DNA of 64,000 bases from Ilex aquifolium (taxonomy: Eukaryota > Streptophyta > Magnoliopsida > Aquifoliales > Aquifoliaceae): NCBI GenBank assembly GCA_951799425.1, contig OX637397.1:744001-808000 (forward strand), given 5' to 3'. The position numbers and the translations under genes were made by a program. A model generated the notes under the pieces. That model did not search any database. It was not told where the DNA came from and saw only the letters and a program-made list of their open reading frames with translations. Below, one piece after another: positions 1-64,000 of this stretch (position 1 is the first letter of the stretch; each line of letters opens with the position of its first letter).

Positions 1-153
1 TTGTAATGAGAACTTGAAACCCTAACCAATATATTGAGATCAAAATTGGTGATTCATCTTCTAACAAGTTCGAAATGGTGATGGAAGTTTGGTATAGTTG
101 ACCATTCCCCTCCACTAGGAAAAAAAAGTAATTTCCTATTCTTTAGTATTTCT
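1..153 (+). repeat. partial A subunit at the left window edge
   Basis: The window opens inside an A subunit, at the position matching 380 in the first full copy (about A position 48). The rest of A follows up to the B subunit that starts at 154. It carries the TTGACCATTC variant and TTTCCTATTC near its 3' end. It is cut only by the window edge. Confidence 0.93.
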
Positions 154-332
154 GACATAACTTTTTACTCCGGTCTCTGATTAAGATGATTCTTGCTGCA
201 TTGTAAAGAATTCTTGAATCCCTAACCATTTTATTCACATCAAAAGTCATGAAAAATCCACTAGCATGGGCTCTATTGTAACGCAAGTTTGGTGTAATAA
301 GTAGTCCTCCTTTAAAATGATATAGTATATCG
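154..332 (+). repeat. first complete B subunit (179 bp)
   Basis: The subunit runs from GACATAACTTTTTACTCC to AGTATATCG. It carries the CCACTAG variant and a TGATATAG 3' end that also mark the units at 2049, 6597 and 8871, so it belongs to the same unit type as position 5 of the 6-unit HOR that follows. Confidence 0.92.
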
Positions 333-395
333 GACATAACTTTTTCTCCCGAACTCGGACTGAGCTAACTCTTGCGGCATTGTAATGAGAACTTG

Positions 396-404
396 AAACC
401 CTAA
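396..404 (+). other. telo-box-like motif AAACCCTAA, once per A subunit
   Basis: The nine bases AAACCCTAA sit at A positions 64-72 and recur every 379 bp in nearly all A subunits. The last base is lost or the context changed in a few copies, for example CCCTCACC near 19729 and CCCTAAGC near 28069 and 32994. B has the related AATCCCTAACC without the full box. In plants, telo-boxes are bound by telomere-repeat-binding proteins. Any such role here is a guess, because the motif could be incidental to the ancestral monomer. Confidence 0.6.
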
Positions 405-498
405 CCAATATATTGAGATCAAAATTGGTGATTCATCTTCTAACAAGTTCGAAATGGTGATGGAAGTTTGGTATAGTTGGCCATTCCCCTCCACTAGG

Positions 499-506
499 AA
501 AAAAAA
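499..506 (+). other. A8 tract, once per A subunit
   Basis: Eight consecutive A residues follow CCACTAGG and precede GTAATTTC at A positions 167-174 in almost every copy. Rare changes replace the adjacent G, for example near 41424. It lies in the part of A that has no counterpart in B, so it is a landmark of the A-specific expansion. Runs of A this long stiffen and bend DNA and disfavour nucleosomes. Phasing at 379 bp is seen directly, but an effect on chromatin is inferred. Confidence 0.7.
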
Positions 507-532
507 GTAATTTCCCATTCTTTAGTATTTCT

Positions 533-711
533 GACATAACTTTTTACTCCGGTCTCTGATTAAGATGATTCTTGCTGCATTGTAAAGAATTCTTGAATCC
601 CTAACCATTTTATTCACATCAAAAGTCATGAAAAATCCTCTAGCATGGGCTCTATTGTAACGTAAGTTTGGTGTAATAAGTAGTCCACCTTTAAAATGAA
701 ATAGTATATCG
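533..711 (+). repeat. representative B subunit (179 bp)
   Basis: Type copy of subunit B. It starts GACATAACTTTTTACTCCGG and ends AGTATATCG. Aligned to A without gaps, the first 100 positions match at about 75 and the first 140 at about 101 (hand count). Shared blocks are GACATAACTTTTT, TGC(T/G)GCATTGTAA, CCCTAACCA, ATCAAAA and AAGTTTGGT. Landmarks are an EcoRI site in the dyad AAGAATTCTT at B 53-62 and TTTAAA near B 158-163. Variable sites include TTGC(T/G)GC, GTAA(A/T)GAATTC, TC(CT/TT/CA)CTAG, CGCA(A/T)GTTTGG and GTCC(T/A)CC. Confidence 0.95.
585..594 (+). other. EcoRI-containing dyad AAGAATTCTT, once per B subunit
   Basis: A perfect 10-bp palindrome at B positions 53-62 in the majority form. 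In the AATGAATTCTT variant form, common in 23.6-32.7 kb and 55-62 kb, the palindrome shrinks to the GAATTC core. The site is present in essentially every unit I read, so EcoRI digestion should release a strong 379-bp band. Confidence 0.8.
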
Positions 712-2806
712 GACATAACTTTTTCTCCCGAACTCGGATTGAGCTAACTCTTGCGGCATTGAAATGAGAACTTGAAACCCTAACCAATATATTGAGATCA
801 AAATTGGTGATTCATCTTCTAACAAGTTCGAAATTGTGATGGAAGTTTGGTATAGTTGGCCATTCCCCTCCACTAGGAAAAAAAAGTAATTTCCCATTCT
901 TTAGTATTTCTGACATAACTTTTTACTCCGGTCTTTGATTAAGATGATTCTTGCTGCATTGTAAAGAATTCTTGAATCCCTAACAATTTTATTCACATCA
1001 AAAGTCATGAAAAATCCTCTAGCATGGGCTCTATTGTAACGCAAGTTTGGTGTAATAAGTAGTCCACCTTTAAAATGAAATAGTATATCGGACATAACTT
1101 TTTCTCCCGAACTCGGATTGAGCTAACTCTTGCGGCATTGAAATGAGAACTTGAAACCCTAACCAATATATTGAGATCAAAATTGGTGATTCATCTTCTA
1201 ACAAGTTCGAAATTGTGATGGAAGTTTGGTATAGTTGGCCATTCCCCTCCACTAGGAAAAAAAAGTAATTTCCCATTCTTTAGTATTTCTGACATAACTT
1301 TTTACTCCGGTCTCTGATTAAGATGATTCTTGCGCCATTGTAAAGAATTCTTGAATCCCTAACCATTTTATTCACATCAAAAGTCATGAAAAATCTTCTA
1401 GCATGGGCTCTATTGTAACGCAAGTTTGGTGTAATAAGTAGTCCTCCTTTAAAATGAAATAGTATATGGGACATAACTTTTTCTCCCGAACTCGGATTGA
1501 GCTAACTCTTGCGGCATTGAAATGAGAACTTGAAACCCTAACCAATATATTGAGATCAAAATTGGTGATTCATCTTCTAACAAGTTCGAAATGGTGATGG
1601 AAGTTTGGTTTAGTTGACCATTCCCCTCCACTAGGAAAAAAAAGTAATTTCTCATTCTTTAGTATTTCTGACATAACTTTTTACTCCGGTCTCTGATTAA
1701 GATGATTCTTGCTGCATTGTAAAGAATTCTTGAATCCCTAACCATTTTATTCACATCAAAAGTCATGAAAAATCCTCTAGCATGGGCTCTATTGTAACGC
1801 AAGTTTGGTGTAATAAGTAGTCCTCCTTTAAAATGAAATAGTATATCGGACATAACTTTTTCTCCCGAACTCGGATTGAGCTAACTCTTGCGGCATTGTA
1901 ATGAGAACTTGAAACCCTAACCAATATATTGAGATCAAAATTGGTGATTCATCTTCTAACAAGTTCGAAATGGTGATGGAAGTTTGGTATAGTTGACCAT
2001 TCCCCTCCACTAGGAAAAAAAAGTAATTTCCCATTCTTTAGTATTTCTGACATAACTTTTTACTCCGGTCTCTGATTAAGATGATTCTTGCTGCATTGTA
2101 AAGAATTCTTGAATCCCTAACCATTTTATTCACATCAAAAGTCATGAAAAATCCACTAGCATGGGCTCTATTGTAACGCAAGTTTGGTGTAATAAGTAGT
2201 CCTCCTTTAAAATGATATAGTATATCGGACATAACTTTTTCTCCCGAACTCGGACTGAGCTAACTCTTGCGGCATTGTAATGAGAACTTGAAACCCTAAC
2301 CAATATATTGAGATCAAAATTGGTGATTCATCTTCTAACAAGTTCGAAATGGTGATGGAAGTTTGGTATAGTTGGCCATTCCCCTCCACTAGGAAAAAAA
2401 AGTAATTTCCCATTGTTTAGTATTTCTGACATAACTTTTTACTCCGGTCTCTGATTAAGATGATTCTTGCTGCATTGTAAAGAATTCTTGAATCCCTAAC
2501 CATTTTATTCACATCAAAAGTCATGAAAAATCCTCTAGCATGGGCTCTATTGTAACGCAAGTTTGGTGTAATAAGTAGTCCACCTTTAAAATGAAATAGT
2601 ATATCGGACATAACTTTTTCTCCCGAACTCGGATTGAGCTAACTCTTGCGGCATTGAAATGAGAACTTGAAACCCTAACCAATATATTGAGATCAAAATT
2701 GGTGATTCATCTTCTAACAAGTTCGAAATTGTGATGGAAGTTTGGTATAGTTGGCCATTCCCCTCCACTAGGAAAAAAAAGTAATTTCCCATTCTTTAGT
2801 ATTTCT

Positions 2807-5080
2807 GACATAACTTTTTACTCCGGTCTCTGATTAAGATGATTCTTGCTGCATTGTAAAGAATTCTTGAATCCCTAACCATTTTATTCACATCAAAAGT
2901 CATGAAAAATCCTCTAGCATGGGCTCTATTGTAACGCAAGTTTGGTGTAATAAGTAGTCCACCTTTAAAATGAAATAGTATATCGGACATAACTTTTTCT
3001 CCCGAACTCGGATTGAGCTAACTCTTGCGGCATTGAAATGAGAACTTGAAACCCTAACCAATATATTGAGATCAAAATTGGTGATTCATCTTCTAACAAG
3101 TTCGAAATTGTGATGGAAGTTTGGTATAGTTGGCCATTCCCCTCGACTAGGAAAAAAAAGTAATTTCCCATTCTTTAGTATTTCTGACATAACTTTTTAC
3201 TCCGGTCTCTGATTAAGATGATTCTTGCGGCATTGTAAAGAATTCTTGAATCCCTAACCATTTTATTCACATCAAAAGTCATGAAAAATCTTCTAGCATG
3301 GGCTCTATTGTAACGCAAGTTTGGTGTAATAAGTAGTCCTCCTTTAAAATGAAATAGTATATGGGACATAACTTTTTCTCCCGAACTCGGATTGAGCTAA
3401 CTCTTGCGGCATTGTAATGAGAACTTGAAACCCTAACCAATATATTGAGATCAAAATTGGTGATTCATCTTCTAACAAGTTCGAAATGGTGATGGAAGTT
3501 TGGTATAGTTGACCATTCCCCTCCACTAGGAAAAAAAAGTAATTTCCCATTCTTTAGTATTTCTGACATAACTTTTTACTCCGGTCTCTGATTAAGATGA
3601 TTCTTGCTGCATTGTAAAGAATTCTTGAATCCCTAACCATTTTATTCACATCAAAAGTCATGAAAAATCCTCTAGCATGGGCTCTATTGTAACGTAAGTT
3701 TGGTGTAATAAGTAGTCCACCTTTAAAATGAAATAGTATATCGGACATAACTTTTTCTCCCGAACTCGGATTGAGCTAACTCTTGCGGCATTGAAATGAG
3801 AACTTGAAACCCTAACCAATATATTGAGATCAAAATTGGTGATTCATCTTCTAACAAGTTCGAAATTGTGATGGAAGTTTGGTATAGTTGGCCATTCCCC
3901 TCCACTAGGAAAAAAAAGTAATTTCCCATTCTTTAGTATTTCTGACATAACTTTTTACTCCGGTCTCTGATTAAGATGATTCTTGCGGCATTGTAAAGAA
4001 TTCTTGAATCCCTAACCATTTTATTCACATCAAAAGTCATGAAAAATCTTCTAGCATGGGCTCTATTGTAACGCAAGTTTGGTGTAATAAGTAGTCCTCC
4101 TTTAAAATGAAATAGTATATGGGACATAACTTTTTCTCCCGAACTCGGATTGAGCTAACTCTTGCGGCATTGTAATGAGAACTTGAAACCCTAACCAATA
4201 TATTGAGATCAAAATTGGTGATTCATCTGCTAACAAGTTCGAAATGGTGATGGAAGTTTGGTATAGTTGGCCATTCCCCTCCACTAGGAAAAAAAAGAAA
4301 TTTCCCATTCTTTAGTATTTCTGACATAACTTTTTACTCCGGTCTCTGATTAAGATGATTCTTGCTGCATTGTAAAGAATTCTTGAATCCCTAACCATTT
4401 TATTCACATCAAAAGTCATGAAAAATCCTCTAGCATGGGCTCTATTGTAACGCAAGTTTGGTGTAATAAGTAGTCCTCCTTTAAAATGAAATAGTATATC
4501 GGACATAACTTTTTCTCCCGAACTCGGATTGAGCTAACTCTTGCGGCATTGAAATGAGAACTTGAAACCCTAACCAATATATTGAGATCAAAATTGGTGA
4601 TTCATCTTCTAACAAGTTCGAAATGGTGATGGAAGTTTGGTTTAGTTGACCATTCCCCTCCACTAGGAAAAAAAAGTAATTTCTCATTCTTTAGTATTTC
4701 TGACATAACTTTTTACTCCGGTCTCTGATTAAGATGATTCTTGCTGCATTGTAAAGAATTCTTGAATCCCTAACCATTTTATTCACATCAAAAGTCATGA
4801 AAAATCCTCTAGCATGGGCTCTATTGTAACGCAAGTTTGGTGTAATAAGTAGTCCTCCTTTAAAATGAAATAGTATATCGGACATAACTTTTTCTCCCGA
4901 ACTCGGATTGAGCTAACTCTTGCGGCATTGTAATGAGAACTTGAAACCCTAACCAATATATTGAGATCAAAATTGGTGATTCATCTTCTAACAAGTTCGA
5001 AATGGTGATGGAAGTTTGGTATAGTTGACCATTCCCCTCCACTAGGAAAAAAAAGTAATTTCCCATTCTTTAGTATTTCT
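2807..5080 (+). repeat. six units outside the flanking HOR order
   Basis: These six units share the 379-bp frame but break the order of the neighbouring HOR. The first carries CCTCGACTAGG near 3142, a private mark seen again near 9964, exactly 6,822 bp (18 units) later. Two units carry TTGCGGCATTGTAAAG with TATATGGGAC. The unit ending near 4300 has AAAAGAAATTTCCC, also found near 10360. The block looks like an insertion or remnant of an older arrangement between copies of the 6-unit HOR. Confidence 0.75.
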
Positions 5081-7354
5081 GACATAACTTTTTACTCCGG
5101 TCTCTGATTAAGATGATTCTTGCTGCATTGTAAAGAATTCTTGAATCCCTAACCATTTTATTCACATCAAAAGTCATGAAAAATCCTCTAGCATGGGCTC
5201 TATTGTAACGTAAGTTTGGTGTAATAAGTAGTCCACCTTTAAAATGAAATAGTATATCGGACATAACTTTTTCTCCCGAACTCGGATTGAGCTAACTCTT
5301 GCGGCATTGAAATGAGAACTTGAAACCCTAACCAATATATTGAGATCAAAATTGGTGATTCATCTTCTAACAAGTTCGAAATTGTGATGGAAGTTTGGTA
5401 TAGTTGGCCATTCCCCTCCACTAGGAAAAAAAAGTAATTTCCCATTCTTTAGTATTTCTGACATAACTTTTTACTCCGGTCTTTGATTAAGATGATTCTT
5501 GCTGCATTGTAAAGAATTCTTGAATCCCTAACAATTTTATTCACATCAAAAGTCATGAAAAATCCTCTAGCATGGGCTCTATTGTAACGCAAGTTTGGTG
5601 TAATAAGTAGTCCACCTTTAAAATGAAATAGTATATCGGACATAACTTTTTCTCCCGAACTCGGATTGAGCTAACTCTTGCGGCATTGAAATGAGAACTT
5701 GAAACCCTAACCAATATATTGAGATCAAAATTGGTGATTCATCTTCTAACAAGTTCGAAATTGTGATGGAAGTTTGGTATAGTTGGCCATTCCCCTCCAC
5801 TAGGAAAAAAAAGTAATTTCCCATTCTTTAGTATTTCTGACATAACTTTTTACTCCGGTCTCTGATTAAGATGATTCTTGCGCCATTGTAAAGAATTCTT
5901 GAATCCCTAACCATTTTATTCACATCAAAAGTCATGAAAAATCTTCTAGCATGGGCTCTATTGTAACGCAAGTTTGGTGTAATAAGTAGTCCTCCTTTAA
6001 AATGAAATAGTATATGGGACATAACTTTTTCTCCCGAACTCGGATTGAGCTAACTCTTGCGGCATTGAAATGAGAACTTGAAACCCTAACCAATATATTG
6101 AGATCAAAATTGGTGATTCATCTTCTAACAAGTTCGAAATGGTGATGGAAGTTTGGTTTAGTTGACCATTCCCCTCCACTAGGAAAAAAAAGTAATTTCT
6201 CATTCTTTAGTATTTCTGACATAACTTTTTACTCCGGTCTCTGATTAAGATGATTCTTGCTGCATTGTAAAGAATTCTTGAATCCCTAACCATTTTATTC
6301 ACATCAAAAGTCATGAAAAATCCTCTAGCATGGGCTCTATTGTAACGCAAGTTTGGTGTAATAAGTAGTCCTCCTTTAAAATGAAATAGTATATCGGACA
6401 TAACTTTTTCTCCCGAACTCGGATTGAGCTAACTCTTGCGGCATTGTAATGAGAACTTGAAACCCTAACCAATATATTGAGATCAAAATTGGTGATTCAT
6501 CTTCTAACAAGTTCGAAATGGTGATGGAAGTTTGGTATAGTTGACCATTCCCCTCCACTAGGAAAAAAAAGTAATTTCCCATTCTTTAGTATTTCTGACA
6601 TAACTTTTTACTCCGGTCTCTGATTAAGATGATTCTTGCTGCATTGTAAAGAATTCTTGAATCCCTAACCATTTTATTCACATCAAAAGTCATGAAAAAT
6701 CCACTAGCATGGGCTCTATTGTAACGCAAGTTTGGTGTAATAAGTAGTCCTCCTTTAAAATGATATAGTATATCGGACATAACTTTTTCTCCCGAACTCG
6801 GACTGAGCTAACTCTTGCGGCATTGTAATGAGAACTTGAAACCCTAACCAATATATTGAGATCAAAATTGGTGATTCATCTTCTAACAAGTTCGAAATGG
6901 TGATGGAAGTTTGGTATAGTTGGCCATTCCCCTCCACTAGGAAAAAAAAGTAATTTCCCATTGTTTAGTATTTCTGACATAACTTTTTACTCCGGTCTCT
7001 GATTAAGATGATTCTTGCTGCATTGTAAAGAATTCTTGAATCCCTAACCATTTTATTCACATCAAAAGTCATGAAAAATCCTCTAGCATGGGCTCTATTG
7101 TAACGCAAGTTTGGTGTAATAAGTAGTCCACCTTTAAAATGAAATAGTATATCGGACATAACTTTTTCTCCCGAACTCGGATTGAGCTAACTCTTGCGGC
7201 ATTGAAATGAGAACTTGAAACCCTAACCAATATATTGAGATCAAAATTGGTGATTCATCTTCTAACAAGTTCGAAATTGTGATGGAAGTTTGGTATAGTT
7301 GGCCATTCCCCTCCACTAGGAAAAAAAAGTAATTTCCCATTCTTTAGTATTTCT
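5081..7354 (+). repeat. 6-unit HOR, copy 2 (2,274 bp)
   Basis: Repeats the six-unit order of 533-2806 with the same marks: AACGTAAG near 5210, GGTCTTTGATT near 5480, TTGCGCCATTG near 5880, TTGACC in units 3 and 4, TGATATAG near 6770 and CATTGTTTAG near 6962. It is immediately followed by copy 3. Confidence 0.9.
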
Positions 7355-9628
7355 GACATAACTTTTTACTCCGGTCTCTGATTAAGATGATTCTTGCTGC
7401 ATTGTAAAGAATTCTTGAATCCCTAACCATTTTATTCACATCAAAAGTCATGAAAAATCCTCTAGCATGGGCTCTATTGTAACGTAAGTTTGGTGTAATA
7501 AGTAGTCCACCTTTAAAATGAAATAGTATATCGGACATAACTTTTTCTCCCGAACTCGGATTGAGCTAACTCTTGCGGCATTGAAATGAGAACTTGAAAC
7601 CCTAACCAATATATTGAGATCAAAATTGGTGATTCATCTTCTAACAAGTTCGAAATTGTGATGGAAGTTTGGTATAGTTGGCCATTCCCCTCCACTAGGA
7701 AAAAAAAGTAATTTCCCATTCTTTAGTATTTCTGACATAACTTTTTACTCCGGTCTTTGATTAAGATGATTCTTGCTGCATTGTAAAGAATTCTTGAATC
7801 CCTAACAATTTTATTCACATCAAAAGTCATGAAAAATCCTCTAGCATGGGCTCTATTGTAACGCAAGTTTGGTGTAATAAGTAGTCCACCTTTAAAATGA
7901 AATAGTATATCGGACATAACTTTTTCTCCCGAACTCGGATTGAGCTAACTCTTGCGGCATTGAAATGAGAACTTGAAACCCTAACCAATATATTGAGATC
8001 AAAATTGGTGATTCATCTTCTAACAAGTTCGAAATTGTGATGGAAGTTTGGTATAGTTGGCCATTCCCCTCCACTAGGAAAAAAAAGTAATTTCCCATTC
8101 TTTAGTATTTCTGACATAACTTTTTACTCCGGTCTCTGATTAAGATGATTCTTGCGCCATTGTAAAGAATTCTTGAATCCCTAACCATTTTATTCACATC
8201 AAAAGTCATGAAAAATCTTCTAGCATGGGCTCTATTGTAACGCAAGTTTGGTGTAATAAGTAGTCCTCCTTTAAAATGAAATAGTATATGGGACATAACT
8301 TTTTCTCCCGAACTCGGATTGAGCTAACTCTTGCGGCATTGAAATGAGAACTTGAAACCCTAACCAATATATTGAGATCAAAATTGGTGATTCATCTTCT
8401 AACAAGTTCGAAATGGTGATGGAAGTTTGGTTTAGTTGACCATTCCCCTCCACTAGGAAAAAAAAGTAATTTCTCATTCTTTAGTATTTCTGACATAACT
8501 TTTTACTCCGGTCTCTGATTAAGATGATTCTTGCTGCATTGTAAAGAATTCTTGAATCCCTAACCATTTTATTCACATCAAAAGTCATGAAAAATCCTCT
8601 AGCATGGGCTCTATTGTAACGCAAGTTTGGTGTAATAAGTAGTCCTCCTTTAAAATGAAATAGTATATCGGACATAACTTTTTCTCCCGAACTCGGATTG
8701 AGCTAACTCTTGCGGCATTGTAATGAGAACTTGAAACCCTAACCAATATATTGAGATCAAAATTGGTGATTCATCTTCTAACAAGTTCGAAATGGTGATG
8801 GAAGTTTGGTATAGTTGACCATTCCCCTCCACTAGGAAAAAAAAGTAATTTCCCATTCTTTAGTATTTCTGACATAACTTTTTACTCCGGTCTCTGATTA
8901 AGATGATTCTTGCTGCATTGTAAAGAATTCTTGAATCCCTAACCATTTTATTCACATCAAAAGTCATGAAAAATCCACTAGCATGGGCTCTATTGTAACG
9001 CAAGTTTGGTGTAATAAGTAGTCCTCCTTTAAAATGATATAGTATATCGGACATAACTTTTTCTCCCGAACTCGGACTGAGCTAACTCTTGCGGCATTGT
9101 AATGAGAACTTGAAACCCTAACCAATATATTGAGATCAAAATTGGTGATTCATCTTCTAACAAGTTCGAAATGGTGATGGAAGTTTGGTATAGTTGGCCA
9201 TTCCCCTCCACTAGGAAAAAAAAGTAATTTCCCATTGTTTAGTATTTCTGACATAACTTTTTACTCCGGTCTCTGATTAAGATGATTCTTGCTGCATTGT
9301 AAAGAATTCTTGAATCCCTAACCATTTTATTCACATCAAAAGTCATGAAAAATCCTCTAGCATGGGCTCTATTGTAACGCAAGTTTGGTGTAATAAGTAG
9401 TCCACCTTTAAAATGAAATAGTATATCGGACATAACTTTTTCTCCCGAACTCGGATTGAGCTAACTCTTGCGGCATTGAAATGAGAACTTGAAACCCTAA
9501 CCAATATATTGAGATCAAAATTGGTGATTCATCTTCTAACAATTTCGAAATTGTGATGGAAGTTTGGTATAGTTGGCCATTCCCCTCCACTAGGAAAAAA
9601 AAGTAATTTCCCATTCTTTAGTATTTCT
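7355..9628 (+). repeat. 6-unit HOR, copy 3 (2,274 bp)
   Basis: Tandem with copy 2 and carrying the same marks, each displaced by 2,274 bp (GGTCTTTGATT near 7750, TTGCGCCATTG near 8150, TGATATAG near 9040, CATTGTTTAG near 9236). A private change, AACAATTTCG near 9540, separates it from copy 2. The few differences suggest a recent duplication. Confidence 0.9.
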
Positions 9629-12281
9629 GACATAACTTTTTACTCCGGTCTCTGATTAAGATGATTCTTGCTGCATTGTAAAGAATTCTTGAATCCCTAA
9701 CCATTTTATTCACATCAAAAGTCATGAAAAATCCTCTAGCATGGGCTCTATTGTAACGCAAGTTTGGTGTAATAAGTAGTCCACCTTTAAAATGAAATAG
9801 TATATCGGACATAACTTTTTCTCCCGAACTCGGATTGAGCTAACTCTTGCGGCATTGAAATGAGAACTTGAAACCCTAACCAATATATTGAGATCAAAAT
9901 TGGTGATTCATCTTCTAACAAGTTCGAAATTGTGATGGAAGTTTGGTATAGTTGGCCATTCCCCTCGACTAGGAAAAAAAAGTAATTTCCCATTCTTTAG
10001 TATTTCTGACATAACTTTTTACTCCGGTCTCTGATTAAGATGATTCTTGCGGCATTGTAAAGAATTCTTGAATCCCTAACCATTTTATTCACATCAAAAG
10101 TCATGAAAAATCTTCTAGCATGGGCTCTATTGTAACGCAAGTTTGGTGTAATAAGTAGTCCTCCTTTAAAATGAAATAGTATATGGGACATAACTTTTTC
10201 TCCCGAACTCGGATTGAGCTAACTCTTGCGGCATTGTAATGAGAACTTGAAACCCTAACCAATATATTGAGATCAAAATTGGTGATTCATCTTCTAACAA
10301 GTTCGAAATGGTGATTGAAGTTTGGTATAGTTGGCCATTCCCCTCCACTAGGAAAAAAAAGAAATTTCCCATTCTTTAGTATTTCTGACATAACTTTTTA
10401 CTCCGGTCTCTGATTAAGATGATTCTTGCTGCATTGTAATGAATTCTTGAATCCCTAACCATTTTATTCACATCAAAAGTCATGAAAAATCCTCTAGCAT
10501 GGGCTCTATTGTAACGCAAGTTTGGTGTAATAAGTAGTCCTCCTTTAAAATGAAATAGTATATCGGACATAACTTTTTCTCCCGAACTCGGATTGAGCTA
10601 ACTCTTGCGGCATTGAAATGAGAACTTGAAACCCTAACCAATATATTGAGATCAAAATTGGTGATTCATCTTCTAACAAGTTCGAAATGGTGATGGAAGT
10701 TTGGTTTAGTTGACCATTCCCCTCCACTAGGAAAAAAAAGTAATTTCTCATTCTTTAGTATTTCTGACATAACTTTTTACTCCGGTCTCTGATTAAGATG
10801 ATTCTTGCTGCATTGTAAAGAATTCTTGAATCCCTAACCATTTTATTCACATCAAAAGTCATGAAAAATCCCCTAGCATGGGCTCTGTTGTAACGCAAGT
10901 TTGGTGTAATAAGTAGTCCTCCTTTAAAATGAAATAGTATATCGGACATAACTTTTTCTCCCGAACTCGGATTGAGCTAACTCTTGCGGCATTGAAATGA
11001 GAACTTGAAACCCTAACCAATATATTGAGATCAAAATTGGTGATTCATCTTCTAACAAGTTCGAAATTGTGATGGAAGTTTGGTATAGTTGGCCATTCCC
11101 CTCCACTAGGAAAAAAAAGTAATTTCCCATTCTTTAGTATTTCTGACATAACTTTTTATACCGGTCTCTGATTAAGATGATTCTTGCGGCATTGTAAAGA
11201 ATTCTTGAATCCCTAACCATTTTATTCACATCAAAAGTCATGAAAAATCTTCTAGCATGGGCTCTATTGTAACGCAAGTTTGGTGTAATAAGTAGTCCTC
11301 CTTTAAAATGAAATAGTATATCGGACATAACTTTTTCTCCCGAACTCGGATTGAGCTAACTCTTGCGGCATTGTAATGAGAACTTGAAACCCTAACCAAT
11401 ATATTGAGATCAAAATTGGTGATTCATCTTCTAACAAGTTCGAAATGGTGATGGAAGTTTGGTATAGTTGGCCATTCCCCTCCACTAGGAAAAAAAAGTA
11501 ATTTCCCATTCTTTAGTATTTCTGACATAACTTTTTACTCCGGTCTCTGATTAAGATGATTCTTGCTGCATTGTAATGAATTCTTGAATCCCTAACCATT
11601 TTATTCACATCAAAAGTCATGAAAAATCCACTAGCATGGGCTCTATTGTAACGCAAGTTTGGTGTAATAAGTAGTCCTCCTTTAAAATGAAATAGTATAT
11701 CGGACATAACTTTTTCTCCCGAACTCGGACTGAGCTAACTCTTGCGGCATTGTAATGAGAACTTGAAACCCTAACCAATATATTGAGATCAAAATTGGTG
11801 ATTCATCTTCTAACAAGTTCGAAATTGTGATGGAAGTTTGGTATAGTTGGCCATTCCCCTCCACTAGGAAAAAAAAGTAATTTCCCATTCTTTAGTATTT
11901 CTGACATAACTTTTTACTCCGGTCTCTGATTAAGATGATTCTTGCTGCATTGTAAAGAATTCTTGAATCCCTAACCATTTTATTCACATCAAAAGTCATG
12001 AAAAATCCTCTAGCATGGGCTCTATTGTAACGCAAGTTTGGTGTAATAAGTAGTCCACCTTTAAAATGAAATAGTATATCGGACATAACTTTTTCTCCCG
12101 AACTCGGATTGAGCTAACTCTTGCGGCATTGAAATGAGAACTTGAAACCCTAACCAATATATTCAGATCAAAATTGGTGATTCGTCTTCTAACAAGTTCG
12201 AAATTGTGATGGAAGTTTGGTATAGTTGGCCATTCCCCTCCACTAGGAAAAAAAAGTAATTTCTCATTCTTTAGTATTTCT
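9629..12281 (+). repeat. seven mixed units after the first HOR
   Basis: These units resemble the 2807-5080 block at first (CCTCGACTAGG near 9964 and AAAAGAAATTTCCC near 10360), then change to types with GTAATGAATTC (near 10436 and 11574) and TTTATACCGG near 11157. The last A subunit has TATTCAGATC and ATTCGTCTTC near 12160-12190, related to marks of the later 4-unit HOR. I see no clean internal HOR. Confidence 0.75.
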
Positions 12282-13418
12282 GACATAACTTTTTACTCCG
12301 GTCTCTGATTAAGATGATTCTTGCGGCATTGTAAAGAATTCTTGAATCCCTAACCATTTTATTCACATCAAAAGTCATGAAAAATCTTCTAGCATGGGCT
12401 CTATTGTAACGCAAGTTTGGTGTAATAAGTAGTCCTCCTTTAAAATGAAATAGTATATGGGACATAACTTTTTCCCCCGAACTCGGATTGAGCTAACTCT
12501 TGCGGCATTGAAATGAGAACTTGAAACCCTAACCAATATATTGAGATCAAAATTGGTGATTCATCTTCTAACAAGTTCGAAATGGTGATGGAAGTTTGGT
12601 TTAGTTGACCATTCCCCTCCACTAGGAAAAAAAAGTAATTTCTCATTCTTTAGTATTTCTGACATAACTTTTTACTCCGGTCTCTGATTAATATGATTCT
12701 TGCTGCATTGTAAAGAATTCTTGAATCCCTAACCATTTTATTCACATCAAAAGTCATGAAAAATCCTCTAGCATGGGCTCTATTTTAACGCAAGTTTGGT
12801 GTAATAAGTAGTCCTCCTTTAAAATGAAATAGTATATCGGACATAACTTTTTCTCCCGAACTCGGATTGAGCTAACTCTTGCGGCATTGTAATGAGAACT
12901 TGAAACCCTAACCAATATATTGAGATCAAAATTGGTGATTCATCTTCTAACAAGTTCGAAATGGTGATGGAAGTTTGGTATAGTTGACCATTCCCCTCCA
13001 CTAGGAAAAAAAAGTAATTTCCCATTCTTTAGTATTTCTGACATAACTTTTTACTCCGGTCTCTGATTAATATGATTCTTGCTGCATTGTAAAGAATTCT
13101 TGAATCCCTAACCATTTTATTCACATCAAAATTCATGAAAAATCCACTAGCATGGGCTCTATTGTAACGCAAGTTTGGTGTAATAAGTAGTCCTCCTTTA
13201 AAATGATATAGTATATCGGACATAACTTTTTCTCCCGAACTCGGACTGAGCTAACTCTTGCGGCATTGTAATGAGAACTTGAAACCCTAACCAATATATT
13301 GAGATCAAAATTGGTGATTCATCTTCTAACAAGTTCGAAATGGTGATGGAAGTTTGGTATAGTTGGCCATTCCCCTCCACTAGGAAAAAAAAGTAATTTT
13401 CCATTCTTTAGTATTTCT
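12282..13418 (+). repeat. 3-unit repeat, copy 1 (1,137 bp)
   Basis: Three units marked by TTTTTCCCCCGAAC near 12470, GATTAATATGATT near 12690 and CTATTTTAACG near 12782. The first two units return with the same marks exactly 1,137 bp later. Confidence 0.8.
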
Positions 13419-14555
13419 GACATAACTTTTTACTCCGGTCTCTGATTAAGATGATTCTTGCTGCATTGTAAAGAATTCTTGAATCCCTAACCATTTTATT
13501 CACATCAAAAGTCATGAAAAATCTTCTAGCATGGGCTCTATTGTAACGCAAGTTTGGTGTAATAAGTAGTCCTCCTTTAAAATGAAATAGTATATGGGAC
13601 ATAACTTTTTCCCCCGAACTCGGATTGAGCTAACTCTTGCGGCATTGAAATGAGAACTTGAAACCCTAACCAATATATTGAGATCAAAATTGGTGATTCA
13701 TCTTCTAACAAGTTCGAAATGGTGATGGAAGTTTGGTTTAGTTGACCATTCCCCTCCACTAGGAAAAAAAAGTAATTTCTCATTCTTTAGTATTTCTGAC
13801 ATAACTTTTTACTCCGGTCTCTGATTAATATGATTCTTGCTGCATTGTAAAGAATTCTTGAATCCCTAACCATTTTATTCACATCAAAAGTCATGAAAAA
13901 TCCTCTAGCATGGGCTCTATTTTAACGCAAGTTTGGTGTAATAAGTAGTCCTCCTTTAAAATGAAATAGTATATCGGACATAACTTTTTCTCCCGAACTC
14001 GGATTGAGCTAACTCTTGCGGCATTGAAATGAGAACTTGAAACCCTAACCAATATATTGAGATCAAAATTGGTGATTCATCTTCTAACAAGTTCGAAATT
14101 GTGATGGAAGTTTGGTATAGTTGGCCATTCCCCTCCACTAGGAAAAAAAAGTAATTTCCCATTCTTTAGTATTTCTGACATAACTTTTTACTCCGGTCTC
14201 TGATTAAGATGATTCTTGCTGCATTGTAAAGAATTCTTGAATCCCTAACCATTTTATTCACATCAAAAGTCATGAAAAATCCTCTAGCATGGGCTCTATT
14301 GTAACGCAAGTTTGGTGTAATAAGTAGTCCACCTTTAAAATGAAATAGTATATCGGACATAACTTTTTCTCCCGAACTCGGATTGAGCTAACTCTTGCGG
14401 CATTGAAATGAGAACTTGAAACCCTAACCAATATATTGAGATCAAAATTGGTGATTCATCTTCTAACAAGTTCGAAATTGTGATGGAAGTTTGGTATAGT
14501 TGGCCATTCCCCTCCACTAGGAAAAAAAAGTAATTTCCCATTCTTTAGTATTTCT
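13419..14555 (+). repeat. 3-unit repeat, copy 2 (1,137 bp)
   Basis: The first two units repeat the marks of copy 1 (TTTTTCCCCCGAAC near 13607, GATTAATATGATT near 13826, CTATTTTAACG near 13919). The third unit is of a different type from the third of copy 1, so the duplication is partial. Confidence 0.75.
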
Positions 14556-15313
14556 GACATAACTTTTTACTCCGGTCTCTGATTAAGATGATTCTTGCGG
14601 CATTGTAAAGAATTCTTGAATCCCTAACCATTTTATTCACATCAAAAGTCATGAAAAATCTTCTAGCATGGGCTCTATTGTAACGCAAGTTTGGTGTAAT
14701 AAGTAGTCCTCCTTTAAAATGAAATAGTATATGGCACATAACTTTTTCTCCCGAACTCGGATTGAGCTAACTCTTGCGGCATTGAAATGAGAACTTGAAA
14801 CCCTAACCAATATATTGAGATCAAAATTGGTGATTCATCTTCTAACAAGTTCGAAATGGTGATGGAAGTTTGGTTTAGTTGACCATTCCCCTCCACTAGG
14901 AAAAAAAAGTAATTTCTCATTCTTTAGTATTTCTGACATAACTTTTTACTCCGGTCTCTGATTAAGATGATTCTTGCGGCATTGTAAAGAATTCTTGAAT
15001 CCCTAACCATTTTATTCACATCAAAAGTCATGAAAAATCTTCTAGCATGGGCTCTATTGTAACGCAAGTTTGGTGTAATAAGTAGTCCTCCTTTAAAATG
15101 AAATAGTATATGGGACATAACTTTTTCTCCCGAACTCGGATTGAGCTAACTCTTGCGGCATTGAAATGAGAACTTGAAACCCTAACCAATATATTGAGAT
15201 CAAAATTGGTGATTCATCTTCTAACAACTTCGAAATGGTGATGGAAGTTTGGTTTAGTTGACCATTCCCCTCCACTAGGAAAAAAAAGTAATTTCCCATT
15301 CTTTAGTATTTCT
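14556..15313 (+). repeat. two linker units
   Basis: Both units carry TTGCGGCATTGTAAAG and ATCTTCTAG in B. The first has TATATGGCACAT near 14730, a mark that returns near 20795 and 22310. The second has AACAACTTCG near 15227, also found near 16741. They form the junction between the 3-unit and 4-unit blocks. Confidence 0.75.
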
Positions 15314-16829
15314 GACATAACTTTTTACTCCGGTCTCTGATTAATATGATTCTTGCTGCATTGTAAAGAATTCTTGAATCCCTAACCATTTTATTCACAT
15401 CAAAAGTCATGAAAAATCCACTAGCATGGGCTCTATTGTAACGCAAGTTTGGTGTAATAAGTAGTCCACCTTTAAAATGAAATAGTATATCGGACATAAC
15501 TTTTTCTCCCGAACTCGGATTGAGCTAACTCTTGCGGCATTGAAATGAGAACTTGAAACCCTAACCAATATATTAAGATCAAAATTGGTGATTCGTCTTC
15601 TAACAAGTTCGAAATTGTGATGGAAGTTTGGTATAGTTGGCCATTCCCCTCCACTAGGAAAAAAAAGTAATTTCCCATTCTTTAGTATTTCTGACATAAC
15701 TTTTTACTCCGGTCTCTGATTAAGATGATTCTTGCTGCATTGTAAAGAATTCTTGAATCCCTAACCATTTTATTCACATCAAAAGTCATGAAAAATCCTC
15801 TAGCATGGGCTCTATTGTAACGCAAGTTTGGTGTAATAAGTAGTCCACCTTTAAAATGAAATAGTATATCGGACATAACTTTTTCTCCCGAACTCGGATT
15901 GAGCTAACTCTTGCGGCATTGAAATGAGAACTTGAAACCCTAACCAATATATTGAGATCAAAATTGGTGATTCATCTTCTAACAAGTTCGAAATTGTGAT
16001 GGAAGTTTGGTATAGTTGGCCATTCCCCTCCACTAGGAAAAAAAAGTAATTTCCCATTCTTTAGTATTTCTGACATAACTTTTTACACCGGTCTCTGATT
16101 AAGATGATTCTTGCGGCATTGTAAAGAATTCTTGAATCCCTAACCATTTTATTCACATCAAAAGTCATGAAAAATCTTCTAGCATGGGCTCTATTGTAAC
16201 GCAAGTTTGGTGTAATAAGTAGTCCTCCTTTAAAATGAAATAGTATATCGGACATAACTTTTTCTCCCGAACTCGGATTGAGCTAACTCTTGCGGCATTG
16301 TAATGAGAACTTGAAACCCTAACCAATATATTGAGATCAAAATTGGTGATTCATCTTCTAACAAGTTCGAAATGGTGATGGAAGTTTGGTATAGTTGGCC
16401 ATTCCCCTCCACTAGGAAAAAAAAGTAATTTCCCATTCTTTAGTATTTCTGACATAACTTTTTACTCCGGTCTCTGATTAAGATGATTCTTGCTGCATTG
16501 TAAAGAATTCTTGAATCCCTAACCATTTTATTCACATCAAAAGTCATGAAAAATCCACTAGCATGGGCTCTATTGTAACGCAAGTTTGGTGTAATAAGTA
16601 GTCCTCCTTTAAAATGAAATAGTATATCGGACATAACTTTTTCTCCCGAACTCGGACTGAGCTAACTCTTGCGGCATTGAAATGAGAACTTGAAACCCTA
16701 ACCAATATATTGAGATCAAAATTGGTGATTCATCTTCTAACAACTTCGAAATGGTGATGGAAGTTTGGTTTAGTTGGCCATTCCCCTCCACTAGGAAAAA
16801 AAAGTAATTTCCCATTCTTTAGTATTTCT
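15314..16829 (+). repeat. 4-unit HOR, copy 1 (1,516 bp)
   Basis: Four units: the first has TATTAAGATC and ATTCGTCTTC in A (near 15571-15600), the third has TTTACACCGG in B (near 16083), and the fourth has AACAACTTCG (near 16741). The order begins again at 16830. Confidence 0.88.
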
Positions 16830-18345
16830 GACATAACTTTTTACTCCGGTCTCTGATTAATATGATTCTTGCTGCATTGTAAAGAATTCTTGAATCCCTA
16901 ACCATTTTATTCACATCAAAAGTCATGAAAAATCCACTAGCATGGGCTCTATTGTAACGCAAGTTTGGTGTAATAAGTAGTCCACCTTTAAAATGAAATA
17001 GTATATCGGACATAACTTTTTCTCCCGAACTCGGATTGAGCTAACTCTTGCGGCATTGAAATGAGAACTTGAAACCCTAACCAATATATTAAGATCAAAA
17101 TTGGTGATTCGTCTTCTAACAAGTTCGAAATTGTGATGGAAGTTTGGTATAGTTGGCCATTCCCCTCCACTAGGAAAAAAAAGTAATTTCCCATTCTTTA
17201 GTATTTCTGACATAACTTTTTACTCCGGTCTCTGATTAAGATGATTCTTGCTGCATTGTAAAGAATTCTTGAATCCCTAACCATTTTATTCACATCAAAA
17301 GTCATGAAAAATCCTCTAGCATGGGCTCTATTGTAACGCAAGTTTGGTGTAATAAGTAGTCCACCTTTAAAATGAAATAGTATATCGGACATAACTTTTT
17401 CTCCCGAACTCGGATTGAGCTAACTCTTGCGGCATTGAAATGAGAACTTGAAACCCTAACCAATATATTGAGATCAAAATTGGTGATTCATCTTCTAACA
17501 AGTTCGAAATTGTGATGGAAGTTTGGTATAGTTGGCCATTCCCCTCCACTTGGAAAAAAAAGTAATTTCCCATTCTTTAGTATTTCTGACATAACTTTTT
17601 ACACCGGTCTCTGATTAAGATGATTCTTGCGGCATTGTAATGAATTCTTGAATCCCTAACCATTTTATTCACATCAAAAGTCATGAAAAATCTTCTAGCA
17701 TGGGCTCTATTGTAACGCAAGTTTGGTGTAATAAGTAGTCCTCCTTTAAAATGAAATAGTATATCGGACATAACTTTTTCTCCCGAACTCGGATTGAGCT
17801 AACTCTTGCGGCATTGTAATGAGAACTTGAAACCCTAACCAATATATTGAGATCAAAATTGGTGATTCATCTTCTAACAAGTTCGAAATGGTGATGGAAG
17901 TTTGGTATAGTTGGCCATTCCCCTCCACTAGGAAAAAAAAGTAATTTCCCATTCTTTAGTATTTCTGACATAACTTTTTACTCCGGTCTCTGATTAAGAT
18001 GATTCTTGCTGCATTGTAAAGAATTCTTGAATCCCTAACCATTTTATTCACATCAAAAGTCATGAAAAATCCACTAGCATGGGCTCTATTGTAACGCAAG
18101 TTTGGTGTAATAAGTAGTCCTCCTTTAAAATGAAATAGTATATCGGACATAACTTTTTCTCCCGAACTCGGACTGAGCTAACTCTTGCGGCATTGTAATG
18201 AGAACTTGAAACCCTAACCAATATATTGAGATCAAAATTGGTGATTCATCTTCTAACAAGTTCGAAATTGTGATGGAAGTTTGGTATAGTTGGCCATTCC
18301 CGTCCACTAGGAAAAAAAAGTAATTTCCCATTCTTTAGTATTTCT
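16830..18345 (+). repeat. 4-unit HOR, copy 2 (1,516 bp)
   Basis: TATTAAGATC and ATTCGTCTTC recur near 17088-17115 and TTTACACCGG near 17600, each 1,516 bp after copy 1. A private TCCACTTGG change lies near 17546. The fourth unit differs (CCCGTCCACTAGG near 18300), and a third partial copy begins at 18346 with TATTAAGATC near 18605. Confidence 0.88.
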
Positions 18346-20619
18346 GACATAACTTTTTACTCCGGTCTCTGATTAAGATGATTCTTGCTGCATTGTAAAG
18401 AATTCTTGAATCCCTAACCATTTTATTCACATCAAAAGTCATGAAAAATCCTCTAGCATGGGCTCTATTGTAACGCAAGTTTGGTGTAATAAGTAGTCCA
18501 CCTTTAAAATGAAATAGTATATCGGACATAACTTTTTCTCCCGAACTCGGATTGAGCTAACTCTTGCGGCATTGAAATGAGAACTTGAAACCCTAACCAA
18601 TATATTAAGATCAAAATTGGTGATTCGTCTTCTAACAAGTTCGAAATTGTGATGGAAGTTTGGTATAGTTGGCCATTCCCCTCCACTAGGAAAAAAAAGT
18701 AATTTCCCATTCTTTAGTATTTCTGACATAACTTTTTACTCCGGTCTCTGATTAAGATGATTCTTGCGGCATTGTAAAGAATTCTTGAATCCCTAACCAT
18801 TTTATTCACATCAAAAGTCATGAAAAATCTTCTAGCATGGGCTCTATTGTAACGCAAGTTTGGTGTAATAAGTAGTCCTCCTTTAAAATGAAATAGTATA
18901 TGGGACATAACTTTTTCTCCCGAACTCGGATTGAGCTAACTCTTGCGGCATTGAAATGAGAACTTGAAACCCTAACCAATATATTGAGATCAAAATTGGT
19001 GATTCATCTTCTAACAAGTTCGAAATGGTGATGGAAGTTTGGTTTAGTTGACCATTCCCCTCCACTAGGAAAAAAAAGTAATTTCCCATTCTTTTGTATT
19101 TCTGACATAACTTTTTACTCCGGTCTCTGATTAATATGATTCTTGCTGCATTGTAAAGAATTCTTGAATCCCTAACCATTTTATTCACATCAAAAGTCAT
19201 GAAAAATCCACTAGCATGGGCTCTATTGTAACGCAAGTTTGGTGTAATAAGTAGTCCTCCTTTAAAATGATATAGTATATCGGACATAACTTTTTCTCCC
19301 GAACTCGGACTGAGCTAACTCTTGCGGCATTGTAATGAGAACTTGAAACCCTAACCAATATATTGAGATCAAAATTGGTGATTCATCTTCTAACAAGTTC
19401 GAAATGGTGATGGAAGTTTGGTATAGTTGGCCATTCCCCTCCACTAGGAAAAAAAAGTAATTTCCCATTCTTTAGTATTTCTGACATAACTTTTTACTCC
19501 GGTCTCTGATTAAGATGATTCTTGCTGCATTGTAAAGAATTCTTGAATCCCTAACCATTTTATTCACATCAAAAGTCATGAAAAATCCTCTAGCATGGGC
19601 TCTATTGTAACGCAAGTTTGGTGTAATAAGTAGTCCACCTTTAAAATGAAATAGTATATCGGACATAACTTTTTCTCCCGAACTCGGATTGAGCTAACTC
19701 TTGCGGCATTGAAATGAGAACTTGAAACCCTCACCAATATATTGAGATCAAAATTGGTGATTCATCTTCTAACAAGTTCGAAATTGTGATGGAAGTTTGG
19801 TATAGTTGGCCATTCCCCTCCACTAGGAAAAAAAAGTAATTTCCCATTCTTTAGTATTTCTGACATAACTTTTTACTCCGGTCTCTGATTAAGATGATTC
19901 TTGCTGCATTGTAAAGAATTCTTGAATCCCTAACCATTTTATTCACATCAAAAGTCATGAAAAATCCTCTAGCATGGGCTCTATTGTAACGCAAGTTTGG
20001 TGTAATAAGTAGTCCACCTTTAAAATGAAATAGTATATCGGACATAACTTTTTCTCCCGAACTCGGATTGAGCTAACTTTTGCGGCATTGAAATGAGAAC
20101 TTGAAACCCTAACCAATATATTGAGATCAAAATTGGTGATTCATCTTCTAATAAGTTCGAAATTGTGATGGAAGTTTGGTATAGTTGGCCATTCCCCTCC
20201 ACTAGGAAAAAAAAGTAATTTCCCATTCGTTAGTATTTCTGACATAACTTTTTACTCCGGTCTCTGATTAAGATGATTCTTGCGGTATTGTAAAGAATTC
20301 TTGAATCCCTAACCATTTTATTCACATCAAAAGTCATGAAAAATCTTCTAGCATGGGCTCTATTGTAACGCAAGTTTGGTGTAATAAGTAGTCCACCTTT
20401 AAAATGAAATAGTATATCGGACATAACTTTTTCTCCCGAACTCGGATTGAGCTAACTCTTGCGGCATTGAAATGAGAACTTGAAACCCTAACCAATATAT
20501 TGAGATCAAAATTGGTGATTCATCTTCTAACAAGTTCGAAATTGTGATGGAAGTTTGGTATAGTTGGCCATTCCCCTCCACTAGGAAAAAAAAGTAATTT
20601 CCCATTCTTTAGTATTTCT
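18346..20619 (+). repeat. six mixed units following the 4-unit HOR
   Basis: The block starts as a third partial copy of the 4-unit HOR, then diverges. Private changes include CTTTTGTATT near 19092, which removes a minus-strand stop and fuses the usual two short frames into one 134-codon frame (18883-19287). Others are CCCTCACC near 19729, CTAATAAG near 20149, CATTCGTTAG near 20225 and TTGCGGTATTG near 20281. It has more private changes than its neighbours, consistent with units not recently copied. Confidence 0.75.
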
Positions 20620-22135
20620 GACATAACTTTTTACTCCGGTCTCTGATTAAGATGATTCTTGCGGCATTGTAAAGAATTCTTGAATCCCTAACCATTTTAT
20701 TCACATCAAAAGTCATGAAAAATCTTCTAGCATGGGCTCTATTGTAACGCAAGTTTGGTGTAATAAGTAGTCCTCCTTTAAAATGAAATAGTATATGGCA
20801 CATAACTTTTTCTCCCGAACTCGGATTGAGCTAACTCTTGCGGCATTGAAATGAGAACTTGAAACCCTAACCAATATATTGAGATCAAAATTGGTGATTC
20901 ATCTTCTAACAAGTTCGAAATGGTGATGGAAGTTTGGTTTAGTTGACCATTCCCCTCCACTAGGAAAAAAAAGTAATTTCTCATTCTTTAGTATTTCTGA
21001 CATAACTTTTTACTGCGGTCTCTGATTAAGATGATTCTTGCTGCATTGTAAAGAATTCTTGAATCCCTAACCATTTTATTCACATCAAAAGTCATGAAAA
21101 ATCCTCTAGCATGGGCTCTATTGTAACGCAAGTTTGGTGTAATAAGTAGTCCTCCTTTAAAATGAAATAGTATATCGGACATAACTTTTTCTCCCGAACT
21201 CGGATTGAGCTAACTCTTGCGGCATTGTAATGAGAACTTGAAACCCTAACCAATATATTGAGATCAAAATTGGTGATTCATCTTCTAACAAGTTCGAAAT
21301 GGTGATGGAAGTTTGGTATAGTTGACCATTCCCCTCCACTAGGAAAAAAAAGTAATTTCCCATTCTTTAGTATTTCTGACATAACTTTTTACTCCGGTCT
21401 CTGATTAATATGATTCTTGCTGCATTGTAAAGAATTCTTGAATCCCTAACCATTTTATTCACATCAAAAGTCATGAAAAATTCACTAGCATGGGCTCTAT
21501 TGTAACACAAGTTTGGTGTAATAAGTAGTCCTCCTTTAAAATGATATAGTATATCGGACATAACTTTTTCTCCCGAACTCGGACTGAGCTAACTCTTGCG
21601 GCATTGTAATGAGAACTTGAAACCCTAACCAATATATTGAGATCAAAATTGGTGATTCATCTTCTAACAAGTTCGAAATGGTGATGGAAGTTTGGTATAG
21701 TTGGCCATTCCCCTCCACTAGGAAAAAAAAGTAATTTCCCATTGTTTAGTATTTCTGACATAAGTTTTTACTCCGGTCTCTGATTAAGATGATTCTTGCT
21801 GCATTGTAAAGAATTCTTGAATCCCTAACCATTTTATTCACATCAAAAGTCATGAAAAATCCTCTAGCATGGGCTCTATTGTAACGCAAGTTTGGTGTAA
21901 TAAGTAGTCCACCTTTAAAATGAAATAGTATATCGGACATAACTTTTTCTCCCGAACTCGGATTGAGCTAACTCTTGCGGCATTGAAATGAGAACTTGAA
22001 ACCCTAACCAATATATTGAGATCAAAATTGGTGATTCATCTTCTAACAAGTTCGAAATTGTGATGGAAGTTTGGTATAGTTGGCCATTCCCCTCCACTAG
22101 GAAAAAAAAGTAATTTCCCATTCTTTAGTATTTCT
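20620..22135 (+). repeat. second 4-unit HOR, copy 1 (1,516 bp)
   Basis: Unit types in order: TATATGGCACAT with GGTTTAGTTGACC; CATTGTAATG with TTGACC; GATTAATATGATT with TGATATAG; and CATTGTTTAG. This order returns 1,516 bp later. It has a private change in the third unit, GTAACACAAG near 21504. Confidence 0.85.
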
Positions 22136-23651
22136 GACATAACTTTTTACTCCGGTCTCTGATTAAGATGATTCTTGCGGCATTGTAAAGAATTCTTGAA
22201 TCCCTAACCATTTTATTCACATCAAAAGTCATGAAAAATCTTCTAGCATGGGCTCTATTGTAACGCAAGTTTGGTGTAATAAGTAGTCCTCCTTTAAAAT
22301 GAAATAGTATATGGCACATAACTTTTTCTCCCGAACTCGGATTGAGCTAACTCTTGCGGCATTGAAATGAGAACTTGAAACCCTAACCAATATATTGAGA
22401 TCAAAATTGGTGATTCATCTTCTAACAAGTTCGAAATGGTGATGGAAGTTTGGTTTAGTTGACCATTCCCCTCCACTAGGAAAAAAAAGTAATTTCTCAT
22501 TCTTTAGTATTTCTGACATAACTTTTTACTCCGGTCTCTGATTAAGATGATTCTTGCTGCATTGTAAAGAATTCTTGAATCCCTAACCATTTTATTCACA
22601 TCAAAAGTCATGAAAAATCCTCTAGCATGGGCTCTATTGTAACGCAAGTTTGGTGTAATAAGTAGTCCTCCTTTAAAATGAAATAGTATATCGGACATAA
22701 CTTTTTCTCCCGAACTCGGATTGAGCTAACTCTTGCGGCATTGTAATGAGAACTTGAAACCCTAACCAATATATTGAGATCAAAATTGGTGATTCATCTT
22801 CTAACAAGTTCGAAATGGTGATGGAAGTTTGGTATAGTTGACCATTCCCCTCCACTAGGAAAAAAAAGTAATTTCCCATTCTTTAGTATTTCTGACATAA
22901 CTTTTTACTCCGGTCTCTGATTAATATGATTCTTGCTGCATTGTAAAGAATTCTTGAATCCCTAACCATTTTATTCACATCAAAAGTCATGAAAAATCCA
23001 CTAGCATGGGCTCTATTGTAACGCAAGTTTGGTGTAATAAGTAGTCCTCCTTTAAAATGAAATAGTATATCGGACATAACTTTTTCTCCCGAACTCGGAC
23101 TGAGCTAACTCTTGCGGCATTGTAATGAGAACTTGAAACCCTAACCAATATATTGAGATCAAAATTGGTGATTCATCTTCTAACAAGTTCGAAATGGTGA
23201 TGGAAGTTTGGTATAGTTGGCCATTCCCCTCCACTAGGAAAAAAAAGTAATTTCCCATTGTTTAGTATTTCTGACATAACTTTTTACTCCGGTCTCTGAT
23301 TAAGATGATTCTTGCTGCATTGTAAAGAATTCTTGAATCCCTAACCATTTTATTCACATCAAAAGTCATGAAAAATCCTCTAGCATGGGCTCTATTGTAA
23401 CGCAAGTTTGGTGTAATAAGTAGTCCACCTTTAAAATGAAATAGTATATCGGACATAACTTTTTCTCCCGAACTCGGATTGAGCTAACTCTTGCGGCATT
23501 GAAATGAGAACTTGAAACCCTAACCAATATATTGAGATCAAAATTGGTGATTCATCTTTTAACAAGTTCGAAATTGTGATGGAAGTTTGGTATAGTTGGC
23601 CATTCCCCTCCACTAGGAAAAAAAAGTAATTTCCCATTCTTTAGTATTTCT
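22136..23651 (+). repeat. second 4-unit HOR, copy 2 (1,516 bp)
   Basis: Matches 20620-22135 unit for unit (TATATGGCACAT near 22310, TTGACC near 22840, GATTAATATG near 22920, CATTGTTTAG near 23260). In the third unit TGATATAG is replaced by TGAAATAG. Its fourth unit (ATCTTTTAACAAG near 23555) also starts the pattern of the next HOR. Confidence 0.83.
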
Positions 23652-24029
23652 GACATAACTTTTTACTCCGGTCTCTGATTAAGATGATTCTTGCTGCATT
23701 GTAATGAATTCTTGAATCCCTAACCATTTTATTCACATCAAAAGTCATGAAAAATCCACTAGCATGGCTCTATTGTAACGCAAGTTTGGTGTAATAAGTA
23801 GTCCTCCTTTAAAATGAAATAGTATATCGGACATAACTTTTTCTCCCGAACTCGGACTGAGCTAACTCTTGCGGCATTGTAATGAGAACTTGAAACCCTA
23901 ACCAATATATTGAGATCAAAATTGGTGATTCATCTTCTAACAAGTTCGAAATGGTGATGGAAGTTTGGTATAGTTGGCCATTCCCCTCCACTAGGAAAAA
24001 AAAGTAATTTCCCATTCTTTAGTATTTCT
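23652..24029 (+). repeat. 378-bp unit with single-G deletion (1 of 6)
   Basis: GCATGGGCTC has become GCATGGCTC at 23766-23767, on the CCACTAG and GTAATGAATTC background. The change closes the usual 64-codon minus-strand frame in this B subunit. Confidence 0.95.
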
Positions 24030-25924
24030 GACATAACTTTTTACTCCGGTCTCTGATTAAGATGATTCTTGCTGCATTGTAATGAATTCTTGAATCCCTA
24101 ACCATTTTATTCACATCAAAAGTCATGAAAAATCCACTAGCATGGGCTCTATTGTAACGCAAGTTTGGTGTAATAAGTAGTCCTCCTTTAAAATGAAATA
24201 GTATATCGGACATAACTTTTTCTCCCGAACTCGGACTGAGCTAACTCTTGCGGCATTGTAATGAGAACTTGAAACCCTAACCAATATATTGAGATCAAAA
24301 TTGGTGATTCATCTTCTAACAAGTTCGAAATTGTGATGGAAGTTTGGTATAGTTCGCCATTCCCCTCCACTAGGAAAAAAAAGTAATTTCCCATTCTTTA
24401 GTATTTCTGACATAACTTTTTACTCCGGTCTCTGATTAAGATGATTCTTGCTGCATTGTAAAGAATTCTTGAATCCCTAACCATTTTATTCACATCAAAA
24501 GTCATGAAAAATTCACTAGCATGGGCTCTATTGTAACGCAAGTTTGGTGTAATAAGTAGTCCTCCTTTAAAATGATATAGTATATCGGACATAACTTTTT
24601 CTCCCGAACTCGGACTGAGCTAACTCTTGCGGCATTGTAATGAGAACTTGAAACCCTAACCAATATATTGAGATCAAAATTGGTGATTCATCTTCTAACA
24701 AGTTCGAAATGGTGATCGAAGTTTGGTATAGTTGGCCATTCCCCTCCACTAGGAAAAAAAAGTAATTTCCCATTGTTTAGTATTTCTGACATAACTTTTT
24801 ACTCCGGTCTCTGATTAAGATGATTCTTGCTGCATTGTAAAGAATTCTTGAATCCCTAACCATTTTATTCACATCAAAAGTCATGAAAAATCCTCTAGCA
24901 TGGGCTCTATTGTAACGCAAGTTTGGTGTAATAAGTAGTCCACCTTTAAAATGAAATAGTATATCGGACATAACTTTTTCTCCCGAACTCGGATTGAGCT
25001 AACTCTTGCGGCATTGAAATGAGAACTTGAAACCCTAACCAATATATTGAGATCAAAATTGGTGATTCATCTTCTAACAAGTTCGAAATTGTGATGGAAG
25101 TTTGGTATAGTTGGCCATTCCCCTCCACTAGGAAAAAAAAGTAATTTCCCATTCTTTAGTATTTCTGACATAACTTTTTACTCCGGTCTCTGATTAAGAT
25201 GATTCTTGCTGCATTGTAATGAATTCTTGAATCCCTAACCATTTTATTCACATCAAAAGTCATGAAAAATCCACTAGCATGGGCTCTATTGTAACGCAAG
25301 TTTGGTGTAATAAGTAGTCCTCCTTTAAAATGAAATAGTATATCGGACATAACTTTTTCTCCCGAACTCGGACTGAGCTAACTCTTGCGGCATTGTAATG
25401 AGAACTTGAAACCCTAACCAATATATTGAGATCAAAATTGGTGATTCATCTTCTAACAAGTTCGAAATTGTGATGGAAGTTTGGTATAGTTGGCCATTCC
25501 CCTCCACTAGGAAAAAAAAGTAATTTCCCATTGTTTAGTATTTCTGACATAACTTTTTACTCCGGTCTCTGATTAAGATGATTCTTGCTGCATTGTAAAG
25601 AATTCTTGAATCCCTAACCATTTTATTCACATCAAAAGTCATGAAAAATCCTCTAGCATGGGCTCTATTGTAACGCAAGTTTGGTGTAATAAGTAGTCCA
25701 CCTTTAAAATGAAATAGTATATCGGACATAACTTTTTCTCCCGAACTCGGATTGAGCTAACTCTTGCGGCATTGAAATGAGAACTTGAAACCCTAACCAA
25801 TATATTGAGATCAAAATTGGTGATTCATCTTTTAACAAGTTCGAAATTGTGATGGAAGTTTGGTATAGTTGTCCATTCCCCTCCACTAGGAAAAAAAAGT
25901 AATTTCTCATTCTTTAGTATTTCT
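23652..25924 (+). repeat. deletion-marked 6-unit HOR, copy 1 (2,273 bp)
   Basis: It opens with a 378-bp unit lacking one G (GCATGGCTC instead of GCATGGGCTC, at 23766-23767). Then come a GTAATGAATTC unit, a TTCACTAG/TGATATAG unit, a CATTGTTTAG unit, another GTAATGAATTC unit and an ATCTTTTAACAAG unit. The length 2,273 instead of 2,274 reflects the missing base. Copies follow at 25925 and 28198. Confidence 0.9.
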
Positions 25925-26302
25925 GACATAACTTTTTACTCCGGTCTCTGATTAAGATGATTCTTGCTGCATTGTAATGAATTCTTGAATCCCTAACCAT
26001 TTTATTCACATCAAAAGTCATGAAAAATCCACTAGCATGGCTCTATTGTAACGCAAGTTTGGTGTAATAAGTAGTCCTCCTTTAAAATGAAATAGTATAT
26101 CGGACATAACTTTTTCTCCCGAACTCGGACTGAGCTAACTCTTGCGGCATTGTAATGAGAACTTGAAACCCTAACCAATATATTGAGATCAAAATTGGTG
26201 ATTCATCTTCTAACAAGTTCGAAATGGTGATGGAAGTTTGGTATAGTTGGCCATTCCCCTCCACTAGGAAAAAAAAGTAATTTCCCATTCTTTAGTATTT
26301 CT
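25925..26302 (+). repeat. 378-bp unit with single-G deletion (2 of 6)
   Basis: Same missing G at 26039-26040, 2,273 bp after the first, on the same CCACTAG and GTAATGAATTC background. Confidence 0.95.
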
Positions 26303-28197
26303 GACATAACTTTTTACTCCGGTCTCTGATTAAGATGATTCTTGCTGCATTGTAATGAATTCTTGAATCCCTAACCATTTTATTCACATCAAAAGTCATG
26401 AAAAATCCACTAGCATGGGCTCTATTGTAACGCAAGTTTGGTGTAATAAGTAGTCCTCCTTTAAAATGAAATAGTATATCGGACATAACTTTTTCTCCCG
26501 AACTCGGACTGAGCTAACTCTTGCGGCATTGTAATGAGAACTTGAAACCCTAACCAATATATTGAGATCAAAATTGGTGATTCATCTTCTAACAAGTTCG
26601 AAATTGTGATGGAAGTTTGGTATAGTTGGCCATTCCCCTCCACTAGGAAAAAAAAGTAATTTCCCATTCTTTAGTATTTCTGACATAACTTTTTACTCCG
26701 GTCTCTGATTAAGATGATTCTTGCTGCATTGTAAAGAATTCTTGAATCCCTAACCATTTTATTCACATCAAAAGTCATGAAAAATTCACTAGCATGGGCT
26801 CTATTGTAACGCAAGTTTGGTGTAATAAGTAGTCCTCCTTTAAAATGATATAGTATATCGGACATAACTTTTTCTCCCGAACTCGGACTGAGCTAACTCT
26901 TGCGGCATTGTAATGAGAACTTGAAACCCTAACCAATATATTGAGATCAAAATTGGTGATTCATCTTCTAACAAGTTCGAAATGGTGATAGAAGTTTGGT
27001 ATAGTTGGCCATTCCCCTCCACTAGGAAAAAAAAGTAATTTCTCATTGTTTAGTATTTCTGACATAACTTTTTACTCCGGTCTCTGATTAAGATGATTCT
27101 TGCTGCATTGTAAAGAATTCTTGAATCCCTAACCATTTTATTCACATCAAAAGTCATGAAAAATCCTCTAGCATGGGCTCTATTGTAACGCAAGTTTGGT
27201 GTAATAAGTAGTCCACCTTTAAAATGAAATAGTATATCGGACATAACTTTTTCTCCCGAACTCGGATTGAGCTAACTCTTGCGGCATTGAAATGAGAACT
27301 TGAAACCCTAACCAATATATTGAGATCAAAATTGGTGATTCATCTTCTAACAAGTTCGAAATTGTGATGGAAGTTTGGTATAGTTGGCCATTCCCCTCCA
27401 CTAGGAAAAAAAAGTAATTTCCCATTCTTTAGTATTTCTGACATAACTTTTTACTCCGGTCTCTGATTAAGATGATTCTTGCTGCATTGTAATGAATTCT
27501 TGAATCCCTAACCATTTTATTCACATCAAAAGTCATGAAAAATCCACTAGCATGGGCTCTATTGTAACGCAAGTTTGGTGTAATAAGTAGTCCTCCTTTA
27601 AAATGAAATAGTATATCGGACATAACTTTTTCTCCCGAACTCGGACTGAGCTAACTCTTGCGGCATTGTAATGAGAACTTGAAACCCTAACCAATATATT
27701 GAGATCAAAATTGGTGATTCATCTTCTAACAAGTTCGAAATTGTGATGGAAGTTTGGTATAGTTGGCCATTCCCCTCCACTAGGAAAAAAAAGTAATTTC
27801 CCATTGTTTAGTATTTCTGACATAACTTTTTACTCCGGTCTCTGATTAAGATGATTCTTGCTGCATTGTAAAGAATTCTTGAATCCCTAACCATTTTATT
27901 CACATCAAAAGTCATGAAAAATCCTCTAGCATGGGCTCTATTGTAACGCAAGTTTGGTGTAATAAGTAGTCCACCTTTAAAATGAAATAGTATATCGGAC
28001 ATAATTTTTTCTCCCGAACTCGGATTGAGCTAACTCTTGCGGCATTGAAATGAGAACTTGAAACCCTAAGCAATATATTGAGATCAAAATTGGTGATTCA
28101 TCTTCTAACAAGTTCGAAATTGTGATGGAAGTTTGGTATAGTTGGCCATTCCCCTCCACTAGGAAAAAAAAGTAATTTCCCATTCTTTAGTATTTCT
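25925..28197 (+). repeat. deletion-marked 6-unit HOR, copy 2 (2,273 bp)
   Basis: Same order as copy 1, with the one-base deletion at 26039. Its last unit has ATAATTTTTTCTCCC near 28002 and CCCTAAGC near 28069, marks that reappear in the 32.7-33.1 kb unit. Exact 2,273-bp displacement of the shared marks shows a tandem duplication after the deletion arose. Confidence 0.9.
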
Positions 28198-28575
28198 GAC
28201 ATAACTTTTTACTCCGGTCTCTGATTAAGATGATTCTTGCTGCATTGTAATGAATTCTTGAATCCCTAACCATTTTATTCACATCAAAAGTCATGAAAAA
28301 TCCACTAGCATGGCTCTATTGTAACGCAAGTTTGGTGTAATAAGTAGTCCTCCTTTAAAATGAAATAGTATATCGGACATAACTTTTTCTCCCGAACTCG
28401 GACTGAGCTAACTCTTGCGGCATTGTAATGAGAACTTGAAACCCTAACCAATATATTGAGATCAAAATTGGTGATTCATCTTCTAACAAGTTCGAAATTG
28501 TGATGGAAGTTTGGTATAGTTGGCCATTCCCCTCCACTAGGAAAAAAAAGTAATTTCCCATTCTTTAGTATTTCT
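28198..28575 (+). repeat. 378-bp unit with single-G deletion (3 of 6)
   Basis: Same missing G at 28312-28313, 2,273 bp after the second, same background. The A subunit here has GAAATTGTG where the first two deletion units have GAAATGGTG. Confidence 0.95.
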
Positions 28576-30470
28576 GACATAACTTTTTACTCCGGTCTCT
28601 GATTAAGATGATTCTTGCTGCATTGTAAAGAATTCTTGAATCCCTAACCATTTTATTCACATCAAAAGTCATGAAAAATTCACTAGCATGGGCTCTATTG
28701 TAACGCAAGTTTGGTGTAATAAGTAGTCCTCCTTTAAAATGATATAGTATATCGGACATAACTTTTTCTCCCGAACTCGGACTGAGCTAACTCTTGCGGC
28801 ATTGTAATGAGAACTTGAAACCCTAACCAATATATTGAGATCAAAATTGGTGATTCATCTTCTAACAAGTTCGAAATGGTGATAGAAGTTTGGTATAGTT
28901 GGCCATTCCCCTCCACTAGGAAAAAAAAGTCATTTCCCATTCTTTAGTATTTCTGACATAACTTTTTACTCCGGTCTCTGATTAAGATGACTCTTGCTGC
29001 ATTGTAAAGAATTCTTGAATCCCTAACCATTTTATTCACATCAAAAGTCATGAAAAATTCACTAGCATGGGCTCTATTGTAACGCAAGTTTGGTGTAATA
29101 AGTAGTCCTCCTTTAAAATGATATAGTATATCGGACATAACTTTTTCTCCCGAACTCGGACTGAGCTAACTCTTGCGGCATTGTAATGAGAACTTGAAAC
29201 CCTAACCAATATATTGAGATCAAAATTGGTGATTCATCTTCTAACAAGTTCGAAATGGTGATAGAAGTTTGGTATAGTTGGCCATTCCCCTCCACTAGGA
29301 AAAAAAAGTAATTTCCCATTGTTTAGTATTTCTGACATAACTTTTTACTCCGGTCTCTGATTAAGATGATTCTTGCTGCATTGTAAAGAATTCTTGAATC
29401 CCTAACCATTTTATTCACATCAAAAGTCATGAAAAATTCTCTAGCATGGGCTCTATTGTAACGCAAGTTTGGTGTAATAAGTAGTCCACCTTTAAAATGA
29501 AATAGTATATCGGACATAACTTTTTCTCCCGAACTCGGATTGAGCTAACTCTTGCGGCATTGAAATGAGAACTTGAAACCCTAACCAATATATTGAGATC
29601 AAAATTGGTGATTCATCTTCTAACAAGTTCGAAATTGTGATGGAAGTTTGGTATAGTTGGCCATTCCCCTCCACTAGGAAAAAAAAGTAATTTCCCATTC
29701 TTTAGTATTTCTGACATAACTTTTTACTCCGGTCTCTGATTAAGATGATTCTTGCTGCATTGTAATGAATTCTTGAATCCCTAACCATTTTATTCACATC
29801 AAAAGTCATGAAAAATCCACTAGCATGGGCTCTATTGTAACGCAAGTTTGGTGTAATAAGTAGTCCTCCTTTAAAATGAAATAGTATATCGGACATAACT
29901 TTTTCTCCCGAACTCGGACTGAGCTAACTCTTGCGGCATTGTAATGAGAACTTGAAACCCTAACCAATATATTGAGATCAAAATTGGTGATTCATCTTCT
30001 AACAAGTTCGAAATTGTGATGGAAGTTTGGTATAGTTGGCCATTCCCCTCCACTAGGAAAAAAAAGTAATTTCCCATTGTTTAGTATTTCTGACATAACT
30101 TTTTACTCCGGTCTCTGATTAAGATGATTCTTGCTGCATTGTAAAGAATTCTTGAATCCCTAACCATTTTATTCACATCAAAAGTCATGAAAAATCCTCT
30201 AGCATGGGCTCTATTGTAACGCAAGTTTGGTGTAATAAGTAGTCCACCTTTAAAATGAAATAGTATATCGGACATAATTTTTTCTCCCGAACTCGGATTG
30301 AGCTAACTCTTGCGGCATTGAAATGAGAACTTGAAACCCTAACCAATATATTGAGATCAAAATTGGTGATTCATCTTCTAACAAGTTCGAAATTGTGATG
30401 GAAGTTTGGTATAGTTGGCCATTCCCCTCCACTAGGAAAAAAAAGTAATTTCCCATTCTTTAGTATTTCT
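28198..30470 (+). repeat. deletion-marked 6-unit HOR, copy 3 (2,273 bp)
   Basis: It starts with the deletion unit (28312). The second and third units are both of the TTCACTAG/TGATATAG type, where copies 1 and 2 have a GTAATGAATTC unit followed by one such unit. So one unit has been replaced while the overall length stayed at six. Confidence 0.87.
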
Positions 30471-30848
30471 GACATAACTTTTTACTCCGGTCTCTGATTA
30501 AGATGATTCTTGCTGCATTGTAATGAATTCTTGAATCCCTAACCATTTTATTCACATCAAAAGTCATGAAAAATCCACTAGCATGGCTCTATTGTAACGC
30601 AAGTTTGGTGTAATAAGTAGTCCTCCTTTAAAATGAAATAGTATATCGGACATAACTTTTTCTCCCGAACTCGGACTGAGCTAACTCTTGCGGCATTGTA
30701 ATGAGAACTTGAAACCCTAACCAATATATTGAGATCAAAATTGGTGATTCATCTTCTAACAAGTTCGAAATTGTGATGGAAGTTTGGTATAGTTGGCCAT
30801 TCCCCTCCACTAGGAAAAAAAAGTAATTTCCCATTGTTTAGTATTTCT
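30471..30848 (+). repeat. 378-bp unit with single-G deletion (4 of 6)
   Basis: Same missing G at 30585-30586, 2,273 bp after the third, with the GAAATTGTG form of A. Confidence 0.95.
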
Positions 30849-33122
30849 GACATAACTTTTTACTCCGGTCTCTGATTAAGATGATTCTTGCTGCATTGTA
30901 AAGAATTCTTGAATCCCTAACCATTTTATTCACATCAAAAGTCATGAAAAATTCACTAGCATGGGCTCTATTGTAACGCAAGTTTGGTGTAATAAGTAGT
31001 CCTCCTTTAAAATGATATAGTATATCGGACATAACTTTTTCTCCCGAACTCGGACTGAGCTAACTCTTGCGGCATTGTAATGAGAACTTGAAACCCTAAC
31101 CAATATATTGAGATCAAAATTGGTGATTCATCTTCTAACAAGTTCGAAATGGTGATAGAAGTTTGGTATAGTTGGCCATTCCCCTCCACTAGGAAAAAAA
31201 AGTAATTTCCCATTGTTTAGTATTTCTGACATAACTTTTTACTCCGGTCTCTGATTAAGATGATTCTTGCTGCATTGTAAAGAATTCTTGAATCCCTAAC
31301 AATTTTATTCACATCAAAAGTCATGAAAAATCCTCTAGCATGGGCTCTATTGTAACGCAAGTTTGGTGTAATAAGTAGTCCACCTTTAAAATGAAATAGT
31401 ATATCGGACATAACTTTTTCTCCCGAACTCGGATTGAGCTAACTCTTGCGGCATTGAAATGAGAACTTGAAACCCTAACCAATATATTGAGATCAAAATT
31501 GGTGATTCATCTTCTAACAAGTTCGAAATTGTGATGGAAGTTTGGTATAGTTGGCCATTCCCCTCCACTAGGAAAAAAAAGTAATTTCCCATTCTTTAGT
31601 ATTTCTGACATAACTTTTTACTCCGGTCTCTGATTAAGATGATTCTTGCTGCATTGTAAAGAATTCTTGAATCCCTAACCATTTTATTCACATCAAAAGT
31701 CATGAAAAATTCACTAGCATGGGCTCTATTGTAACGCAAGTTTGGTGTAATAAGTAGTCCTCCTTTAAAATGATATAGTATATCGGACATAACTTTTTCT
31801 CCCGAACTCGGACTGAGCTAACTCTTGCGGCATTGTAATGAGAACTTGAAACCCTAACCAATATATTGAGATCAAAATTGGTGATTCATCTTCTAACAAG
31901 TTCGAAATGGTGATAGAAGTTTGGTATAGTTGGCCATTCCCCTCCACTAGGAAAAAAAAGTAATTTCCCATTGTTTAGTATTTCTGACATAACTTTTTAC
32001 TCCGGTCTCTGATTAAGATGATTCTTGCTGCATTGTAAAGAATTCTTGAATCCCTAACCATTTTATTCACATCAAAAGTCATGAAAAATCCTCTAGCATG
32101 GGCTCTATTGTAACGCAAGTTTGGTGTAATAAGTAGTCCACCTTTAAAATGAAATAGTATATCGGACATAACTTTTTCTCCCGAACTCGGATTGAGCTAA
32201 CTCTTGCGGCATTGAAATGAGAACTTGAAACCCTAACCAATATATTGAGATCAAAATTGGTGATTCATCTTCTAACAAGTTCGAAATTGTGATGGAAGTT
32301 TGGTATAGTTGGCCATTCCCCTCCACTAGGAAAAAAAAGTAATTTCCCATTCTTTAGTATTTCTGACATAACTTTTTACTCCGGTCTCTGATTAAGATGA
32401 TTCTTGCTGCATTGTAATGAATTCTTGAATCCCTAACCATTTTATTCACATCAAAAGTCATGAAAAATCCACTAGCATGGGCTCTATTGTAACGCAAGTT
32501 TGGTGTAATAAGTAGTCCTCCTTTAAAATGAAATAGTATATCGGACATAACTTTTTCTCCCGAACTCGGACTGAGCTAACTCTTGCGGCATTGTAATGAG
32601 AACTTGAAACCCTAACCAATATATTGAGATCAAAATTGGTGATTCATCTTCTAACAAGTTCGAAATTGTGATGGAAGTTTGGTATAGTTGGCCATTCCCC
32701 TCCACTAGGAAAAAAAAGTAATTTCCCATTGTTTAGTATTTCTGACATAACTTTTTACTCCGGTCTCTGATTAAGATGATTCTTGCTGCATTGTAAAGAA
32801 TTCTTGAATCCCTAACCATTTTATTCACATCAAAAGTCATGAAAAATCCTCTAGCATGGGCTCTATTGTAACGCAAGTTTGGTGTAATAAGTAGTCCACC
32901 TTTAAAATGAAATAGTATATCGGACATAATTTTTTCTCCCGAACTCGGATTGAGCTAACTCTTGCGGCATTGAAATGAGAACTTGAAACCCTAAGCAATA
33001 TATTGAGATCAAAATTGGTGATTCATCTTCTAACAAGTTCGAAATTGTGATGGAAGTTTGGTATAGTTGGCCATTCCCCTCCACTAGGAAAAAAAAGTAA
33101 TTTCCCATTCTTTAGTATTTCT
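30471..33122 (+). repeat. deletion-marked HOR, 7-unit form (2,652 bp)
   Basis: It starts with the deletion unit (30585) but holds seven units before the next deletion unit at 33123. TTCACTAG/TGATATAG and CATTGTTTAG-type units alternate, which fits a gain of one net unit by unequal exchange. A CTAACAATTTT mark near 31299 is shared with the first HOR at 0.9, 5.5 and 7.8 kb. Confidence 0.87.
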
Positions 33123-33500
33123 GACATAACTTTTTACTCCGGTCTCTGATTAAGATGATTCTTGCTGCATTGTAATGAATTCTTGAATCCCTAACCATTT
33201 TATTCACATCAAAAGTCATGAAAAATCCACTAGCATGGCTCTATTGTAACGCAAGTTTGGTGTAATAAGTAGTCCTCCTTTAAAATGAAATAGTATATCG
33301 GACATAACTTTTTCTCCCGAACTCGGACTGAGCTAACTCTTGCGGCATTGTAATGAGAACTTGAAACCCTAACCAATATATTGAGATCAAAATTGGTGAT
33401 TCATCTTCTAACAAGTTCAAAATTGTGATGGAAGTTTGGTATAGTTGGCCATTCCCCTCAACTAGGAAAAAAAAGTAATTTCCCATTCTTTAGTATTTCT
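33123..33500 (+). repeat. 378-bp unit with single-G deletion (5 of 6)
   Basis: Same missing G at 33237-33238, 2,652 bp after the fourth, because the intervening HOR copy holds seven units. Confidence 0.95.
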
Positions 33501-35774
33501 GACATAACTTTTTACTCCGGTCTCTGATTAAGATGATTCTTGCTGCATTGTAAAGAATTCTTGAATCCCTAACCATTTTATTCACATCAAAAGTCATGAA
33601 AAATTCACTAGCATGGGCTCTATTGTAACGCAAGTTTGGTGTAATAAGTAGTCCTCCTTTAAAATGATATAGTATATCGGACATAACTTTTTCTCCCGAA
33701 CTCGGACTGAGCTAACTCTTGCGGCATTGTAATGAGAACTTGAAACCCTAACCAATATATTGAGATCAAAATTGGTGATTCATCTTCTAACAAGTTCGAA
33801 ATGGTGATGGAAGTTTGGTATAGTTGGCCATTCCCCTCCACTAGGAAAAAAAAGTAATTTCCCATTGTTTAGTATTTCTGACATAACTTTTTACTCCGGT
33901 CTCTGATTAAGATGATTCTTGCTGCATTGTAAAGAATTCTTGAATCCCTAACCATTTTATTCACATCAAAAGTCATGAAAAATCTTCTAGCATGGGCTCT
34001 ATTGTAACGCAAGTTTGGTGTAATAAGTAGTCCACCTTTAAAATGAAATAGTATATCGGACATAACTTTTTCTCCCGAACTCGGATTGAGCTAACTCTTG
34101 CGGCATTGAAATGAGAACTTGAAACCCTAACCAATATATTGAGATCAAAATTGGTGATTCATCTTCTAACAAGTTCGAAATTGTGATGGAAGTTTGGTAT
34201 AGTTGGCCATTCCCCTCCACTAGGAAAAAAAAGTAATTTCCCATTCTTTAGTATTTCTGACATAACTTTTTACTCCAGTCTCTGATTAAGATGATTCTTG
34301 CTGCATTGTAAAGAATTCTTGAATCCCTAACCATTTTATTCACATCAAAAGTCATGAAAAATCCTCTAGCATGGGCTCTATTGTAACGCAAGTTTGGTGT
34401 AATAAGTAGTCCACCTTTAAAATGAAATAGTATATCGGACATAACTTTTTCTCCCGAACTCGGATTGAGCTAACTCTTGCGGCATTGAAATGAGAACTTG
34501 AAACCCTAACCAATATATTGAGATCAAAATTGGTGATTCATCTTCTAACAAGTTCGAAATTGTGATGGAAGTTTGGTATAGTTGGCCATTCCCCTCCACT
34601 AGGAAAAAAAAGTAATTTCCCATTCTTTAGTATTTCTGACATAACTTTTTACTCCGGTCACTGATTAAGATGATTCTTGCGGCATTGTAAAGAATTCTTG
34701 AATCCCTAACCATTTTATTCACATCAAAAGTCATGAAAAATCTTCTAGCATGGGCTCTATTGTAACGCAAGTTTGGTGTAATAAGTAGTCCTCCTTTAAA
34801 ATGAAATAGTATATGGGACATAACTTTTTCTCCCGAACTCGGATTGAGCTAACTCTTGCGGCATTGTAATGAGAACTTGAAACCCTAACCAATATATTGA
34901 GATCAAAATTGGTGATTCATCTTCTAACAAGTTCGAAATGGTGATGGAAGTTTGGTATAGTTGGTCATTCCCCTCCACTAGGAAAAAAAAGTAATTTCCC
35001 ATTCTTTAGTATTTCTGACATAACTTTTTACTCCGGTCTCTGATTAAGATGATTCTTGCTGCATTGTAAAGAATTCTTGAATCCCTAACCATTTTATTCA
35101 CATCAAAAGTCATGAAAAATTCACTAGCATGGGCTCTATTGTAACGCAAGTTTGGTGTAATAAGTAGTCCTCCTTTAAAATGATATAGTATATCGGACAT
35201 AACTTTTTCTCCCGAACTCGGACTGAGCTAACTCTTGCGGCATTGTAATGAGAACTTGAAACCCTAACCAATATATTGAGATCAAAATTGGTGATTCATC
35301 TTCTAACAAGTTCGAAATGGTGATGGAAGTTTGGTATAGTTGGCCATTCCCCTCCACTAGGAAAAAAAAGTAATTTCCCATTGTTTAGTATTTCTGACAT
35401 AACTTTTTACTCCGGTCTCTGATTAAGATGATTCTTGCTGCATTGTAAAGAATTCTTGAATCCCTAACCATTTTATTCACATCAAAAGTCATGAAAAATC
35501 CTCTAGCATGGGCTCTATTGTAACGCAAGTTTGGTGTAATAAGTAGTCCACCTTTAAAATGAAATAGTATATCGGACATAACTTTTTCTCCCGAACTCGG
35601 ATTAAGCTAACTCTTGCGGCATTGAAATGAGAACTTGAAACCCTAACCAATATATTGAGATCAAAATTGGTGATTCATCTTCTAACAAGTTCGAAATTGT
35701 GATGGAAGTTTGGTATAGTTGGCCATTCCCCTCCACTAGGAAAAAAAAGTAATTTCCCATTCTTTAGTATTTCT
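33123..35774 (+). repeat. seven units, last deletion-marked start then mixed
   Basis: Begins with the fifth unit carrying the deletion in this series (33237), then leaves the HOR order. Private changes include AAGTTCAAAATTG near 33415, CCCTCAACTAGG near 33455, TACTCCAGTC near 34273, GGTCACTGATT near 34657 and GGATTAAGC near 35601. TTGGTCATTC near 34963 first appears here and becomes a mark of the next block. Confidence 0.78.
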
Positions 35775-38048
35775 GACATAACTTTTTACTCCGGTCTCTG
35801 ATTAATATGATTCTTGCTGCATTGTAAAGAATTCTTGAATCCCTAACCATTTTATTCACATCAAAAGTCATGAAAAATCCTCTAGCATGGGCTCTATTGT
35901 AACGCAAGTTTGGTGTAATAAGTAGTCCACCTTTAAAATGAAATAGTATATCGGACATAACTTTTTCTCCCGAACTCGGATTGAGCTAACTCTTGCGGCA
36001 TTGAAATGAGAACTTGAAACCCTAACCAATATATTGAGATCAAAATTGGTGATTCATCTTCTAACAAGTTCGAAATTGTGATGGAAGTTTGGTATAGTTG
36101 GCCATTCCCCTCCACTAGGAAAAAAAAGTAATTTCCCATTCTTTAGTATTTCTGACATAACTTTTTACTCCGGTCTCTGATTAAGATGATTCTTGCGGCA
36201 TTGTAAAGAATTCTTGAATCCCTAACCATTTTATTCACATCAAAAGTCATGAAAAATCTTCTAGCATGGGCTCTATTGTAACGCAAGTTTGGTGTAATAA
36301 GTAGTCCTCCTTTAAAATGAAATAGTATATCGGACATAACTTTTTCTCCCGAACTCGGATTGAGCTAACTCTTGCGGCATTGTAATGAGAACTTGAAACC
36401 CTAACCAATATATTGAGATCAAAATTGGTGATTCATCTTCTAACAAGTTCGAAATGGTGATGGAAGTTTGGTATAGTTGGCCATTCCCCTCCACTAGGAA
36501 AAAAAAGTAATTTCCCATTCTTTAGTATTTCTGACATAACTTTTTACTCCGGTCTCTGATTAAGATGATTCTTGCTGCATTGTAAAGAATTCTTGAATCC
36601 CTAACCATTTTATTCACATCAAAAGTCAAGAAAAATTCTCTAGCATGGGCTCTATTGTAACGCAAGTTTGGTGTAATAAGTAGTCCTCCTTTAAAATGAA
36701 ATAGTATATGGGACATAACTTTTTCTCCCGAACTCGGATTGAGCTAACTCTTGCGGCATTGTAATGAGAACTTGAAACCCTAACCAATATATTGAGATCA
36801 AAATTGGTGATTCATCTTCTAACAAGTTCGAAATGGTGATGGAAGTTTGGTATAGTTGGTCATTCCCCTCCACTAGGAAAAAAAAGTAATTTCCCATTCT
36901 TTAGTATTTCTGACATAACTTTTTACTCCGGTCTCTGATTAAGATGATTCTTGCTGCATTGTAATGAATTCTTGAATCCCTAACCATTTTATTCACATCA
37001 AAAGTCATGAAAAATCCACTAGCATGGGCTCTATTGTAACGCAAGTTTGGTGTAATAAGTAGTCCTCCTTTAAAATGAAATAGTATATTGGACATAACTT
37101 TTTCTCCCGAACTCGGATTGAGCTAACTCTTGCGGCATTGTAATGAGAACTTGAAACCCTAACCAATATATTGAGATCAAAATTGGTGATTCATCTTCTA
37201 ACAAGTTCGAAATGGTGATGGAAGTTTGGTATAGTTGGTCATTCCCCTCCACTAGGAAAAAAAAGTAATTTCCCATTCTTTAGTATTTCTGACATAACTT
37301 TTTACTCCGGTCTCTGATTAAGATGATTCTTGCTGCATTGTAAAGAATTCTTGAATCCCTAACCATTTTATTCACATCAAAAGTCATGAAAAATTCACTA
37401 GCATGGGCTCTATTGTAACGCAAGTTTGGTGTAATAAGTAGTCCTCCTTTAAAATGATATAGTATATCGGACATAACTTTTTCTCCCGAACTCGGACTGA
37501 GCTAACTCTTGCGGCATTGTAATGAGAACTTGAAACCCTAACCAATATATTGAGATCAAAATTGGTGATTCATCTTCTAACAAGTTCGAAATGGTGATGG
37601 AAGTTTGGTATAGTTGGCCATTCCCCTCCACTAGGAAAAAAAAGTAATTTCCCATTGTTTAGTATTTCTGACATAACTTTTTACTCCGGTCTCTGATTAA
37701 GATGATTCTTGCTGCATTGTAAAGAATTCTTGAATCCCTAACCATTTTATTCACATCAAAAGTCATGAAAAATCCTCTAGCATGGGCTCTATTGTAACGC
37801 AAGTTTGGTGTAATAAGTAGTCCACCTTTAAAATGAAATAGTATATCGGACATAACTTTTTCTCCCGAACTCGGATTGAGCTAACTCTTGCGGCATTGAA
37901 ATGAGAACTTGAAACCCTAACCAATATATTGAGATCAAAATTGGTGATTCATCTTCTAACAAGTTCGAAATTGTGATGGAAGTTTGGTATAGTTGGCCAT
38001 TCCCCTCCACTAGGAAAAAAAAGTAATTTCCCATTCTTTAGTATTTCT
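35775..38048 (+). repeat. 6-unit repeat, copy 1 (2,274 bp)
   Basis: Includes a unit with AAGTCAAGAAAAATTCTC near 36624 (ATG changed to AAG) together with TATATGGGAC and TTGGTCATTC. A GTAATGAATTC unit with TATATTGGAC near 37084 and a TTCACTAG/TGATATAG unit follow. Most of the order returns 2,274 bp later. Confidence 0.85.
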
Positions 38049-40321
38049 GACATAACTTTTTACTCCGGTCTCTGATTAAGATGATTCTTGCTGCATTGTA
38101 AAGAATTCTTGAATCCCTAACCATTTTATTCACATCAAAAGTCATGAAAAATCCTCTAGCATGGGCTCTATTGTAACGCAAGTTTGGTGTAATAAGTAGT
38201 CCACCTTTAAAATGAAATAGTATATCGGACATAACTTTTTCTCCCGAACTCGGATTGAGCTAACTCTTGCGGCATTGAAATGAGAACTTGAAACCCTAAC
38301 CAATATATTGAGATCAAAATTGGTGATTCATCTTCTAACAAGTTCGAAATTGTGATGGAAGTTTGGTATAGTTGGCCATTCCCCTCCACTAGGAAAAAAA
38401 AGTAATTTCCCATTCTTTAGTATTTCTGACATAACTTTTTACTCCGGTCTCTGATTAAGATGATTCTTGCGGCATTGTAAAGAATTCTTGAATCCCTAAC
38501 CATTTTATTCACATCAAAAGTCATGAAAAATCTTCTAGCATGGGCTCTATTGTAACGCAAGTTTGGTGTAATAAGTAGTCCTCCTTTAAAATGAAATAGT
38601 ATATCGGACATAACTTTTTCTCCCGAACTCGGATTGAGCTAACTCTTGCGGCATTGTAATGAGAACTTGAAACCCTAACCAATATATTGAGATCAAAATT
38701 GGTGATTCATCTTCTAACAAGTTCGAAATGGTGATGGAAGTTTGGTATAGTTGGCCATTCCCCTCCACTAGGAAAAAAAAGTAATTTCCCATTCTTTAGT
38801 ATTTCTGACATAACTTTTTACTCCGGTCTCTGATTAAGATGATTCTTGCTGCATTGTAAAGAATTCTTGAATCCCTAACCATTTTATTCACATCAAAAGT
38901 CAAGAAAAATTCTCTAGCATGGGCTCTATTGTAACGCAAGTTTGGTGTAATAAGTAGTCCTCCTTTAAAATGAAATAGTATATGGGACATAACTTTTTCT
39001 CCCGAACTCGGATTGAGCTAACTCTTGCGGCATTGTAATGAGAACTTGAAACCCTAACCAATATATTGAGATCAAAATTGGTGATTCATCTTCTAACAAG
39101 TTCGAAATGGTGATGGAAGTTTGGTATAGTTGGTCATTCCCCTCCACTAGGAAAAAAAAGTAATTTCCCATTCTTTAGTATTTCTGACATAACTTTTTAC
39201 TCCGGTCTCTGATTAAGATGATTCTTGCTGCATTGTAATGAATTCTTGAATCCCTAACCATTTTATTCACATCAAAAGTCATGAAAAATCCACTAGCATG
39301 GGCTCTATTGTAACGCAAGTTTGGTGTAATAAGTAGTCCTCCTTTAAAATGAAATAGTATATCGGACATAACTTTTTCTCCCGAACTCGGACTGAGCTAA
39401 CTCTTGCGGCATTGTAATGAGAACTTGAAACCCTAACCAATATATTGAGATCAAAATTGGTGATTCATCTTCTAACAAGTTCGAAATTGTGATGGAAGTT
39501 TGGTATAGTTGGCCGTTCCCCTCCACTAGGAAAAAAAAGTAATTTCCCATTCTTTAGTATTTCTGACATAACTTTTTACTCCGGTCTCTGATTAAGATGA
39601 TTCTTGCTGCATTGTAAAGAATTCTTGAATCCCTAACCATTTTATTCACATCAAAAGTCATGAAAAATTCACTAGCATGGGCTCTATTGGAACGCAAGTT
39701 TGGTGTAATAAGTAGTCCTCCTTTAAAATGATATAGTATATCGGACATAACTTTTTCTCCCGAACTCGGACTGAGCTAACTCTTGCGGCATTGAAATGAG
39801 AACTTGAAACCCTAACCAATATATTGAGATCAAAATTGGTGATTCATCTTCTAACAAGTTCGAAATGGTGATGGAAGTTTGGTTTAGTTGACCATTCCCC
39901 TCCACTAGGAAAAAAAAGTAATTTCTCATTCTTTAGTATTTCTGACATAACTTTTTACTATGGTCTCTGATTAAGATGATTCTTGCTGCATTGTAAAGAA
40001 TTCTTGAATCCCTAACCATTTTATTCACATCAAAAGTCATGAAAAATCCTCTAGCATGGCTCTATTGTAACGCAAGTTTGGTGTAATAAGTAGTCCTCCT
40101 TTAAAATGATATAGTATATCGGACATAACTTTTTCTCCCGAACTCGGACTGAGCTAACTCTTGCGGCATTGTAATGAGAACTTGAAACCCTAACCAATAT
40201 ATTGAGATCAAAATTGGTGATTCATCTTCTAACAAGTTCGAAATGGTGATGGAAGTTTGGTATAGTTGGCCATTCCCCTCCACTAGGAAAAAAAAGTAAT
40301 TTCCCATTATTTAGTATTTCT
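38049..40321 (+). repeat. 6-unit repeat, copy 2 (2,273 bp)
   Basis: AAGTCAAGAAAAATTCTC (near 38898), TATATGGGAC and TTGGTCATTC are each 2,274 bp after copy 1. The end differs: the fifth unit has CTATTGGAACGC near 39686, and the sixth is a 378-bp deletion unit on a different sequence background. Confidence 0.83.
39944..40321 (+). repeat. 378-bp unit with single-G deletion (6 of 6), different background
   Basis: The missing G at 40058-40059 sits on a CCTCTAG and GTAAAGAATTC background and not on the CCACTAG and GTAATGAATTC background of the other five. The unit also has ACTATGGTC near 39958 in place of ACTCCGGTC. It is either a repeat loss in the GGG run or the same deletion moved by gene conversion. 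Confidence 0.93.
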
Positions 40322-42595
40322 GACATAACTTTTTACTCCGGTCTCTGATTAAGATGATTCTTGCTGCATTGTACAGAATTCTTGAATCCCTAACCATTTT
40401 ATTCACATCAAAAGTCATGAAAAATCCTCTAGCATGGGCTCTATTGTAACGCAAGTTTGGTGTAATAAGTAGTCCACCTTTAAAATGAAATAGTATATCG
40501 GACATAACTTTTTCTCCCGAACTCGGATTGAGCTAACTCTTGCGGCATTGAAATGAGAACTTGAAACCCTAACCAATATATTGAGATCAAAATTGGTGAT
40601 TCATCTTCTAACAAGTTCGAAATTGTGATGGAAGTTTGGTATAGTTGGCCATTCCCCTCCACTAGGAAAAAAAAGTAATTTCCCATTCTTTAGTATTTCT
40701 GACATAACTTTTTACTCCGGTCTCTGATTAAGATGATTCTTGCGGCATTGTAAAGAATTCTTGAATCCCTAACCATTTTATTCACATCAAAAGTCATGAA
40801 AAATCTTCTAGTATGGGCTCTATTGTAACGCAAGTTTGGTGTAATAAGTAGTCCTCCTTTAAAATGACATAGTATATCGGACATAACTTTTTCTCCCGAA
40901 CTCGGATTGAGCTAACTCTTGCGGCATTGTAATGAGAACTTGAAACCCTAACCAATATATTGAGATCAAAATTGGTGATTCATCTTCTAACAAGTTCGAA
41001 ATGGTGATGGAAGTTTGGTATAGTTGGCCATTCCCCTCCACTAGGAAAAAAAAGTAATTTCCCATTCTTTAGTATTTCTGACATAACTTTTTACTCCGGT
41101 CTCTGATTAAGATGATTCTTGCTGCATTGTAAAGAATTCTTGAATCCCTAACCATTTTATTCACATCAAAAGTCATGAAAAATCCTCTAGCATGGGCTCT
41201 ATTGTAACGCAAGTTTGGTGTAATAAGTAGTCCACCTTTAAAATGAAATAGTATATCGGACATAACTTTTTCTCCCGAACTCGGATTGAGCTAACTCTTG
41301 CGGCATTGAAATGAGAACTTGAAACCCTAACCAATATATTCAGATCAAAATAGGTGATTCATCTTCTAACAAGTTCGAAATTGTGATGGAAGTTTGGTAT
41401 AGTTGGCCATTCCCCTCCACTAGAAAAAAAAAGTAATTTCCCATTCTTTAGTATTTCTGACATAACTTTTTACTCCGGTCTCTGATTAAGATGATTCTTG
41501 CTGCATTGTAAAGAATTCTTGAATCCCTAACCATTTTATTCACATCAAAAGTCATGAAAAATCCTCTAGCATGGGCTCTATTGTAACGCAAGTTTGGTGT
41601 AATAAGTAGTCCACCTTTAAAATGAAATAGTATATCGGACATAACTTTTTCTCCCGAACTCGGATTGAGCTAACTCTTGCGGCATTGAAATGAGAACTTG
41701 AAACCCTAACCAATATATTCAGATCAAAATTGGTGATTCATCTTCTAACAAGTTCGAAATTGTGATGGAAGTTTGGTATAGTTGGCCATTCCCCTCCACT
41801 AGGAAAAAAAAGTAATTTCCCATTCTTTAGTATTTCTGACATAACTTTTTACTCCGGTCTCTGATTAAGATGATTCTTGCGGCATTGTAAAGAATTCTTG
41901 AATCCCTAACCATTTTATTCACATCAAAAGTCATGAAAAATCTTCTAGCATGGGCTCTATTGTAACGCAAGTTTGGTGTAATAAGTAGTCCTCCTTTAAA
42001 ATGAAATAGTATATGGGACATAACTTTTTCTCCCGAACTCGGATTGAGCTAACTCTTGCGGCATTGTAATGAGAACTTGAAACCCTAACCAATATATTTA
42101 GATCAAAATTGGTGATTCATCTTCTAACAAGTTCGAAATGGTGATGGAAGTTTGGTATAGTTGGCCATTCCCCTCCACTAGGAAAAAAAAGTAATTTCCC
42201 ATTCTTTAGTATTTCTGACATAACTTTTTACTCCGGTCTCTGATTAAGATGATTCTTGCTGCATTGTAAAGAATTCTTGAATCCCTAACCATTTTATTCA
42301 CATCAAAAGTCATGAAAAATCCTCTAGCATGGGCTCTATTGTAACGCAAGTTTGGTATAATAAGTAGTCCTCCTTTAAAATGAAATAGTATATCGGACAT
42401 AACTTTTTCTCCCGAACTCGGATTGAGCTAACTCTTGCGGCATTGAAATGAGAACTTGAAACCCTAACCAATATATTGAGATCAAAATTGGTGATTCATC
42501 TTCTAACAAGTTCGAAATGGTGATGGAAGTTTGGTATAGTTGGCCATTCCCCTCCACTAGGAAAAAAAAGTAATTTCCCATTATTTAGTATTTCT
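40322..42595 (+). repeat. 6-unit form (a-b-c-d-e-f) of the 6-4-4-6 block, copy 1 (2,274 bp)
   Basis: Unit a has CATTATTTAG and GTACAGAATTC; unit b has CTAGTATGGG and TGACATAG; unit c has TATTCAGATCAAAATAGG; unit d has TATTCAGATC; unit e has TATATGGGAC and TATTTAGATC; unit f has TTTGGTATAATAAG. All six types return at 45628-47901, 5,306 bp later. Confidence 0.9.
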
Positions 42596-44111
42596 GACAT
42601 AACTTTTTACTCCGGTCTCTGATTAAGATGATTCTTGCTGCATTGTACAGAATTCTTGAATCCCTAACCATTTTATTCACATCAAAAGTCATGAAAAATC
42701 CTCTAGCATGGGCTCTATTGTAACGCAAGTTTGGTGTAATAAGTAGTCCACCTTTAAAATGAAATAGTATATCGGACATAACTTTTTCTCCCGAACTCGG
42801 ATTGAGCTAACTCTTGCGGCATTGAAATGAGAACTTGAAACCCTAACCAATATATTCAGATCAAAATAGGTGATTCATCTTCTAACAAGTTCGAAATTGT
42901 GATGGAAGTTTGGTATAGTTGGCCATTCCCCTCCACTAGGAAAAAAAAGTAATTTCCCATTCTTTAGTATTTCTGACATAACTTTTTACTCCGGTCTCTG
43001 ATTAAGATGATTCTTGCTGCATTGTAAAGAATTCTTGAATCCCTAACCATTTTATTCACATCAAAAGTCATGAAAAATCCTCTAGCATGGGCTCTATTGT
43101 AACGCAAGTTTGGTGTAATAAGTAGTCCACCTTTAAAATGAAATAGTATATCGGACATAACTTTTTCTCCCGAACTCGGATTGAGCTAACTCTTGCGGCA
43201 TTGAAATGAGAACTTGAAACCCTAACCAATATATTCAGATCAAAATTGGTGATTCATCTTCTAACAAGTTCGAAATTGTGATGGAAGTTTGGTATAGTTG
43301 GCCATTCCCCTCCACTAGGAAAAAAAAGTAATTTCCCATTCTTTAGTATTTCTGACATAACTTTTTACTCCGGTCTCTGATTAAGATGATTCTTGCGGCA
43401 TTGTAAAGAATTCTTGAATCCCTAACCATTTTATTCACATCAAAAGTCATGAAAAATCTTCTAGCATGGGCTCTATTGTAACGCAAGTTTGGTGTAATAA
43501 GTAGTCCTCCTTTAAAATGAAATAGTATATGGGACATAACTTTTTCTCCCGAACTCGGATTGAGCTAACTCTTGCGGCATTGTAATGAGAACTTGAAACC
43601 CTAACCAATATATTTAGATCAAAATTGGTGATTCATCTTCTAACAAGTTCGAAATGGTGATGGAAGTTTGGTATAGTTGGCCATTCCCCTCCACTAGGAA
43701 AAAAAAGTAATTTCCCATTCTTTAGTATTTCTGACATAACTTTTTACTCCGGTCTCTGATTAAGATGATTCTTGCTGCATTGTAAAGAATTCTTGAATCC
43801 CTAACCATTTTATTCACATCAAAAGTCATGAAAAATCCTCTAGCATGGGCTCTATTGTAACGCAAGTTTGGTATAATAAGTAGTCCTCCTTTAAAATGAA
43901 ATAGTATATCGGACATAACTTTTTCTCCCGAACTCGGATTGAGCTAACTCTTGCGGCATTGAAATGAGAACTTGAAACCCTAACCAATATATTGAGATCA
44001 AAATTGGTGATTCATCTTCTAACAAGTTCGAAATGGTGATGGAAGTTTGGTATAGTTGGCCATTCCCCTCCACTAGGAAAAAAAAGTAATTTCCCATTAT
44101 TTAGTATTTCT
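42596..44111 (+). repeat. 4-unit HOR, copy 1 of the 6-4-4-6 block (1,516 bp)
   Basis: The first unit joins the B half of type a (CATTATTTAG, GTACAGAATTC near 42646) to the A half of type c (TATTCAGATCAAAATAGG near 42852). Types d, e and f follow, and type b is absent. The unit reads as a crossover product that removed two units from the 6-unit form. Confidence 0.92.
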
Positions 44112-45627
44112 GACATAACTTTTTACTCCGGTCTCTGATTAAGATGATTCTTGCTGCATTGTACAGAATTCTTGAATCCCTAACCATTTTATTCACATCA
44201 AAAGTCATGAAAAATCCTCTAGCATGGGCTCTATTGTAACGCAAGTTTGGTGTAATAAGTAGTCCACCTTTAAAATGAAATAGTATATCGGACATAACTT
44301 TTTCTCCCGAACTCGGATTGAGCTAACTCTTGCGGCATTGAAATGAGAACTTGAAACCCTAACCAATATATTCAGATCAAAATAGGTGATTCATCTTCTA
44401 ACAAGTTCGAAATTGTGATGGAAGTTTGGTATAGTTGGCCATTCCCCTCCACTAGGAAAAAAAAGTAATTTCCCATTCTTTAGTATTTCTGACATAACTT
44501 TTTACTCCGGTCTCTGATTAAGATGATTCTTGCTGCATTGTAAAGAATTCTTGAATCCCTAACCATTTTATTCACATCAAAAGTCATGAAAAATCCTCTA
44601 GCATGGGCTCTATTGTAACGCAAGTTTGGTGTAATAAGTAGTCCACCTTTAAAATGAAATAGTATATCGGACATAACTTTTTCTCCCGAACTCGGATTGA
44701 GCTAACTCTTGCGGCATTGAAATGAGAACTTGAAACCCTAACCAATATATTCAGATCAAAATTGGTGATTCATCTTCTAACAAGTTCGAAATTGTGATGG
44801 AAGTTTGGTATAGTTGGCCATTCCCCTCCACTAGGAAAAAAAAGTAATTTCCCATTCTTTAGTATTTCTGACATAACTTTTTACTCCGGTCTCTGATTAA
44901 GATGATTCTTGCGGCATTGTAAAGAATTCTTGAATCCCTAACCATTTTATTCACATCAAAAGTCATGAAAAATCTTCTAGCATGGGCTCTATTGTAACGC
45001 AAGTTTGGTGTAATAAGTAGTCCTCCTTTAAAATGAAATAGTATATGGGACATAACTTTTTCTCCCGAACTCGGATTGAGCTAACTCTTGCGGCATTGTA
45101 ATGAGAACTTGAAACCCTAACCAATATATTTAGATCAAAATTGGTGATTCATCTTCTAACAAGTTCGAAATGGTGATGGAAGTTTGGTATAGTTGGCCAT
45201 TCCCCTCCACTAGGAAAAAAAAGTAATTTCCCATTCTTTAGTATTTCTGACATAACTTTTTACTCCGGTCTCTGATTAAGATGATTCTTGCTGCATTGTA
45301 AAGAATTCTTGAATCCCTAACCATTTTATTCACATCAAAAGTCATGAAAAATCCTCTAGCATGGGCTCTATTGTAACGCAAGTTTGGTATAATAAGTAGT
45401 CCTCCTTTAAAATGAAATAGTATATCGGACATAACTTTTTCTCCCGAACTCGGATTGAGCTAACTCTTGCGGCATTGAAATGAGAACTTGAAACCCTAAC
45501 CAATATATTGAGATCAAAATTGGTGATTCATCTTCTAACAAGTTCGAAATGGTGATGGAAGTTTGGTATAGTTGGCCATTCCCCTCCACTAGGAAAAAAA
45601 AGTAATTTCCCATTATTTAGTATTTCT
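44112..45627 (+). repeat. 4-unit HOR, copy 2 of the 6-4-4-6 block (1,516 bp)
   Basis: Repeats 42596-44111 with every mark displaced by 1,516 bp, including the same a/c chimera (GTACAGAATTC near 44162 and TCAGATCAAAATAGG near 44372). I see no difference at the diagnostic sites, so the duplication came after the chimera formed. Confidence 0.93.
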
Positions 45628-47901
45628 GACATAACTTTTTACTCCGGTCTCTGATTAAGATGATTCTTGCTGCATTGTACAGAATTCTTGAATCCCTAAC
45701 CATTTTATTCACATCAAAAGTCATGAAAAATCCTCTAGCATGGGCTCTATTGTAACGCAAGTTTGGTGTAATAAGTAGTCCACCTTTAAAATGAAATAGT
45801 ATATCGGACATAACTTTTTCTCCCGAACTCGGATTGAGCTAACTCTTGCGGCATTGAAATGAGAACTTGAAACCCTAACCAATATATTGAGATCAAAATT
45901 GGTGATTCATCTTCTAACAAGTTCGAAATTGTGATGGAAGTTTGGTATAGTTGGCCATTCCCCTCCACTAGGAAAAAAAAGTAATTTCCCATTCTTTAGT
46001 ATTTCTGACATAACTTTTTACTCCGGTCTCTGATTAAGATGATTCTTGCGGCATTGTAAAGAATTCTTGTATCACTAACCATTTTATTCACATCAAAAGT
46101 CATGAAAAATCTTCTAGTATGGGCTCTATTGTAACGCAAGTTTGGTGTAATAAGTAGTCCTCCTTTAAAATGACATAGTATATCGGACATAACTTTTTCT
46201 CCCGAACTCGGATTGAGCTAACTCTTGCGGTATTGTAATGAGAACTTGAAACCCTAACCAATATATTGAGATCAAAATTGGTGATTCATCTTCTAACAAG
46301 TTCGAAATGGTGATGGAAGTTTGGTATAGTTGGCCATTCCCCTCCACTAGGAAAAAAAAGTAATTTCCCATTCTTTAGTATTTCTGACATAACTTTTTAC
46401 TCCGGTCTCTGATTAAGATGATTCTTGCTGCATTGTAAAGAATTCTTGAATCCCTAACCATTTTATTCACATCAAAAGTCATGAAAAATCCTCTAGCATG
46501 GGCTCTATTGTAACGCAAGTTTGGTGTAATAAGTAGTCCACCTTTAAAATGAAATAGTATATCGGACATAACTTTTTCTCCCGAACTCGGATTGAGCTAA
46601 CTCTTGCGGCATTGAAATGAGAACTTGAAACCCTAACCAATATATTCAGATCAAAATAGGTGATTCATCTTCTAACAAGTTCGAAATTGTGATGGAAGTT
46701 TGGTATAGTTGGCCATTCCCCTCCACTAGGAAAAAAAAGTAATTTCCCATTCTTTAGTATTTCTGACATAACTTTTTACTCCGGTCTCTGATTAAGATGA
46801 TTCTTGCTGCATTGTAAAGAATTCTTGAATCCCTAACCATTTTATTCACATCAAAAGTCATGAAAAATCCTCTAGCATGGGCTCTATTGTAACGCAAGTT
46901 TGGTGTAATAAGTAGTCCACCTTTAAAATGAAATAGTATATCGGACATAACTTTTTCTCCCGAACTCGGATTGAGCTAACTCTTGCGGCATTGAAATGAG
47001 AACTTGAAACCCTAACCAATATATTGAGATCAAAATTGGTGATTCATCTTCTAACAAGTTCGAAATTGTGATGGAAGTTTGGTATAGTTGGCCATTCCCC
47101 TCCACTAGGAAAAAAAAGTAATTTCCCATTCTTTAGTATTTCTAACATAACTTTTTACTCCGGTCTCTGATTAAGATGATTCTTGCGGCATTGTAAAGAA
47201 TTCTTGAATCCCTAACCATTTTATTCACATCAAAAGTCATGAAAAATCTTCTAGCATGGGCTCTATTGTAACGCAAGTTTGGTGTAATAAGTAGTCCTCC
47301 TTTAAAATGAAATAGTATATGGGACATAACTTTTTCTCCCGAACTCGGATTGAGCTAACTCTTGCGGCATTGTAATGAGAACTTGAAACCCTAACCAATA
47401 TATTTAGATCAAAATTGGTGATTCATCTTCTAACAAGTTCGAAATGGTGATGGAAGTTTGGTATAGTTGGCCATTCCCCTCCACTAGGAAAAAAAAGTAA
47501 TTTCCCATTCTTTAGTATTTCTGACATAACTTTTTACTCCGGTCTCTGATTAAGATGATTCTTGCTGCATTGTAAAGAATTCTTGAATCCCTAACCATTT
47601 TATTCACATCAAAAGTCATGAAAAATCCTCTAGCATGGGCTCTATTGTAACGCAAGTTTGGTATAATAAGTAGTCCTCCTTTAAAATGAAATAGTATATC
47701 GGACATAACTTTTTCTCCCGAACTCGGATTGAGCTAACTCTTGCGGCATTGAAATGAGAACTTGAAACCCTAACCAATATATTGAGATCAAAATTGGTGA
47801 TTCATCTTCTAACAAGTTCGAAATGGTGATGGAAGTTTGGTTTAGTTTACCATTCCCCTCCACTAGGAAAAAAAAGTAATTTCTCATTCTTTAGTATTTC
47901 T
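45628..47901 (+). repeat. 6-unit form of the 6-4-4-6 block, copy 2 (2,274 bp)
   Basis: The a-b-c-d-e-f order of 40322-42595 returns. Small differences: TTGTATCACTAACC near 46068 and TTGCGGTATTG near 46225 in unit b, TATTGAGATC in place of TATTCAGATC in unit d, and TTCTAACATAAC near 47142 in unit e. Unit f (47523-47901) also opens the 13-unit repeat. Confidence 0.9.
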
Positions 47902-50900
47902 GACATAACTTTTTACTCCGGTCTCTGATTAAGATGATTCTTGCTGCATTGTAAAGAATTCTTGAATCCCTAACCATTTTATTCACATCAAAAGTCATGA
48001 AAAATCCTCTAGCATGGGCTCTATTGTAACGCAAGTTTGGTGTAATAAGTAGTCCTCCTTTAAAATGAAATAGTATATCGGACATAACTTTTTCTCCCGA
48101 ACTCGGATTGAGCTAACTCTTGCGGCATTGTAATGAGAACTTGAAACCCTAACCAATATATTGAGATCAAAATTGGTGATTCATCTTCTAACAAGTTCGA
48201 AATGGTGATGGAAGTTTGGTATAGTTGACCATTCCCCTCCACTAGGAAAAAAAAGTAATTTCCCATTCTTTAGTATTTCTGACATAACTTTTTACTCCGG
48301 TCTCTGATTAAGATGATTCTTGCTACATTGTAAAGAATTCTTGAATCCCTAACCATTTTATTCACATCAAAAGTCATGAAAAATCCACTAGCATGGGCTC
48401 TATTGTAACGCAAGTTTGGTGTAATAAGTAGTCCTCCTTTAAAATGAAATAGTATATCGGACATAACTTTTTCTCCCGAACTCGGATTGAGCTAACTCTT
48501 GCGGCATTGTAATGAGAACTTGAAACCCTAACCAATATATTGAGATCAAAATTGGTGATTCATCTTCTAACAAGTTCGAAATGGTGATGGAAGTTTGGTA
48601 TAGTTGGCCATTCCCCTCCGCTAGGAAAAAAAAGTAATTTCCCATTCTTTAGTATTTCTGACATAACTTTTTACTCCGGTCTCTGATTAAGATGATTCTT
48701 GCTGCATTGTAAAGAATTCTTGAATCCCTAACCATTTTATTCACATCAAAAGTCATGAAAAATCCTCTAGCATGGGCTCTATTGTAACACAAGTTTGGTG
48801 TAATAAGTAGTCCTCCTTTAAAATGAAATAGTATATCGGACATAACTTTTTCTCCCGAACTCGGATTGAGCTAACTCTTGCGGCATTGAAATGAGAACTT
48901 GAAACCCTAACCAATATATTGAGATCAAAATTGGTGATTCATCTTCTAACAAGTTCGAAATGGTGATGGAAGTTTGGTATAGTTGGCCATTCCCCTCCAC
49001 TAGGAAAAAAAAGTAATTTCCCATTCTTTACTATTTCTGACATAACTTTTTACTCCGGTCTCTGATTAAGATGATTCTTGCGGCATTGTAAAGAATTCTT
49101 GAATCCCTAACCATTTTATTCACATCAAAAGTCAAGAAAAATTCTCTAGCATGGGCTCTATTGTAACGCAAGTTTGGTGTAATAAGTAGTCCTCCTTTAA
49201 AATGAAATAGTATATCGGACATAACTTTTTCTCCCGAACTCGGATTGAGCTAACTCTTGCGGCATTGTAATGAGAACTTGAAACCCTAACCAATATATTG
49301 AGATCAAAATTGGTGATTCATCTTCTAACAAGTTCGAAATGGTGATGGAAGTTTGGTATAGTTGGCCATTCCCCTCCACTAGGAAAAAAAAGTAATTTCC
49401 CATTCTTTAGTATTTCTGACATAACTTTTTACTCCGGTCTCTGATTAAGATGATTCTTGCTGCATTGTAAAGAATTCTTGAATCCCTAACCATTTTATTC
49501 ACATCAAAAGTCATGAAAAATCCTCTAGCATGGGCTCTATTGTAACGCAAGTTTGGTGTAATAAGTAGTCCACCTTTAAAATGAAATAGTATATCGGACA
49601 TAACTTTTTCTCCCGAACTCGGATTGAGCTAACTCTTGCGGCATTGAAATGAGAACTTGAAACCCTAACCAATATATTGAGATCAAAATTGGTGATTCAT
49701 CTTCTAACAAGTTCGAAATTGTGATGGAAGTTTGGTATAGTTGGCCATTCCCCTCCACTAGGAAAAAAAAGTAATTTCCCATTCTTTAGTATTTCTTACA
49801 TAACTTTTTACTCCGGTCTCTGATTAAGATGATTCTTGCGGCATTGTAAAGAATTCTTGAATCCCTAACCATTTTATTCACATCAAAAGTCATGAAAAAT
49901 CTTCTAGCATGGGCTCTATTGTAACGCAAGTTTGGTGTAATAAGTAGTCCTCCTTTAAAATGAAATAGTATATCGGACATAACTTTTTCTCCCGAACTCG
50001 GATTGAGCTAACTCTTGCGGCATTGTAATGAGAACTTGAAACCCTAACCAATATATTGAGATCAAAATTGGTGATTCATCTTCTAACAAGTTCGAAATGG
50101 TGATGGAAGTTTGGTATAGTTGGCCATTCCCCTCCACTAGGAAAAAAAAGTAATTTCCCATTCTTTAGTATTTCTGACATAACTTTTTACTCCGGTCTCT
50201 GATTAAGATGATTCTTGCTGCATTGTAAAGAATTCTTGAATCCCTAACCATTTTATTCACATCAAAAGTCAAGAAAAATTCTCTAGCATGGGCTCTATTG
50301 TAACACAAGTTTGGTGTAATAAGTAGTCCTCCTTTAAAATGAAATAGTATATCGGACATAACTTTTTCTCCCGAACTCGGATTGAGCTAACTCTTGCAGC
50401 ATTGTAATGAGAACTTGAAACCCTAACCAATATATTGAGATCAAAATTGGTGATTCATCTTCTAACAAGTTCGAAATGGTGATGGAAGTTTGGTATAGTT
50501 GGCCATTCCCCTCCACTAGGAAAAAAAAGTAATTTCCCATTCTTTAGTATTTCTGACATAACTTTTTACTCCGGTCTCTGATTAAGATGATTCTTGCTGC
50601 ATTGTAAAGAATTCTTGAATCCCTAACCATTTTATTCACATCAAAAGTCATGAAAAATCCACTAGCATGGGCTCTATTGTAACGCATGTTTGGTGTAATA
50701 AGTAGTCCTCCTTTAAAATGAAATAGTATATCGGACATAACTTTTTCTCCCGAACTCGGACTGAGCTAACTCTTGCGGCATTGTAATGAGAACTTGAAAC
50801 CCTAACCAATATATTGAGATCAAAATTGGTGATTCATCTTCTAACAAGTTCGAAATTGTGATGGAAGTTTGGTATAGTTGGCCATTCCCCTCCACTAGGA

Positions 50901-52449
50901 AAAAAAAGTAATTTCCCATTCTTTAGTATTTCTGACATAACTTTTTACTCCGGTCTCTGATTAAGATGATTCTTGCGGCATTGTAAAGAATTCTTGAATC
51001 CCTAACCATTTTATTCACATCAAAAGTCATGAAAAATCTTCTAGCATGGGCTCTATTGTAACGCAAGTTTGGTGTAATAAGTAGTCCTCCTTTAAAATGA
51101 AATAGTATATCGGACATAACTTTTTCTCCCGAACTCGGATTGAGCTAACTCTTGCGGCATTGTAATGAGAACTTGAAACCCTAACCAATATATTGAGATC
51201 AAAATTGGTGATTCATCTTCTAACAAGTTCGAAATGGTGATGGAAATTTGGTATAGTTGGCCATTCCCCTCCACTAGGAAAAAAAAGTAATTTCCCATTC
51301 TTTAGTATTTCTGACATAACTTTTTACTCCGGTCTCTGATTAAGATGATTCTTGCTGCATTGTAAAGAATTCTTGAATCCCTAACCATTTTATTCACATC
51401 AAAAGTCATGAAAAATCCACTAGCATGGGCTCTATTGTAACGCAAGTTTGGTGTAATAAGTAATCCTCCTTTAAAATGAAATAGTATATCTGACATAACT
51501 TTTTCTCCCGAACTCGGACTGAGCTAACTCTTGCGGCATTGTAATGAGAACTTGAAACCCTAACCAGTATATTGAGATCAAAATTGGTGATTCATCTTCT
51601 AACAAGTTCGAAATTGTGATGGAAGTTTGGTATAGTTGGCCATTCCCCTCCACTAGGAAAAAAAAGTAATTTCTCATTCTTTAGTATTTCTGACATAACT
51701 TTTTACTCCGGTCTCTGATTAAGATGATTCTTGCTGCATTGTAAAGAATTCTTGAATCCCTAACCATTTTATTCACATCAAAAGTCATGAAAAATCCTCT
51801 AGCATGGGCTCTATTGTAACGCAAGTTTGGTGTAATAAGTAGTCCTCCTTTAAAATGAAATAGTATATCGGACATAACTTTTTCTCCCGAACTCGGATTG
51901 AGCTAACTCTTGCGGCATTGTAATGAGAACTTGAAACCCTAACCAATATATTGAGATCAAAATTGGTGATTCATCTTCTAACAAGTTCGAAATGGTGATG
52001 GAAGTTTGGTATAGTTGGCCATTCCCCTCCGCTAGGAAAAAAAAGTAATTTCCCATTCTTTAGTATTTCTGACATAACTTTTTACTCCGGTCTCTGATTA
52101 AGATGATTCTTGCTGCATTGTAAAGAATTCTTGAATCCCTAACCATTTTATTCACATCAAAAGTCATGAAAAATCCTCTAGCATTGGCTCTATTGTAACG
52201 CAAGTTTGGTGTAATAAGTAGTCCTCCTTTAAAATGAAATAGTATATCGGACATAACTTTTTCTCCCGAACTCGGATTGAGCTAACTCTTGCGGCATTGA
52301 AATGAGAACTTGAAACCCTAACCAATATATTGAGATCAAAATTGGTGATTCATCTTCTAACAAGTTCGAAATGGTGATGGAAGTTTGGTATAGTTGGCCA
52401 TTCCCCTCCACTAGGAAAAAAAAGTAATTTCCCATTCTTTAGTATTTCT
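47523..52449 (+). repeat. 13-unit repeat, copy 1 (4,927 bp)
   Basis: It begins with the TTTGGTATAATAAG unit and includes two AAGTCAAGAAAAATTCTC units (near 49131 and 50269). A GTAACGCATGTTTGG unit near 50685 follows, then units marked GGAAATTTGG (near 51243), TTTCTCATT and CCTCCGCTAGG (near 52027). The first eight units match 52450-55481 in order. The last five match 58514-60408. Confidence 0.82.
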
Positions 52450-55400
52450 GACATAACTTTTTACTCCGGTCTCTGATTAAGATGATTCTTGCTGCATTGT
52501 AAAGAATTCTTGAATCCCTAACCATTTTATTCACATCAAAAGTCATGAAAAATCCTCTAGCATGGGCTCTATTGTAACGCAAGTTTGGTATAATAAGTAG
52601 TCCTCCTTTAAAATGAAATAGTATATCGGACATAACTTTTTCTCCCGAACTCGGATTGAGCTAACTCTTGCGGCATTGAAATGAGAACTTGAAACCCTAA
52701 CCAATATATTGAGATCAAAATTGGTGATTCATCTTCTAACAAGTTCGAAATGGTGATGGAAGTTTGGTTTAGTTGACCATTCCCCTCCACTAGGAAAAAA
52801 AAGTAATTTCTCATTCTTTAGTATTTCTGACATAACTTTTTACTCCGGTCTCTGATTAAGATGATTCTTGCTGCATTGTAAAGAATTCTTGAATCCCTAA
52901 CCATTTTATTCACATCAAAAGTCATGAAAAATCCTCTAGCATGGGCTCTATTGTAACGCAAGTTTGGTGTAATAAGTAGTCCTCCTTTAAAATGAAATAG
53001 TATATCGGACATAACTTTTTCTCCCGAACTCGGATTGAGCTAACTCTTGCGGCATTGTAATAAGAACTTGAAACCCTAACCAATATATTGAGATCAAAAT
53101 TCGTGATTCATCTTCTAACAAGTTCGAAATGGTGATGGAAGTTTGGTATAGTTGACCATTCCCCTCCACTAGGAAAAAAAAGTAATTTCCCATTCTTTAG
53201 TATTTCTGACATAACTTTTTACTCCGGTCTCTGATTAAGATGATTCTTGCTGCATTGTAAAGAATTCTTGAATCCCTAACCATTTTATTCACATCAAAAG
53301 TCATGAAAAATCCACTAGCATGGGCTCTATTGTAACGCAAGTTTGGTGTAATAAGTAGTCCTCCTTTAAAATGAAAGAGTATATCGGACATAACTTTTTC
53401 TCCCGAACTCGGATTGAGCTAACTCTTGCGGCATTGTAATGAGAACTTGAAACCCTAACCAATATATTGAGATCAAAATTGGTGATTCATCTTCTAACAA
53501 GTTCGAAATGGTGATGGAAGTTTGGTATAGTTGGCCATTCCCCTCCACTAGGAAAAAAAAGTAATTTCCCATTCTTTAGTATTTCTGACATAACTTTTTA
53601 CTCCGGTCTCTGATTAAGATGATTCTTGCTGCATTGTAAAGAATTCTTGAATCCCTAACCATTTTATTCACATCCAAAGTCATGAAAAATCCTCTAGCAT
53701 GGGCTCTATTGTAACGCAAGTTTGGTGTAATAAGTAGTCCTCCTTTAAAATGAAATAGTATATCGGACATAACTTTTTCTCCCGAACTCGGATTGAGCTA
53801 ACTCTTGCGGCATTGAAATGAGAACTTGAAACCCTAACCAATATATTGAGATCAAAATTGGTGATTCATCTTCTAACAAGTTCGAAATGGTGATGGAAGT
53901 TTGGTATAGTTGGCCATTCCCCTCCACTAGGAAAAAAAAGTAATTTCCCATTCTTTAGTATTTCTGACATAACTTTTTACTCCGGTCTCTGATTAAGATG
54001 ATTCTTGCGGCATTGTAAAGAATTCTTGAATCCCTAACCATTTTATTCACATCAAAAGTCAAGAAAAATTCTCTAGCATGGGCTCTATTGTAACGCAAGT
54101 TTGGTGTAATAAGTAGTCCTCCTTTAAAATGAAATAGTATATCGGACATAACTTTTTCTCCCGAACTCGGATTGAGCTAACTCTTGCGGCATTGTAATGA
54201 GAACTTGAAACCCTAACCAATATATTGAGATCAAAATTGGTGATTCATCTTCTAACAAGTTCGAAATGGTGATGGAAGTTTGGTATAGTTGGCCATTCCC
54301 CTCCACAAGGAAAAAAAAGTAATTTCCCATTCTTTAGTATTTCTGACATAACTTTTTACTCCGGTCTCTGATTAAGATGATTCTTGCTGCATTGTAAAGA
54401 ATTCTTGAATCCCTAACCATTTTATTCACATCAAAAGTCATGAAAAATCCTCTAGCATGGGCTCTATTGTAACGCAAGTTTGGTGTAATAAGTAGTCCAC
54501 CTTTAAAATGAAATAGTATATCGGACATAACTTTTTCTCCCGAACTCGGATTGAGCTAACTCTTGCGGCATTGAAATGAGAACTTGAAACCCTAACCAAT
54601 ATATTGAGATCAAAATTGGTGATTCATCTTCTAACAAGTTCGAAATGGTGATGGAAGTTTGGTATAGTTGGCCATTCCCCTCCACTAGGAAAAAAAAGTA
54701 ATTTCCCATTCTTTAGTATTTCTGACATAACTTTTTACTCCGGTCTCAATTTAAGATGATTCTTGCGGCATTGTAAAGAATTCTTGAATCCCTAACCATT
54801 TTATTCACATCAAAAGTCATGAAAAATCTTCTAGCATGGGCTCTATTGTAACGCAAGTTTGGTGTAATAAGTAGTCCTCCTTTAAAATGAAATAGTATAT
54901 CGGACATAACTTTTTCTCCCGAACTCGGATTGAGCTAACTCTTGCGGCATTGTAATGAGAACTTGAAACCCTAACCAATATATTGAGATCAAAATTGGTG
55001 ATTCATCTTCTAACAAGTTCGAAATGGTGATGGAAGTTTGGTATAGTTGGCCATTCCCCTCCACTAGGAAAAAAAAGTAATTTCCCATTCTTTAGTATTT
55101 CTGACATAACTTTTTACTCCGGTCTCTGATTAAGATGATTCTTGCTGCATTGTAAAGAATTCTTGAATCCCTAACCATTTTATTCACATCAAAAGTCAAG
55201 AAAAATTCTCTAGCATGGGCTCTATTGTAACGCAAGTTTGGTGTAATAAGTAGTCCTCCTTTAAAATGAAATAGTATATCGGACATAACTTTTTCTCCCG
55301 AACTCGGATTGAGCTAACTCTTGCGGCATTGTAATGAGAACTTGAAACCCTAACCAATATATTGAGATCAAAATTGGTGATTCATCTTCTAACAAGTTCG

Positions 55401-55481
55401 AAATGGTGATGGAAGTTTGGTATAGTTGGCCATTCCCCTCCACTAGGAAAAAAAAGTAATTTCCCATTCTTTAGTATTTCT
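52450..55481 (+). repeat. 13-unit repeat, partial copy 2 (8 units, 3,032 bp)
   Basis: Matches the start of the 47523 copy unit for unit at 4,927 bp displacement (TTTGGTATAATAAG near 52586, then a CCACTAG unit, and AAGTCAAGAAAAATTCTC near 54058 and 55196). Private changes include AATTCGTGATTC near 53100, ATGAAAGAGTATATC near 53375, CACATCCAAAGTC near 53674, CCACAAGG near 54304 and GTCTCAATTTAAG near 54746. Confidence 0.82.
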
Positions 55482-56618
55482 GACATAACTTTTTACTCCG
55501 GTCTCTGATTAAGATGATTCTTGCTGCATTGTAATGAATTCTTGAATCCCTAACCATTTTATTCACATCAAAAGTCATGAAAAATCCACTAGCATGGGCT
55601 CTATTGTAACGCATGTTTGGTGTAATAAGTAGTCCTCCTTTAAAATGAAATAGTATATCGGACATAACTTTTTCTCCCGAACTCGGACTGAGCTAACTCT
55701 TGCGGCATTGTAATGAGAACTTGAAACCCTAACCAATATATTGAGATCAAAATTGGTGATTCATCTTCTAACAAGTTCGAAATTGTGATGGAAGTTTGGT
55801 ATAGTTGGCCATTCCCCTCCACTAGGAAAAAAAAGTAATTTCCCATTCTTTAGTATTTCTGACATAACTTTTTACTCCGGTCTCTGATTAAGATGATTCT
55901 TGCTGCATTGTAATGAATTCTTGAATCCCTAACCATTTTATTCACATCAAAAGTCATGAAAAATCCACTAGCATGGGCTCTATTGTAACGCATGTTTGGT
56001 GTAATAAGTAGTCCTCCTTTAAAATGAAATAGTATATCGGACATAACTTTTTCTCCCGAACTCGGACTGAGCTAACTCTTGCGGCATTGTAATGAGAACT
56101 TGAAACCCTAACCAATATATTGAGATCAAAATTGGTGATTCATCTTCTAACAAGTTTGAAATGGTGATGGAAGTTTGGTATAGTTGGCCATTCCCCTCCA
56201 CTAGGAAAAAAAAGTAATTTCCCATTCTTTAGTATTTCTGACATAACTTTTTACTCCGGTCTCTGATTAAGATGATTCTTGCTGCATTGTAAAGAATTCT
56301 TGAATCCCTAACCATTTTATTCACATCAAAAGTCAAGAAAAATTCTCTAGCATGGGCTCTATTGTAACGCAAGTTTGGTGTAATAAGTAGTCCTCCTTTA
56401 AAATGAAATAGTATATCGGACATAACTTTTTCTCCCGAACTCGGATTGAGCTAACTCTTGCGGCATTGTAATGAGAACTTGAAACCCTAACCAATATATT
56501 GAGATCAAAATTGGTGATTCATCTTCTAACAAGTTCGAAATGGTGATGGAAGTTTGGTATAGTTGGCCATTCCCCTCCACTAGGAAAAAAAAGTAATTTC
56601 CCATTCTTTAGTATTTCT
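55482..56618 (+). repeat. three units introducing the GCATGTTTGG type
   Basis: Two adjacent units share GTAATGAATTC, CCACTAG and AACGCATGTTTGG (near 55611 and 55990). One AAGTCAAGAAAAATTCTC unit follows. AAGTTTGAAATGG near 56153 is private. The GCATGTTTGG type then dominates to about 62 kb. Confidence 0.8.
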
Positions 56619-57376
56619 GACATAACTTTTTACTCCGGTCTCTGATTAAGATGATTCTTGCTGCATTGTAATGAATTCTTGAATCCCTAACCATTTTATT
56701 CACATCAAAAGTCATGAAAAATCTACTAGCATGGGCTCTATTGTAACGCATGTTTGGTGTAATAAGTAGTCCTCCTTTAAAATGAAATAGTATATCGGAC
56801 ATAACTTTTTCTCCCGAACTCGGACTGAGCTAACTCTTGCGGCATTGTAATGAGAACTTGAAACCCTAACCAATATATTGAGATCAAAATTGGTGATTCA
56901 TCTTCTAACAAGTTCGAAATTGTGATGGAAGTTTGGTATAGTTGGCCATTCCCCTCCACTAGGAAAAAAAAGTAATTTCCCATTCTTTAGTATTTCTGAC
57001 ATAACTTTTTACTCCGGTCTCTGATTAAGATGATTCTTGCTGCATTGTAATGAATTCTTGAATCCCTAACCATTTTATTCACATCAAAAGTCATGAAAAA
57101 TCCACTAGCATGGGCTCTATTGTAACGCATGTTTGGTGTAATAAGTAGTCCTCCTTTAAAATGAAATAGTATATCGGACATAACTTTTTCTCCCGAACTC
57201 GGACTGAGCTAACTCTTGCGGCATTGTAATGAGAACTTGAAACCCTAACCAATATATTGAGATCAAAATTGGTGATTCATCTTCTAACAAGTTCGAAATG
57301 GTGATGGAAGTTTGGTATAGTTGGCCATTCCCCTCCACTAGGAAAAAAAAGTAATTTCCCATTCTTTAGTATTTCT
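56619..57376 (+). repeat. 2-unit repeat, copy 1 (758 bp)
   Basis: Two GCATGTTTGG units, the first with ATCTACTAG (near 56721) and GAAATTGTG, the second with ATCCACTAG and GAAATGGTG. The same pair follows directly. Confidence 0.87.
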
Positions 57377-58134
57377 GACATAACTTTTTACTCCGGTCTC
57401 TGATTAAGATGATTCTTGCTGCATTGTAATGAATTCTTGAATCCCTAACCATTTTATTCACATCAAAAGTCATGAAAAATCTACTAGCATGGGCTCTATT
57501 GTAACGCATGTTTGGTGTAATAAGTAGTCCTCCTTTAAAATGAAATAGTATATCGGACATAACTTTTTCTCCCGAACTCGGACTGAGCTAACTCTTGCGG
57601 CATTGTAATGAGAACTTGAAACCCTAACCAATATATTGAGATCAAAATTGGTGATTCATCTTCTAACAAGTTCGAAATTGTGATGGAAGTTTGGTATAGT
57701 TGGCCATTCCCCTCCACTAGGAAAAAAAAGTAATTTCCCATTCTTTAGTATTTCTGACATAACTTTTTACTCCGGTCTCTGATTAAGATGATTCTTGCTG
57801 CATTGTAATGAATTCTTGAATCCCTAACCATTTTATTCACATCAAAAGTCATGAAAAATCCACTAGCATGGGCTCTATTGTAACGCATGTTTGGTGTAAT
57901 AAGTAGTCCTCCTTTAAAATGAAATAGTATATCGGACATAACTTTTTCTCCCGAACTCGGACTGAGCTAACTCTTGCGGCATTGTAATGAGAACTTGAAA
58001 CCCTAACCAATATATTGAGATCAAAATTGGTGATTCATCTTCTAACAAGTTCGAAATGGTGATGGAAGTTTGGTATAGTTGGCCATTCCCCTCCACTAGG
58101 AAAAAAAAGTAATTTCCCATTCTTTAGTATTTCT
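57377..58134 (+). repeat. 2-unit repeat, copy 2 (758 bp)
   Basis: ATCTACTAG recurs near 57479, exactly 758 bp after the first, with the same alternation of GAAATTGTG and GAAATGGTG. Confidence 0.87.
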
Positions 58135-60787
58135 GACATAACTTTTTACTCCGGTCTCTGATTAAGATGATTCTTGCTGCATTGTAATGAATTCTTGAAT
58201 CCCTAACCATTTTATTCACATCAAAAGTCATGAAAAATCCACTAGCATGGGCTCTATTGTAACGCATGTTTGGTGTAATAAGTAGTCCTCCTTTAAAATG
58301 AAATAGTATATCGGACATAACTTTTTCTCCCGAACTCGGACTGAGCTAACTCTTGCGGCATTGTAATGAGAACTTGAAACCCTAACCAATATATTGAGAT
58401 CAAAATTGGTGATTCATCTTCTAACAAGTTCGAAATTGTGATGGAAGTTTGGTATAGTTGGCCATTCCCCTCCACTAGGAAAAAAAAGTAATTTCCCATT
58501 CTTTAGTATTTCTGACATAACTTTTTACTCCGGTCTCTGATTAAGATGATTCTTGCTGCATTGTAATGAATTCTTGAATCCCTAACCATTTTATTCACAT
58601 CAAAAGTCATGAAAAATCCACTAGCATGGGCTCTATTGTAACGCATGTTTGGTGTAATAAGTAGTCCTCCTTTAAAATGAAATAGTATATCGGACATAAC
58701 TTTTTCTCCCGAACTCGGACTGAGCTAACTCTTGCGGCATTGTAATGAGAACTTGAAACCCTAACCAATATATTGAGATCAAAATTGGTGATTCATCTTC
58801 TAACAAGTTCGAAATTGTGATGGAAGTTTGGTATAGTTGGCCATTCCCCTCCACTAGGAAAAAAAAGTAATTTCCAATTCTTTAGTATTTCTGACATAAC
58901 TTTTTACTCCGGTCTCTGATTAAGATGATTCTTGCGGCATTGTAAAGAATTCTTGAATCCCTAACCATTTTATTCACATCAAAAGTCATGAAAAATCTTC
59001 TAGCATGGGCTCTATTGTAACGCAAGTTTGGTGTAATAAGTAGTCCTCCTTTAAAATGAAATAGTATATCAGACATAACTTTTTCTCCCGAACTCGGATT
59101 GAGCTAACTCTTGCGGCATTGTAATGAGAACTTGAAACCCTAACCAATATATTGAGATCAAAATTGGTGATTCATCTTCTAACAAGTTCGAAATGGTGAT
59201 GGAAATTTGGTATAGTTGGCCATTCCCCTCCACTAGGAAAAAAAAGTAATTTCCCATTCTTTAGTATTTCTGACATAACTTTTTACTCCGGTCTCTGATT
59301 AAGATGATTCTTGCTGCATTGTAAAGAATTCTTGAATCCCTAACCATTTTATTCACATCAAAAGTCATGAAAAATCCACTAGCATGGGCTCTATTGTAAC
59401 GCAAGTTTGGTGTAATAAGTAGTCCTCCTTTAAAATGAAATAGTATATCAGACATAACTTTTTCTCCCGAACTCGGACTGAGCTAACTCTTGCGGCATTG
59501 TAATGAGAACTTGAAACCCTAACCAATATATTGAGATCAAAATTGGTGATTCATCTTCTAACAAGTTCGAAATTGTGATGGAAGTTTGGTATAGTTGGCC
59601 ATTCCCCTCCACTAGGAAAAAAAAGTAATTTCTCATTCTTTAGTATTTCTGACATAACTTTTTACTCCGGTCTCTGATTAAGATGATTCTTGCTGCATTG
59701 TAAAGAATTCTTGAATCCCTAACCATTTTATTCACATCAAAAGTCATGAAAAATCCTCTAGCATGGGCTCTATTGTAACGCAAGTTTGGTGTAATAAGTA
59801 GTCCTCCTTTAAAATGAAATAGTATATCGGACATAACTTTTTCTCTCGAACTCGGATTGAGCTAACTCTTGCGGCATTGTAATGAGAACTTGAAACCCTA
59901 ACCAATATATTGAGATCAAAATTGGTGATTCATCTTCTAACAAGTTCGAAATGGTGATGGAAGTTTGGTATAGTTGGCCATTCCCCTCCACTAGGAAAAA
60001 AAAGTAATTTCCCATTCTTTAGTATTTCTGACATAACTTTTTACTCCGGTCTCTGATTAAGATGATTCTTGCTGCATTGTAAAGAATTCTTGAATCCCTA
60101 ACCATTTTATTCACATCAAAAGTCATGAAAAATCCTCTAGCATGGGCTCTATTGTAACGCAAGTTTGGTGTAATAAGTAGTCCTCCTTTAAAATGAAATA
60201 GTATATCGGACATAACTTTTTCTCCCGAACTCGGATTGAGCTAACTCTTGCGGCATTGAAATGAGAACTTGAAACCCTAACCAATATATTGAGATCAAAA
60301 TTGGTGATTCATCTTCTAACAAGTTCGAAATGGTGATGGAAGTTTGGTATAGTTGGCCATTCCCCTCCACTAGGAAAAAAAAGTAATTTCCCATTCTTTA
60401 GTATTTCTGACATAACTTTTTACTCCGGTCTCTGATTAAGATGATTCTTGCTGCATTGTAATGAATTCTTGAATCCCTAACCATTTTATTCACATCAAAA
60501 GTCATGAAAAATCCACTAGCATGGGCTCTATTGTAACGCATGTTTGGTGTAATAAGTAGTCCTCCTTTAAAATGAAATAGTATATCAGACATAACTTTTT
60601 CTCCCGAACTCGGACTGAGCTAACTCTTGCGGCATTGTAATGAGAACTTGAAACCCTAACCAATATATTGAGATCAAAATTGGTGATTCATCTTCTAACA
60701 AGTTCGAAATTGTGATGGAAGTTTGGTATAGTTGGCCATTCCCCTCCACTAGGAAAAAAAAGTAATTTCCCATTCTTTAGTATTTCT
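57756..60787 (+). repeat. 8-unit tandem duplication, copy 1 (3,032 bp)
   Basis: Three GCATGTTTGG units are followed by units marked TTTCCAATTC (near 58872), TATATCAGAC with GGAAATTTGG (near 59065 and 59201), TATATCAGAC with TTTCTCATT (near 59446 and 59630), and TTCTCTCGAAC (near 59840). Each mark recurs 3,032 bp later. By eye the match runs from about 57.56 kb to about 60.45 kb. The eighth unit (60409-60787) differs from its counterpart. Confidence 0.9.
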
Positions 60788-63700
60788 GACATAACTTTTT
60801 ACTCCGGTCTCTGATTAAGATGATTCTTGCTGCATTGTAATGAATTCTTGAATCCCTAACCATTTTATTCACATCAAAAGTCATGAAAAATCCACTAGCA
60901 TGGGCTCTATTGTAACGCATGTTTGGTGTAATAAGTAGTCCTCCTTTAAAATGAAATAGTATATCGGACATAACTTTTTCTCCCGAACTCGGACTGAGCT
61001 AACTCTTGCGGCATTGTAATGAGAACTTGAAACCCTAACCAATATATTGAGATCAAAATTGGTGATTCATCTTCTAACAAGTTCGAAATGGTGATGGAAG
61101 TTTGGTATAGTTGGCCATTCCCCTCCACTAGGAAAAAAAAGTAATTTCCCATTCTTTAGTATTTCTGACATAACTTTTTACTCCGGTCTCTGATTAAGAT
61201 GATTCTTGCTGCATTGTAATGAATTCTTGAATCCCTAACCATTTTATTCACATCAAAAGTCATGAAAAATCCACTAGCATGGGCTCTATTGTAACGCATG
61301 TTTGGTGTAATAAGTAGTCCTCCTTTAAAATGAAATAGTATATCGGACATAACTTTTTCTCCCGAACTCGGACTGAGCTAACTCTTGCGGCATTGTAATG
61401 AGAACTTGAAACCCTAACCAATATATTGAGATCAAAATTGGTGATTCATCTTCTAACAAGTTCGAAATTGTGATGGAAGTTTGGTATAGTTGGCCATTCC
61501 CCTCCACTAGGAAAAAAAAGTAATTTCCCATTCTTTAGTATTTCTGACATAACTTTTTACTCCGGTCTCTGATTAAGATGATTCTTGCTGCATTGTAATG
61601 AATTCTTGAATCCCTAACCATTTTATTCACATCAAAAGTCATGAAAAATCCACTAGCATGGGCTCTATTGTAACGCATGTTTGGTGTAATAAGTAGTCCT
61701 CCTTTAAAATGAAATAGTATATCGGACATAACTTTTTCTCCCGAACTCGGACTGAGCTAACTCTTGCGGCATTGTAATGAGAACTTGAAACCCTAACCAA
61801 TATATTGAGATCAAAATTGGTGATTCATCTTCTAACAAGTTCGAAATTGTGATGGAAGTTTGGTATAGTTGGCCATTCCCCTCCACTAGGAAAAAAAAGT
61901 AATTTCCAATTCTTTAGTATTTCTGACATAACTTTTTACTCCGGTCTCTGATTAAGATGATTCTTGCGGCATTGTAAAGAATTCTTGAATCCCTAACCAT
62001 TTTATTCACATCAAAAGTCATGAAAAATCTTCTAGCATGGGCTCTATTGTAACGCAAGTTTGGTGTAATAAGTAGTCCTCCTTTAAAATGAAATAGTATA
62101 TCAGACATAACTTTTTCTCCCGAACTCGGATTGAGCTAACTCTTGCGGCATTGTAATGAGAACTTGAAACCCTAACCAATATATTGAGATCAAAATTGGT
62201 GATTCATCTTCTAACAAGTTCGAAATGGTGATGGAAATTTGGTATAGTTGGCCATTCCCCTCCACTAGGAAAAAAAAGTAATTTCCCATTCTTTAGTATT
62301 TCTGACATAACTTTTTACTCCGGTCTCTGATTAAGATGATTCTTGCTGCATTGTAAAGAATTCTTGAATCCCTAACCATTTTATTCACATCAAAAGTCAT
62401 GAAAAATCCACTAGCATGGGCTCTATTGTAACGCAAGTTTGGTGTAATAAGTAGTCCTCCTTTAAAATGAAATAGTATATCAGACATAACTTTTTCTCCC
62501 GAACTCGGACTGAGCTAACTCTTGCGGCATTGTAATGAGAACTTGAAACCCTAACCAATATATTGAGATCAAAATTGGTGATTCATCTTCTAACAAGTTC
62601 GAAATTGTGATGGAAGTTTGGTATAGTTGGCCATTCCCCTCCACTAGGAAAAAAAAGTAATTTCTCATTCTTTAGTATTTCTGACATAACTTTTTACTCC
62701 GGTCTCTGATTAAGATGATTCTTGCTGCATTGTAAAGAATTCTTGAATCCCTAACCATTTTATTCACATCAAAAGTCATGAAAAATCCTCTAGCATGGGC
62801 TCTATTGTAACGCAAGTTTGGTGTAATAAGTAGTCCTCCTTTAAAATGAAATAGTATATCGGACATAACTTTTTCTCTCGAACTCGGATTGAGCTAACTC
62901 TTGCGGCATTGTAATGAGAACTTGAAACCCTAACCAATATATTGAGATCAAAATTGGTGATTCATCTTCTAACAAGTTCGAAATGGTGATGGAAGTTTGG
63001 TATAGTTGGCCATTCCCCTCCACTAGGAAAAAAAAGTAATTTCCCATTCTTTAGTATTTCTGACATAACTTTTTACTCCGGTCTCTGATTAAGATGATTC
63101 TTGCTGCATTGTAAAGAATTCTTGAATCCCTAACCATTTTATTCACATCAAAAGTCATGAAAAATCCTCTAGCATGGGCTCTATTGTAACGCAAGTTTGG
63201 TGTAATAAGTAGTCCTCCTTTAAAATGAAATAGTATATCGGACATAACTTTTTCTCCCGAACTCGGATTGAGCTAACTCTTGCGGCATTGAAATGAGAAC
63301 TTGAAACCCTAACCAATATATTGAGATCAAAATTGGTGATTCATCTTCTAACAAGTTCGAAATGGTGATGGAAGTTTGGTATAGTTGGCCATTCCCCTCC
63401 ACTAGGAAAAAAAAGTAATTTCCCATTCTTTAGTATTTCTGACATAACTTTTTACTCCGGTCTCTGATTAAGATGATTCTTGCGGCATTGTAAAGAATTC
63501 TTGAATCCCTAACCATTTTATTCACATCAAAAGTCAAGAAAAATTTTCTAGCATGGGCTCTATTGTAACGCAAGTTTGGTGTAATAAGTAGTCCTCCTTT
63601 AAAATGAAATAGTATATCGGACATAACTTTTTCTCCCGAACTCGGATTGAGCTAACTCTTGCGGCATTGTAATGAGAACTTGAAACCCTAACCAATATAT

Positions 63701-63819
63701 TGAGATCAAAATTGGTGATTCATCTTCTAACAAGTTCGAAATGGTGATGGAAGTTTGGTATAGTTGGCCATTCCCCTCCACTAGGAAAAAAAAGTAATTT
63801 CCCATTCTTTAGTATTTCT
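60788..63819 (+). repeat. 8-unit tandem duplication, copy 2 (3,032 bp)
   Basis: TTTCCAATTC near 61904, TATATCAGAC near 62097 and 62478, GGAAATTTGG near 62233 and TTCTCTCGAAC near 62872 all fall 3,032 bp after copy 1. The final unit (63441-63819) is an AAGTCAAGAAAAATTTTC type, where copy 1 has a GCATGTTTGG unit. Confidence 0.9.
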
Positions 63820-63998
63820 GACATAACTTTTTACTCCGGTCTCTGATTAAGATGATTCTTGCTGCATTGTAAAGAATTCTTGAATCCCTAACCATTTTAT
63901 TCACATCAAAAGTCATGAAAAATCCTCTAGCATGGGCTCTATTGTAACGCAAGTTTGGTGTAATAAGTAGTCCACCTTTAAAATGAAATAGTATATCG
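63820..63998 (+). repeat. last B subunit at the right window edge
   Basis: A complete 179-bp B subunit with CCTCTAG and GTCCACC. The first two bases of the next A subunit (63999-64000) end the window, so the array continues to the right. Confidence 0.93.
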
Positions 63999-64000
63999 GA

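Follow-up and report, generated by a model that had tools for sequence, protein, structure and literature searches.

A 379 bp satellite array near one end of C7

The window analysed here, a stretch of 64 000 bp corresponding to C7:744001-808000, is filled by a single head-to-tail satellite array with a period of 379 bp, 168.9 copies and 98% matches. In the phase that we chose it contains 168 whole units, of which 162 are 379 bp and 6 are 378 bp long; they comprise 109 distinct sequences and 90 variable columns. Each 379 bp unit is built from two diverged halves of 180 and 199 bp, and 133 of the 209 aligned columns are identical between them.

1..64000, plus strand: 379 bp satellite, each unit made of two diverged halves (from the period, the interval lengths and the alignment of one half against the other)

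Contig C7 starts with (CCCTAAA)n, the plant-type telomere repeat. Satellite in plus orientation was found at all 15 points of C7 sampled between 50 and 950 kb and at none of the four points between 1.0 and 1.5 Mb; satellite in minus orientation is present in the last 10 kb of C7. As the array lies near a chromosome end and C7 begins with the plant-type telomere repeat, the 379 bp repeat is a subtelomeric plant satellite. In the assembly search, which covered about 800 Mb, unit signatures were matched on many other contigs among the matches listed. A literature search for the identity of the satellite by unit length found none, which is not a claim that it is absent from print.

Five of the six 378 bp units (units 62, 68, 74, 80 and 87; 23624-33472) have a common gap at unit position 143 and are spaced six or seven units apart. 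The sixth is unit 105, immediately before the a-b-c-d-e-f block described below.

Unit order between 40294 and 47873

Unit types were defined by their differences from the window consensus, given by unit position. Units 106-125 (40294-47873) are arranged as a b c d e f, X d e f, X d e f, a b' c d' e' f', with the following types.

a: 16A, 81C, 183A, 258A, 331T
b: 72G, 134T, 140T, 196C
c: 183A, 258A, 290C, 301A, 331T; 373A in the first copy only
d: 183A, 258A, 290C, 331T
e: 72G, 134T, 206G, 290T
f: 169A, 258A
X: 16A, 81C, 183A, 258A, 290C, 301A, 331T; length 379 bp
b': b plus 92T, 96A, 253T
d': d without 290C
e': e plus 29A
f': f plus 348T, 354T, 355A

The blocks formed by these units are located as follows.

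40294..42567, plus strand: first six-unit copy, a b c d e f, units 106-111 (from unit variants)
42568..44083, plus strand: first four-unit copy, X d e f, with X at 42568-42946 (from unit variants and comparison of raw letters)
44084..45599, plus strand: second four-unit copy, X d e f (no difference from the first in 1516 bp)
45600..47873, plus strand: second six-unit copy, a b' c d' e' f', units 120-125 (from unit variants)

The two four-unit copies are identical to each other across 1516 bp, whereas the units inside one block differ at several sites. Units d, e and f of both four-unit copies are those of the first six-unit copy; the second six-unit copy has other letters at position 290 of d, at 29 of e and at 348, 354 and 355 of f. 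A block of several units is thus repeated whole, and its copies are more alike than the units within it, as in a higher-order repeat (HOR). The many homogenised block copies of a full HOR are not present, however: there are two six-unit copies and three copies of the four-unit segment.

Unit X is a hybrid of types a and c

Four sites (16, 81, 290 and 301) separate types a and c in both copies; a fifth, 373, separates a from the first c alone. X is of the a type at 16 and 81 and of the c type at 290 and 301, with one switch in between. At 373, it agrees with a and the second c and disagrees with the first c. The switch can be placed in both copies of X.

42649..42856, plus strand: interval of the a-to-c switch in the first X (discriminating sites 42648 and 42857)
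44165..44372, plus strand: interval of the a-to-c switch in the second X (discriminating sites 44164 and 44373)

A single switch across four sites is weak evidence alone, as it is a feature of 6 of the 14 mixed patterns; the hybrid reading draws its strength from the unit order, the assembly-wide count of the left-half signature and the score of the lag-4 self-match (see below). The exact left-half signature shared by a and X (16A with 81C) occurs four times in the 800 Mb assembly, always in this block; the search was exact, and copies with a further change inside the pattern would escape it. The right-half signature of X (290C with 301A) also occurs elsewhere in the genome, in matches which were counted at one mismatch and are mixed with another variant. 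Locally, 301A is found in only 4 of 621 units, all within this block.

The same 621 units, from 240 kb of the array, were used to look for relatives of X. The nearest are both a units and the second c, with two differences each, followed at three differences by the first c, three d units and one unit at C7:644853. Outside X itself, the longest exact match from the left is to both a units (289 positions) and the longest from the right is to the second c (298 positions). With its single switch and unchanged length of 379 bp, X has the form that unequal exchange between units leaves behind. X is an in-register single-switch a/c hybrid.

A preliminary description of the locus had read the order as a-b-c-d-e-f, twice (a/c)-d-e-f, and again a-b-c-d-e-f, which units 106-125 bear out, as do the letters of X for its a/c make-up. 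The exchange had been placed at 42650-42850 with a copy at 44165-44370, in agreement with the discriminating sites given above. Two checks had been proposed there. Across the variant sites there is one switch and no repeated alternation between a and c, and among the 621 units no third type comes closer to X than do the a units and the second c.

Self-matches suggest nested tandem steps

Self-comparisons were made at lags that are multiples of the unit, and the matches were verified on raw letters. A segment of length l present in n tandem copies is expected to give a run of (n-1) x l plus the overlap at the junction. At a lag of 1516 bp (four units), the self-match extends from 41133 to 44372, that is over 3240 bp with one mismatch (41424), and is flanked by the a/c-discriminating sites 41132 and 44373. 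Its length equals 2 x 1516 + 208, and the overlap of 208 bp is exactly the stretch in which a and c are identical. The order is therefore that expected from three tandem copies of one segment, the match being one lag shorter than the copies plus the overlap and ending where the parents differ. The score of the lag-4 self-match is 122, compared with a maximum of 48 in 20 shuffles of the unit order.

41133..45888, plus strand: three tandem copies of a segment comprising the right part of c, d, e, f and the left part of a, plus the 208 bp overlap (from the lag-1516 self-match)

A second match, at a lag of 5306 bp (14 units, which are 6 plus the 8 inserted), covers 40173-42535. It is 2363 bp long, equal to 2274 + 89, and contains six mismatches.

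40173..42535, plus strand: trace of an older six-unit tandem duplication with its junction in unit f (from the lag-5306 match)

Up to position 347, unit f shows no difference from f' (C7:791495) or from the unit at C7:796422. Its right part belongs to a common type that occurs in unit 105 as well and points to no particular parent. A unit of the f' type without 354T is also found at unit 138 (52422), and the next unit has 11T and 355A, as does the unit after f'. As a unit with these two letters follows in both places, we take f' to be the older form; f, in turn, looks like the junction product of the six-unit duplication.

At 7e-9 per site per year, the Arabidopsis rate, one mismatch in 3240 bp and six in 2363 bp correspond to ages of about 22 000 and 180 000 years. 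Conversion can reset such differences, and from the dating we rely only on the order, with the six-unit step the older and the four-unit step the younger.

Proposed history and gain versus loss of units

From these matches it is probable that a four-unit segment was copied twice more in tandem within an older six-unit duplication, leaving the hybrid X. In the first step, a six-unit block a b c d e f' would have been duplicated in tandem, and its junction would have produced f, with the left part from f' and the right part of the common type found in the unit preceding a. Later, a segment that begins halfway through c, includes d, e and f, and stops halfway through the following a would have gained two further tandem copies. 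The junction, where the left of a meets the right of c, would lie inside the 208 bp identical stretch and create X. The exchange is likely to have been unequal and in register, between sister or homologous arrays, with units added and not removed. A template switch during replication would leave the same sequence as unequal crossover, and the sequence does not separate the two.

The economy of possible routes was examined by an event search, which allowed up to three in-register events, duplications or deletions resolved to half a unit, and intermediates of up to 36 units; it ignores gene conversion and point changes and counts a triplication as two events. Starting from one six-unit block, the minimum is three events, and the nine solutions found consist of duplications only (six-unit, four-unit, four-unit). 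From two six-unit copies, the minimum is two events, again with nine solutions and none with a deletion. The duplication route means a net gain of eight units for the array.

The preliminary description had instead explained the four-unit block by the loss of exactly two units. In such a history at least three six-unit copies would have existed, an a/c exchange within one of them would have taken out two units and left X d e f, and that four-unit block would then have been duplicated. The final order is identical, and from three or four six-unit copies this route is as short as the other: the minimum is two events, and every solution found (11 and 13, respectively) contains a deletion. A precedent comes from human D17Z1, where a 13-mer arose from a 16-mer according to PMC9549924. 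The absence of 373A from X speaks against the triplication reading. This letter of the first c is rare (2 of 621 units), and X is closer to the second c; the triplication reading therefore needs a later change in the first c.

On the other side, the deletion solutions need at least three starting copies, so that from a single six-unit block the loss route costs at least one extra event. The assembly contains no further exact a-left signature that would point to an extra six-unit copy. Variant sharing also favours duplication, as the four-unit copies carry d, e and f of the first six-unit copy. The lower divergence of the four-unit copies from the first six-unit copy (1 mismatch in 3240 bp, against 6 in 2363 bp between the six-unit copies) is by itself a weak argument against deletion: for an old third six-unit copy about 3.8 differences would be expected per 1516 bp and one is seen, with a Poisson chance of about 0.11. 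Loss of two units is possible only if a further six-unit copy once existed, and we consider it unlikely. Judged by the minimum routes and the shared variants, the event seems better put as a gain than as a loss. Of the earlier interpretation, the single-switch hybrid and the descent of the four-unit block from the six-unit block are supported; the two-unit loss, with a minimum route from one block made of duplications only, and the rarity of the event (see below) are not.

The extra four-unit copies or the hybrid might also have been made by the assembler. Arrays of near-identical units are hard to assemble, and the order is known here from the assembly. Such an artefact is nevertheless very improbable: the junction is in register, the hybrid is present twice in identical form, and the surrounding copies are told apart by the rare letters 373A, 92T, 96A, 253T, 29A and 354T, each found in 1 to 3 of 621 units.

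Least probable, and hardly credible, is a gene conversion that copied an a tract onto the left of c in a pre-existing c-d-e-f tandem; it would likewise give an X with a on the left, c on the right and a single switch, but it needs a separate four-unit duplication besides, and the lag-1516 match begins and ends at the switch sites, an agreement for which duplication alone accounts.

The reverse polarity, with the four-unit form as ancestor of the six-unit form, was rejected from the unit order. It would require two units to be inserted midway in X at two or more places, or six-unit blocks to be copied later to both flanks.

Frequency of tandem runs in the array

For a census of such events, we analysed a contiguous 240 kb (C7:620001-860000) at in-register lags of 1-20 units. 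It included 621 of 623 intervals; the two left out are 2071 bp long and carry an insertion. In this region, 60 self-match runs score above 40, while 20 shuffles of the unit order gave one such run and a maximum of 48. An earlier control with five shuffles and odd lags up to 59 had a maximum of 35. Among the 60 runs, 26 reach at least 0.95 of their own lag; 22 of those score above 48, and 17 of the 22 reach at least one full lag, although some of the 17 overlap and may be non-independent, and run ends can also come from later changes. Eleven of the 17 have a junction overlap of less than one unit, which is an upper figure for cleanly readable junctions.

The preliminary description had called a readable ancestor-product pair of this kind uncommon. 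This is not supported: 240 kb of the same array contain 17 full-lag tandem runs with scores beyond the shuffle maximum, and the block is a good example of an ordinary, frequent type of event. Three-copy runs account for 2 of the 17, this block and a two-unit triple.

The latter lies at 56447-58815 of the window, where a two-unit segment is present in three tandem copies with a junction overlap of 95 bp and one mismatch. The top-scoring run of the 240 kb, at C7:674210-681836, is a duplicated block of 10 units with two mismatches and a junction overlap of 51 bp.

There is an even chance, in our estimation, that most turnover of the array consists of recent, small in-register tandem amplifications, each of about 2-11 units, whose nested junctions can be read in order such that the history of the whole array can be rebuilt. 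If this is true, hybrid junction units would allow a step-by-step reconstruction for the entire array.

Comparison with other satellites

Growth and turnover of repeats by unequal crossover were reportedly modelled by Smith in 1976, a work to which both PMC9549924 and PMC8122249 refer. As in that model, similar units here would have exchanged out of step; the model is general, while the present block is one local example with resolved junctions. The event fits the unequal crossing-over model as far as the arrangement of units can tell.

Unequal crossing over is reviewed in PMC8122249 as a standard model of satellite evolution. For human alpha satellite, PMC9549924 describes hybrid monomers as abundant, structural variants as usually being insertions or deletions of whole monomers, and the 13-mer of D17Z1 as derived from the 16-mer by deletion. 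The block resembles alpha satellite, as described there, in the gain or loss of whole units in an HOR and in a hybrid junction unit of unchanged length. It differs in the repeats themselves, which in human are centromeric monomers of about 171 bp and here are 379 bp units near a chromosome end, about 98% alike, with two or three copies per block. The comparison with the D17Z1 13-mer (PMC9549924) is similar: in both cases a shorter repeat comes from a longer one, but the 13-mer is described as a deleted variant, whereas here the shorter route is by duplication, and the short form consists of no more than three segment copies.

The block thus provides a worked example of satellite growth, in which two nested events have readable junction units and the unit order gives the sequence of events. 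It illustrates that a hybrid unit together with a shorter repeat does not alone imply loss of units. The general view is unchanged, since unequal exchange is expected to produce such events and they are common in this array.

Insertions and related arrays

The two intervals of 2071 bp in the 240 kb region, C7:832047-834117 and C7:836392-838462, are satellite units interrupted by about 1.7 kb of unrelated sequence. Judged by its TG...CA ends and a 5 bp repeat on both sides, the insert looks like a solo LTR. As the two copies are 4345 bp apart and differ at two positions, a later tandem duplication of the array probably took the solo-LTR-like insert with it.

Near the other end of C7, at 41041100-41090274, the 290C+301A right-half signature occurs many times, with spacings that are multiples of 381 bp. 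A variant with 290C, without 301A and with a different neighbouring base is found at C9:35757705-35964039. Its copies are spaced by approximately whole multiples of 380 bp, and some of the spacings are regular, which suggests a higher-order pattern of that array.
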